From contig JAPNXP010000004.1 in the NCBI GenBank assembly GCA_028753945.1, positions 3,782,001 to 3,846,000 on the forward strand: DNA of 64,000 nt. Reading direction: 5' to 3'. This document shows, piece after piece, positions 1 through 64,000 of this stretch; the first letter of the stretch is position 1, and every line of letters begins with the position of its first letter. Source of the stretch: Hexactinellida sp. DTS-2022 (Eukaryota; Porifera; Hexactinellida). Below the pieces are notes generated by a model that ran no database searches, was not told where the DNA came from, and saw only the letters and a program-made list of their open reading frames with translations. The position numbers and the translations under genes are program-made.

Positions 1-377
1 TTCAATATTAAACAGGTGCAAAAATGTGTCCAAAAAAATGTAATTAAAAATCGTGACCCTAGGTGCACGTCTGTAACCCATGAGACACATATCCTGAAAA
101 TTTGGGCTCTTAGTTAATAATACTCTATTCTGTGGAGAGGGTACGGAAGGATAATAATAATAATAATAATAATAATAATATACCAAAGCACTAAGACCAA
201 TACTGGGCCACTATACTATAGTATAGTCGGCACAGTAATAATAATAATATTAAAGGCAGTAAGATTAGAACTGGGCCACTATACTATAGTATAGTCGGCA
301 CAGTAATAATAATAATAATAAAGGCAGTGATTCCAATACTGGGCCACTATACTATAGTATAGTCGGCACAGTAAAAA
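1..377 (+). repeat. Partial complex repeat unit (type C head) with three 35-bp palindrome cassettes
   Basis: The sequence matches the type C heads at about 48.0-48.26 kb and 57.4-57.65 kb: a 'cgtgaccc..aggtgcac' start, 'cccatgagacac', then a 'tacgga' end and a (TAA)n tract. Three cassettes with the 18-bp palindrome ACTATACTATAGTATAGT lie at 202-236, 270-304 and 338-372. Unlike the main array, no large hairpin follows the cassettes. Confidence 0.85.
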
Positions 378-417
378 GTATTTAAATTATTGAGGTTTAA
401 TTACATTTAAAAATTCG

Positions 418-512
418 TTGTCATCAAATTTAGGATAATCATCATTGTGTAACATCTAATTTAGAATAATCGCTATTGTCTTAATATCAAATTTAGAATG
501 ATCATCATTGTC
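418..512. repeat. Degenerate ~40-bp tandem repeat, about three copies
   Basis: Three successive segments share 'atcaaatttaGaataatcatcattgt' with substitutions. No coding potential is seen. Confidence 0.5.
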
Positions 513-612
513 ATAATTCCGAATAAATAGTAGGTATTGCAAACCTAGTATATTAACGTTTATTCAATGGACAGCTGATTCAAAATTATTCATAATGTGC
601 CCAAAATTAACA

Positions 613-757
613 GATTACTTATATGGAGCTCAGTTACTGGTAACTGAACTGCCATATAAGGAAATGTTTGAATTCTAAAAGACCCATAAGCTCAGAAATG
701 AAATTTAGCATAAATAAAAACTACTTCAGTTACCAGCAACTCAGCTCCATATAAGTA
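613..757. repeat. Inverted repeat, probable small MITE
   Basis: 'acttatatggagct' near 613 returns as its reverse complement 'agctccatataagt' near 744. The inner 'cagttac..gtaactg' also pairs. No target duplication was recognised. Confidence 0.45.
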
Positions 758-810
758 CAGTCCAAAATTAATTACTGTATTTTACTTCGATAACTTTTAA
801 TAAACGTTCA

Positions 811-1693
811 GCCCACAGACTCCTTTAGATAAGGACTGGAAAGTAGCGATCTCGGGGTTTTTAACTTGAGTCTGAGAGGCTCCAATTTTAAAAATTGAAA
901 AAGCATTAGATTTCCGGTTTCCAAATGTGATTTTTGGCATATAGAGGTAACCTTTGGCACCCGTCAACAATTTGAGGTTTTCACTCAAAATTTCTCACAC
1001 CTCGACAAGTTATGAAGTCATTGTCAAATTTTGAGAACCCTGAAAAGTCACTTAATCGCACATAATTCGCGCACTCTAAGTGATAAAAATCTGAAAATTT
1101 AATAGAACATGCACATTAATGATGCGGAAGCGACCTAGCAAACGAGGCGCCCTAGTCTATATAGATATAGTGTAGCGTCAATCTATATAGATATTAACAT
1201 GCTTCGCGGCAGAACCCAACCACACACCAACCGCGAAGCTGTTGGTGTATGGTTTATACACTTCTAACATTGATAATAAAGCGCAAATATGCCTAAATAG
1301 TCAAATTTAACAATGTGAAATTTTAGTGATTACGTCATCATGTGATAATGAGTAAGCATATTGGCAATCTGGTGTGACCAACGTGTCCGCATCATTAATG
1401 TACATGTTCTATTAAATTTTCAGATTTTATCTCTTAGAGGGCGCGAATTATGTGCGATTAAGTGAATTTTCAGGGTTCTCGAAATGTGACAATGACGTCA
1501 TAACTTTTCGAGGTGTGAGAAATTTTGAGTGGAAACCTCAACTTGTTGTGGCGGGTGCCAAAAGTTACCCTTATATGCCAAAAATCCCATTTGGAAACCG
1601 TCCACTTTCTTCAATCAACTCGTAACATACAAACAAATATATATATACACACACCCACATATACACCCAGGCTTGTGTTTTAATAGTATAGAT
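811..1693 (-). mobile_element. Foldback element related to the 14.8-kb foldback, with a Helitron-like 5' end
   Basis: Two arms of about 215 bp (912-1129 and 1388-1604) are imperfect reverse complements around a ~260-bp loop. The left edge (AGACTCCTTTAGAT) resembles the terminus of the foldback at 14,793. On the minus strand the right edge near 1,693 reads TCTATACTATTAAAAC, which resembles the 5' ends of the Helitron-like copies at 9.5 and 13.6 kb. The exact boundaries are uncertain and two elements may be fused. No coding sequence is seen. Confidence 0.5.
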
Positions 1694-1790
1694 TTATACT
1701 AATTTGCTAAGTAACATTAATCTCAGAGATGATACAAGATAGAAACAAACTTCCAATTTATCAATTGATACTTATGCCACATAACACCTA
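1690..1790 (-). repeat. Fragment of the complex repeat, long-arm end, minus orientation
   Basis: 'agagatgatacaagatagaa' and 'caatttatcaattgat' are the reverse complement of the long-arm end found throughout the 20-58 kb array. Confidence 0.7.
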
Positions 1791-1797
1791 GAGCACT

Positions 1798-1944
1798 GCG
1801 CGGGGCGGGTTAATAAATGCGGGTTGCGGGACTCGCACCCGCGGGTTCTTGGGTTCTTGAGTTCCGTTAGTTTTGGGTTTGGGTTTTTGGAATCTTTGGG
1901 TTCTTTGGGTTATTGGGTTCCGCGGGTTCTTGGGGGGGTCGCAA
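1798..1944. other. G-rich GGGTT-type tract
   Basis: Many GGGTT and CGGGTT words sit on the plus strand in an otherwise AT-rich region, ending in G7. The tract is capable of G-quadruplex formation. It interrupts repeat sequence on both sides, so it is probably an insertion, but clear termini were not found. Confidence 0.4.
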
Positions 1945-1980
1945 AGTTGAAACAATAGAGTTAGATTTAACAAGTTAAAT

Positions 1981-1981
<1 letters not shown>

Positions 1982-2020
<39 letters not shown>
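1982..2020. repeat. (AT)n microsatellite
   Basis: About 39 bases of uninterrupted AT dinucleotides lie inside the subrepeat zone of a complex repeat unit. Confidence 0.95.
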
Positions 2021-2022
<2 letters not shown>

Positions 2023-2508
2023 CAAGTTGAAACTATAGAAATATATTTAACACTTTAATTGAACTCAAGTGTTTGTAAACAAAGGAAATTATCACTCTAA
2101 TTGTGGAAGCTTCTGAGCCCAAACTAAAAAATCGTATAGAACTATCCGACGTAAAATTTTATGGTGAATCCAATGGTAAAAAAAAGGTCTTTAGTATCAC
2201 TGTTTTTGAGTAATGGCCCAGACAAATGTTCAAAGGTGTCAAAGTGGTATATAAAAATGGTTTATTAAAAATTTGGCTCGAGATGCACATCTGTAACAAA
2301 TGGCTAAAAATTTGAGCTCCGAGGCAATCAATATCTGGCCTGTAGAGCGGTTACGGACAAAAAAAAAAACAAAGCAGTAAGATTAGAAGTGGCCCACTAG
2401 CACTATACTATAGTATAGTATTGTCGGCACAGTAATAAAATAAAATAAAGGCATTGAGATTAGAACTGGGCCACTATTCTATAGTATAGTCGGCACAGTA
2501 AAACTAAA

Positions 2509-2567
2509 ATTACACCTGTGCCGACAGCATGTTCCTTTGAAGAAAATGCTGTCGACACAGGTGTAAT
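2509..2567. repeat. Short variant of the repeat's central hairpin
   Basis: Arms of 22 nt (ATTACACCTGTG.CGACAGCAT) pair around a 15-nt loop containing 'gttcctttga', a piece of the ~120-bp hairpin of the main array. The stem has one mismatch, so the hairpin is an internally shortened form. Confidence 0.8.
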
Positions 2568-3487
2568 ATTAGATTTTTTTGTAACGTCATCGTGACTATG
2601 AAGGAATTAAACCATTTCAGATAGGTGTTTCGGAAGGTAACGACCCTTAGTGAGTTAGAAGTTTCGTATTAGCTCACTTCATTTCAGAGATATTCTAGTT
2701 TCAGTAGAATATAATAGGTGATGAGTCAGCATTTTTTAATGTGCAGGTTGGGTTCTCACCCAACACCAACCAACTCATTCGAAATATATAATTCACAAAA
2801 TTGTAAAAACACATTTTTTGACGATGTCATCACCCTCAAGGTGTCTAGACCCATTTTTAGAGGTGTTAAGCGGCATAAGGATCAATCAATAAATTGGACT
2901 TTTGTTTCTATATTGTATCATCTCTGAGATTAATGATATTTAGCTGATTAGTATAAATAATATTAATATTATTAATAAATTAACACCAATTTCAAGGTCA
3001 ACTTACATTTATTAAACATAATTATTTGTTATAAATAGCAATTTTAAATGAATTTGGCTACCAAATTTCAATTCCGCATACTCAATGAACCCTAGACCCT
3101 TATAAACAATTGGAAGCAACTCTATATCTTAAATACAGACTGAATTAATTATAATTCATCACGTGGGTATATTATTAGTTAGTAAACAAAGGGAATTTGC
3201 AACTCAATTGTGGCACAAACGAAGCCCAATTTTAAAATTCGTGCACTGTGAAAGGATGTAGAATTAAATTCTCTATCGAATACATATAAATTGAATATTC
3301 GGGCACGATTTATTGTTCCTTTTTAACATTAAACAAGTGTAAAATGTGTCCAAAAAATCTAAAATCGTGACCCCCAGGTGCATTTGGATTCTGGTCCCCA
3401 TGAGACACCTATCCTGAAAATTTTGGCTCTTAATTAGTAAAACTCTGTTCTGTGAGAGAGGCTACGGAAGAATAACAAAGCACTGAG

Positions 3488-3593
3488 ATTAGAACGGGGG
3501 GGGGGGGGGCAATATACTATACTATAGTCGGCACAGTAATAAAGGCAGTATGATTATAACTGGGCCACTATACTATAGTATAGTCGGCACAGT
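3488..3593 (+). repeat. Two 35-bp palindrome cassettes, the first damaged
   Basis: The first cassette has lost part of its left arm next to a run of at least 14 G. The second (3,559-3,593) is intact. A (TAA) tract and type C head lie just upstream, as elsewhere. Confidence 0.75.
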
Positions 3594-3651
3594 AACAAGT
3601 GTTGCACATTCCGTAACGAAGTACGTATGTACATTGATTTTAGTTATACTA

Positions 3652-3951
3652 CAGGGATTGATACAGAAATTTTTCCTTGGGGGGGGGGACTTTCCTAGAA
3701 ACAGACTGTTCCCTTGGATAAAGGAGCAGCATATACATACATGTATAGGCCTAAATTAATGTATTTAGTTGGCATAATCATTCTATGCTTTAATCCTGTG
3801 TATATTAGCAATTACTTATCCTTTATTTAATAACTATGAGGCAAAGTTAAGCAATTCCTGGGATGGGGGCATCTTTCCTGGGGGGTGGAAAATTTTGTAG
3901 GCGGGGGGGGGGGGGAAATCCCAGGGCCCCCACCCTCTGTATTACACCCTG
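3652..3951. mobile_element. Probable hAT-like MITE, CAGGG termini
   Basis: Left end CAGGGATTGATACAGA and inverted right end CAGGGTGTAATACAGA form TIRs with a few mismatches. G runs follow the left end and C runs precede the right end. Flanks share only 'tacta', so the target duplication is poor. Confidence 0.55.
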
Positions 3952-4089
3952 TACTAGTATGCAATATCAAGTCAGTAAACGTCAACATAAAGTATAAAGT
4001 AAGTAGATAATCATCAGTGGTCAGTGGCTTGGGAGAAGAAACCAGTTATCACAGACGTTTCTGTTTCCCAGTGGCTGTCATTAGTTAAA

Positions 4090-4300
4090 ACTGCAGAAAT
4101 TTGGGTGTAAAAAAACCCGATGTCAACTGTACCTTAACCTGAGATTTTTGGACCAAAAAAAGTTTTTAAAAAAAGCCCATAGTAAAAACCCTGATGGAAT
4201 TTCAATGGTAGAAGCATTAAAAAAACGAAATGCAGCAAAAAACGTGCAAAAAACCCCAATAGTGAAAAACTGTAAAAAAACTCGATGTCGACTGTGATAA
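4090..4300. repeat. Imperfect direct repeat in an A-rich tract
   Basis: 'aaaaaaacccgatgtcaactg' near 4,108 and 'aaaaaaactcgatgtcgactg' near 4,275 bracket an A-rich stretch. No gene or element is recognised. Confidence 0.4.
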
Positions 4301-4509
4301 TATTTTTTGTAGGATATTTTGTATTGTTATTTTAATTTGATTCTACATTCAGATGAAACCACTTAATATATTTTTGGATTATCCTACATGTAAAAAGAAC
4401 CACCCAGGCCACATTATATGGTAGTAATACATAAACAAATATAATTTACAAATAATGTAATTACATGTACATATGTAAGACAATCTATGGAAATTTAAAA
4501 TTTTATTAT

Positions 4510-4654
4510 TACAGTGCAACCATGGTTAACGGAACTTCTATTATCCGACACCCCAGGCTGGCCCCAATGTTGTTCCATAAAGTAGCCCGGTAATAAAATA
4601 TTTGAACATGTTTGGCTGGTTCCAACGGGTTCGTTTGATCAAGGTTGCACTGTA
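4510..4654. mobile_element. Pogo/Tc1-mariner-like MITE with TA target duplication
   Basis: TIRs ACAGTGCAACC and GGTTGCACTGT are flanked by TA on both sides. The next bases (TGATCAA / TTAAC) diverge. The element is about 143 bp and noncoding. It lies in the intron downstream of phospholipase C exon 6. Confidence 0.8.
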
Positions 4655-4740
4655 TTCCAGCTAAGGCACATAAACAATAGGAATAATATTTATATAAGTT
4701 GAGTCTCACGAAGATAAGACAATTTAGATAAATAACTCAC

Positions 4741-4841
4741 TCGTTGAAGATTTTTACTATTTCATCTCGAGTTGAAAGTGATTCAAAAAATTGTTTGAAT
4801 TCTTCAAAGTCCAATTTTCCATTGCTATTAGCATCAAATTG
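4741..4841 (-). CDS. PLC exon 6, EF-hand 2
   Basis: 101 nt, AAATCTAG acceptor and GTGAGT donor. It encodes QFDANSNGKLDFEEFKQFFE and SLSTRDEIVKIFN. The exon ends in phase 2, so the next exon must supply one base; it is not in the window. Confidence 0.88.
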
Positions 4842-7800
4842 CTAGATTTAAAAAATAAGTTAAAAGTTACACGGTAAATCCATAAAAGTACATATAAGTA
4901 GAAAATTTAAGAGCTTTAAGCTAATTATAAATAAAAAATGGGGCGACTTAGATCCACAAGGTTGGCTTTGGCCCAATTTCCAAACTTAGCTAATGTATTC
5001 AAAACGTATATCAGGTGATTAATCAGGCTAAGGGTGATCTGAGAAATATAATTATATTTCTCTTCTGAGCATAGGAATTCAAATTTTTTATTGAAGAATA
5101 GACATGTATAATCAAAAAATAAATACCCCTTTCAAACAACAATTGGAGTATAATGATTAACTTAACATTAAAGTTATTAGCGATAATTGGATAGATAATA
5201 GACATATAAACAGACCTTAAACTGAATCCCTATTTGTTTCTTGCTAATATTAAGATTCAACGCATGCAATAGCTCTGAGCATTCTTTCTCCTCAAGAGTC
5301 CCGCTAACATCTTTGTCTGCTAATTCGAATTGCTCCTTCAGCCATCTAATTGTAAGAACAGATACTAAATTATCCAATAAAAGTTAGTAACTAAGCCAAT
5401 AAATATTACATATTAATTATCCTCAGGGTTGATAAAAATCATGATTTTTTTTAAAAAATCAAAAAAATCAGATTTTTTTTATTTAAATCAGAATTTTGAT
5501 TTTAATTGTTTTTTTTTTGCAATCTATATCACACTGGCGTATATTCTTTGGCTAATAGATTAATTACACTGTTAGTGACTCATTATCAATGTAATTTGAC
5601 TCATTATCAATGTATTTCTTTTCTTTTCGCAAAAAACAATAGACATAAAAAATCTGATTTAAATCAAAAAAGTCTTGATTTAAATCAAAAAAGTCCGACT
5701 TTTTGATTTAAATCAGACTTCTTTGATTTAAATCAGATTTTTGATTTAAATCATGATTTAAATCAATGATTTAAATCACTTGATTTAAATCAAACAACCC
5801 TGATTATCCTATTATCATTAATCTCAATCTTAATTTAATTACTTTCTGAGAAAATAGCAGGGCTTTTCACGAGTCACTTGATTGACTCGATGACTCGCGA
5901 GTCACCATGAGTCATCGAGTCAGACTCGGTGACTCGAGTCACCGAATTTTGTAAAGAGTCAATCGACTCGGTGACTCGAGTCACTGAAATTTGTCACGAG
6001 TCAATTGACTCGGTGACTCGAGTCACATGACTAGGTAGCTCATGAAAAGCCCTGGAAAATAGTAGATAGACTGCTGCACAAGGGACAAATATAATAAAAT
6101 AAATTCAATTCAAGTTTAGGATCAGAAAAATAAAGTATACAATTCGTTTTCAGTTAAAAAACCCCGAAATTTTTAGATGTTCAAAACAAAACAACAAATA
6201 CAGTAGAGCCTCTGAACAACGGACACCTTGGGACCGGAACCGTTGTCTGTTATTTAGAGGTTGCCCGCTATTTGGAGTGTCCGTTATGGGAGGCTCCACT
6301 GTATAGCAACTTAGCAGTTAAAATAAACAGATATGATAGATTGTGTGGGCATTGGTAAAACTAATGAATTGGAAGTACAGAAGAAGCCGCTTAATCGGGA
6401 CGCCTCGGGGGTAGGCGTTTAGTCCCGTTTATCCGGTTCTCCCGATTAACCGATATACAATATACAATTTGATATGAATTGATTTCCAAAGCCTCCTCCG
6501 ATTAACAGAATTTCACGATACCCGTCTCCCGATTAAGCGGCTTCCACTGTACATCAATATGTCCAATATCACTATATCCATTATGTACTCATTGTACTGT
6601 ATCAAGAACAATTGTATTGAAAAGGCTTTGAAAGGGACTGAAACAGTGTTCGTATTAACCATGTTCGTGCTAAAGAGTAAAGACTGAAGAGTTCTACTGT
6701 ATATATAGGATGAATTCGAATTTTTACTTGATTATTAACAGGGTTTTTTTTAAGATTGAGACCTTGGTGTAACTCAGCAGCGGTCTTGGTGTAACTCAAG
6801 ACTGCAGCGGCCGCGGCGGACCCGAATCGTGGTGTAACTCCCAAAAATCTTGGTACTAAATTTACACCAAGATCGGCCTTAAAAAAGCCCTGCATTATAG
6901 TTAATTTCACTATATGAGATCATAGATGGAGTAGAAAAATCGCAGAATTGTTCTGTAAACTTCTGTCACATTATAAATCTAGGAATTTTTATCATTAATT
7001 AAGATAACATTTTAATTAGAACTTAATTGTCATACATATTATCAATATTTTATTCATTTTATGACCATAACTGATTAACTAGTCTACTTTCCCCAAGATC
7101 CCCTATGATATAGCATAAACAACCAGGGGCGTCGTCAGGTTCCGCAATGTTGGGGGAGTGTCCCCCTAGATACCAATGAGGCTAATAAGTATTAGGAAGG
7201 CTGTCCCCAGTCCCCCTGTTACTTATGCCTTAGTTTTTGGAGGCGAAAAAGATGATGACATTTGTAAACTTTTAAAGATGACCTTTTTAGAAACTAATAT
7301 TGGCTACTGGAAGAATATTTTGAGTTGAATTAATACTCTGGTCAATCATCCTTGGACAATTCAGAGATTTCGATTTTTTCATTAAAAGACTATTTAATAT
7401 TTTTCATAATTATCTCCAGGGATACTTGCCAGGGTTGCCGTGGGAAGGGAATTTTCATTCCCATTCCCATCCCATTCCCACAGGATTTCTGTGGGAATTC
7501 CCATAGGATTCCCACAGGATTCCCATAGGATTCCCACAGGATTCCCACATGTGGGAATTCCCATAGGTTTCCCACAGGATTCCCACATGTGGGAATTCCC
7601 ATAGGCTAAAAAAATTTCCCATTCCCATCCCATATGGGAATTCTGTGGGAATTCCCACAGGATTCCCATACCCACGGCAACCCTGATACTTGCAAGTTGC
7701 AAATCAAGTGGTTCAATAATTTATTGGGTTGTGAGTGCATAAATGCATCTTCGAAAGATAAGAAATAAGTCACCAATTTTGGTTCGTGTGCTAAATAAAA

Positions 7801-10800
7801 CTTATTTGTAAGTCAACTAGTTATTAAATTTCAAATACACAGTCAGGTCTGCATATTATGAACAGTTTTTCGTGTGCTTAATATGAAGAACTTTTCATTA
7901 TGAACAATCCCTATAGTCCCAATTTAAAATCTTACATAGAGTTTGTATTAAGTTGAGATCGCTTATTATGAAGTCTCTCGAATATGAACACAATTTTTGA
8001 TCCCGTAAATGTTCATAATATGAACCTGACTGTATACTAAAATCTTAAATTTTTTAAAATGGGAACTGGATTTTTACAGGTTTTAGAGAACTTAAATATC
8101 TCGCTAACTATGCACTTTCTAAGAAGTTTAATATACCAAATCATAGAGGTAAATTAAATAGAAGATTGAAATTAATTTGCTTTCTTAACAAACAAATGAA
8201 ACTCTTAACCGGGAGACCCGGTGACTCGGTGACTAGGTATTGATTGAATTTAATGATCCATTTGACTAAGTGAAACGGTCCAAGGCTGGTTCACATATAA
8301 ATAAGAAATGACATATCAGTGGCCAAAATATCAACTCATTAAACAGATAATTTATTATAATTAAACTCACCTATCTCGAATAGGCTGATATTCAACGGAA
8401 CGACCTAAATAATAATTATAAAAATAAATACAAATAGATTATAGTAGTTGTACATTCAATAAATACTGAAGACTTGTAGCATAGAAATTTCAAATTTGGA
8501 ATAACACCAGTGAGTAACATTAATCCCAGGTATTAAACCAAAGCACAAGATTCATCTAGTTTAAAATATGTAATCCGTAGTACAAACTTAATTCACAATT
8601 AAGAAATCTCTATAAATCCCTTAACAAACAAGTTAACGCTACACTAAAGCATTTACACCCTTAGTGTTCTAGAATATTCTAGACAAACCCAGTTATCAAT
8701 CAAACAGTCCCAAGTTAAATATAGCTATCAATGTTGCTAGTGTACTGATGAGCTTCTTATAAAAATAAAAAAAAATTAGTAATAATTATAATTATAATTA
8801 TAATTATAATTATAATAATAATTATAAAAATTAATCGAGAATATGTTACCTCCAATAAGGGATTGAAGCAAAGTAGTCCAAGCATTTATGATTCTCATCT
8901 CTTTACATGCCATATCAAGTATTTCGTAATTAGATCCATAGATAATGGAGAAACATTGAGCATCTGAGAATTCAACACCTGCCTTGGAATTCCTAAATGA
9001 TTCTGTACTCTTCCCAGTGCGAATTTCGTGTATGCTGCTTAAGTAGACTAAGGGAAGAAATGAATAAATCAAACAATCATCAGATAATATCAATTTATAC
9101 TCAATTTAGTAAATAAAAATGATATCAATATGAGATATTAAAGTCAGCAAATTATATTAAATATACTAGTACAATTGACTTAAGTTTTAACTATTGCAAG
9201 TATGAGACCCTCGCTAATCGAAACAATTCAAATGAAAAATGAAAGAGAAAATTGTTCCGCCAAGTGAAATTCGGATCAGTGAATACAAATTTGAACAGAG
9301 TATATTTGGGTTAAGAATTGAATACATTATTGTTACGTTACTTATGTACCTACGTACCCATACACTGTCTTACTGTATACTTGTTATGATGAGGAACACA
9401 CGTTAATCCGAACACAAGACACTTAGTAAAACTAAATAGCCAACATGAATACATATTATGAAATATTTCAAATGTTGTATCTGGCCGACCCGCTGTTCCG
9501 ATTAGCGGTGGTGTAATCTATATTATTAAAACTTGATCGTTGTTTGTTTGTCCAGATTGTATTAAAGTGATGGGGGAATAGAAACCGCATTTATAATTGA
9601 GAAACTAACTTCCAGATGTTATTATAGGTAAACAAGTATGCTGAACACCAATTCCGCTTCTATAATTTCCAATATGAATATTTATAATTGTTGTTTACAA
9701 AAATAGGCAACACATTAATGAAGACTCAAAATGAACCTAGAGGCTAGTTTTAAACGGGGATAAAAGGTCAAAACAAGTACTTAAGTATGCTGATTAAGAA
9801 ATAAAAATGTAAATATTTATTGTCTATGAAAAAGCGTGACCACGTAGCGGTTGAGTTATCCGTCACAAAGCGATCGAGACCGAAGGGCTTGTTTATATAT
9901 TAAATCTAATGGGACAGGGATAACGTGAATATTGTAGGGAGTAGACACATGGAGGAAAAAATGTTAGTCTAATAACGTCAAATTATGCATCAACAAAATA
10001 GAATAAATTAGAATGAGATTGAGGAATGTTAGTAGTATGCATTGTATCGAATGAATTCATGAAACAATTACAACCTAAGTTGAGTATGTGATTCTTGAAT
10101 AATGATTCATTTTTCAAGAATTAGAACTTAGGTTTTCAGGTTATCGATAGTTCCTGTGTTAACTACTTGTTCTGAGTAAAAATTTTATACTACGGTATAT
10201 CTTCGAGAACTTTTTATATCAATATTACGAAGGCTAGTTTCTGACGGTATATTATTAAATATTCACAATTAAAAATTCACTGATTATTGACATATCATAA
10301 ATTTTTCATAGTTCAAGGCCAGTTGTTAATGAATTAGTCAACTTAGAACCAAACACAACTAATATGAATATGTAGACTGTTCGGTCCATTCAAAGTCCCA
10401 ATATTAATTAGAGACACTTTTTAGTTCAAATTTCGGACAAGTGGAATAAGTTTTCCCCTTGCAAACGCACAACAGAGACGTAACATACTTCGTGACTTGG
10501 TTGACCGCTTGTGCGAAGATTCCCAAGAAATACAGCTTAGGTCTTTGTCATAGGTGAATACCCTCATGTATTTCTTCCGATTCCTTACTTTGAAGAGTTT
10601 ACAACCCGCTTGGATTAACTCCATATCTTGATCAGCTACAAATAAATACACAAAAATTTAACTAAAGAATATAAATGCCATCAATTCAATATAGTGTCAC
10701 AAGGCTATTAAATTAGGTTGTTTAGGGTATTCATTATAACAAATTAGGCTGAATCAGATTAAAGGAGTAGTATATCGAATCTATAGTCCTGTTAAATAAA

Positions 10801-13800
10801 CATGGACTTACATAATAAATCGATCGGTATAAAACGATTAAACTTTATCTCGTATGTTTATAGGGAAATCCAATAAGTATTTCTACAAAAGTATCAAATG
10901 TATAGATTCATAAATAAAGATAAAATTAGGAAAGCCGGAAAGAAACAAGTAAATACTTTATTTACTCAAAATTATAAAATAAAAAAGAGAAAATTCCAAA
11001 AATACTCAAGTCTTCTCAAAATTTCCAAATATGCTCCGCTATACTAAACTAATTTGAAAATATACTCAAGTTTTATTGGATTATTCCAAAATATACATAA
11101 GTTTAACCACAAATATTTATTAGTATAGACCAAATATAGCCTTTCTAAAAGTTGAGTAGATTTGGAAATTCTTGACAAAAAGTTGAGGAAAATCGAGAGT
11201 ATTTTGTAAAACTTTAGTAGATTCAGAAAGATCTAGTTGTATATTTGAGTGTCAATAAAAGAGGAGTAGATTTTGGAAAAAAATTTTAAACACGAGTATT
11301 TTTGGAATTTTCCAATTTAAAATCAACTAATTATGCTAGCAAAGTTGCAACTAGATGCTATATCATAATATAGTTGTCCTGGGATTTCAAAATGACAACA
11401 AAAATGACTAAGAATAGCTAATAGAAACTTCATGAATTAATCAAAGAGCAAATTATTCTTTTAGTAACAATTAACCGTTAGATATATAAGTTCACTACAG
11501 TACCCAAGAAGGGTAAAGTAATTTATTTTCGAAATAAATTAACGTCCGTTGGACTTCGGTAAAACGGGTGTATTTATACTCTGTTAATTAATCTAATTAC
11601 AATAATATAATGAGCTAAAGTTGCTAAGTTAAGAATAATATCATGATATTATACAATCTTTTCTCTTTGAGAATATACAGCTAGTTATTATTAGAATTGC
11701 TAATATACTAACTAAAATGTTTGTAAATACATATGCGTTCGCTTGAGTCGTGACCTAAAATCGATTGCTATCAGCGAATTTTGCTAATAGAACAAATACT
11801 ATAAGGCGTACAACGAGTTCAATATAATTTAAAGTATTCATAAAGAGAAAAAATGGAGTAGAATAACAGAACATTCGGCAAACACAAATCATAATATTTT
11901 CTACAAACCATAAAAACATCTGTATTTGGTTATGAATGTATTTAGCAAATTCGAGACAGACAATGCAAAGGTAGAATGGCAATTAGCTATTGATATTTCT
12001 GAGGTTCGGCCAAATGATCAGTAGATAATAATTACAAGATCAAATCATCATAACGTACTGAAGGTAATGTTCTTCGTAATTCTTTTCCTGATAGCCCAGG
12101 CCATGGAGGATATTATATAAAATAAAATGAATTTGAGAATAAATAGAATTGAAAATATATAATTGAGAAAATTCATTATTTATATAAGACTGAGACCACA
12201 CATGGTGAGGGAAACAATAGGAATTTGCTACATATTTATGATATTATAGTCGATAGCAAAAGAATAATCATGAGTTTGATATTATATATATTTATAGAGA
12301 AAGTATTCTTACTGGAGAGAGCGATTTGGACAAGAAAAATGAACTGATTTCACCAGGTACGTACAAACATTTGGACTTACCCTACTACGAACTAAAATAC
12401 TGTATAAAATTATAACTACAATATATAACGAGCTGCTCGTTCCACATTTCAACATTAATTTGAAATAACTACGAACGAACGAATTATATGCTTCTATGCT
12501 AGACCGTTTTCCAATAAATACGAAAGAGGAAAGCCAGACTACCCGGCATAAACTGGGTAAGTTATATTCTGGTCTGTTACACTGTGCCTGTATGCAATAA
12601 TATAATATTCTCCAATGACATTTACAATATACGATCCCTTCGGTATGGGTCGCTTTGCGACGGATCGGGGCTGCGCACCTCAAGTTAACGGCCGCTATGA
12701 GGCCTTACTCCTCACTAAACCAGTGATTAGATTGGTAGTAAAATATGTCAATGTTATATACATGCCTTTCCACAATTTTCCATACTTTTAACTTGTTTCC
12801 TATAATGCTCGTCCGTTGGAAGCTGGCTTCTGGGTTCATTTTGATTTTGAATAATTTGTTTCCCTATTTTTGTAAACAACAACACCAAATATTCATATTA
12901 GAAATTTATAATGCGAAATTCGTGTTCATCATATTTGTTTACCTATTATATCGTTTGAAAGCTAGTTTATATTTCAATTATAAATGCGGTTTCTATTCCC
13001 TCATCAATTTAATACAATCCGGACAAACAACTACACAAACAAACACACAAACACACAACAATCGAGTTTTAACTTTTAACGAGCCCTTCGGTCTCGGTCA
13101 CTTTGGGACGGATAGGTGTTACGCACCTCAAGTTAACGGCTGCTGTGCGACCTTACTCTTCACCCTTTCCACCATGGAAAATGGTGGAAAGGGACGTTAT
13201 ATACATCCCTTTATAAGATTTCCATGTTTAACTTGTTTTTCATATTCTAAATTTATATAAGCGAAATTCATGATCATCATACTTGTTTACCTATAAACCC
13301 GTTGAAAGCAAACTTATAGCTTGATTTTGAATTTTCATTTTACTTTGTTTACTTATTTTGTGTAAACAACAACAACAAATATTCATATTAGAAATCTGTA
13401 AATGCGAAATTCGAAATCAGCATACTTGTTTACCTATTATAACTTTGTTTACCAATTATACATTTGAAAGTTAGTTTATATCTCATATATAAATGTGGTT
13501 TCTATTCCCCCATTACTTTAATACAATCCGGACAAACAAACACACAAACACACACACAACAATCGAGATTTAATAATATAGATTATATAGATATTCGAGT
13601 CATTGCTCAAGGAGTCTGGGTATTTGGATAGGTAATTTAATTGTACACCTTTTGGCAAAGCACAAATGTTCAATTTGGCCTAGGTTTGTGGCATGATAGT
13701 GGTGTCCATCTCCCGTATTTCCTCACACTTCCGATTCAGTAAAACTGTTAAGTCTAATTCTATTGTTTCAACTTGTAATAATTATATTGATTTAATTTCT

Positions 13801-16528
13801 TAAATCTTACTCTATGTTTCAACTTGCGATAAATATATTGATTTAACTTATAAATTCCAGCTGGCTTCTATTTAATTGTAGTATTACTATACAATGGGTT
13901 AAATTAAATTAAATAATATAAGGAATTTGTTGACTTAAAATAACTCACCGTGGATAACATTGCTAAAATAATTAAATATTAATTTAATTTATTTATCAAT
14001 ACATAATTAATGAATGGCATTAAACTCAAGATGGTTCAAGATAGAAATAAACTTTAAATTCAACAATCGTTCCTTTGTCCCGTAACAACTTGTTAAATGT
14101 GTCTAAACTTCACGAGGCGTTCATGACAAGGCGAAAAAATCCAAAATTGCAGCCTGTGCGGAAGGTATTTCACTTTAGACTTTAGAGGCCCTACTAGTTA
14201 TCCAACCACCAAAAGATAGTGCCTACAAAGGGAAATGCGTCGGCACAGGCTGCGATTTTGGATTTTTATAACCTCATAATATTCTTGCTTAGTAAATGCT
14301 TACGAAGAAAATAATTCCAATTTTTCCTGCTGAAAAATTATGAAGAAATAGGAAAAAAACAGAAATAACAGAAATAACAGCAACCAACTAGCTGTTAACA
14401 AACTTAGATAAGTGATAAAATCACCGCTTTTTTTATTATTAACAACCGAATTGCTGTTAGCTAGCTGCTAAGTTGAAACAGGGTTGATTAAAATCATGAT
14501 TTTTTATTTAAATAAGATTTTTTTATTTCTATCGGATTTTTTTAATTTAAATCACTTTTATATTAAATGACTTATTTAAATTATACAGGTAAACCTCCCA
14601 AAGCGGCACCCATCGGGAGAATGATTTTGTGCCGCTACTCGGAGGTGCCGCTTTGGGAGGTTTACCTGTAGTACCTACTGTATTCTAATTTATAATATGT
14701 GGATTTAAGAATAATTCCTAAACCGCAAAACTAGACAGGTCTACTTTTATATCTTAAAGAAGTGGTTGTTTAAAAAGTATTATTATTGTAACCATAGACT
14801 CCTTTAATAGAAGGACTAGTATCTGACAATCTGGGATTGCGGAACTTGGGTCCCAAGTTCAATTTGGGTCCCATCATATCTTGGGTTGTACACATGCTAG
14901 AACCTTCATCTTGGTGTCTAACATGGGATTTTTAGGGATGAGAAATTAATTAATTGCACTTTTGACCTTTTACCACGTCACCTAAAGGTCATTTTAACAC
15001 AAATAGTCTTTGTAAATATGTATATATTTCTATGTTCAGAGTTGATTGAATAAACTACAAGACCCACGGGGCTGATTTTTGCCATGCAGGGATATTTTGG
15101 GTCTGGCTCGGACAAGTTCGAGTCTTGAACCAAAATTCATACCTACCATGGAATTATGACGTCATTGTCACCTTTTCCAAAATGTGAAAATCCACCTATT
15201 AGCTTATAACTCACGCTCCATGGGAGATAGAAATTTTCCGATCAAAAGTATTTTCTAATTATTACGTCATCATGATAATGCAAAAAAAAAAATTGGAAAA
15301 CCAAAAATACCCCTGCATGCCAAAAATCAGTCCCGTGGGTCTTGTAGTTTATTCAATCAACTCTGAACATAGAAATATATACATATTTACAAAGACTATT
15401 TGTGTTAAAATGACCTTTAGGTGACGTGGTAAAAGGTCAAAAGTGTAATTAATTAATTTCTCATCCCTCAAAATCCCATATTAGACACCAAGATGAAGGT
15501 TCTAGCATGTGTACAACCCAAGATATGATGGGACCCAAATTGAACTTGGGACCCAAGTTCCGCAATCCCAGATTGTCAGATACTAGTCCTTCTATTAAAG
15601 GAGTCTATGATTGTAACTTAGAAATTAATTTCAATTTTATTTAAATTATGATTTTTTTTTTAATAATTGATTTAAATCAATGAATCAAACAGCCACCCTA
15701 GCAGCAGGGGCGTCAGGTTGACCAAAAAAGCGGGGGGCCGTTGTACTAGTTCATTCAATATGTCAAATACACAAATAAAAATGAATAGTACTGTAATATC
15801 AATTATATTTTGAATCCTTCCATGTCTGCATTCAATGTCTGCATTTCCTCAAGCTAAGTGAAGATAGCTTGAGGAATTCTTAAAATAAGTTAATGACATT
15901 AATTTGTTTATGATAATATTAATTGGCTTTTATAGTTTTATTACACGTATACATTTCAAATACATAAATAAATAATATATAATCAGTAGTATCTAGTATT
16001 GCAATCACGCACTGCATATTTATTCACAGCACATTGAGTAAACTAGGATCAAAATACCTTTAAAGCGATCATAATTTTGAAAAGAAACTGGGGGGGCGGC
16101 CCCCCCGGTTTTTGGCTCATTTCAAAACAGGGGGGGCGAGCCCCCCCGCCCCCCCGAAACCTGACGCCCCTGCCTAGCAGTGCTAGGGTTGATAAAAATC
16201 CTAAAAATTTTAAAAAGAAAAAAAATCGGATTTTTTTTAATTTAAATCGGATTTTAAAAAATCATGATTTAAATAAAACAACCCTGCTGGTAACATCATC
16301 TGAGTTGCTGTTAATTGGTAACTCTTATTTCCTATAATACCCAATTTGAATCTAGTTCTTATTCTACCACACAAAACAGCTATTATTAATTGATACAGAT
16401 TAGTTAACTAAGTAATAATTTATTAATACATAATGTAGCTTACCATGACCAACACCAGCAGCTGGAGTCTTTGGTTTCGAGAAAGAAACCCGTTTAGTGT
16501 TGGGTTCTGGATCGTTGTTAGTTGCCAT
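4741..16528 (-). CDS. Phospholipase C, delta type: six 5' exons, gene runs off the left edge
   Basis: PI-specific phospholipase C hydrolyses PIP2 to IP3 and diacylglycerol at the plasma membrane. Six exons (16528-16444, 10635-10489, 9047-8850, 8404-8371, 5345-5216, 4841-4741) join in one frame with GT-AG borders at every junction, giving about 231 residues. Order: a polar 28-residue N-terminus; a PH domain (about residues 30-145) with a basic strand pair KLFKVRNRKKYMR and the second-half motif IHEIRTGKSTESF; the PLC linker ending RDRWLKEQFELADKD; then two canonical EF loops, DKDVSGTLEEKE and DANSNGKLDFEE. This order, with 'ESLSTRDEIVKIF' after EF2, fits PLC delta best. Eta and other PH-containing PLCs are possible. 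EF3-4, X, Y and C2 are not found between 1 and 4,740, so the next intron exceeds 4.7 kb. A TGA lies in frame just before the ATG. No lesion is seen. Confidence 0.88.
5216..5345 (-). CDS. PLC exon 5, EF-hand 1
   Basis: 130 nt, TTACAATTAG acceptor and GTCTGT donor. It encodes WLKEQFELADKDVSGTLEEK and the exiting helix ELLHALNLNISKKQIGIQFK. The loop has D, D, S, T at positions 1, 3, 5, 7 and E at 12, so it keeps canonical calcium ligands, unlike some PLC EF-hands. Confidence 0.9.
5424..5802. mobile_element. hAT MITE (CAGGGTTG family) in PLC intron 4
   Basis: CAGGGTTG and CAACCCTG termini are flanked by the exact 8-bp duplication ATTATCCT (5416-5423, 5803-5810). The interior is a TTTAAATCA-based minisatellite. 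Related copies lie at 14,479 and 16,183. Confidence 0.9.
5858..6054. mobile_element. hAT MITE with GACTCGAGTCAC minisatellite
   Basis: Termini CAGGGCTTTTCA / TGAAAAGCCCTG with exact 8-bp duplication GAAAATAG on both sides. The inside is repeats of gactcg-type words that are themselves palindromic. Confidence 0.9.
6199..6303. mobile_element. Pogo-like MITE, TA duplication
   Basis: CAGTAGAGCCTC and GAGGCTCCACTG form TIRs with one mismatch, bounded by TA. About 101 bp between the TAs. Confidence 0.8.
6376..6551. mobile_element. Pogo-like MITE, 'AAGCCGCTTAATCGGGA' TIRs
   Basis: The arms 'AAGCCGCTTAATCGGGA' and 'TCCCGATTAAGCGGCTT' are perfect inside slightly diverged outer ends, and TA flanks are present. 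Confidence 0.8.
6739..6892. mobile_element. Probable hAT MITE
   Basis: CAGGGTTTTTTTTAAG versus inverted CAGGGCTTTTTTAAGG. Flanks attattaa / cattatag are only partly alike. Contains two 'cttggtgtaactca' direct repeats. Confidence 0.65.
7124..7215. mobile_element. Fragment of the CAGGGGCGTCAGG hAT family
   Basis: The left end CAGGGGCGTCGTCAGGTT resembles the terminus of the complete element at 15,705 with a 3-bp insertion. No matching right end is seen. Confidence 0.45.
7430..7685. mobile_element. hAT MITE with a TTCCCACAGGA minisatellite
   Basis: TIRs CAGGGTTGCCGTGGG / CCCACGGCAACCCTG are perfect and flanked by the exact 8-bp duplication ATACTTGC. The interior repeats TTCCCACAGGA / TTCCCATAGGA units. 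The short open frames on the minus strand here are products of this minisatellite. Confidence 0.92.
7840..8034. mobile_element. Pogo-like MITE
   Basis: CAGTCAGGT..CATATTATGAAC pairs with GTTCATAATATGAACCTGACTG. TA follows the right end; the left flank is 'taca'. The interior repeats 'tattatgaa'. Confidence 0.7.
8371..8404 (-). CDS. PLC exon 4, 34-nt microexon linking PH and EF-hand
   Basis: Found from phase rather than length. ATTATTTAG precedes and GTGAGT follows 34 nt that encode RSVEYQPIRD, completing split codons on both sides so that the protein reads straight into RWLKEQFELADKD of exon 5. Confidence 0.75.
8781..8826. repeat. (ATTATA)n microsatellite
   Basis: Hexamer run immediately downstream of the PLC exon 3 donor. 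Confidence 0.85.
8850..9047 (-). CDS. PLC exon 3, second half of the PH domain
   Basis: 198 nt between TTCCCTTAG and GTAACA. It encodes SSIHEIRTGKSTESF, then AQCFSIIYGSNYEILDMACK, then AWTTLLQSLIGG, the last being the C-terminal PH helix with its conserved Trp. The phases match exons 2 and 4. Confidence 0.9.
9048..9516. other. Unassigned part of PLC intron 2
   Basis: AT-rich, no repeat termini, no RNA gene and no plausible exon seen. Confidence 0.6.
9517..9905 (+). mobile_element. Helitron-like nonautonomous element
   Basis: The left end reads TCTATATTATTAAAAC, then 'gttgtttgtttgtcc'. The right part carries 'cgatcgagaccgaagggct'. Both ends recur, in the opposite orientation, at 12.63-13.59 kb. 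No TIRs or target duplication are seen, which fits Helitrons. The CTRR end is uncertain. Confidence 0.5.
9906..10488. other. Unassigned part of PLC intron 2
   Basis: No recognisable element, RNA gene or exon. Confidence 0.55.
10489..10635 (-). CDS. PLC exon 2, first half of the PH domain
   Basis: 147 nt between a TTTGTAG acceptor and a GTATGT donor, with one split base at each side. It encodes ADQDMELIQAGCKLFKVRNR and onward through CISWESSHKR. The basic beta1-beta2 region is where PLC-delta PH domains bind PIP2/IP3. Confidence 0.88.
10987..11312. mobile_element. MULE-like foldback element in PLC intron 1
   Basis: Long subterminal inverted repeats start AGAAAATTCCAAAAATACTC on the left and, inverted, GGAAAATTCCAAAAATACTC on the right. 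The interior repeats 'ctactcaa..aaattcc' words. It is a homolog of the element at 58,826 but lacks the Helitron-like insert there. The flanking A/T-rich duplication is not exact. Confidence 0.65.
11313..12629. other. Unassigned part of PLC intron 1
   Basis: AT-rich sequence. Open frames here are short and without recognisable domains. No repeat boundaries were found. Confidence 0.5.
12630..13070 (-). mobile_element. Helitron-like copy, downstream member of a tandem pair
   Basis: Minus strand: starts near 13,070 at 'aactcgattgttgtgtg' and runs to 'gtcgcaaagcgac..ccgaaggg' near 12,635. The small stem GTCGC-aaa-GCGAC lies close to the 3' end. Open frames on the plus strand over this element are not credible genes. 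Confidence 0.5.
13080..13590 (-). mobile_element. Helitron-like copy, upstream member of a tandem pair
   Basis: Minus strand: 5' end TCTATATTATTAAATCTCGA near 13,586, with 'cgagaccgaagggctcgtt' at the 3' end. An internal portion is duplicated ('gtttacctattata', 'aaatattcatattagaaat'). Confidence 0.5.
13620..14280 (-). repeat. Solitary diverged complex repeat copy in PLC intron 1
   Basis: In minus orientation it contains the subrepeat zone ('caacttgtaataattatatt'), 'ttccagctggcttctattta', 'catggataacattgctaaa' type sequence, the short-arm end and a degenerate hairpin (about 14,138-14,268). Its existence far from the array shows the family is dispersed and not purely satellite. Confidence 0.85.
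14584..14670. mobile_element. Pogo-like MITE, very well preserved TIRs
   Basis: ACAGGTAAACCTCCCAAAGC and its perfect reverse complement at the right end, TA flanks. Nested in a hAT MITE. Confidence 0.88.
14793..15609. mobile_element. 817-bp foldback element with 8-bp duplication
   Basis: Begins CATAGACTCCTTTAATAGAA and ends with the reverse complement. Arms of about 310 bp are nearly perfect around a ~190-bp loop. The exact 8-bp duplication ATTGTAAC flanks it (14785-14792, 15610-15617). CA termini, a CATAG start and an 8-bp duplication are shared with the P-superfamily element at 37,065. No coding sequence. Confidence 0.9.
15705..16172. mobile_element. hAT nonautonomous element, CAGGGGCGTCAGG termini
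   Basis: CAGGGGCGTCAGGTT and AACCTGACGCCCCTG are perfect inverted termini with exact 8-bp duplication CCTAGCAG. G/C runs adjoin the right end. No coding sequence. Confidence 0.9.
16183..16286. mobile_element. Second CAGGGTTG hAT MITE copy
   Basis: 'tagggttgataaaaatc' to 'aataaaacaaccctg', same family as 5,424 and 14,479. The left terminus is altered next to the CCTAGCAG duplication. Confidence 0.6.
16444..16528 (-). CDS. PLC exon 1, start codon and polar N-terminus
   Basis: The ATG (16526-16528) opens MATNNDPEPNTKRVSFSKPK and the exon ends at a GTAAGC donor, leaving one base of a split codon. An in-frame TGA six bases upstream supports this start. Residues are polar and Pro/Lys-rich, as in the variable N-termini before PLC PH domains. 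Confidence 0.8.
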
Positions 16529-16589
16529 AACTCAAGTATATCTACATACATATTAGACTATATAACCTTATTCCAGTTTGTACTTTAAA

Positions 16590-16599
16590 CTCCCGCCCC
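16590..16599 (-). promoter_or_regulatory. Possible GC box upstream of PLC
   Basis: Minus-strand GGGGCGGGAG lies 62 bases upstream of the ATG in otherwise AT-rich DNA. It is an Sp1-type site by sequence only; no start site can be placed. Confidence 0.3.
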
Positions 16600-16782
16600 T
16601 GTCCTCAATCCAACATCCCAATAATTGTTTTTATATTTTTCACACTCTCTAGGCTTTAGGCTTGAGTAGTATATTATGTATTATATATAATTTATATTCA
16701 AATTTTCTGTAAATATCTCAAGTTCTCAACTGGGGAGATTTTTAGGACTTTGGCAAACTTATAGGCGTATATGGTGAAGTAC

Positions 16783-16905
16783 CAGAGGTGTGACTAGGGG
16801 GAGCCTGTGCGCCCCCCAGTTTGAACCAAGACTCCCTTAGAGGTACCCTACTATACAATAATTTTCAAATTAAAAGGATGATTTAAGATACCGTTATACC
16901 AGTTA
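16783..16905. mobile_element. Possible hAT fragment (CAGAGGTGTGACTAGG)
   Basis: The left end resembles CAG.GGCGTAACTAGG-type hAT termini, and 'cagttacgccaccag' near 16,900 may be the decayed other end. No target duplication. Confidence 0.35.
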
Positions 16906-17453
16906 CGCCACCAGTTTAAAATCGTGACTCAGCTCATTATTGAAAAGGAGTATTGAGAATTTAAGAAAGTTCAAGTATAATAATTTTAAGAATCCCCAAT
17001 AGAAGAGCTCACCTCAAAATATTTTTGTTACGAGCAAGAGAAAGTAGTAGATTAAAGAATCTTTAATTGAGATAGCTCTTTTATTAGTCCTAGTGGGCTG
17101 TGCATATATATACTGAAATAATTGAGGTTATTCCAGAATATGCTTATGGAGTTCATTTCATATCTCTATTCATAAATCCATTTGAGTTAGAATAACAAAC
17201 GAGATACCACGTTTCATTAACAGTATCATATTAATGTACCTTCCTAGAAATCTAAGAAGAAATTTAATATTAAAATTCAATTAGCTGATTAACTCTAAAT
17301 AGAAGACAGATATTGAAATGCAGCTAAAGTAATTAACTAGTTAAGTAACTTCTACTGTATACATAGAACTTAAACTTAATGTTTTAAAACAGGGAATATT
17401 GAACCAAATATTACTGATTTATTTTAAATGGAGTAATGTCTTGTAGCTCAGGG

Positions 17454-17533
17454 CAGGGTTTCGCCAGGATTTCAAATAGAAGGGAGCATTCTCAAAAGTG
17501 TGGTCATAGCTCATAATAATTAGAGAAACCCTG
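17454..17533. mobile_element. Possible small CAGGG MITE
   Basis: CAGGGTTTCGCC and AGAGAAACCCTG are inverted at 80-bp spacing; flanks do not match. Confidence 0.3.
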
Positions 17534-17769
17534 ATCTACAAAATATTACTTCATTTGAAATACATTAGTTTAAAACGAGACAAAAATTTCTGAATTTGGT
17601 GCGGGCGGATCAAATATAAACCTGGACCAAAATGGCTGAAATAGTTGTTCTGGATAAAAATAATATTTTGTGACAGGGTCATTTAATATATAACTATTGT
17701 ATTCCAAACAAGAAGTTCTGTATGTAGAAAATCAGCTAACTGGTGAATAAAATTTGCAACCGTTAAGCG

Positions 17770-19870
17770 AGATTAGCAGCTTTTTTTGAAGGAATTTTGT
17801 GCATAACTGAGCTCTACCAGCACTCATTCACGCTCCTTGGCTTGTCGCACTCGTACAGGCGAACGTTAATCACTGTTCCTTCATGATAGTAATGTTGTTA
17901 TGGATACGCTCTTTTGTGTCTCGCAAGATATATTAACGCTTTTAGAATTGTTATCGAGTTGGCTCACACAGCTTTGTGAATAGTCTCGAGTGGCCAGAGA
18001 AATTATTTTTGAGTTTGGTCCCCAAAGCGGCAGGGAATGGCTTGAACAGAGAAACGAAGCAATTTACTATTGATCGGTTGAATTTGCTTTTCTGTAACCT
18101 AAGATGTATTATCGTATTCCAAGAAGAAAACTAAGTATTTCTCTTCATTGGGTTCAATCTGTAGTCGATACCACGATACCAGTTCTCATCGGGGGATACT
18201 CTACAAATCATAATGCTAAACAAGGCTATTTCACTTGAATTAGAGTTTTACGAAAGTTGTAACTAACTATCTCATTCGGTAATATATCTATTATCCTAGC
18301 TCCTATGTGAATGATAGTCATATTAAACAGATCAAGAGTGCCTGTGGATGATAAAAATACGAGAAGAAACCGTCTTGTAAATATTCGTGAAAAAGTGTTC
18401 TTCCGCAGTATATAGAATATTTCACTGAATTCAGGGCTATTACCCGAGCATTCTCATGAGTTGAAGAATTGGAGTTAAAGAAGGACAACGAATCATATGA
18501 TTCAGGTCAGTCTCAATCCCCAGGAATTCACTGGTGAGTGGCTCACGCTCACCAATGACTCACGCAGACTCATGAGATCTTTGCTGAAGAGAGCTCGAGA
18601 GTCAGCTGTGAAGGAGTGAATAAAATCAAGTTTCTGTCCACAATCTCGCGGAATGTACCCGTAGTCAGTACAAGATTCATTTCGAGATCATTGGACTGGT
18701 CACATTAACTAATTAAACCATACAACATCCACCCAGTGTATTACCTGTTGTTCCATGTATAATTCATTGAAGGAAGATTCCATTTGTCATCATTAGTATC
18801 ATTATTATTATAACATCACTTCATGAAGAGAGAGAAGCAGTGAATGCTTGTTGGAGACAGTAGCATATTTTTTTGAAGGGGACGGAGGTTATTAGTATAA
18901 ACTAATCCTGGGATTCCATAGTATTGATAGCAGCCTTCTATGTCGTTTTTGCGAATAAATAACCCTGTCGTAACAGAGTCGGAATTCTCAGGTTTCACTT
19001 CTTTTGGATTATAGTCAATGTGTGTGTGGTACTCTGTTATCCATGGTATAATTTTGTTAAATTTCTTAATTACTAGTTGTAAGTGGAGGTATGAGAGAGG
19101 CTACGGTATCACAACGAACTTGTATTTGTGTAGGCTGATAAATATTCCAAGGTAACTAACTATACGGCGTGTTGGATTTAGGCTTATGGTTAGTTACAAT
19201 TAACTATTTCTTGAATTTCGCTGTCGATTTCGAGTTGGAATGTGGGAAATTCGATTGTGTCAGTGGATTCTTCTAATTTTTTCAAACTGGTACTGCGTCA
19301 TCAGCGAACTCTTCTCTAAGAAAGTTCCCCTGGGAGTATCTGCACTCAGCAGCGACTCAACTCCCTCTTTAGAGGATAGGAGGTCCGAGATTATGTCTTC
19401 ACAATTGTTTTTCGGAATTACAGTCGAAACCGGTTTTTTCTAACCAATTCTTTGCATGGAAATAAAGTAAGAAAAATCCAATAGTTAGAATAAACCGATT
19501 CAAAATAACATAAAATTGGAATTTCTTACACGTTTAAAATAAATAGTTAGTTAGAAAAAACCGATTAGTTAGAAAAAACCGGTGTTAGAATAAACCGGTT
19601 TCGACTGTACTAGTTTCTCTTTTGATTATCACCTGTAATGTAAGGATATATCAAGTAAGACTGTTTGCTGTGCAGTGAGATAAATAGTTTATTGAATTCA
19701 ACTGCGATCTTAGTCGCTTCATTCGATTTTGTTCGTTCACATGATTTTTGTATCTCCTCTTTTTCGAGGAAGCTCTCATGCTGTGTATCTGCATCAGTAT
19801 TGCCTTCGATCTTTGACATCAATTCTTGTCTCAAACCAATGTTTGAGAATCTGTTTTGTGAAGGGAACAT
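17770..19870 (-). pseudogene. Decayed multi-Tudor-domain gene (TDRD-like)
   Basis: Tudor domains bind methylated arginine, and TDRD proteins act in germline piRNA granules. Protein-like segments follow each other on the minus strand in changing frames. The clearest block is a Tudor core: SPDENWYRG (about 18,190), then, one frame over, IEPNEEKYLVFFLEYD (18,158-18,111), an in-frame TAG at 18,099-18,101 where Tudor domains usually have an aromatic residue, then VTEKQIQPIN and RFSVQAIPCRFGD. Further down are SVNISCETQKSVSITT and GTVINVRLYECDKPRSV, typical of the sequence after a Tudor core. Upstream are KNDIEGCYQYYG (about 18,910), DYGYIPRDCGQKLDF (about 18,640) and an unidentified hydrophilic N-terminal part (19,630-19,870). 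A pogo-like MITE splits it. At least five frame changes with no fitting introns indicate a dead gene. It is either a retrocopy or a gene with one large exon. The Tudor call is firm only for the core. Confidence 0.55.
19419..19609. mobile_element. Pogo-like MITE inside the Tudor relic
   Basis: CAGTCGAAACCGGTTTTTTC at the left pairs with GGTTTCGACTG at the right, with TA flanks. The interior repeats 'agttagaa..aaaccg'. Coding-like sequence resumes exactly on both sides (to 19,418 and from 19,610). Confidence 0.85.
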
Positions 19871-20390
19871 AAAATCTAATTGGAAAATTAAAAATTATTT
19901 TAGAAACCTAAGGAATGAGATTTTTTGCTTGTATCGGATCGTTTCACATTAGGGACTAATAGTTTTCTATCATAATGTCAAAATGTTAATTACTTTACCA
20001 GTTTTCCTTTTAAATCAATATAATTATTACAAGTTGAAACAATAGAATTAGATTTAACAGTTTTACTGAATCTCCAGTGTGAGGAAACACAGGGGATTGG
20101 CACCCCAAATATGGCACAAACCTAGGCTAAATTGAACATTTGTGAATTGCCAAAAGGTGTAGAATTTAATTCTCTATCCGTACATGTAAATTTTATCAAG
20201 CTCAATATTAATTATTTCATGTTATGAGCCTTAATTAGTTTAAATAGGTGTTAAAATTATTTGATAAATAATCGTAGCCCCAGGTGCAAATTAGACGGTC
20301 ACTCCGAAGCTACATGCCAAGTTTCAGCCCTCAATGTATACAGGTGTGGCCAAGGCACCTGCTACGGAGAAAAAATAAATAATAAAAAAT

Positions 20391-20503
20391 CCAAAATTGC
20401 AGCCTGTGCCGACGCATGTTCCTTTGGTGGCACTACATTTTGTTGGTTGTTTATTTATAGTGCCTCCAAAAGAACATTCTGTCGGCGCAGGCTGCAATTT
20501 TGG
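20391..20503 (+). repeat. Representative central hairpin of the unit
   Basis: Left arm ccaaaattgcagcctgtgcc.. and right arm ..ggctgcaattttgg form a stem of about 47 bp with few mismatches around a ~20-nt loop 'ttgttggttg'. A T8 run follows. Copies start near 21,907, 23,366, 27,818, 28,667, 30,088, 31,000, 31,979, 33,472, 34,909, 36,240, 40,848, 42,280, 43,470, 44,308, 45,732, 47,006, 48,278, 49,496, 50,714, 51,830, 52,950, 53,791, 55,229 and 56,402. Minus copies lie near 24,645, 25,497, 26,349 and 27,194. Confidence 0.9.
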
Positions 20504-21844
20504 ATTTTTTTTCGCCATGTCATCATCACTATGAAGGTGTTAAATTATTTCAAAAAGGTGTTACAGAAGGCATCGACCCTTAGAGTGGTGGAAGTTTCCA
20601 TTTAGTTCATATAATTTTAGAGATATTCAAGTTTGAGTAGAATATAATAGCTGATGACTCAGCATTTTTTATGTGTGTGTTGGGTCATCACCCAACATCA
20701 ACTAACCCATTTTAAATATCGAATTAAAAAAATTGTAAAAGTACATTTTTTTGACGATGTCATAATCACCTCAAGGTGTCAAGACCCACTTGTATAGGTG
20801 GTACCTGGCATAAGGACCAATTGATAAATTGAAAGTTTGTTTCTATCTTGTATCATCTCTGAGATTAATGAAATTTAGCTAATTAGTGTAAATATTTAAT
20901 TAATTTATTAATTATTTAACACCATTATTATATACAGCAAAATAAATTAAGTTCAATTATTTGCAATTATTATTAATTTAAATTGAATTTCACTATAATA
21001 TTTGAATTCCACGCACTCGATAACCCCAATAATCTATTTTGAACCATCTCTATACGGTAAACACAGAGCGAATTAATTAGAATTAAATATGTCAGTACAT
21101 TAATTGTGCAAGAATATTCTCGCCGAAATAAATATAATCACTTAATCTGTCGTTGTTGTGGTATGTAAAATCTTAACGGTTCTACCATAAACCATCTTTA
21201 GTTTAATGCCATTCATTCATTACTTATTGATAATAAATTAAATTATTAGTTATTTATTTTAGCAATGTTATCCACGGTGAGTTGAGTAAAGTCAACAAAT
21301 TCCTTATATAAATTAATTTAATTTAATCCATTGTATAGTAATGCTAGAATTAAATAGAAGCCAGCTGGAATTTATAAGTTAAATCAATATAATTATCGCA
21401 AGTTGAATCACTAGAGTAGGATTTAACAAGTTAAATCAATATAATTATCGCAAGTTAAATCAATATAATTATTACAAGTTGAAACAATAGAATTAGATTT
21501 AACACTTTACTGAAATTGAAGTGTGAGTAAACAAAGAAATTTCAACCCCCATTTATGGCAGAAATAGAACTCTTTATTGAAAGTTTTCTTCTCCCATCAG
21601 ACGCAGAATTTTATGGCGAATCCAAATGTGAAATAAAATTTTGGGGTTTAGTAAAACATTTTTTGAGTTATGGACCAGACAAATTTTGAAAGGTGTTAAA
21701 GATGTGTCAAAAATTTGTTAATACAAAATCGTAACCCCAGGTGCAAATTAGACGTCGACTCCGAATCTACATGCCAAGTTTCAGCCCTCTATGTATACAG
21801 GTGTGGCCAGGGCACCTGCTACGGAGAAATAATAATAATATAAA

Positions 21845-21899
21845 TAAAGGCAGTGATTCTAATACTGGGCCACTATACTATAGTATAGTCGGCACAGTA
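21845..21899 (+). repeat. Single 35-bp palindrome cassette
   Basis: ACTGGGCC, the 18-bp palindrome, then CGGCACAGT, in the (TAA) tract between head and hairpin. Other singles: about 30,944-30,993, 33,412-33,462, 48,212-48,262 and 51,570-51,627. Confidence 0.9.
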
Positions 21900-23710
21900 A
21901 AAATCCAAAATTGCAGCTGTGCCGACGCATGTTCCTTTGGTGGCACTATATTTTAGTGGTGGTTTATTGATAGTGCCTCCAAAGGAACATGCTGTCAGCA
22001 CTGCTGCAATTTTGGATTTTTTTTTGACATGTCATCATCACTATGAAGGTGTTAAATTATTACAGAAAGGTGATTCAAAAGGCAACGACCCTTAGTGAGT
22101 TGGAAGTTTCGTTTTAGCTCACTTCATTTGAGAGATATTCAAGTTTCAGTAGAATATAATATGTGCTGAGTCAGCATTTTTTAGGTGCCGTTTGGGTATT
22201 CACCCAACTCCTACCAACCCATGCGAATTATTTAATTCACAAAATTGTAAAATACATTTTTTTGACGATGTCATCATCACCTCAAGGTGTCAAGACCCAC
22301 TTGTATAGGTGGTACCTGGCATAAGGACCAATTGATAAATTGAAAGTTTGTTTCTATCTTGTATCATCTCTGAGATTAATGAAATTTAGCTAATTAGTAT
22401 AAATATTTAATTAATTTATTAATTATTTAACACCATTATTATATACAGCAAAATAAATTAAGTTCAATTATTTGCAATTATTATTAATTTAAATTGAATT
22501 TCACTATCATATTTGAATTCAGCGCACTCGATAACCCCAATAATCTATTTGGAACCATCTCTATACGGTAAACACAGAGCGAATTAATTAGAATTAAATA
22601 TGTCAGTACATTAATTGTGCAAGAATAGTCTCGCCGAAATAAATATAATCACTTAATCTGTCGTTGTTGTGGTATGTAAAATCTTAACGGTTCTACCATA
22701 AACCATCTTTAGTTTAATGCCATTCATTCATTACTTATTGATAATAAATTAAATTATTAGTTATTTATTTTAGCAATGTTATCCACGGTGAGTTGAGTAA
22801 AGTCAACAAATTCCTTATATAAATTAATTTAATTTAATCCATTGTATAGTAATGCTAGAATTAAATAGAAGCCAGCTGGAATTTATAAGTTAAATCAATA
22901 TAATTATCGCAAGTTGAATCACTAGAGTAGGATTTAACAAGTTAAATCAATATAATTATCGCAAGTTAAATCAATATAATTATTACAAGTTGAAACAATA
23001 GAATTAGATTTAACACTTTACTGAAATTGAAGTGTGAGTAAACAAAGAAATTTCAACCCCCATTTATGGCAGAAATTAACCCCTTTATTGGAAAATTTAT
23101 TCTCCCATTAGACGCAGAATTTTATGGCGAATCCAAATATGAAATAAAATTTGGGGGTTTAGTAAAACATATTTTGAGTTATGGACCAGACAAACTTTTA
23201 AAGGTGTTAAAGATGTGTTAAAAATTTGTCAATAAAAAATTGTAACCCCAGGTGCAAATCAGACGTCGACTCCGAACCAACATTCCAAGTTTTAGCCCTC
23301 TATGTATATAGGTGTGGCCAGGGCACCTGCTACGGAGAAATAAAAACAATAAAAATAAAAAAAAATTGCAGCTGTGGCGACGCATATTCCTTTCGTGGCA
23401 CTATATTTTGTTGATGGTTTATTGATAGTGCCTCCAAAGGAACATGCTGTCGGCGCAGGCTGCAATTTTGGATTTTTTTTCGCCAAGACATCAATGCCCA
23501 AGGTGTGAAGAAGCATTTGTTAAATGTTCCGAGTCACAAGGAACGGTAGATAAATTTGAAGTTTGTTTCTATCTTAAACCATCTTGAGTTTAATGCCATT
23601 CATTCATTATGTATTGATAATAAGTTATATTATTAGATATTTATTTTAACAAAGTTATCCACGGTTGGTTGAGTTGAGTCAACAAATTCCTTATATTATA
23701 TTATTTTATT

Positions 23711-26700
23711 ACTGTGCCGACTATACTATAGTATAGTGGCCCAGTATTGGAATCACTGCCTTTATTATTTTTATTATTATTTTTACTGTGCCGACTATAC
23801 TATAGTATAGTGGCCCAGTATTAGAATCACTGCCTTTATTATTATTTTTACTGTGCCGACTATACTATAGTATAGTGGCCCAGTATTAGAATCACTGCCT
23901 TTATTATTATTTTTATTATTATTATTATTTCTCCGTAGCAGGTGCCCTGGCCACACCTGTATACATAGAGGGCTGAAACTTGGCATGTAGATTCGGAGTC
24001 GACGTCTAATTTGCACCTGGGGTTACGATTTTGTATTAACAAATTCTTGACACATCTTTAACACCTTTCAAAATTTGTCTGGTCCATAACTCAAAAAATG
24101 TTTTACTAAACCCCAAAATTTTATTTCACATTTGGATTCGCCATAAAATTCTGCGTCTGATGGGAGAAGAAATTTTTCAATAAAGGGGTCAATTTCTGCC
24201 ATAAATGGGGGTTGAAATTTCTTTGTTTACTGACACTTCAATTTCAGTAAAGTGTTAAATCTAATTCTATTGTTTCAACTTGTAATAATTATATTGATTT
24301 AACTTGTTAAATCCTACTCTAGTGATTCAACTTGCGATAATTATATTGATTTAACTTATAAATTCCAGCTGGCTTCTATTTAATTTTAGTATTACTATAC
24401 AATTGATTAAATTAAATAATATAATATAAGGAATTTGTTGACTCAACTCAACCAACCATGGATAACATTGCTAAAATAAATAACTAATAATATAATTTAT
24501 TATCAATACATAATGAATGAATGGCATTAAACTCAAGATGGTTTATGATAGAAACAAACTTCAAATTTATCTCCCGTCCTTGTGGCTCGGATCAATTAAC
24601 AAATGGATCATGACACCTTGAGGCGTTGATGACTTGGCGAAAAAAAATCCAAAATTGCAGATGTGCTGACAGCATGTTCTTTTGGAGGCACTATCAATGA
24701 CCCACCAACAAAATATAGTGCCACCAAAGGAACATGCGTCGGCACAGCTGCAATTTTGGATTTTTTATTATTATTATTATTTCTCCGTAGCAGGTGCCCT
24801 GGCCACACCTGTATACATAGAGGGCTGAAACTTGGCATGTAGATTCGGAGTCGACGTCTAATTTGCACCTGGGGTTACGATTTTGTATTAACAAATTCTT
24901 GACACATCTTTAACACCTTTCAAAATTTGTCTGGTCCATAACTCAAAAAATGTTTTACTAAACCCCAAAATTTTATTTCACATTTGGATTCGCCATAAAA
25001 TTCTGCGTCTGATGGGAGAAGAAATTTTTCAATAAAGGGGTCAATTTCTGCCATAAATGGGGGTTGAAATTTCTTTGTTTACTGACACTTCAATTTCAGT
25101 AAAGTGTTAAATCTAATTCTATTGTTTCAACTTGTAATAATTATATTGATTTAACTTGTTAAATCCTACTCTAGTGATTCAACTTGCGATAATTATATTG
25201 ATTTAACTTATAAATTCCAGCTGGCTTCTATTTAATTTTAGTATTACTATACAATTGATTAAATTAAATAATATAATATAAGGAATTTGTTGACTCAACT
25301 CAACCAACCATGGATAACATTGCTAAAATAAATAAATAATAATATAATTTATTATCAATACATAATGAATGAATGGCATTAAACTCAAGATGGTTTATGA
25401 TAGAAACAAACTTCAAATTTATCTCCCGTCCTTGTGGCTCGGATCAATTAACAAATGGATCATGACACCTTGAGGCGTTGATGACTTGGCGAAAAAAAAT
25501 CCAAAATTGCAGATGTGCTGACAGCATGTTCTTTTGGAGGCACTATCAATGACCCACCAACAAAATATAGTGCCACCAAAGGAACATGCGTCGGCACAGC
25601 TGCAATTTTGGATTTTTTATTATTATTATTATTTCTCCGTAGCAGGTGCCCTGGCCACACCTGTATACATAGAGGGCTGAAACTTGGCATGTAGATTCGG
25701 AGTCGACGTCTAATTTGCACCTGGGGTTACGATTTTGTATTAACAAATTCTTGACACATCTTTAACACCTTTCAAAATTTGTCTGGTCCATAACTCAAAA
25801 AATGTTTTACTAAACCCCAAAATTTTATTTCACATTTGGATTCGCCATAAAATTCTGCGTCTGATGGGAGAAGAAATTTTTCAATAAAGGGGTCAATTTC
25901 TGCCATAAATGGGGGTTGAAATTTCTTTGTTTACTGACACTTCAATTTCAGTAAAGTGTTAAATCTAATTCTATTGTTTCAACTTGTAATAATTATATTG
26001 ATTTAACTTGTTAAATCCTACTCTAGTGATTCAACTTGCGATAATTATATTGATTTAACTTATAAATTCCAGCTGGCTTCTATTTAATTTTAGTATTACT
26101 ATACAATTGATTAAATTAAATAATATAATATAAGGAATTTGTTGACTCAACTCAACCAACCATGGATAACATTGCTAAAATAAATAACTAATAATATAAT
26201 TTATTATCAATACATAATGAATGAATGGCATTAAACTCAAGATGGTTTATGATAGAAACAAACTTCAAATTTATCTCCCGTCCTTGTGGCTCGGATCAAT
26301 TAACAAATGGATCATGACACCTTGAGGCGTTGATGACTTGGCGAAAAAAAATCCAAAATTGCAGATGTGCTGACAGCATGTTCTTTTGGAGGCACTATCA
26401 ATAACCCACCAACAAAATATAGTGCCACCAAAGGAACATGCGTCGGCACAGCTGCAATTTTGGATTTTTTTTTTTTCTCCGTAGACCGTGCCCTGGCCAG
26501 AGCTTTATAGTTGATGGGCTAAAACTTGGCATGTAGGTGCGGTTGGACCGTGTAATTTGCACCTGGGGTTACGATTTTTGATTAACAAATTTTGGACACA
26601 TCTTTAACACCTTTCAAAATTTGTCTGGTCCATAACTCAAAATATGTTTTACTAACCCCGCAAATTTTATTTCACATTTGGATTCACCATAAAATTCTGC

Positions 26701-27312
26701 GTCTTATGGGAGAAGAAACCTTTCAATAAAGGGGTCAATTTCTGCCAATAAATGGGGGTTGAAATTTCTTTGTTTACTCACACTTCAATTTCAATAAAAC
26801 TGTGAAATCTAATTCCATTGTTTCAACTTGTAATAAATATATTGATTTAACTTGTTAAATCTTTCACTAATGTTTCAACTTGAGATAATTTAATTGATTC
26901 AACTTATAAATTCCAGCTGGCTTCTATTCAATTGTAGTATTACTATACAATGGATTAAATAAAATATAATAATATAAGGAATTTGTTGACTAAACTCAAA
27001 TCACCGTGGATAACATTGCTAAAAAAAATAACTAATAATATAATTTATTATCAATACAAAATGAATGAATGGCATTAAACTCAAGATGGTTTATGATAGA
27101 AACAAACTCAAATTTATCTACCGTTCCTTGTGACTCGGATCAAATAACAAATGCTTCTTCACACCTTGGGCGTTGATGACTTGGCGAAAAAAAATCCAAA
27201 ATTGGAGCCTGCGCCGACAGCATGTTTCTTTGGAGGCACTATCAATAAACAACACAAAAATATAGTGCCACCAAAGGAACATGCGTCGGCACAGGCTGCA
27301 ATTTTGGATTTT
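23711..27312 (-). repeat. Opposite-orientation 3.6-kb block within the array
   Basis: All modules read on the minus strand. The block begins at the palindrome cassettes (23,711-23,905, three copies) and ends just after a hairpin. Its flanks, '..attattttatt' and 'tttaatccattgtatag..', are contiguous in the uninterrupted unit at 52.2-52.6 kb. Closest plus-strand relative: 45.73-46.75 kb. Confidence 0.88.
23931..26486 (-). repeat. Three nearly identical tandem copies of an 852-bp unit
   Basis: The 'ctccgtag' that marks the head end recurs at 23,931, 24,783 and 25,635, exactly 852 bp apart, then at 26,477 (842 bp, where a different head type begins). Only a few substitutions were seen between copies. 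Confidence 0.93.
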
Positions 27313-30300
27313 TTTAATCCATTGTATAGTAATACTACAATTAATTAGAAGCCAGCTGGAATTTATAATTTAAATCAATTTAATTATCGCAAGTTGAATC
27401 AATAGAGTAAGATTTAACAAGTTAAATCAATATAATTATTACAAGTTGAAACAATGGAATTAGATTTAACAGTTATACTGAAATTGAAGTGTGAGTAAAC
27501 AAAGAAATTTCAACCCCCATTTATGGCAGAAATTGACCCCTTTATTGGAAAATTTATTCTCCCATCAGACGCAGAATTTTATGGTGAATCCAAATGTGAA
27601 ATAAAATTTAGGGGTTTAGTAAAACATATTTAGTGTTATGGACCAGACAAATTTTGAAAGGTGTTAAAGATGTGTCAAAAATTTGTTAATCAAAAATCGT
27701 AACCCCAGGTGCAAATCAGACGTCGACTCCGAACCAACATTCCAAGTTTTAGCCCTCTATGTATATAGGTGTGGCCAGGGCACCTGCTACGGAGAAATAA
27801 AAACAATAAAAATAAAAAAAATTGCAGCTGTGCCGACGCATATTCCTTTCGTGGCACTATATTTTGTTGATGGTTTATTGATAGTGCCTCCAAAGGAACA
27901 TGCTGTCGGCGCAGGCTGCAATTTTGGATTTTTTTTCGCCAAGTCATCAATGCCCAAGGTGTGAAGAAGCATTTGTTAAATGTTCCGAGTCACAAGGAAC
28001 GGTAGATAAATTTGAAGTTTGTTTCTATCTTAAACCATCTTGAGTTTAATGCCATTCATTCATTATGTATTGATAATAAGTTATATTATTAGTTAGTTAT
28101 TTTAGCAATGTTATCCACGGTGATTTGAGTTTAGTCAACAAATTCCTTATATTATTATATTTTATTTAATCCATTGTATAGTAATACTAGAATTAAATAG
28201 AAGCCAGCTGGAATTTATAAGTTGAATCAATTTAATTATCGCAAGTTGAAACAATAGTGAAAGCTTTAACAAGTTAAATCAATATAATTATTACAAGTTG
28301 AAACAATGGAATTAGATTTCACAGTTTTATTGAAATAGAAGTGTTGAGTAAACAAAGGAATTTCAATCCCCATTTATGGCAGAAATTAAACCAATTTTAA
28401 CTAATTTTCTTCTCCCATCAGACGCAGAATTTTATGGCGAATCCAAATATGAAATAAAATTTGGGGGTTTAGTAAAACATTTTTCTAGCTATGGACCAGA
28501 CAAACTTTGAAAGGTGTTAAAGATGTGTCAAAAATTTGTTAATAAAAAATCGTAACCCCAGGTGCAAATTAGACGGTCCATACGCACCTACATGCCAAGT
28601 TTCAGCCCATCAACTATAAAGCTCAGGCCAGGGCACCGTCTACGGAGAAAAAATAAAAATAAAATCCCAAATTGCAGCTGTGCCGACGCATGTTCCTTTG
28701 GTGGCACTATATTTTGGTGGTGGTTTATTGATAGTGCCTCCTATGGAACATGCTGTCGGCACAGGCTGCAATTTTGGATTTTTTTTCGCCATGTCATCAT
28801 CACTATGAAGGTGTTAAACTATTCAGAAAAGTGATTCAAAAGGCAACGACCCTTAGTGAGTTGGAAGTTTCGTTTTAGCTCACTTCATTTGAGAGATATT
28901 CAAGTTTCAGTAGAATATAATATGTGCTGAGTCAGCATTTTTTAGGTGCCGTTTGGGTATTCACCCAACTCCTACCAACCCATGCGAATTATTTAATTCA
29001 CAAAATTGTAAAAATACATTTTTTTTACGATGTCATAATCACCTCAAGGTGTCAAGACCCACTTGTATAGGTGGTACCTGGCATAAGGACCAATTGATAA
29101 ATTGAAAGTTTGTTTCTATCTTGTATCATCTCTGAGATTAATGAAATTTAGCTAATTAGTATAAATATTTAATTAATTTATTAATTATTTAACACCATTA
29201 TTATATACAGCAAAATAAATTAAGTTCAATGATTTGCAATTATTATTAATTTAAATTGAATTTCACTATAATATTTGAATTCCACGCACTCGATAACCCC
29301 AATAATCTATCTGGAACCATCTCTATACGGTAAACACAGAGCGAATTAATTATATTTAATTACGTCAGTATATTAACAGTGCAATAATATTAACGCAGAA
29401 GTAAATATAATCACATAATCTGTCGTTGTTGTGGTATGTAAAATCTTAACGGTTCTATCATAAACCATCTTTAGTTTAATGCCATTCATTCATTACTTAT
29501 TGATAATAAATTAAATGATTAGTTATTTATTTTAGCAATGTTATCCACGGTGATTTGAGTTTAGTCAACAAATTCCTTATATCATTATATTTTATTTAAT
29601 CCATTGTATAGTAATACTACAATTAAATAGAAGCCAGCTGGAATTTATAAGTTGAATCAATATATTTATCTCAAGTTGAAACAATAGAGTAAGATTTAAC
29701 AAGTTAAATCAATATAATTATTACAAGTTGAAACAATAGAATTAGATTTAACACTTTTACTGAAATTGAAGTGTGAGTAAACAAAGAAATTTCAAACCCC
29801 ATTTATGGCAGAAATTAAACATATTTTTGAAAATATTCCTCTCCCATCAGACGCAGAATTTTATGGTGAATCCAAATGTGAAATAAAATTTGGGGGTTTA
29901 GTAAAACATATTTTGAGTTATGGACCAAACAAATTTTGAAAGGTGTTAAAGATGTGTCAAAAATTTGTCAATAAAAAATTGTAACCCCAGGTGCAAATCA
30001 GACGTCGACTCCGAACCAACATTCCAAGTTTTAGCCCTCTATGTATATAGGTGTGGCCAGGGCACCTGCTACGGAGAAATAAAAAAAATCCAAAATTGCA
30101 GCCTGTGCCGACGCATGTTCCTTTGGTGGCACTATATTTTGTTGGTTGTTTATTGATAGTGCCTCCAAAGGAACATGCTGTCTGCACAGGCTGCAATTTT
30201 GGATTTTTCTTTCGCCAAGTCATCAACGCCCAAGGTGTGATTACCATTTGTTAATTGGTCGGAGTCACAAGGATAGGTAGATAAATTTGAAGTTTGTTTA

Positions 30301-31852
30301 TATCATAAACCATCAAGAGTTTAATGCCATTCATGCATTATGTATCGTTAATAAATTATATTATTAGTTATTTATTTTAGCAATGTTATCCACGGTTGGT
30401 TGAGTTGAGTCAACAAATTCCGTATAATACTTTATTATATTTAATCCATTGTATAGTAATACTATAATTAAATAGAAGCCAGCTGGAATTTATAAGTTAA
30501 ATCAATATAATTATCGCGAGTTGAATCAATAGAGTAAGATTTAATTGTTTAAATCAATATAATTATTACAAGTTGAAACAATGGAATTAGATTTCACAGT
30601 TTTATTGAAATTGAAGTGTGAGTAAACAAAGAAATTTTAACCCCCATTTGTGGCAGAAATTAAACACCTTATTGCAACTTTTCTTCTCCCATCAGAAGCA
30701 GAATTTTATGGTGAATCCAAATGTGAAATAAAATTTGGGGGTTTATTAAAACATTTTTTGAGTTATGGACCAGACAAGTTTTGAAAGGTGTTAAAGATGT
30801 GTCCAAAATGTGTTAATAAAAAATCGTAACCCCAGGTGCAAATTAGACGTCGACTCCGAACCTACATAACAAGTTTCAGCCCTCTATGTATATAGGTGTG
30901 GCCAGGGCACCTGCTACGGAGAAATAATAATAATATAAATAAAGGCAGTGATTCCAATACTGGGCCACTATACTATAGTATAGTCGGCACAGTAAAAAAA
31001 ATCCAAAATTGCAGCCTGTGCCGACGCATGTTCCTTTGGTGGCACTATATTTTGTTGGTTGTCTATTGATAGTGCCTCCAAAGGAACATGCTCTCGGCGC
31101 AGGCTGCAATTTTGGATTTTTTTTTGCCCAGTCATCAGCGCCTCAAGGCGTCAAGAACCATTTGTTAATTGGTCGGAGTCACAAGGAAAGGTAGATAAAT
31201 TTGAAGTTCGTTTCTATCATAAACCATCTTGTGTTTAATGCCATTCATTCATTATGTATTGATAATAAATTATATTATTAGTTATTTATTTTAGCAATGT
31301 TATCCATGGTTGGTTGAGTTGAGTCAACAAATTCCTTATATTATATTATTTAATTTAATCAATTGTATAGTAATACTAAAATTAAATAGAAGCCAGCTGG
31401 AATTTATAAGTTAAATCAATATAATTATCGCAAGTTGAATCACTAGAGTAGGATTTAACAAGTTAAATCAATATAATTATTACAAGTTGAAACAATAGAA
31501 TTAGATTTAACACTTTACTGAAATTGAAGTGTCAGTAAACAAAGAAATTTCAACCCCCATTTATGGCAGAAATTGACCCCTTTATTGAAAAATTTCTTCT
31601 CCCATCAGACGCAGGATTTTATGGCGAATCCAAATATGAAATAAAATTTTGGGGTTTAGTAAAACATTTTTTGAGTTATGGACCAGACAAATTTTGAAAG
31701 GTGTTAAAGATGTGTCAATAATTTGTTAATACAAAATCGTAACCCCAGGTGCAAATTAGACGTCGACTCCGAATCTACATGCCAAGTTTCAGCCCTCTAT
31801 GTATACAGGTGTGGCCAGGGCACCTGCTACGGAGAAATAATAATAATATAAA

Positions 31853-31972
31853 TAAAGGCAGTGATTCTAATACTGGGCCACTATACTATATTATAGTCGG
31901 CACAGTAATAATATTATTAAAGGCAGTAAGATTAGAACTGGGCCACTATATTATAGTATAGTCGGCACAGTA
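31853..31972 (+). repeat. Two palindrome cassettes with mutated centres
   Basis: Cores read CTATACTATATTATAG and CTATATTATAGTATAG: in each, one G/C position of the palindrome is changed on one arm only. Confidence 0.85.
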
Positions 31973-34225
31973 AACAAAATCCAAAATTGCAGCTGTGCCG
32001 ACGCATGTTCCTTGGGGGCACTATATTTTGGTTGTGGTTTATTGATAGTGCCTCCAAAGGAACATACTGTCGGCACAAGCTGCAATTTTGGATTTTTTTT
32101 CGCCATGTCATCATCACTATGAAGGTGTTAAATTATTTCAAAAAGGTGTTACAGAAGGCAACGACCCTTATTGAGTTGTAAGTTTCGTTTTTGATCACTT
32201 CATTTCAAAGATATTCAAATTTCAGTAGAATATAATAGCTGATGACTCAGCATTTTTTATGTGAGTGTTGGGTCATCACCCAACATCAACTAACCCATTT
32301 TAAATATCGAATTAACAAAATTGTAAAAACACATTTTTTTGACGATGTCATAATCACCTCAAGGTGTCAAGACCCACTTGTATAGGTGGTACCTGGCATA
32401 AGGACCAATTGATAAATTGAAAGTTTGTTTCTATCTTGAATCATCTCTGAAATTAATGAAATTTAGCTAATTAGTATAAATATCTAATTAATTTATAATT
32501 ATTTAACACCATTATTATATACAGCAAAATAAATTAAGTTCAATTATTTGCAATTAATATTAATTATAATTGAATTTCACTATAATATTTGAATTCCACG
32601 TACTCGATAACCCCAATAATCCAATTGGAACCGTCTATAAGTTAAATACAAAAGGAATTAATTATAATTAATTACGTCAGTACATTAATTGTGCAAGAAT
32701 ATTCTCGCTGAAATATATATAATCACTTAATCTGTCGTTGTTGTGGAATGTTAAATCTTAACTGTTCTATCATCAACCATCTTCAGTTTAATGCCATTCA
32801 TTCATTATGTAGTGATAATAAGTTATATTATTTGTTAATTATTTTAGCAATGTTATCCATGGTTGGTTAAGTTGAGTCAACAAATTCCTTATATTATATT
32901 ATTTAATTTAATCCATTGTATAGTAATACTACAATTAAATAGAAGCCAGCTGGAATTTATAAGTTAAAGCAATATAATTATCGCAAGTTGAATCACTAGA
33001 GTAGGATTTAACAAGTTAAATCAATAGAATTATCACAAGTTGAAACAATAGAATTAGATTTAACACTTTTAAAGAAATTGAAGTGTGAGTAAACAAAGAA
33101 ATTTCAATCCCCATTTATGGCAGAAATTGACCCCTTTATTGAAAGATTTCTTCTCCCATCAGACGCAGAATTTTATGGTGAATCCAAATATGAAATAAAA
33201 TTTGGGGGTTTATTAAAGCATATTTTGAGTTATGGACCAGACAAATTTTTTAAAGGTGTTAAAGATGTGTGCAAAATTTCGTAATCAAAAATCGTAACCC
33301 CAGGTGCAAATTAGAAGGGCACTTCGCATCTACATGGCAAGTTTCAGCCCTCAATGTATAAAGGTGTGGCCAGGGTACCGTCTACGGAGAAAAAATAATA
33401 ATATAAATAAAGGCAGTGATTCCAATACTGGGCCACTATACTATAGTATAGTCGGCACAGTAATAAAAAAATCCAAAATTGCAGCCTGTGCCGACGCATG
33501 TTCCTTTGGTGGCACTATATTTTGTTGGTTGTTTATTGATAGTGCCTCCAAAGGAACATGCTGTCGGCGCAGGCTGCAATTTTGGATTTTTTTTAGCCAA
33601 GTCATCAACGCCTAAGGTGTGAAGAAGCATTTGTTAATTGGTCCGAGTCACAAGGAACGGTAGATAAATTTGAAGTTTGTTTCTATCTTGTATCATCTCT
33701 GAGATTAATGAAATTTAGCTAATTAGTATAAATATTTAATTAATAAATTAATAATTTAACATCATTATTATGTACAGCAAAATAAATAAAGTTCAATTAT
33801 TTGCACTTATTATTAATTTAAATCGAATTTCACTATCATATTTGAATTCAGCGCACTCGATAACCCCAATAATCCAATTGGAACCGTCTATAAGTTAAAT
33901 ACAAAAGGAATTAATTATAATAAATTACCTCAGTACATTAATTGTGCAAAAAGAATATTCTCGCCGAAATAAATATAATCACTTAATCTGTCGTTGTTGT
34001 GGAATGTAAAATCTTAACGGTTCTATCATAAACCATCTTTAGTTTAATGCCATTCATTCATTACTTATTGATAATAAATTAAATTATTAGTTATTTATTT
34101 TAGCAATGTTATCCACGGTGAGTTGAGTAAAGTCAACAAATTCCTTATATAAATTAATTTAATTTAATCCATTGTATAGTAATGCTAGAATTAAATAGAA
34201 GCCAGCTGGAATTTATAAGTTAAAT

Positions 34226-34345
34226 CAATATAATTATCGCAAGTTGAATCACTAGAGTAGGATTTAACAAGTTAAATCAATATAATTATCGCAAGTTGAA
34301 TCACTAGAGTAGGATTTAACAAGTTAAATCAATATAATTATTACA
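34226..34345 (+). repeat. Extra copy of the ~60-bp subrepeat
   Basis: 'aagttaaatcaatataatta' plus 'tcactagagtaggatttaac' occurs twice in a row here, against once in most units, showing the subrepeat zone changes length. Confidence 0.85.
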
Positions 34346-34727
34346 AGTTGAAACAATAGAATTAGATTTAACACTTTACTGAAATTGAAGTGTGAGTAAA
34401 CAAAGAAATTTCAACCCCCATTTATGGCAGAAATTGACCCCTTTATTGGAAAATTTATTCTCCCATCAGACGCAGAATTTTATGGCGAATCCAAATGTGA
34501 AATAAAATTTTGGGGTTTAGTAAAACATTTTTTGAGTTATGGACCAGACAAATTTTGAAAGGTGTTAAAGATGTGCCAAAAATTTGTTAATACAAAATCG
34601 TAACCCCAGGTGCAAATTAGACGTCGACTCCGAATCTACATGCCAAGTTTCAGCCCTCTATGTATACAGATGTGGCCAGGGCACCTGCTACGGAGAAATA
34701 ATAATAATAATAAAAATAATAATAATA

Positions 34728-34903
34728 AAGGCAGTGATTCTAATACTGGGCCACTATACTATAGTATAGTCGGCACAGTAAAAATAATAATAAAGGCAGT
34801 GATTCCAATACTGGGCCACTATACTATAGTATAGTCGGCACAGTAATAATAAAGGCAGCGATTCCAATACTGGGCCACTATACTATAGTATAGTCGGCAC
34901 AGT
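34728..34903 (+). repeat. Three palindrome cassettes
   Basis: Three intact 35-bp cassettes separated by (TAA)n-aaggcag linkers, between head and hairpin. Confidence 0.92.
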
Positions 34904-37064
34904 AAAAAAAAATTGCAGCTGTGCCGACGCATGTTCCTTTGGTGGCACTATATTTGGTGGTGCTTTATTGATAGTGCCTCTATAGGAACATGCTGTCGGC
35001 TCAGCTGGAATTTTGGATTTTTTTTCGCCATGTCATCATCACTATGAAGGTGTTAAATTATTTCAGAAAGGTGTTTCAAAAGGCAACGACCCTTAGTGAG
35101 TTGGAAGTCTCCATTTAGCTCAATATATTTGAGAGATATTCAAGTTTCAGTAGAATATAATCTGTGATGACTCAGCATTTTTTAAGTGCGTGTTGGGTAT
35201 TCACCCAACTCCAACCAACCCATGCGAATTATTTAATTCACAAAATTGTAAAATACATTTTTTTGACGATGTCATCATCACCTCAAGGTGTCAAGACCCA
35301 CTTGTATAGGTGGCATAAGGACCAATTGATAAATTGAAAGTTTGTTTCTATCTTGTATCATCTCTGAGATTAATGAAATTTAGCTAATTAGTATAAATAT
35401 TTAATTAATACATTAATAATTTAACACTATTATTATGTACAGCAAAATAAATTATGTTCAATTATTGCACTTATTATTAATTTAAATCGAATTTCACTAT
35501 CATATTTGAATTCAGCGCACTCGATAACCCCAATAATCCAATTGGAACCGTCTATAAGTTAAATACAAAAGGAATTAATTATAATTAATTAAGTCAGTAC
35601 ATTAATTGTGCAAGAATATTCTCGCCGAAATAAATATAATCACTTAATCTGTCGTTGTTGTGGAATGTAAAATCTTAACGGTTCTATCATAAACCATCTT
35701 TAGTTTAATGCCATTCATTCATTATGTATTGATAATAAATTATATTATTAGTTATTTATATTAGCAATGTTATCCACGGTTGAGTTGAATTAAGTCAACA
35801 AATTCCTTATATTATATTATTTAATTTAATCCATTGTATGGTAAATTAAATAGAAGCCAGCTAGAATTCACAAGTTAAATCAATATAATTGTAGCAAGTT
35901 GAAACAATAGTGTAAGATTTAACACTTTCAATGGAACTGAAGTGTTAGTAAACAAAGGAAACTTGCAACTCTATTGTGGCACTAACGAATCCCAATTTAA
36001 AAATTCGTGCACTGTGAAAAGGTGTACAATTTAATTCTCTATCCGTACATGTAAATTTTTTCAAGCTCAATATTAATTATTTCATGTTATGAGCTATAAT
36101 TAGTTTAAATAGGTGTTGAAATCATTTGATAAAAAATCGTAACCCCAGGTGCAAATTAGACGGTCCCTCCGCAACTACATGCCAAGTTTCAGCCCTCAAT
36201 GTATAAAGGTGTGCCCAGGGCACCGTCTACGGAGAAAAAAATCCAAAATTGCAGCTGTGCCGACGCATGTTCCTTTGGTGGCACTATATTTTGGTGGTGG
36301 TTTATTGATAGTGCCTCCAATGGAACATGCTGTCGGCACACGCTGCAATTTTGGATTTTTTTCGCCATGTCATCATCACTATGAAGGTGTTAAACTATTT
36401 CAGAAAAGTGATTCAAAAGGCAACGACCCTTAGTGAGTTGGAAGTTTCGTTTTAGCTCACTTCATTTGAGAGATATTCAAGTTTCAGTAGAATATAATAT
36501 GTGCTGAGTCAGCATTGTTTAGGTGCCGTTTGTGTATTCACCCAACTCCTACCAACCCATGCGAATTTTGTAATTCACAAAATTGTAAAAATACATTTTT
36601 TTGACGATGTCATAATCACCTCAAGGTGTCAAGACCCACTTGTATAGGTGGTACCTGGCATAAGGACCAATTGATAAATTGAAAGTTGTTTCTATCTTGT
36701 ATCATCTCTGAGATTAATGAAATTTAGCTAATTAGTATAAATATTTAATTAATTTATTAATTATTTAACACCATTATTATATACAGCAAAATATATTAAG
36801 TTCAATTATTTGCAATTATTATTAATTTAAATTGAATTTCACTATAATATTTGAATTCCACGCACTCGATATAATCCCAATAATCTATTTTGAACCATCT
36901 CTATACGGTAAACACAGAGCGAATTAATTAGAATTAAATATGTCAGTACATTAATTGTGCAGGAATATTCTCGCCGAAATAAATATAATCACTTAATCTG
37001 TCGTTGTTGTGGTATGTAAAATCTTAACGGTTCTATCATAAACATCTTTAGTTTAATGCCATTC

Positions 37065-37132
37065 CATAGCATTCTATACATAAGGCAATGGTGCTGATTG
37101 ATGGACTTGGACCTGGGATTTGTTAGGTCAGT
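37065..37132 (+). repeat. P-element left terminal inverted repeat
   Basis: Starts CATAGCATTC and ends GGTCAGT, the inverse of 40138-40205 with one mismatch. At 68 bp it is about twice the 31 bp of the Drosophila P element. Confidence 0.95.
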
Positions 37133-39077
37133 TACTTTGGTTTTAGATCTAAATCCCAATACAGTTCTAAATTAATGTAGACTATCAATGTGAAGGGAAA
37201 TAATTGATAATCCACCACCCTTCTAAGAAAATTACGATTTGTAGGGATATATTTTTTATTTAATGTAATTTATATATATAAATATACTAATTATAACATA
37301 AAATAAGTATAAAAGCAACAATCAAAGAGAATACATAGTATGAAGGTAAATTAATAGAATAGTGATCTGAGTTCTACTAGAAGAGCAGTTAAAAGCAGTA
37401 GTACATCTATGACGACAGGGGGAGGCAATGTGGTTACGATGTGTCGGTTTCCTGAATGAGCGGATGGATTGTTGGTGTTAGTGGAGCTCCTCGTCTAAAT
37501 GATAGTAATGTAGAGAATACAGTCAAATGATGGTAGTATAGTAGATGCGCACTGGTATATCGGCATGTCAGGAAGCTATCTATAAGATTAGAAGAATTAT
37601 GTACTGAATTTTTTAAGTTTGCTATTATCTCGACCAATAACTATCGAATTAAAGTTTCTAACCTTCTTCGATAAAATACAATTAGCTACAGTAGTATAAA
37701 TTTTTTTAAGAATTTCCCATTTTGGAATCATACAAACACACCATTGCCTCCATATTTCACTATACTTTTCTTCTACAATAATAAGTGACAACTGAACCAA
37801 ATTCCGACGGCAGGATCCCTCGTAAAATAGTTTACTTAAATGTGAATGGTTATCGATTTTCAAAAATATTTCATACATTATGATGAGAGATTGGTAGACA
37901 ATTTCAGATGGATACTTAAGTGAGCCTCTATCAAGGAATTCAATCATTGAAAATCCGGTGTCGTTAATAACTTGAATATCTTTGGGAGATGTTAAAAAAT
38001 CTTTGCAGTGTCGACATTCTTTAGAATTTTTAAGATACCAAAAGATTGCATACCCAGCAACGTAATTTAGGCATTAAATTTGCGAATTATCAAATATAGG
38101 GTTAGGAATGTTAAGTATTTCACTTGTAACATACTCAAAATCAAACTCTGGGTGCATTTCTTCATCGTCCTCCTGTGTAAAATTTTTCAAATATTATTTA
38201 AGAGATATTTTATCAGACTGTTGATTTAAGTTAAAAAATTTGAGGAGATTAGATAATTGAAGTCGACGTTCACTCTCCAAAATTTGACAGTAAGATATAT
38301 TATAGTTTGAACCAGACATTTGACGATATAGACCGAAATGATGTTCTAATGGGTCATTTTGTATTCGAGAAGTCAGCAAATATTCAAAACCGCATTCAAG
38401 GGTCAATCTCTGTACTAAGAGAGGGAGGGCAATACAAGTGTGTCTAAAACTAGTGAATGTTTGTGGTGTAAGCTTCCCTCTAGACGTGGGAAGTAATTTC
38501 CAACAATCCAGCCATTTAACTACATGGTCCAAAAAGGATAATCTCGGATCGTTCACGCGAAGCGGAGCAAAATTTGGATTGTTGAAGCGAATATCTTTTC
38601 CGACCCAATTAACATTGAAAATGTTCCAGATTTTATTTATCAAATGTATGAATTTGACGATATGGCGATTTTCATTTGTTGTATTCTCATTATAGAAACT
38701 AGAAAGCCCCGCTGCTGTTGATTCATGAAAGATCTTAAGAGCTAAGTTTACATTTTGTCGCTCTAAATGAGATGGCCAACATGCTTTTGATGTTAGTTTT
38801 GGGGCTCTCTTAATTATGGAAAATTTGTCAGCTTTAAATAAGGTTCTGAGGTCGTAAAATGCTGCAAAGCATATTGGAGGGTATTTTGACTTAGTCAATT
38901 CCCTCGGATCCAAGATAATATTAGCAACAGGTATAGAAACTTTAAGCTGAGTAGATGGTATGATTACTGGTAGTGGAATATCATCGGTGCAAGTCTCAAA
39001 ATCAGGATAAATAAAAGTTTTCTCAAAGTCTTTTAAATTTAACCAGTTATTACGAATTGATTTCATAATGTGGACTA

Positions 39078-39644
39078 TGTCAAAGAATAAAATAAGGTTG
39101 CGCGTTGGGTTACATGGATGTACAACTCGCGGTTGCAACATTTTCGCGTCATATGAAAATTAATAAAAATTCGCGAGATCGGAATGGTGACGTTTTTATT
39201 ATCAAATGTTTTGATGTACAAATCATCGTTAACTAATACAGATCGGTCGATGAAAGGTCCGGTTTCTAAAATAACGATTTTTATAAAAAATAAAGGGGTG
39301 TTGTTAGACACATTAGTTATCCAGCCGTTTGGTAGGTCGATTAAATTTAGCTTAGAAAGAAGATCAGAATATGAATTAACTAGGAACTTATCCACCGTTT
39401 CTTCGTTGTCAGTTATGCTCTTGGAGTATGCAGATTCCATCAGCAGTCGTTCTTTATCATCTAGGCATAGTCTCTTTGGCTTGGAATTGAATTCAGAAAG
39501 ATAGGAAGGACAGTTGGGAAAAATGCTGGGTACTGCTGTCTTCTTCAGAGCTATTCTCTCTCTGGAAACTGTAACAGTATGAATCCCGTCATTGTAGGAT
39601 ATGGTCCTTTCGATGTCATCTTCTTTGAAATGACGAATGCATAC
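39078..39644 (-). CDS. P-element transposase exon 2, truncated frame
   Basis: Begins VCIRHFKEDDIERT, passes AVPSIFPNCP, a charged likely coiled-coil stretch (KERLLMESAYSKSITDNEET) and LPNGWITNVSNN, and ends at a stop after the inferred deletion junction; the last ~30 residues are out of frame with the rest of the family. Confidence 0.75.
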
Positions 39645-39699
39645 CTAAAGAAACTAATGTAAATATGGTAATCAATAATTGGAAATTATAGATACTTAC
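39645..39699 (-). other. 55-bp intron in the P-element transposase
   Basis: GTAAGTATC start, TTTCTTTAG end. Splicing is required to bring in the VCIRHF zinc ligands. Confidence 0.75.
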
Positions 39700-39855
39700 C
39701 CTCATCTGCTTGTTGGTTTCATAGTCCTTCCGTGGCCGTGGAATTGCCCTGAACCATTCTTCAAGTAACTTCGGGTCTCTTGGGAAATGAAAAGCGGAGA
39801 TAGACTCATCTTGGCTTTTATAATTAGACTTGCAGCCTGGGACAACACAAGACAT
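39700..39855 (-). CDS. THAP exon 1 of the P-element transposase
   Basis: 52 codons, MSCVVPGCKSNYK to NKQMR, ending at a GTAAGT donor. Holds the first two zinc-binding Cys and the invariant Trp. Intact on its own, so a THAP-only DNA-binding protein is conceivable. Confidence 0.85.
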
Positions 39856-40137
39856 GCTATTAGAAGTTTCTAATGAATTGTATTGTTGGGGAACGTTTCT
39901 GATGAAGATAGTGTCGTGAAATGAATTTAACAGTGATTTTTAAAACTTTTTAACTAGGTAGTAAAATAATATATAAATATTATGGTTGGTTAAAAATTAG
40001 ATAATCACAAGTTTTCGACATTCCTTCCTATGTACCATTTTTGGTGCAAATTGATGTAGAATGAATTATAATGGTTAGTTTAGGGTGTACAATGCTAAAT
40101 GCCAGCAGTAAATAAGCTTTACGCAAAATTTAATTTG

Positions 40138-40205
40138 ACTGACCTAACAAATCCCTGGTCCAAGTCCATCAATCAGCACCATTGCCTTATGTATAGAATG
40201 CTATG
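40138..40205 (-). repeat. P-element right terminal inverted repeat
   Basis: Reverse complement of the left repeat with T/A difference at position 50; followed by GCCATTC. Confidence 0.95.
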
Positions 40206-43200
40206 GCCATTCATTCATTACTTATTGATAATAAATTAAATTATTAGTTATTTATTTTAGCAATGTTATCCACGGTGATTTGAGTTTAGTCAACAAATTC
40301 CTTATATCATTATATTTTATTTAATCCATTGTATAGTAATACTACAATTAAATAGAAGCCAGCTGGAATTTATAAGTTGAATCAATATATTTATCTCAAG
40401 TTGAAACAATAGAGTAAGATTTAACAAGTTAAATCAATATAATTATAACAAGTTGTAACAATGGAATTAGATTCAATATAATTATTACAAGTTGAAACAA
40501 TAGAATTATATTTAACAGTTTTATTGAATCTGAAGTGTGAGAAAATACAGGAGATTGGTACCCCAATTAAGGCACAAATCTAGGCCAAATTGAAATTTTT
40601 TGATTTGCTAAAAGGTGTAGAATTTAATTATCTATCCGTACATGTAAAATTTATCAAGCTCACTATTAATTATTTAATGTTATGAGCCATAATTAGTTTA
40701 AATAGGTGTTAAAATTATTTGATCAAAAATCGTAACCCCAGGTGCAAATTAGACGGTCACTCGGCAACTACATGCCAAGTTTCAGCCCTTAATGTATACT
40801 GGTGTGGCCAGGGCACCTGCTACGGAAAAATACTAAAAATAAAAAATCCAAAATTGCAGCTGTGCCGACGCATGTTCCTTTGGTGGCACTATATTTTGGT
40901 GGTGGTTTATTGATAGTGCCTCCAAAGGAACATGCTGTCGGCACAGGCTGCAATTTTGGATTTTTTTTTCGCCATGTCATCATCACTATGAAGGTGTCAA
41001 ATTATTTCAAAACGGTGTTACACAAGGCATCGACCCTTAGAGTGGTGGAAGTTTCCATTTAGTTCACTTCATTTTAGAGATATTCAAGTTTGAGTAGAAT
41101 ATAATAGCTGATGACTCAGCATTTTTTATGTGAGTGTTGGGTCATCACACAACATCAACTGACCCATTTTAAATATCGAATTAACAAAATTGTAAAAACA
41201 CATTTTTTTAGCGATGTCATCATCACCTCAAGGTGTCAAGGCCCACTTGTATAGGTGGCACGTGCCATAAGGACCAATTGATAAATTGAAAGTTTGTTTC
41301 TATCTTCTATGATCTCTGAGATTTATGATATTTAGCCAATTAGTATAAAAATGTAATTAATGTATTAATTATTTAACACCATTATTATATACAGCAAAAT
41401 AAATTAAGTTCAAATATTTGCAATTAATAATAATTTAAATTGAATTTCACCATAATATTTGAATTCCACGCACTCGATAACCCCAATAATCTAATTGGAA
41501 CCGTCTCTATAAGTTAAATACAAAAGGAATGAATTATAATAAATTACGTCAGTACATTAATTGTGCAAGAATATTCTCGCCGAAATAAATATAATCACTT
41601 AATCTGTCGTTGTTGTGGAATGTAAAATCTTAACGGTTCATCATAAACCATCTTTAGTTTAATGCCATTCATTCATTACTTATTGATAATAAATTAAATT
41701 ATTAGTTATTTATTTTAGCAATGTTATCCACGGTGAGTTGAGTAAAGTCAACAAATTCCTTATATAAATTAATTTAATTTAATCCATTGTATAGTAATGC
41801 TACAATTAAATAGAAGCCAGCTGGAATTTATAAGTTGAATCAATTTAATTATCGCAAGTTGAATCAATAGAGTAGGATTTAACAAGTTAAATCAATATAA
41901 TTATTACAAGTTAAAACAATGGAATTAGATTTAACACTTTTACAGAAATTGAAATTTTGAGTAAAAAAGAAATTTCAACCCCCATTTATGGCAAAAATTA
42001 AAGCCATTTTTGAAAGTTTTCTTCTCCCAACAGACGCAGAATTTTAAGATTAATCCAAATATGAAATAAAATTTGGGGGTTTAGTAAAACATATTTTGAG
42101 TTATGGACCAGACAAATTTTGAAAGGTGTTAAAGATGTGTCAAAAATGTGTTAATTGAAAATCGTAACCCCAGGTGCAAATTAGACGGTCCCATCGCACC
42201 TACATCCCAAGTTTCAGCCCATAATGTAAACAGGTGTGGCCAGGGCACCTGCTACGGAGAAATAAAAATAATAATAAAAATCCAAAATTGCAGTCTGTGC
42301 CGACGCATGTTCCTTTGGTGGCAGTATATTTTTTGGTTGTTTATTGATAGTGCCTCCAAAGGAACATGCTGTCGGCACAGGCTGCAATTTGGGATTTTTT
42401 TTCGCCAAGTCATCATCACCATGAAGTTGTTAAATTATTTCAGAAAGGTGTTCCAGAAGGCAACGACCCTTAATGAGTTGGAAGTTTCCATTTAGCTCAC
42501 TTCATTTGAGAGATATTCAAGTTTAGTAGAATATAATCTGTGATGATTCAGCATTTTTTAAGTGCGTGTTGGATATTCACCCAACTCCAAGCAACCCATG
42601 CAAATTATTTAATTTACAAAATTGTAAAATACATTTTTTTGAAGATGTCATCATCACCTCAAGGTGTCAAGACCCGCTTGTATAGGTGGTACGTGGCATA
42701 AGGATCAATTGATAAATTGGAAGTTTGTTTCTATCTGACATAATTTCTGAGATTAATGAAATTTAGCTAATTAGTATAAATATTTAATTAATTTATTAAT
42801 AATTTAACACCAATATTATGTACATCAAAATAAATTAAGTTCAATTATTTGAAATAATTATTAATCTAAATTGAATTTAATTATCATATTTGAATTCAGC
42901 GCACTCGATAACCCCACTAATCTATTTGGAACCATCTCTATGAGCGAATTAACTAGAATAAAATTCGTCATGTATCCATTGTGCAAGAATGTTCTAAGCA
43001 GAAATAGATATAATCACATAATCTGTCGTTGTTATGGAATGTAGAATCTTAGATTTCAATTATAAAATAGAAGCCTACTCAATCTCACAAGTTGAATCAC
43101 TAGAATTATCGCAAGGTGAAACAATAGAATTAGATTTAACACTTTCAATTGAACTGAAGTGTTAGTAAACAAAGGAAACTAGCAACTCAATTGTGGCACT

Positions 43201-44304
43201 AACGAAACCCAATTAAAAAATCCGTGCAATGTGAAAAGGTGTAGAATTTAATTCTCTATCCGTACATGTAAATTCTATCAAGCTCAATATTAATTATTTC
43301 ATGTTATGAGCTATAATTAGTTTAAATAGGTGTTGAAATCATTTGATAAAAAATCGTAACCCCAGGTGCAAATTATACGGTCACTCCGCAACTACATGCC
43401 AAGTTTCAGCCCTCAATGTATACAGGTGTTGCCAGGGCATCACCTACCGAGAAAAAAATAATAATAAAATCCAAAATTGCACCCTGTGCCGACGCATGTT
43501 CCTTTGGTGGCACTATATTTTGTTTTTTGTTTATTGATAGTGCCTCCAAAGGAACATGCTGTCGGCGCAGGCTGCAATTTTGGATTTTTTTTCGCCAAGT
43601 CATCAACGCCCAAGGTGTGAAGAAGCATTTGTTAATTGGCCCGAGTCACAAGGAACGGTAGATAAATTTGAAGTTTGTTTCTATCATAAACCATCTAGAG
43701 TTTAATGCCATTCATTCATTATGTATTGATAATAAATTATATTATTAGTTATTTATATTAGCATTGTTATCCACGGTTGAGTTGAATTAAGTCAACAAAT
43801 TCCTTATATTATATTATTTTATTGAATCCATTGTATGGTAAATTAAATAGAAGCCAGCTGCAATTTCTAAGTTAAATCAATTTAATTATCGCAAGTTGAA
43901 TCAATAGAGTAAGATTTAACAAGTTAAATCAATATTATTATTACAAGTTGAAACAATGGAATTAGATTTAACAGTTATACTGAAACTGAAGTGTGAGTAA
44001 ACAAAGAAATTTCAACCCCCATTTATGGCAGAAATAAAACTCTTTATTGAAAGTTTTCTTCTCCCATCAGACGCAGAATTTTATGGTGAATCCAAATGTG
44101 AAATAAAATTTGGGGGTTTAGTAAAACATATTTTATGTTATGGACCAGAAAAATTTTGAAAGGTGTTAAAGATGTGTCAAAAATTTGTTAGTCAAAAATC
44201 GTAACCCCAGGTGCAAATTAGACGGTCCCATCGCACCTACATGCCAAGTTTCAGCCCATCAACTATAAAGCTCTGGCCAGGGCACCGTCTACGGAGAAAA
44301 AAAA

Positions 44305-45540
44305 AATCCAAAATTGCACCCTGTGCCGACGCATGTTCCTTTGGTGGCACAATATTTTGTTGGTTGTTTATTGATAGTGCCTCCAAAAGAACTTGCTGTC
44401 GGCGCAGGCAGTAATTTTGGATTTTTTTTTCGCCATGTCATCAACACTATGAAGGTGTTAAATTATTTCAAAAAGGTGTTACAGAAGGCATCGACCCTTA
44501 GAGTGGAGGAAGTTTCCATTTAGTTCACATAATTTTAGAGATATTCAAGTTTGAGTAGAATATAATAGCTGATGACTCAGCATTTTTTATGTGAGTGTTG
44601 GGTCATCACCCAACATCAACTAACCCATTTTAAATATCGAATTAACAAAATTGTAAAAATACATTTATTTGACGATGTCATCATCACCTCAAGGTTTCAA
44701 GACCCATTTGTTGAGGTGTTATGTGGCATAAGGACCAATTGATAAATTGAAAGTTTGTTTCTATCTTGTATTATCTCTGAGATTAATGAAATTTAGCTAA
44801 TTAGTATAAATATTTTATTTATTAATTTATTATTTAGCACCATTATTATATACAGCAAAATAAATTAAGTTCAATTATTTGCAATTATTATTAATTTAAA
44901 TTGAATTTCACTATAATATTTGAATTCCACGCACTCGATAACCCCAATAATCTATTTGGAACCGTCTATAAGTTAAATACAAAATGAATTAATTATAATT
45001 AATTAAGTCAGTACATTAATTGTGCAAGAATATTCTCGCCGAAATAAATATAATCACTTAATCTGTCGTTGTTGTGGAATGTAAAATCTTAACGGTTCTA
45101 TCATAAACCATCTTTAGTTTAATGCCATTCATTCATTATGTATTGATAATAAATTATATTATTAGTTATTTATATTAGCAATGTTATCCACGGTTGAGTT
45201 GAATTAAGTCAACAAATTCCTTATATTATATTATTTAATTTAATCCATTGTATGGTAAATTAAATAGAAGCCAGCTAGAATTCACAAGTTAAATCAATAT
45301 AATTGTAGCAAGTTGAAACAATAGTGTAAGATTTAACAACTTAAATCAATATAAATATTACAAGTTGAAACAATGGAATTAGATTTCACAGTTTTACTGA
45401 AATTGAAGTGTGAGTAAACAAAGAAATTTCAACCCCCATTTATGGCAGAAATAAAACTCTTTATTGAAAGTTTTCTTCTCCCATCAGACGCAGAATTTTA
45501 TGGTGAATCCAAATGTGAAATAAAATTTAGGGGTTTAGTA
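44305..45540 (+). repeat. Segmental duplicate of 49,494-50,705
   Basis: Shared diagnostic variants: 'ggcacaatattttg', 'agaacttgctgtcggcgc', 'tttagcaccattattat', 'aaaatgaattaattata', 'ccagctagaattcacaag'. Offset about 5.19 kb. Confidence 0.85.
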
Positions 45541-46591
45541 AAACATATTTTGTGTTATGGACCAGACAAATTTTGAAAGGTGTTAAAGATGTGTCAAAAA
45601 TTTGTTAATCAAAAATCGTAACCCCAGGTGCAAATCAGACGTCGACTCCGAACCAACATTCCAAGTTTTAGCCCTCTATGTACATAGGTGTGGCCAGGGC
45701 ACCTGCTACGGAGAAATAAAAATAATAAAAAATCCAAAATTGCAGCTGTGCCGACGCATGTTCCTTTGGTGGCACTATATTTTGTTGGTGGGTCATTGAT
45801 AGTGCCTCCAAAAGAACATGCTGTCAGCACATCTGCAATTTTGGATTTTTTTTCGCCAAGTCATCAACGCCTCAAGGTGTCATGATCCATTTGTTAATTG
45901 ATCCGAGCCACAAGGACGGGAGATAAATTTGAAGTTTGTTTCTATCATAAACCATCTTGAGTTTAATGCCATTCATTCATTATGTATTGATAATAAATTA
46001 TATTATTAGTTATTTATTTTAGCAATGTTATCCATGGTTGGTTGAGTTGAGTCAACAAATTCCTTATATTATATTATTTAATTTAATCAATTGTATAGTA
46101 ATACTAAAATTAAATAGAAGCCAGCTGGAATTTATAAGTTAAATCAATATAATTATCGCAAGTTGAATCACTAGAGTAGGATTTAACAAGTTAAATCAAT
46201 ATAATTATTACAAGTTGAAACAATAGAATTAGATTTAACACTTTACTGAAATTGAAGTGTCAGTAAACAAAGAAATTTCAACCCCCATTTATGGCAGAAA
46301 TTGACCCCTTTATTGAAAAATTTCTTCTCCCATCAGACGCAGAATTTTATGGCGAATCCAAATGTGAAATAAAATTTTGGGGTTTAGTAAAACATTTTTT
46401 GAGTTATGGACCAGACAAATTTTGAAAGGTGTTAAAGATGTGTCAAGAATTTGTTAATACAAAATCGTAACCCCAGGTGCAAATTAGACGTCGACTCCGA
46501 ATCTACATGCCAAGTTTCAGCCCTCTATGTATACAGGTGTGGCCAGGGCACCTGCTACGGAGAAATAATAATAATAATAAAAATAATAATA

Positions 46592-46986
46592 AAGGCAGTG
46601 ATTCTAATACTGGGCCACTATACTATAGTATAGTCGGCACAGTAAAAATAAAAATAAAGGCAGTAAGATTAGAACTGGGCCACTATACTATAGTATAGTC
46701 GGCACAGTAAAAATAATAAAAATAATAAAGGCAGTGATTCCAATACTGGGCCACTATACTATAGTATAGTCGGCACAGTAAAAATAATAATAATAATAAT
46801 ATAAATAATATAGGCAGTGATTCTAATACTGGGCCACTATACTATAGTATAGTCGGCACAGTAATAAAGGCAGTGATTCCAATACTGGGCCACTATACTA
46901 TAGTATAGTCGGCACAGTAAAAATAATAATAATAAAGGCAGTGATTCCAATACTGGGCCACTATACTATAGTATAGTCGGCACAGT
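46592..46986 (+). repeat. Six palindrome cassettes in tandem
   Basis: Six copies alternate linker types (gattctaat, aagattagaa, gattccaat) and (TAA)n lengths; same orientation, between head and hairpin. Confidence 0.93.
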
Positions 46987-49493
46987 AAAAATAATAATAA
47001 TAAAATCCAAAATTGCAGCCTGTGCCGACGCATGTTCATTTGGTGGCACTATATTTTGGTGGTGGTCTATTGATAGTGCCTCCAATGGAACATGCTGTCG
47101 GCACAGGCTGCAATTTTGGATTTTTTTTCACCAAGTCATCATCACTATAAAGGTGTTAAATTATTTCAGAAAGGTGTTTCAGAAGGCTACGACCCTTAGA
47201 GTGGTGGAAGTTTCCATTTTGCTCACTTCGTTTCAAAGATATTCAAGTTTCAGTAGAATATAATAAGTGATGAATCAGCATTTTTTATGTGAGTGTTGGG
47301 TCATCACCCAACTCCAACTAACCCATTTTAATAATATAATTCACAAAATTGTAAAAATACATTTTTTTGACGATGTCATCATCACCTCAAGGTGTCAAGA
47401 TCCACTTGTATAGGTGGTACGTGCCATAAGGACCAATTGATAAATTTAAAGTTTGTTTCTATCTTGTATCATTTCTGAGATTAATGAAATTTAGACAATT
47501 AGTATAAATATTTAATTAATCTAAGATAATTTAACACCAATATTATTTACATCAAAATAAATTAAGTTCAATATTTTCTATAATAATTAATTTAAATTTA
47601 ATTTCACTATCATATTTGAATTCAGCGCACTCGATACCCTAATAATCTAATTGGAACCGTTTCTCTAAGTTAAACACAGAGCGAATTAATTAGAATTAAA
47701 TATCTCATGTATCCATTGTTCAAGAATATTCTGAGCAGAAATAAATATAATCACATAATCTGTTGTTGTTATGGAATGTAAAATCTTAGTTTTCAATTAG
47801 AAAATAGAAGCCTACTCGATCTCACAAGTTGAATCAATGTAATTATCACAAGTTGAAACAATAGAATTCGATTTAACACTTCAATTGAACTGAAGTGTTA
47901 GTAAACAAAGGAAACTTGCAACTCAATTGTGGCACAAACGAAACTCAATTTAAAAATTCGTGCACTGTGAAAAGGTGTAGAATTTAATTCTCTATCGAAT
48001 GCATATAAATTAACTATTTGTGCACTATTTATTGTTCTTTTTCTAATATTAAACAGGTGCAAAAATGTGTCCAAAAAAATGTAGTAAAAAATCGTGACCC
48101 CAGGTGCACATCTGTAACCCATGAGACACCTGTCCTGAAATTTTGGGTTCTTAGTTAATTAAACTCTGTTCAGTGGACGATCTACGGACCAAAAATAATA
48201 ATAACTAACCAAGGCAGTAAGATTAGAACTGGGCCACTATACTATAGTATAGTCGGCACAGTAATAATAATATAAAAAATCCAAAATTGCAGCCTGTGCC
48301 GACGCATGTTCCTTTGGTGGCACTATATTTTGTTGGTTATTTATTGATAGTGCCTCCAAAGGAACATGCTGTCCGCACAGGCTGCAATTTTGGATTTTTT
48401 TTTCGTCATTTCATCATCACTATGAAGGTGTTTTATTATTTCAGAAAGGTGTTTCAAAAGGCTACGACCCTTAGTGAGTTGGAAGTTTCGTTTTTGCTCA
48501 CTTCGTTTCAAAGATATTCTCGTTTCAGTAGAATATTATAAATGATGAGTCAGCATTTTTTATCTGCGTGTTGGGTATTCACCCATCTCCAACCAACCCA
48601 TGCGAAATATTTAATTAACAAAATTGTAAAAACACATTTTTTTGACGATGTCATCATCACCTCAAGGTGTCAAGACCCATTTCTAGAGGTGTTACGTGGC
48701 ATAAGGATCAATTGAGTAATTGGAAGTTTGTTTCTATCTTGTATCATCTCTGAGATTTATGATATTTAATTAATTAGTATAAATAATTATCAATATTATA
48801 TATAATTTAACACCAATTTCAATGTCAACTTACAATTATTAAGTTAAATTATTTTGCATAAATAATTAATTAATTAATTTGGTTATCCAATTTCATTCCG
48901 CACTCTCGATAACCCCTAATAAACAAATTGGAAGCATCTATATAGGTAATATACTGACAGAATTAATTATAATTAATTACGTCAGTATATTAACAGTGCA
49001 ATAATATTCTCGCAGAAGTAAATATAATCACATAATCTGTCGTTGTTATGAAACATATAATCTTTTTTTTCAATAGGAAAATAGAAGCCTACTCGATCTC
49101 ACAAGTTGAATCAATATAATTATTACAAGTTGTAACAATGGAATTAGATTTCACAGTTTTATTGAAATTGAAGTGTTGAGTAAACATCGGAATTTCAACT
49201 CCCATTTATGGCAGAAATTAAACCAATTTTAGCAAATTTTATTCTCCCATCAAACGCAGAATTTTAAGATGAATCCAAATATGAAATAAAATTTGGGGGT
49301 TTAGTAAAAGATATTTTGAGTTATGGACCAGACAAATTTTGAAAGGTGTTAAAGATGTGTCCAAAATTTGTTAATCAAAAATCGTAACCCCAGGTGCACA
49401 TCTGTAACCCATGAGACACTTGTGCTAAAAATTTGGGCTCTTAGTTGATAAACCTCTGTTCTGTGGAGTGGCTACGGATAAAAAATAATAATA

Positions 49494-50705
49494 AAATCCA
49501 AAATTGCTGCCTGTGCCGACGCATGTTCCTTTGGTGGCACAATATTTTGTTGGTTGTTTATTGATAGTGCCTCCAAAAGAACTTGCTGTCGGCGCAGGCA
49601 GCAATTTTGGATTTTTTTTTCGCAATGTCATCATCACTATGAAGGTGTTAAATTATTTCAAAAAGGTGTTACAGAAGGCATCGACCCTTAGAGTGGAGGA
49701 AGTTTCCATTTAGTTCACATAATTTTAGAGATATTCAAGTTTGAGTAGAATATAATAGCTGATGACTCAGCATTTTTTATGTGAGTGTTGGGTCATCACC
49801 CAACATCAACTAACCCATTTTAAATATCGAATTAAAAAAATTGTAAAAGTACATTTATTTGACGATGTCATCATCACCTCAAGGTTTCAAGACCCATTTG
49901 TTGAGGTGTTATGTGGCATAAGGACCAATTGATAAATTGAAAGTTTGTCTCTATCTTGTATTATCTCTGAGATTAATGAAATTTAGCTAATTAGTATAAA
50001 TATTTTATTTATTAATTTATTATTTAGCACCATTATTATATACAGCAAAATAAATTAAGTTCAATTATTTGCAATTATTATTAATTTAAATTGAATTTCA
50101 CTATAATATTTGAATTCCACGCACTCGATAACCCCAATAATCTATTTGGAACCGTCTATAAGTTAAATACAAAATGAATTAATTATAATTAATTAAGTCA
50201 GTACATTAATTGTGCAAGAATATTCTCGCCGAAATAAATATAATCACTTAATCTGTCGTTGTTGTGGAATGTAAAATCTTAACGGTTCTATCATAAACCA
50301 TCTTTAGTTTAATGCCATTCATTCATTATGTATTGATAATAAATTATATTATTAGTTATTTATATTAGCAATGTTATCCACGGTTGAGTTGAATTAAGTC
50401 AACAAATTCCTTATATTATATTATTTAATTTAATCCATTGTATGGTAAATTAAATAGAAGCCAGCTAGAATTCACAAGTTAAATCAATATAATTGTAGCA
50501 AGTTGAAACAATAGTGTAAGATTTAACAACTTAAATCAATATAAATATTACAAGTTGAAACAATGGAATTAGATTTCACAGTTTTACTGAAATTGAAGTG
50601 TGAGTAAACAAAGAAATTTCAACCCCCATTTATGGCAGAAATAAAACTCTTTATTAAAAGTTTTCTTCTCCCATCAGACGCAAAATTTTATGGTGAATCC
50701 AAATA
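49494..50705 (+). repeat. Segmental duplicate of 44,305-45,540
   Basis: See the partner's diagnostic variants. The last part (50,520-50,700) is also almost identical to 55,680-55,860, including 'tctttattaaaagttttc'. Confidence 0.85.
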
Positions 50706-51851
50706 TGAAAAAAATCCAAAATTGCAGCCTGTGCCGACGCATGTTCCTTTGGTGGCACTATATTTTGTGGTTGGTTTACTGATAGTGCCTCCAAAGGAAC
50801 ATGCTGTCGCCACAGGCTGCAATTTTGGATTTTTTTTGCCAAGTCATCAACGTCCAAGGTGTGAAGAAGCATTTGTTATTTGGTCCGAGTCACAAGGAAC
50901 GGTAGATAAATTTGAAGTTTGTTTCTATCATAAACCATCTAGAGTTTAATGCCATTCATTCATTATGTATTGATAATAAATTATATTATTAGTTATTTAT
51001 TTTAGCAATGTTATCCACGGTTGGTTGAGTTGAGTCAACAAATTCCTTATATTATATTATTATATTTAATCCATTGTATAGTATTACTACAATTAAATAG
51101 AAGCCAGCTGGAATTTATAAGTTAAATCAATTTAATTATTGCAAGTTGAAACAATAGTGAAAGATTTAACAAGTTAAATCAATATAAATATTACAAGTTG
51201 AAACAATGGAATTAGATTTCACAGTTTTACAGTAATTGAAGTGTGAGTAAACAAAGAAATTTCAACCCCTATTTATGGCAGAAATTAAACCCTTTATTGA
51301 AAATTTTCTTCTCCCATCAGACGCAGAATTTTATGGTGAATCCAAATATGAAATAAAATTTTGGGGTTTATAAAAACATATTTTGAGTTATGGACCAGAC
51401 AAATTTTGAAAGGTGTTAAAGATGTGTCCAAAATTTGTTAATCAAAGATCGTAACCCCAGGTGCAAATTAGACGGTCCCATCGCACCTACATGACAAGTT
51501 TCAGCCCATCAACTATAAAGCTCTGGCCAGGGCACCGTCTACGGAGAAAAAAAAAATAATAATAAAAATAATAAAGGCAGTGATTCCAATACTGGGCCAC
51601 TATACTATAGTATAGTCGGCACAGTAATAAAATTTGGGGGTTTAGTAAAACAATTTTTGAGTTATGGACCAGACAAAATTTGAAAGGTGTTAAAGATGTG
51701 TCAAAAATTTCTTAATCAAAAATCGTGACCCCAGGTGCAAATTAGACGGTCCCTCCGCAACTACATGCCAAGTTTCAGCCCATCAACTATAAAGCTCTGG
51801 CCAGGGCACCGTCTACGGAGAAAAAAAAAATCCAAAATTGCACCCTGTGCC

Positions 51852-52099
51852 CATAGGCGCCGAAAGTGGGGGGGTTAGGGAGGGTGTCACCCCCCCTGGC
51901 CGAGGAGAAGTCAGGGAAGAAAAATGGAAAATTACTGATTCCATAATGAGTTTGTATAAATTTCAGTTGATGATGTGTATATCTATACAATTATCCCCAT
52001 CCAACATTGATTTTATCCCCATACGTATTGTTTTTTTAACTTTGACATTTGAATATTACGTCACACCCCCCCTAGCGTTTGAGAGTTTCGGCGCCCATG
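51852..52099. mobile_element. 248-bp MITE inserted into a central hairpin
   Basis: Ends CATAGGCGCCGAAA and, inverted, CATGGGCGCCGAAA. The exact 8-bp duplication CCTGTGCC (51844-51851, 52100-52107) splits the hairpin's left arm. CA termini and the 8-bp duplication allow hAT or P superfamily. Interior has G7 and C7 runs; no coding. Confidence 0.9.
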
Positions 52100-55000
52100 C
52101 CTGTGCCGACGCATGTTCCTTTGGTGGCACTATATTTTGTCAGTTGTTTATTGATAGTGCCTCCAAAGGGACATGCTGTCGGCGCAGGCTGCAATTTTGG
52201 ATTTTTTTCGCCAAGTCATCAATGCCCAAGGTGTGAAGAAGCATTTGTTAAATGTTCCGAGTCACAAGGAACGGTAGATATATTTGAAGTTTGTTTCTAT
52301 CTTAAACCATCTTGAGTTTAATGCCATTCATTCATTATGTATTGATAATAAGTTATATTAATAGATATTTACTTTAACAATGTTATCCACGGTTGGTTGA
52401 GTTGAGTCAACAAATTCCTTATATTATATTATTTTATTTAATCCATTGTATAGTAATACTACAATTAATTAGAAGCCAGCTGGAATTTATAATTTAAATC
52501 AATTTAATTATCGCAAGTTGAATCAATAGAGTAAGATTTAGCAAGTTAAATCAATATAATTATTACAAGTTGAAACAATGGAATTAGATTTAACAGTTAT
52601 ACTGAAACTGAAGTGTGAGTAAACAAAGAAATTTCAACCCCCATTTATGGCAGAAATAAAACTCTTTATTGAAAGTTTTCTTCTCCCATCAGACGCAGAA
52701 TTTTATGGTGAATCCAAATGTGAAATAAAATTTAGGGGTTTAGTAAAACATATTTTGTGTTATGGACCAGACAAATTTTGAAAGGTGTTAAAGATGTGTC
52801 AAAAATTTGTTAATCAAAAATCGTAACCCCAGGTGCAAATCAGACGTCGACTCCGAACCAACATTCCAAGTTTTAGCCCTCTATGTACATAGGTGTGGCC
52901 AGGGCACCTGCTACGGAGAAATAAAAATAATAAAAATAAAAAATAAAATCCAAAATTGCACCCTGTGCCGACGCATGTTCCTTTGGTGGCACTATATTTT
53001 GTTGGTTGTTTATTGATAGTGCCTCCAAAGGAACATGCTGTCGGCTCAGGCTGCAATTTTGGATTTTTTTTTGCCAAGTCATCAACGCCCAAGGTGTGAA
53101 GAAGCATTTGTTAATTGGTCCGAGTCACAAGGAACGGTAGATAAATTTGAAGTTTGTTTCTATCTTAAACCATCTTGAGTTTGATGCCATTCATTCATTA
53201 TGTATTGATAATAAATTATATTATTAGTTATTTATCTTAGCATTGTTATCCACGGTTGAGTTGAATTAAGTCAACAAATTCCTTATATTATATTATTTTG
53301 TTTAATCCATTGTATGGTAAATTAAATAGAAGCCAGCTGCAATTTATAAGTTAAATCAATTTAATTATCGCAAGTTGAATCAATAGAGTAAGATTTAACA
53401 AGTTAAATCAATATAATTATTACAAGTTGAAACAATGGAATTAGATTTAACAGTTATACTGAAACTGAAGTGTGAGTAAACAAAGAAATTTCAACCCCCA
53501 TTTATGGCAGAAATAAAACTCTTTATTGAAAGTTTTCTTCTCCCATCAGACGCGGAATTTTATAGTGAATCCAAATGTGAAATAAAATTTGGGGGTTTAG
53601 TAAAACAATTTTTGAGTTATGGACCAGACAAAATTTGAAAGGTGTTAAAGATGTGTCAAAAATTTCTTAATCAAAAATCGTTACCCCAGGTGCAAATTAG
53701 ACGGTCCCATCGCACCTGCATGCAAAGTTTAAGCCCATCAACTATAAAGCTCTGGCCAGGGCACCGTCTACGAGAAAAAAAAAAAAAAAATCCAAAATTG
53801 CAGCTGTGCCGACGCATGTTCCTTTCGTGGCACTATATTTTGTTGATGGTTTATTGATAGTGCCTCCAAAGGAACATGCTGTCGGCGCAGGCTGCAATTT
53901 TGGATTTTTTTTCGCCATGTCATCATCACTATGAAGGTGTTAAATTATTTCAAAAAGGTGTTACAGAAGGCATCGACCCTTAGAGTGGTGGAAGTTTCCA
54001 TTTAGTTCATATAATTTTAGAGATATTCAAGTTTGAGTAGAATATAATAGCTGATGACTCAGCATTTTTTATGTGTGTGTTGGGTCATCACCCAACATCA
54101 ATTAACCCATTTTAAATATCGAATTAACAAAATTGTAAAAATACATTTTTTTGACGATGTCATGATCACCTCAAGGTGTCAAGACCCACTTGTATAGGTG
54201 GTACCTGGCATAAGGACCAATTGATAAATTGAAAGTTTGTTTCTATCTTGTATCATCTCTGAGATTAATGAAATTTATCTAATTAGTATAAATATTTAAT
54301 TTATTTATATATTATTTAACACGATTATTATATACAGCAAAATAAATTAAGTTCAATTATTTGCAATTATTATTAATTTAAATTGAATTTCACTATAATA
54401 TTTGAATTCCACGCACTCGATAACCCCAATAATCTATTTGGAACCGTCTATAAGTTAAATACAAAATGAATTAATTATAATTAATTAAGTCAGTCATTAA
54501 TTGTGCAAGAATATTCTCGCCGAAATAAAAATAATCACTTAATCTGTCGTTGTTGTGGAATGTAAAATCTTAACGGTTCTATCATAAACCATCTTTAGTT
54601 TAATGCCATTCATTCATTATGTATTGATAATAAATTATATTATTAGTTATTTATTTTAGCAATGTTATCCATGGTTGGTTGAGTTGAGTCAACAAATTCC
54701 TTATATTATTATATTATATTCAATCCATTGTATAGTAATACTAGAATTAAATAGAAGCCAGCTGGAATTTATAAGTTGAATCAATTTAATTATCGCAAGT
54801 TGAAACAATAGTGAGAGATTTAACAAGTTCAATCAATATAATTATTACAAGTTGAAACAATGGAATTAGATTTCACAGTTTTATTGAAATTGAAGTGTTG
54901 AGTAAACAAAGGAATTTCAACCCCCATTTATGGCAGAAATTAAACCAATTTTAACAAATTTTCTTCTCCCATCAGACGCAGAATTTTAAGATGAATCCAA

Positions 55001-56087
55001 ATATTAAATAAAATTTTGGGGTTTATTAAAACATATTTTGAGTTATGGACCAGACAAATTTTGAAAGGTGTTAAAGATGTGTCAAAAATTTGTTAATCAA
55101 AAATCGTAACCCCAGGTGCAAATTAGACGGTCCCATCGCACCCACATGCCAAGTTTCAGCCCATCAACTATAAAGCTAAGTCCAGGGCACCGTCTACGGA
55201 GAAAAAATAAAAATAATAAAAAAAAAAATCCAAAATTGCACCCTGTGCCGACGCATGTTCCTTTGGTGGCACTATATTTTATTGGTTGGTTATTGATAGT
55301 GCCTCCAAAGGAGCATGCTGTCAGCACAGGGTGCAATTTTGGATTTTTTTTCGCCCAGTCATCAACGCCCAAGGTGTGAAGAACCATTTGTTAATTGGTC
55401 GGAGTTACAAGGAACGGTAGATAAATTTGAAGTTAGTTTCTATCATAAACCATCAAGAGTTTAATGCCATTCATTCATTATGTATTGATAATAAAATATA
55501 TTATCAGGAATTTATTTTAGCAATGTTATCCACGGTTGGTTGAGTTGAGTCAACAAATTCCTTATATTATTATAATTTATTTAATCCATTGTATAGTAAT
55601 ACTAGAATTAAATAGAAGCCAGCTGGAATTCACAAGTTAAATCAATATAATTGTAGCAAGTTGAAACAATAGTGTAAGATTTAACAACTTAAATCAATAT
55701 AAATATTACAAGTTGAAACAATGGAATTAGATTTCACAGTTTTACTGAAATTGAAGTGTGAGTAAACAAAGAAATTTCAACCCCCATTTATGGCAGAAAT
55801 AAAACTCTTTATTAAAAGTTTTCTTCTCCCATCAGACGCAAAATTTTATGGTGAATCCAAATATGAAATAAAATTTGGGGGTTTAGTAAAACAATTTTTG
55901 AGTTATGGACCAGACAAAATTTGAAAGGTGTTAAAGATGTGTCAAAAATTTCTTAATCAAAAATCGTGACCCCAGGTGCAAATTAGACGGTCCCTCCGCA
56001 ACTACATGCCAAGTTTCAGCCCATCAACTATAAAGCTCTGGCCAGGGCACCGTCTACGGAGAAAAAATAATAATAAAAATAAAAATA

Positions 56088-56390
56088 AAGGCAGTGATTC
56101 CAATACTGGGCCACTATACTATAGTATAGTCGGCACAGTAATAAAGGCAGTGATTCTAATACTGGGCCACTATACTATAGTATAGTCGGCACAGTAATAA
56201 TAAAAATAATAAAGGCAGTGATTCTAATACTGGGCCACTATACTATAGTATAGTCGGCACAGTAATAAAGGCAGTAAGATTAGAACTGGGCCACTATACT
56301 ATAGTATAGTCGGCACAGTAAAAATAATAAAAATAATAAAGGCAGTGATTCCAATACTGGGCCACTATACTATAGTATAGTCGGCACAGT
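56088..56390 (+). repeat. Five palindrome cassettes in tandem
   Basis: Five intact cassettes with mixed linker types, followed by a normal hairpin at 56,402. Confidence 0.93.
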
Positions 56391-57605
56391 AAAAAAAAAA
56401 ATCCAAAATTGCAGCCTGTGCCGACGAATGTTCCTTTGGTGGCACTATATTTTGTTGGTTGTTTATTTATAGTGCCTCCAAAAGAACATGCTGTCGGCGC
56501 AGGCTGCAATTTTGGATTTTTTTTTTCACCATGTCATCATCACTATGAAGGTGTTAAATTATTTCAAAAAGGTGTTACAGAAGGCATCGACCCTTAGAGT
56601 GGTGGAAGTTTCCATTTAGTTCACTAAATTTTAGAGATATTCCAAGTTTGAGTAGAATATAATAGCTGATGACTCAGCATTTTATATGTGAGTGTTGGGT
56701 CATCACCCAACATCAACTAACCCATTTTAAATATTGAATTAACAAAATTGTAAAAACACATTTTTTTTACGATATCATCATCACCTCAAGGTGTCAAGAC
56801 CCACTTGTATAGGTGGCACGTGCCATAAGGACCAATTGATAAATTGAAAGTTTGTTTCTATCTTCTATGATCTCTGAGATTTCTGATATTTACTTAATTA
56901 GTATAAATAATTATTAATATTATTTATCATTTAACACCAATTTCAATGTCAACTTATGTTTATTAAGTTAAATTATTTTGTCATAAATAATTAATTAATT
57001 AATTTTGTTATCAAATTTCAATTCCGCACTCTCGATAACCCCTAATAAACAAATTGGAAGCATCTATATAAGTAATATACTGACTGAATTAATTATAATT
57101 AATTACGTCAGTCTATTAATAGTGCAATAATATTCTAGCAGAAGGAAATATAATCACACAATCTGTCGTTGTTATGGAATGTACAATCTTAGTTTCCAAT
57201 TAAAAAATAGAAGCCTACTCGATCTCACAAGTTGAATCAATATAATAATAACGAGTTGAAACAATAGAATTAGATTTAACACTTTCAATTGAACTGAAGT
57301 GTTAGTAAACAAAGGAAACTTGCAACTCAATTGTGGCACAAACTAAGTACAATTTTAAAATTCGTGCACTGTTAAAAGGTGTAGAATTTAATTTTCTATC
57401 GAATGCATGTAAATTTAATTTTCGGGTACTATTTATTGTTCCAGTTTCAATATAAAACAGGTGCAAAAATGTGTCCAAAAAAATGTAATAAAAAATCGTG
57501 ACCCCAGGTGCACATCTGTAACCCATGAGACACCTGTCCTGAAAATTCCAGTTCTTAGTAAATATAACTCTGTTCTGAGGAGAGGATACGGATAAAAAAT
57601 ATACC

Positions 57606-57859
57606 AAGGCAGTGATTCCAATACTGGGCCACTATACTATAGTATAGTCGGCACAGTAATAACTAACCAAAGCACTAAGACCAATACTGGGCCACTATAC
57701 TATAGTATAGTCGGCACAGTAATAATAATAATAATAAGTATAAAGGCAGTGAGATTAGAACTGGGCCACTATACTATAGTATAGTCGGCACAGTAATAAT
57801 AATAAAGGCAGTGATTCCAATACTGGGCCACTATACTATAGTATAGTCGGCACAGTAAA

Positions 57860-57897
<38 letters not shown>

Positions 57898-58519
57898 GTA
57901 TAAAGGCAGTGAGATTAGAACTGGGCCACTATACTATAGTATAGTCGGCACAGTAATAATAATAAAGGCAGTGATTCCAATACTGGGCCACTATACTATA
58001 GTATAGTCGGCACAGTAATAATAATAATATTAAAGGCAGTAAGAATAGAGCTGGGCCACTATACTATAGTATAGTCGGCACAGTAAAAATACAATAATAA
58101 AATAAAGGCAGTGATTCCAATACTGGGCCACGATACTATAGTATAGTCGGCACAGTAATAATAATAAAAATAATAAAGGCAGTGATTCCAATACTGGGCC
58201 ACTATACTAAAGTATAGTCGGCACAGTAATAATAAAGGCAGTGATTCCAATACTGGGCCACTATACTAAAGTATAGTCGGCACAGTAATAATATAGGCAG
58301 TGATTCCAATACTGGGCCACTATACTAAAGTATAGTCGGCACAGTAATAATAATAAAGGCAGTGATTCCAATACTGGGCCACTATACTATGGTATAGTCG
58401 GCACAGTAATAAAGGCAGTGATTCCAATACTGGGCCACTATACTAAAGTATAGTCGGCACTGTAATAAAGGCAGTGATTCCAATACTGGGCCACTATACT
58501 ATAGTATAGTCGGCACAGT
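57606..58519 (+). repeat. Fourteen palindrome cassettes in tandem
   Basis: Fourteen copies, linkers of variable (TAA)n, variants at the palindrome centre (ACTAAAGTA four times, ACTATGGTA once, a left-arm CACGATACTA once). No hairpin follows; the array orientation flips right after at 58,520. Confidence 0.93.
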
Positions 58520-58825
58520 AAAAAAGATTATATATTTCATAACAACGACAGATCATGTGATTATATTTACTTCTGCGATAATATTATTGCACTGTTAATA
58601 TACTGACGTAATTAATTATAATTCATTCAGTCAGTATATTTGTTACTTATATAGATGTTTCCAATTTGTTTATTAGGGGTTATCGAGTGTGTGGAATTGA
58701 AATTTGATGGCCAAATTAATTAATTAATTATTTATGACAAAATAATTTAAATTAATAACTGTAAGTTGACATTGAAATTGGTATATTATAAATAATATTA
58801 ATAATAATTTATACTAATTAATTAA
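58520..58825 (-). repeat. Complex repeat, minus orientation, long-arm part
   Basis: Reverse complement of the 'ctgtcgttgttatg', 'gcactctcgataacccc' and 'gtataaataatta' modules, cut off by the MULE-like insertion. Confidence 0.85.
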
Positions 58826-59828
58826 CGGAAAATTCCAAAAAAAAATTCCAAATATACTCAGCTTTTTACAGATACTCAAATATAAAACTAGATCTTTCCG
58901 AATCTGCTCAAGTTTTTCAATAAATTCCAAACCTACTCAACTTTTTAGTAAATTCACAGATCTACTCAAGTTTAGAAAGGCTATATTTAGTCTATCTTAT
59001 ATATTAAATCACAATGTTTTTGTGTTTGTTTGTTTGTGTGTTTGTTCAGAATTGATTGAGGAACTGGTAAAAGCTACAGACCTAAAATTTGGCAGTGGGG
59101 TGGGGAATACTGTATGCACAAACAAGTTCAATATCTAAAAAGATATTCACATAGATCTTCCATCACAAAAGGTGTCAAAACCTTTAGCCAATTAAATTCG
59201 AGGGTTGTTCCAGTATGGATTAGCAGCTAGCATTCAATTATACTAATTGAATGCTTTAGTGTCTGTCTAATGTTAAGCGTGCAATATGGAATACTGAGAC
59301 AGTAAATCTAATTGATCGAGAGGAAGTTCAGGCATCTAATCTGTTATTTGTGTTCTGTCTGTCTAGCCATACATTTATAACCATTGTGTATTTGATATCA
59401 AATTATTACCAATCAATACAATAACTTCTCCACATACCAAAGTTAGGGGTCCACTGGTACAGTTTCTTAGTGATATTTAATTTTTTATTTGAATTGGTAT
59501 ATTATTATACACGGACAAGCTTATATATCTAGAAAATTATCTGTTCAAATTTGCATAAATATCCAAATTATTTAATCTGTCCTTATAGAAACCTGTAGCT
59601 AGGATGAACGGATATAAATAGACAGCTAGCGGCCACAAATCAAGAACGACATTTAATTTGAAAAGGAACATGCTTGAAATACAAGCGAGGGCCGCAGGCC
59701 CGAGTACAAGTTGTAAGGACGCGCGTAGAGCAGACGAGCAGATCGTACTAATAAATATTTTTTGTGGTTGGGATCTCCATACTAGTTTCAATAATCCAAT
59801 AAAACTTGAGTATTTTTGGAATTTTCCC
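58826..59828. mobile_element. MULE-like foldback element with nested Helitron-like insert
   Basis: Ends GGAAAATTCC.. and ..GGAATTTTCC with AATTAATTAA repeated on both sides (58816-58825, 59829-59838); 9-10-bp duplications and long inverted ends suit Mutator-like elements. Removing it restores 'atactaattaattaaatatc', the array sequence. Homolog at 10,987. Confidence 0.75.
58995..59745 (+). mobile_element. Helitron-like element, precise 751-bp insertion
   Basis: Starts TCTTATATATTAAATCACAA and 'tgtttgtttgtgtg', like the 5' ends at 9,517 and 13,586. The flanks 'tagtcta' and 'tactaataaatatt' are contiguous in the MULE copy at 10,987-11,312, so it sits between A and T without duplication, as Helitrons do. 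A GGGCC-gca-GGCCC stem lies about 50 bp from the end. The canonical CTRR end is not obvious. Confidence 0.65.
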
Positions 59829-60063
59829 AATTAATTAAATATCATAAATCTCGGAGATTTAATATAGAAGATAGAAACAAACTTCCAATTTATCAATTGA
59901 TCGTTATGTCACATAACACCTCTACAAATGGGTCTTGACACCTTGAGGTATTGATGACATCGTAAAAATAATGTGTTTTTACAATTTTGTGAATTCTATA
60001 TTTCGAATGGGTTGGTTGGTGTTGGGTCATCACCCAACACTCACATAAAAAATGCTGACTCAT
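59829..60063 (-). repeat. Complex repeat, minus orientation, between MULE and hAT
   Basis: Contains the inverted 'gataaattggaagtttg', 'cctcaaggtgtcaagaccc' and 'gttgggtcatcacccaac' modules, ending at TGACTCAT, the hAT target. Confidence 0.88.
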
Positions 60064-62784
60064 CAGTGGCGGACACAAGGGGGGGCGGTCGCCCCCCCAA
60101 TATTTTCGAAAGAATAAAGTTTAAAGAAATTTGAGTGAAAAAGTGGAAACACAAGGAATCTTTTACTTTAAAAGTGGAAGGAGTGCGTACAAATTGTAAT
60201 AGAAACACAACAACAAAATAGCATAATTATATAGCGAAATTGGGAAAAGACACTACTAATCCTCAAGTGTTCAAAAGCCTTAATAAAGAAAAAAAGCTAA
60301 AGTGTTCAAAAGACTTAAGTGTGTAAAGAATATATTTATAAAGTGTATTTAGTATAATGGTGTAACTCGGACTTTTTGATTCTCCCAACGATCAAGCACT
60401 TTGTCCAAATTTAGTCTTTTTATAATGTCTTTGTTCATCGAAAGCAGCATAAAGTCACCGGCCAACGAAAATCTAAGCTGTTTCGAGCCCAGCTTAATAT
60501 GCGATTCATCGCACTAAAACTCCTTTCCACCGTTGCGGTACCTACAGGTAAGGTCTTCGAGATGGCGAGAACTTTGAAAAGGTTTGGGTACAACTCAGAA
60601 TCAATGTACTTTCCAGCTGCAATCAAAATCTTCGCTCGTTCACACTCTGTCTTTATTAATGCCGAGTCAATCTTCAGACAATCTCCGAATTTGCCAACAA
60701 GGGTGGATATGGTGTTATAATCCAGGTATGTCGCTTTTGACGCATCTAGAGCTTCCAGTGCTGCCAGCATGCTGGTATTCTCCCTTGAGAAACGTCGTTC
60801 CAATTCCTCAAGAAGCATGGGAACAGAAGCTGCCTTAAGACTTTCACAAAACTCGCGTGGGCATGTCGATCTTGTGACACCCCGCCTCGAAACATACAGA
60901 GGATCCTCATAGTCCAACGCAATGTTTACAGTTGAACAAAGCTCTTCGGCATGTTCAATGATGTCGTTGGTTTTAAGCTCGAGAAGAAGCCTTTTTACAG
61001 CCAACATTTCGTTTGCAACGTTCACCCATTTGATGTCATACTCTTGCATAGTCTTACTTAATCCATTCATTATGGCTAATACCTTGTGGAGAAAGCAAAG
61101 CGATATAACAAATTTTCCCGAGAGAATCTTGTGATAGAGACCCGCAGCCAAATCAGCCTGCTTTGAATTCGAAGTACCAATCTTCTGTAGACTTACAAGA
61201 ATTGCCTGAAGTCTTTTCACCATAGTATTAACTCCCTCAAACTTACAAGCCCATCGGACTTCTGTAAGAGAGGAGGCTGCCATTATAGGCTGTTTGGGAT
61301 AACACTCCTTTTGAACAGATTCAAATATTTCCCTGTGACTGGCGACGTTGAAAATGTCATGTAAGGACTTATAGACATTTATAACATTATTTGCTTCAGA
61401 AACTGTTCGAAAATAAGCAGCTACAACCAAATTCAAACGGTGCGCTGCACAATGGATGTACAACAACCAAGGGTAATGTCTTCTTAGTATAGCACCTACA
61501 CCTTTGTAACACCCGCTCATAACAGATGCGCCGTCTGCTCCAAGTGCCAATAGCGTGGCGGAAGAACACAGTTTTTAGTGGTTGGCAAAACTCCTTCTAC
61601 AATAGTCTGGGCATTAGTTTCTTTTAGCCTGGTGAGATCATAAAATCGCTCTTCGATTTGTCCTTCGTTTACAAATCTAAAACAGGTGGACAGCTCTTCA
61701 TGCCCCGCATTATCTTTGCATTCATCAATGAGCATTGAATACATCCCCGCGCTGTTTAATAGTTTCTCAATTTGATGACGAACCTCGCAAGCTAACGCTT
61801 TTATCAAATCGATTGAGGATCGCTTTGACGTGTAATCGTACGCATTATATTGTTGTAACATCCTACCGTGCAGTTGTTTAAATGTTGGGTTAGTGCATAG
61901 CATAGTCTTGATAAATTCTTTCCACTTTCCAGCATTAAGAGATTCATTAGTTTCATCGTGTCCTCTATATGCTATCTCCTCAGAACAAAAGTACCGATGA
62001 TACTCCAACAGTATTTTCATGTATTCTCGATTATTTTCCACTACAGAAGGCCTCTCAGGGTCTAAGATATTTATAATGCCGGCTGCTGGATTCTTTTTCT
62101 GGGTGCTATAACTTTCCCAGCGAGTCATGGAAAGTAGGTGATCAGAGCTTGCGTCATGGGACTTAAAACCGCGATTGGTTTCCATCGCCTTTGACCAGGT
62201 AGAAAAGCCAACTTTAGTAAATGCTGTATCACTTTTTGATGTTGATGTGCTAAAGTTTCTACAAGCAAAACAAAACGCCTTGTCTTTTGCAATGCTGTAT
62301 TCAAGCCATGGGAAGCTAGTATACCAGATTGCTCGAAAAGAACGATTCTTTTGGTCTCTCGGATAGGACAGTAAATTTGGCTGCGTTGGTCCGTCAATCA
62401 AAGTTCCAAGGCCACTCACATCCACGTCTTGATCAACTGAAATTGTAGGAGTCAATGAAGTAACTGTCGCAGAATCGCAAATGTAGATGGGTGTAGGGTT
62501 TCAGTACTGGCTAGAGAGCAATCCTGATTATTTTCTTCGGCGTTTGTTTCCACCCTTTTAGCAAAATATGACATTATTGGTAAAAGGTTTGCGTTATTCG
62601 CCGTCCTTTTCATTATGATATACGATATGTCTAATATAAAATACAAAATATACATTTAAACACAAAATCAGCCGCTGGCAATAAGAAGATTGATTGGGGG
62701 CACTGACTAAGAATACTGAAAGTGTGATGAGTGAGTCCCAACTAAATTTCGCCCCCCCAATATTTCGTCAAGTGTCCACCACTG
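60064..62784 (-). mobile_element. hAT transposon, 2,721 bp
   Basis: Short TIRs CAGTGGCGGACAC (left) and, inverted, CAGTGGTGGACAC (right). Exact 8-bp duplication TGACTCAT (60056-60063, 62785-62792). Excision in silico restores the repeat's 'aatgctgactcatcactt'. G7/C7 palindromic tracts adjoin both ends. Encodes one frameshifted transposase on the minus strand. Confidence 0.95.
60349..62613 (-). pseudogene. hAT transposase with TTF-type zinc finger and DUF4371, frameshifted
   Basis: Starts MKRTANNANLLPIMSYFAKR (62,613). A frame change between about 62,520 and 62,455 leads into the TTF-type finger (FCFACRNF, FSTWSKAMETNRGFKSHDAS) and DUF4371-like region (YRGHDETNESLNAGKW) with the first catalytic Asp in MLIDECKDN. 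A second change near 61,570 leads into GADGASVMSGCYKGVGAIL (second Asp) and HCAAHRLNLV. The C-terminal dimerisation motif LPVGTATVERSFSAMNRI is followed by a third change near 60,500, after which KQLRFSLAGDFMLLSMNK runs to a stop at 60,349-60,351. About 755 codons in total, a full-length hAT of the ZMYM-like group, lightly damaged; otherwise complete. Confidence 0.92.
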
Positions 62785-62982
62785 TGACTCATCACTTATT
62801 ATATTCCACTGAAACTTGAATTTCTTTGAAATGAAGTGAGTTAAAACGAAACTTCCAACTTTCTAAGGGTCGTTGCCTTTTGAAACACATTTCTAAAACA
62901 ATTTAACACCTTCATGGTAATGATGACATGGCGAAAAAAAATTCAAAATTGCATCATGTGCCGACAGCATGTTCCTTTGGAG
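62785..62982 (-). repeat. Complex repeat, minus orientation, up to the interrupted hairpin
   Basis: Inverted 'gaaacttccaact', 'cgttgccttttgaaacac', 'cacatggcgaaaaaaa' modules and the first arm of a hairpin ('gtgccgacagcatgttcct'). Confidence 0.88.
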
Positions 62983-63166
62983 CAGGGTTTCATCCAGGCG
63001 TATGCAGCGCGCCTGGAGGTGCGTGAATTTGGAGGGAAAGATTTCTAGGCGCGCGAAAATCGATAATGATTCCATAGACGTGATCAAAAATGAGTAATCT
63101 ATGCGCGTGTGAGCGAGGTCAAACTAAATCTAGGCGCGCGGGAAATTTTGTCTGGATGAAAGCCTG
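62983..63166. mobile_element. hAT MITE inserted into a central hairpin
   Basis: Termini CAGGGTTTCATCCAG / CTGGATGAAAGCCTG with the exact 8-bp duplication CTTTGGAG (62975-62982, 63167-63174). Interior has 'aggcgcgcg' repeats, GC-rich against the surroundings. Confidence 0.93.
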
Positions 63167-64000
63167 CTTTGGAGGCACTATCAATAAACCACCATCAAAA
63201 TACAGTGCCACCAAAGGTACATGCGTCAGCACAGGCTGCAATTTTGGATTTTTACTACTGTGCCGACTATACTATAGTATAGTGGCCCAGTTCTAATCTT
63301 ACTGCCTTGGTTATTATTAGTCCGTAGCCTCTCCCCAGAACAGAGTTTAATTAACTCAGAGCCCAAATTTTCAGGATAGGTGTCTCATGGGTTACAGATG
63401 TGCACCTGGGGTCACGATTTATTATTATATTTTTTTGGACGCATATTTGCACCTGTTTAATATTTGAAAAAGAACAATAAATAGTGCGCGAATATTTAAT
63501 TTATATGCATTCGATAGAGAATTAAATTCTACACCTTTTCACAGTGCACGAATTTTTAAATTGGGTTTCGTTTGTGCCATAATTGAGTTGCAAGTTTCCT
63601 TTGTTTACTAACACTTCAGTTCAATTGAAAGTGTTAAATCTAATTCTATTGTTTCACCTTGCGATAATTCTAGTGATTCAACTTGTGGGATCGAGTAGGT
63701 TTCTATTTTATAATTGAAAACTAAGATACTACATTCCATAACAACGACAGATTATGTGATTATATTTATTTCTGCTTAGAATATTCTTGCACAATGGATA
63801 CATGACGAATTTAATTCTAATTAATTACCTCTGTGTTTAACTTATAGAGATGGTTCCAAATAGATTAGTGGGGTTATCGAGTGCTCTGAATTCAAATATG
63901 ATAGTGAAATTCAATTTAGATTAATAATTATTGCAAATAATTGAACTTAATTTATTTTGATGTACATAATATTGGTGTTAAATTATTAATAGATTAATTA
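63167..64000 (-). repeat. Complex repeat, minus orientation, to the window edge
   Basis: Second hairpin arm, one palindrome cassette (63,256-63,303), a type C head ('cccatgagacac' inverted), then subrepeat and long-arm modules. Continues beyond the window. Confidence 0.88.

What the first reader, a model, noticed from the sequence alone, without database searches (positions are those of the whole stretch)
57606..58519. 35-bp palindrome cassettes stacked at one fixed site of a larger repeat
A cassette (ACTGGGCC + 18-bp perfect palindrome + CGGCACAGT) with an 'aaggcag' linker occurs about 46 times in the window. Wherever I can place it in a unit, it is in the (TAA)n tract between the head and the hairpin, in the same orientation relative to the unit, in stacks of 1, 2, 3, 5, 6 or 14. 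Linker subtypes are intermixed, so growth is not simple doubling of one monomer. It looks like a cassette accumulating at a docking site rather than a free MITE.
Basis: partly seen in the sequence, partly recalled or inferred. Interest (0 to 1): 0.75.

Follow-up and report, generated by a model that had tools for sequence, protein, structure and literature searches.

The report
Stacked ends of self-inserting rolling-circle transposon
The repeated 35-base palindrome is the 5' end of a rolling-circle transposon (a Helentron) that appears to keep inserting into the same short TAA tract just inside its own end, so that old ends pile up in stacks beside head-to-tail arrays of the element.

Summary
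The cassette is real: 45 copies in the window and 5753 exact-pattern matches in a 112-Mb eukaryotic genome. It is not a free MITE. The "larger unit" is a non-autonomous Helentron (HINE): copies with an open ~1700-aa Rep/PIF1-helicase/endonuclease frame carry the same modules at their ends. In ORF orientation, cassettes form the 5' terminus and the long hairpin the 3' terminus. Three empty sites show seamless insertion in A/T runs without target duplication. The (TAA)n tract is the spacer between 5' hairpin and body, and seems to be a landing pad: a new element lands there, leaving a cassette-free head-hairpin junction and displacing the old cassette outwards. Support: first linker matches head type (p=1e-8); later linkers reflect outer units (p=0.003; 0.03 without this 14-stack); cassettes and hairpins are coupled (34 hairpins, 45 cassettes in 13 arrays judged complete). 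Local block duplication also enlarges stacks, including this 14-stack and a 21-stack on an autonomous copy. Multiple 5' termini by self-insertion were proposed for Fusarium Helitrons; here the process is genome-wide and its order is partly readable.

The parts
57606..58519 (+). stack of 14 cassettes with linkers at the outer end of a head-to-tail array; in transposon (ORF) orientation these are 14 stacked 5' termini on the - strand
57221..57592 (+). body ('head', b-type, ending ..GAGGATACGGA) of the last unit before the 14-stack
57593..57605 (+). A/TA-rich spacer between head and first linker: the proposed landing pad
   Evidence: spacer statistics
56531..57100 (+). INT module of the last unit
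56401..56520 (+). 120-bp hairpin (HP): 3' terminus of the element in ORF orientation; its outer arm TCCAAAATTGCAGCCTGTGCCGAC holds the 10-bp inverted partner of the cassette's GTCGGCACAG
56105..56390 (+). stack of 5 cassettes at the preceding junction
46609..46986 (+). stack of 6 cassettes
34745..34903 (+). stack of 3 cassettes
20010..58519 (+). head-to-tail array of HINE units, 25 hairpins (26 by the looser tokens) and 35 cassettes on the + strand, interrupted by other insertions
23711..27309 (-). 4-unit array with 3 terminal cassettes inserted in opposite orientation into a body module of the + array; an empty-site copy at 52349-52523 shows seamless insertion without target duplication
52349..52523 (+). 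uninterrupted (empty-site) copy of the stretch split at 23711-27309
58614..58825 (-). inverted piece of another unit (INT 360-570) shortly beyond the 14-stack: the DNA in which the array ends
63257..63291 (-). single cassette in a - strand unit with an adjoining hairpin

Best explanation
The large unit is a non-autonomous Helentron (HINE), an internal-deletion derivative of an autonomous Rep/PIF1-helicase/endonuclease Helentron present in the same genome. SHOWN: module order, ends shared with autonomous copies, seamless insertion without target duplication in A/T runs (three sites), one orientation, head-linker coupling, cassette-free junctions between units. INFERRED: elements repeatedly insert into the spacer of resident copies, in phase with the TAA repeat. 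Each insertion adds a unit head-to-tail and displaces the resident's 5' terminus outwards, so displaced termini stack last-in-first-out at the array's outer end. Rep may then start at any stacked terminus and stop at the first 3' hairpin, carrying several termini along; this would explain single units with three cassettes. Local tandem duplication of cassette blocks enlarges some stacks further.
For: Autonomous copies: PF14214 gives 151 matches (a lower bound) in two score groups; in the ~104-bit group many open frames are 1695-1709 aa. L030 has Helitron_like_N, PIF1 and a C-terminal Exo_endo_phos domain, an HUH motif (PHVH), a Y-x3-Y motif and Walker A. Module ends: L030 and L033 show HEAD3', HEAD5', ORFs, HEAD5', CONN', HP', with 3 cassettes 5' of L030; L032 shows 21 cassettes, HEAD3' and part of HEAD5' before the ORFs; L031 shows INT'-HP' at its 3' side. 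Empty sites: window 23711-27309 versus 52349-52523, L012 versus L040, L026 versus its own inverted neighbour 477-653. Head and first linker: p=9.5e-9; later cassettes A-class in 3 of 20 (no a-type unit outside) versus 17 of 29 (a-type unit outside), p=0.003. Counts: 13 arrays judged complete, 34 HP and 45 cassettes, rho 0.86; stack size versus run of units rho 0.69, n=16. Junctions: head directly to HP 914, cassette to HP 652. Spacers: 58 of 66 cassette-to-A-linker spacers share one phase. Adjacent units have median identity 89.4% (n=54), units of different loci or strands 86.1% (n=2606).
Against: The 14-stack follows a run of only one unit, and one five-unit run ends in a single cassette; with nine runs of the window's + array added, the run-size correlation drops to rho 0.43, n=25. 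Thirteen of the 29 later cassettes in the second group come from the 14-stack; without it the contrast is 8 of 16 against 3 of 20, p=0.03, and cassettes within a stack are not independent. Cassettes exceed hairpins, and adding three dropped cases (L011, L018, a lone cassette of L019) gives 35 HP, 53 cassettes, rho 0.76. Five of 32 first linkers after a-type heads are not A-class, among them a single-unit element in L015. No hairpin was found in the ~2 kb fetched beyond the L032 ORF. Exact block duplications occur in stacks, and three units of the window's - array are identical over 520 bp at 852-bp spacing, so local duplication also works. The TAA phase would also survive 3-bp slippage. Loci were picked by cassette, so terminality is not an unbiased estimate.
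Confidence: 0.75

Rival explanations
1. Stacks are a minisatellite: cassette blocks multiply by unequal exchange or replication slippage at the transposon's end, and unit arrays are ordinary tandem duplications.
For: 160-bp two-copy duplication at 98% inside the 14-stack; exact seven-spacer block twice in the 21-stack; three identical units at 852-bp spacing in the window's - array; weak run-size correlation in the window's + array.
Against: 85 distinct spacers among 132; head type predicts the first linker, and outer heads predict later linkers less strongly; only 3 of 54 adjacent unit pairs are at least 97% identical, one of them an overlap artefact; cassette and hairpin numbers are coupled.
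Confidence: 0.2
2. Arrays arise in one event by rolling-circle read-through past a weak 3' hairpin (terminator bypass or multimer circles).
For: Such arrays are reported for Helitrons (passage in PMC4067079); three identical units in the window's - array.
Confidence: 0.1
3. The cassette is an independent small mobile element (MITE-like or a parasite) that docks in the TAA tract.
For: Fixed site and orientation; a few cassettes without a recognised head, e.g. L019:9514.
Against: First linker coupled to the head; cassettes lie at the 5' end of autonomous copies; the cassette shares a 10-bp inverted motif with the hairpin at the other end; one apparent inverted cassette among the 11 matches.
Confidence: 0.04

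Closest known systems
Helentrons and their non-autonomous HINE/DINE-1 elements (Thomas et al. 2014, PMC4067079; passages and section 6 read)
   Same: Rep/helicase/endonuclease ORF; subterminal inverted repeats, palindromic near the 5' end; 3' palindrome; no target duplication; T-rich targets with a variable T string; deletion derivatives; some copies with microsatellite or tandem repeats.
   Different: The 3' inverted motif lies about 15 bp from the end inside the long palindrome (38-60 bp in mite HINEs); the inverted repeat is 10 bp rather than 12-15; 5' termini are stacked up to 21-fold and arrays carry a nesting order, which the passages read do not describe.
Fusarium oxysporum Helitron2-type FoHeli elements with multiple 5' termini (PMC5148889; passages read)
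   Same: Several short 5' termini with one 3' terminus; the authors propose self-insertion followed by nicking at the outermost 5' end and stopping at the first 3' end.
   Different: There a number of copies, many partial; here thousands of cassettes, a TAA landing pad, head-to-tail arrays and a linker order that fits repeated rounds.
Oyster Cg_HINE elements carrying satellite-like repeats (PMC7492417; passages read)
   Same: HINE with microsatellite and tandem repeats in fixed orientation; T-rich insertion without duplication.
   Different: There the repeats are central monomers between the ends; here the repeated piece is the 5' terminus itself.
Tandem Helitron arrays in bats and plant centromeres (cited in PMC4067079 and PMC5148889; originals not read)
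   Same: Arrays of rolling-circle elements in tandem.
   Different: Explained there by bypass or circular intermediates; here many junctions lack the 5' end and neighbours are mostly diverged.

Membership tests
Helentron / HINE | Partner protein with HUH Rep domain and PIF1-type helicase | tested here: met
   (PIF1 and Helraiser helicase matches)
Helentron / HINE | C-terminal APE-like endonuclease domain in the partner protein | tested here: met
   Exo_endo_phos families at residues 1244-1431 of the L030 ORF, just above cut-off
Helentron / HINE | Subterminal inverted repeats (12-15 bp in mite HINEs) | tested here: inconclusive
   perfect 10-bp CTGTGCCGAC/GTCGGCACAG at both ends (sequence); shorter, and nearer the 3' end, than described
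Helentron / HINE | Palindrome at the 3' end | tested here: met
   hairpin of the window unit, -48 kcal/mol, z -14.9
Helentron / HINE | T-rich target, no target site duplication | tested here: met
   three empty sites among 12 arrays whose flanks were tested against the held loci only; exact cut point ambiguous within the A/T run
Helentron / HINE | Non-autonomous copies are deletion derivatives sharing both ends with the autonomous copy | tested here: met
   four copies looked at: L030 and L033 clear; L032 5' side only; L031 3' side only
Helentron / HINE | Rolling-circle transposition activity | not testable with these tools
   needs an assay
canonical Helitron (Helitron1) | 5' TC and 3' CTRR termini | tested here: not met
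   ORF-orientation ends are T(n)ACTGTGCC.. and ..TTTTGGAT(n)
MITE / TIR transposon | Target site duplication | tested here: not met
   none at three empty sites
self-insertion origin of multiple 5' termini | Displaced termini ordered by the units they came from | tested here: met
   p=9.5e-9 first linker, p=0.003 later linkers, 0.03 without the 14-stack; statistical, not shown array by array

The most novel reading that the evidence does not exclude
The (TTA)n tract just inside the 5' hairpin is an evolved self-landing pad. The transposon uses its own ends as a preferred, renewable safe harbour, builds satellite-like arrays by last-in-first-out nesting, and uses the stacked 5' termini as a bank of alternative initiation sites, so that stack size raises mobility (up to 21 ends on an autonomous copy).
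Probability: 0.2. Interest if true: 0.7.

Novelty: new variant of a known kind. Interest (0 to 1): 0.5.

Why it matters
Rolling-circle transposons form tandem arrays and satellite-like repeats by routes that are hard to tell apart (read-through, circular intermediates, self-insertion). Here the order of subtype-tagged 5' ends carries a record of insertion order, so the competing routes can be compared from one assembly, and whether extra 5' ends increase transposition becomes a direct question.

Tried and rejected
Retrotransposon tail, the first idea from the A/TAA tract: dropped when ORF-bearing copies proved to be Helentrons with these modules as ends. Ribozyme-bearing elements: no hammerhead among the Rfam matches of window 44000-64000, only sub-threshold matches, mostly microRNA hairpins (the rest of the window was not searched). 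First Helitron group (one copy looked at, L029, 1902-aa frame): no cassette and no unit module. Co-mobilised stacks: runs of two or more identical spacers shared between different stacks were sought and one was found, L026 with L027, which are near neighbours on C1, so inheritance of whole stacks is weakly supported. Isolated units: L037 and L038, picked by hairpin alone, gave a copy that breaks off without a cassette and a copy whose end lies outside the fetched stretch; no conclusion. Empty sites: of 12 arrays, three had a full spanning match in the held loci; a short partial one for L027 (57 nt, 81%) was left aside. Papers: the four-term search listed only PMC5148889; two searches listed other papers that were not opened (PMC4067079, was), one search listed none, and of the 30 papers three were opened in part. 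The library lacks most subscription papers, so novelty claims are limited to that. Organism not identified.

Full report
WHAT WAS CHECKED. The window is part of contig C13 of a 112.4-Mb, 18-contig eukaryotic genome of unnamed species. The cassette is present as described: 45 copies in the window at up to 8 mismatches, 34 of them perfect, none in 20 Markov-1 simulated windows. Genome-wide the 35-place pattern ACTGGGCC-N18-CGGCACAGT gives 2901 forward and 2852 reverse matches, and 0 for the reversed control. A cassette end followed within 18 nt by the start of another linker gives 3432 matches.

THE LARGER UNIT. Modules were taken from the window (hairpin HP 120 bp, INT 570 or the short CONN 105, HEAD5 425, HEAD3 182, then A/TAA tract and cassettes) and mapped over the window and 20 stretches of contig C1 (10 kb each, chosen because they contain cassettes). 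They form head-to-tail arrays HP-INT/CONN-HEAD-(TAA)n-[cassettes]-HP-... Where an array start was in view it was usually a hairpin. Of 38 cassette stacks on C1, 13 are followed by the next hairpin (one of them after a degenerate cassette) and 25 by something else. The 14-stack of the finding is of the second kind. So cassettes mark an end rather than an internal insertion; because the stretches were picked by cassette, this is not an unbiased rate.

IDENTITY. PF14214 (Helitron Rep domain) gives 151 matches, a lower bound, in two score groups. One first-group copy (L029) carries no cassette or module. In four copies of the second group (L030-L033) the longest frame is 1698-1700 aa. The L030 ORF has Helitron_like_N, PIF1 helicase and a C-terminal Exo_endo_phos domain, the combination that defines Helentrons. 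It also has an HUH motif, a Y-x3-Y motif and a Walker A motif, and its helicase part matches PIF1 structures and the Helraiser structure. L033 has the same order, without a cassette at its HEAD3 side but with one cassette inside. L032 has 21 cassettes, HEAD3 and part of HEAD5 before the ORFs; no hairpin was found in the ~2 kb fetched beyond its ORF. L031 has INT and HP at its 3' side, and another unit at its 5' side. The common units are therefore best read as internal-deletion derivatives, i.e. HINEs, and in ORF orientation the cassette is the 5' terminus and the hairpin the 3' terminus. Both ends share the 10-bp inverted motif CTGTGCCGAC.

INSERTION. For 12 arrays the flanks were joined, A runs left out, and compared with the held loci. 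Three have a full spanning match. The 4-unit array at window 23711-27309 has one at 52349-52523 (97%) and in many other units; L012 has L040 (96%); L026 has the other arm of an inverted repeat beside it, 477-653 (88%). None shows a target duplication. The exact cut is ambiguous because element and target both carry A runs (T in ORF orientation), the same ambiguity that PMC4067079 reports for mite HINEs (section 6). Eight of 12 array ends have exactly five A after the cassette.

HOW THE STACKS ARISE. In a single element the order is head, (TAA)n, linker, cassette. If another element inserts in the (TAA)n of a resident, the result is head, short TAA remnant, A(n), HP ... head, (TAA)n, linker, cassette, TAA remnant, linker, cassette: a cassette-free junction between units and a stack at the end. 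Five predictions were examined. (1) Cassette-free junctions should be common: 38 head-to-HP (a-type heads) against 21 cassette-to-HP in the sample; genome-wide 914 (gap up to 17) against 652 (gap up to 15). (2) The cassette next to a head should belong to it: A-class linker after 27 of 32 a-type heads and 1 of 20 b/c-type heads, p=9.5e-9. (3) Later cassettes should reflect outer units: A-class in 3 of 20 where the last head is b/c and no a-type unit is seen outside, 17 of 29 where one is, p=0.003, and 34 of 49 in a-only arrays. Thirteen of the 29 come from the 14-stack; without it 8 of 16, p=0.03. (4) Cassettes and hairpins should roughly balance: 34 HP and 45 cassettes in 13 arrays judged complete by eye, rho 0.86. 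Dropped from that set because the start was not fetched, the hairpin was missing or the structure was complex: L009, L010, L011, L013, L014, L018, L020, one array and one pair of L023, L025, L028, L033, a lone cassette of L019, the window's + array and the small groups near both ends of the window. L011, L018 and the lone L019 cassette have too many cassettes for their hairpins; with them the sums are 35 and 53, rho 0.76. L019's hairpin, split in two hits, was counted as one, and the truncated hairpin of L021 as one. Genome-wide there are 5753 cassettes and 3605 hairpins by exact pattern; corrected with sample exact-match rates (146 of 164; 69 of 106) about 6460 and 5540, ratio 1.17, a rough figure from a cassette-selected sample. 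(5) Neighbouring units should be little more alike than others: median identity of a-type units 89.4% (54 adjacent pairs), 88.4% (266 non-adjacent in one locus and strand), 86.1% (2606 between different loci or strands); 3 of 54 adjacent pairs reach 97%, and one of those (L014:5193/5078) is an overlap artefact. In addition, the tract after a cassette has one phase of the TAA repeat in 58 of 66 cases, and stack size follows the number of units since the last stack with rho 0.69 (n=16, complete arrays).

AGAINST. The 14-stack follows a run of one unit, and a five-unit run ends in one cassette; including the nine runs of the window's + array lowers the run-size correlation to rho 0.43 (n=25). The 14-stack contains a 160-bp duplication and the 21-stack an exact seven-spacer block twice. 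Three units in the window's - array are identical over the 520 bp compared, at 852-bp spacing. Local duplication therefore contributes, and may dominate the longest stacks. Stack L028 contains a 3' remnant of a head between two cassettes, which fits loss of a unit between displaced ends.

VERSUS WHAT IS KNOWN. Helentron/HINE membership rests on the features listed in the membership table. PMC5148889 reports Fusarium Helitrons with several 5' termini and proposes self-insertion plus nicking at the outer end (passages). The present case extends this to a genome-wide process with a likely landing tract and a partly readable order. Inheritance of stacks through transposition is supported only by single units with three cassettes (L015, L021) and one spacer pair shared by two neighbouring loci.

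VERDICT. New variant of a known kind.

Noticed in passing
L036 (G000:C2:896700-898800): 21 stacked cassettes at the 5' side of an autonomous Helentron copy, with an exact seven-spacer block duplicated.
   Followed up: partly
window 23931-25635: Three units on the - strand are 100% identical over the 520 bp compared, at 852-bp spacing: a recent local amplification.
   Followed up: partly
L030, first open frame (554-1864): A 2A-like motif (..IGGIEINPGP) near the start of the first open frame of the autonomous Helentron; the next frame (1940-2815) matches DUF6570.
   Followed up: no
L029 (G000:C1:2900500-2909900): A second Helitron group with a 1902-aa open frame and repeats on its flanks, without cassettes.
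   Followed up: no
window 60435-62455 (-) and 38194-39141 (-): Frames matching hAT-type (DUF4371, Dimer_Tnp_hAT) and TNP-like (GTP-binding insertion domain) transposase families.
   Followed up: no
G000:C7:1390121-1390152: The only match that looks like an inverted cassette after a head end.
   Followed up: no
L028, stack near 4780-5321 (-): A short remnant of a head end lies between two cassettes, as if a unit between them was deleted.
   Followed up: no
window hairpins, e.g. 48278-48396: The 3' hairpin resembles microRNA precursors in Rfam below the gathering score; most likely only because it is a long hairpin.
   Followed up: no
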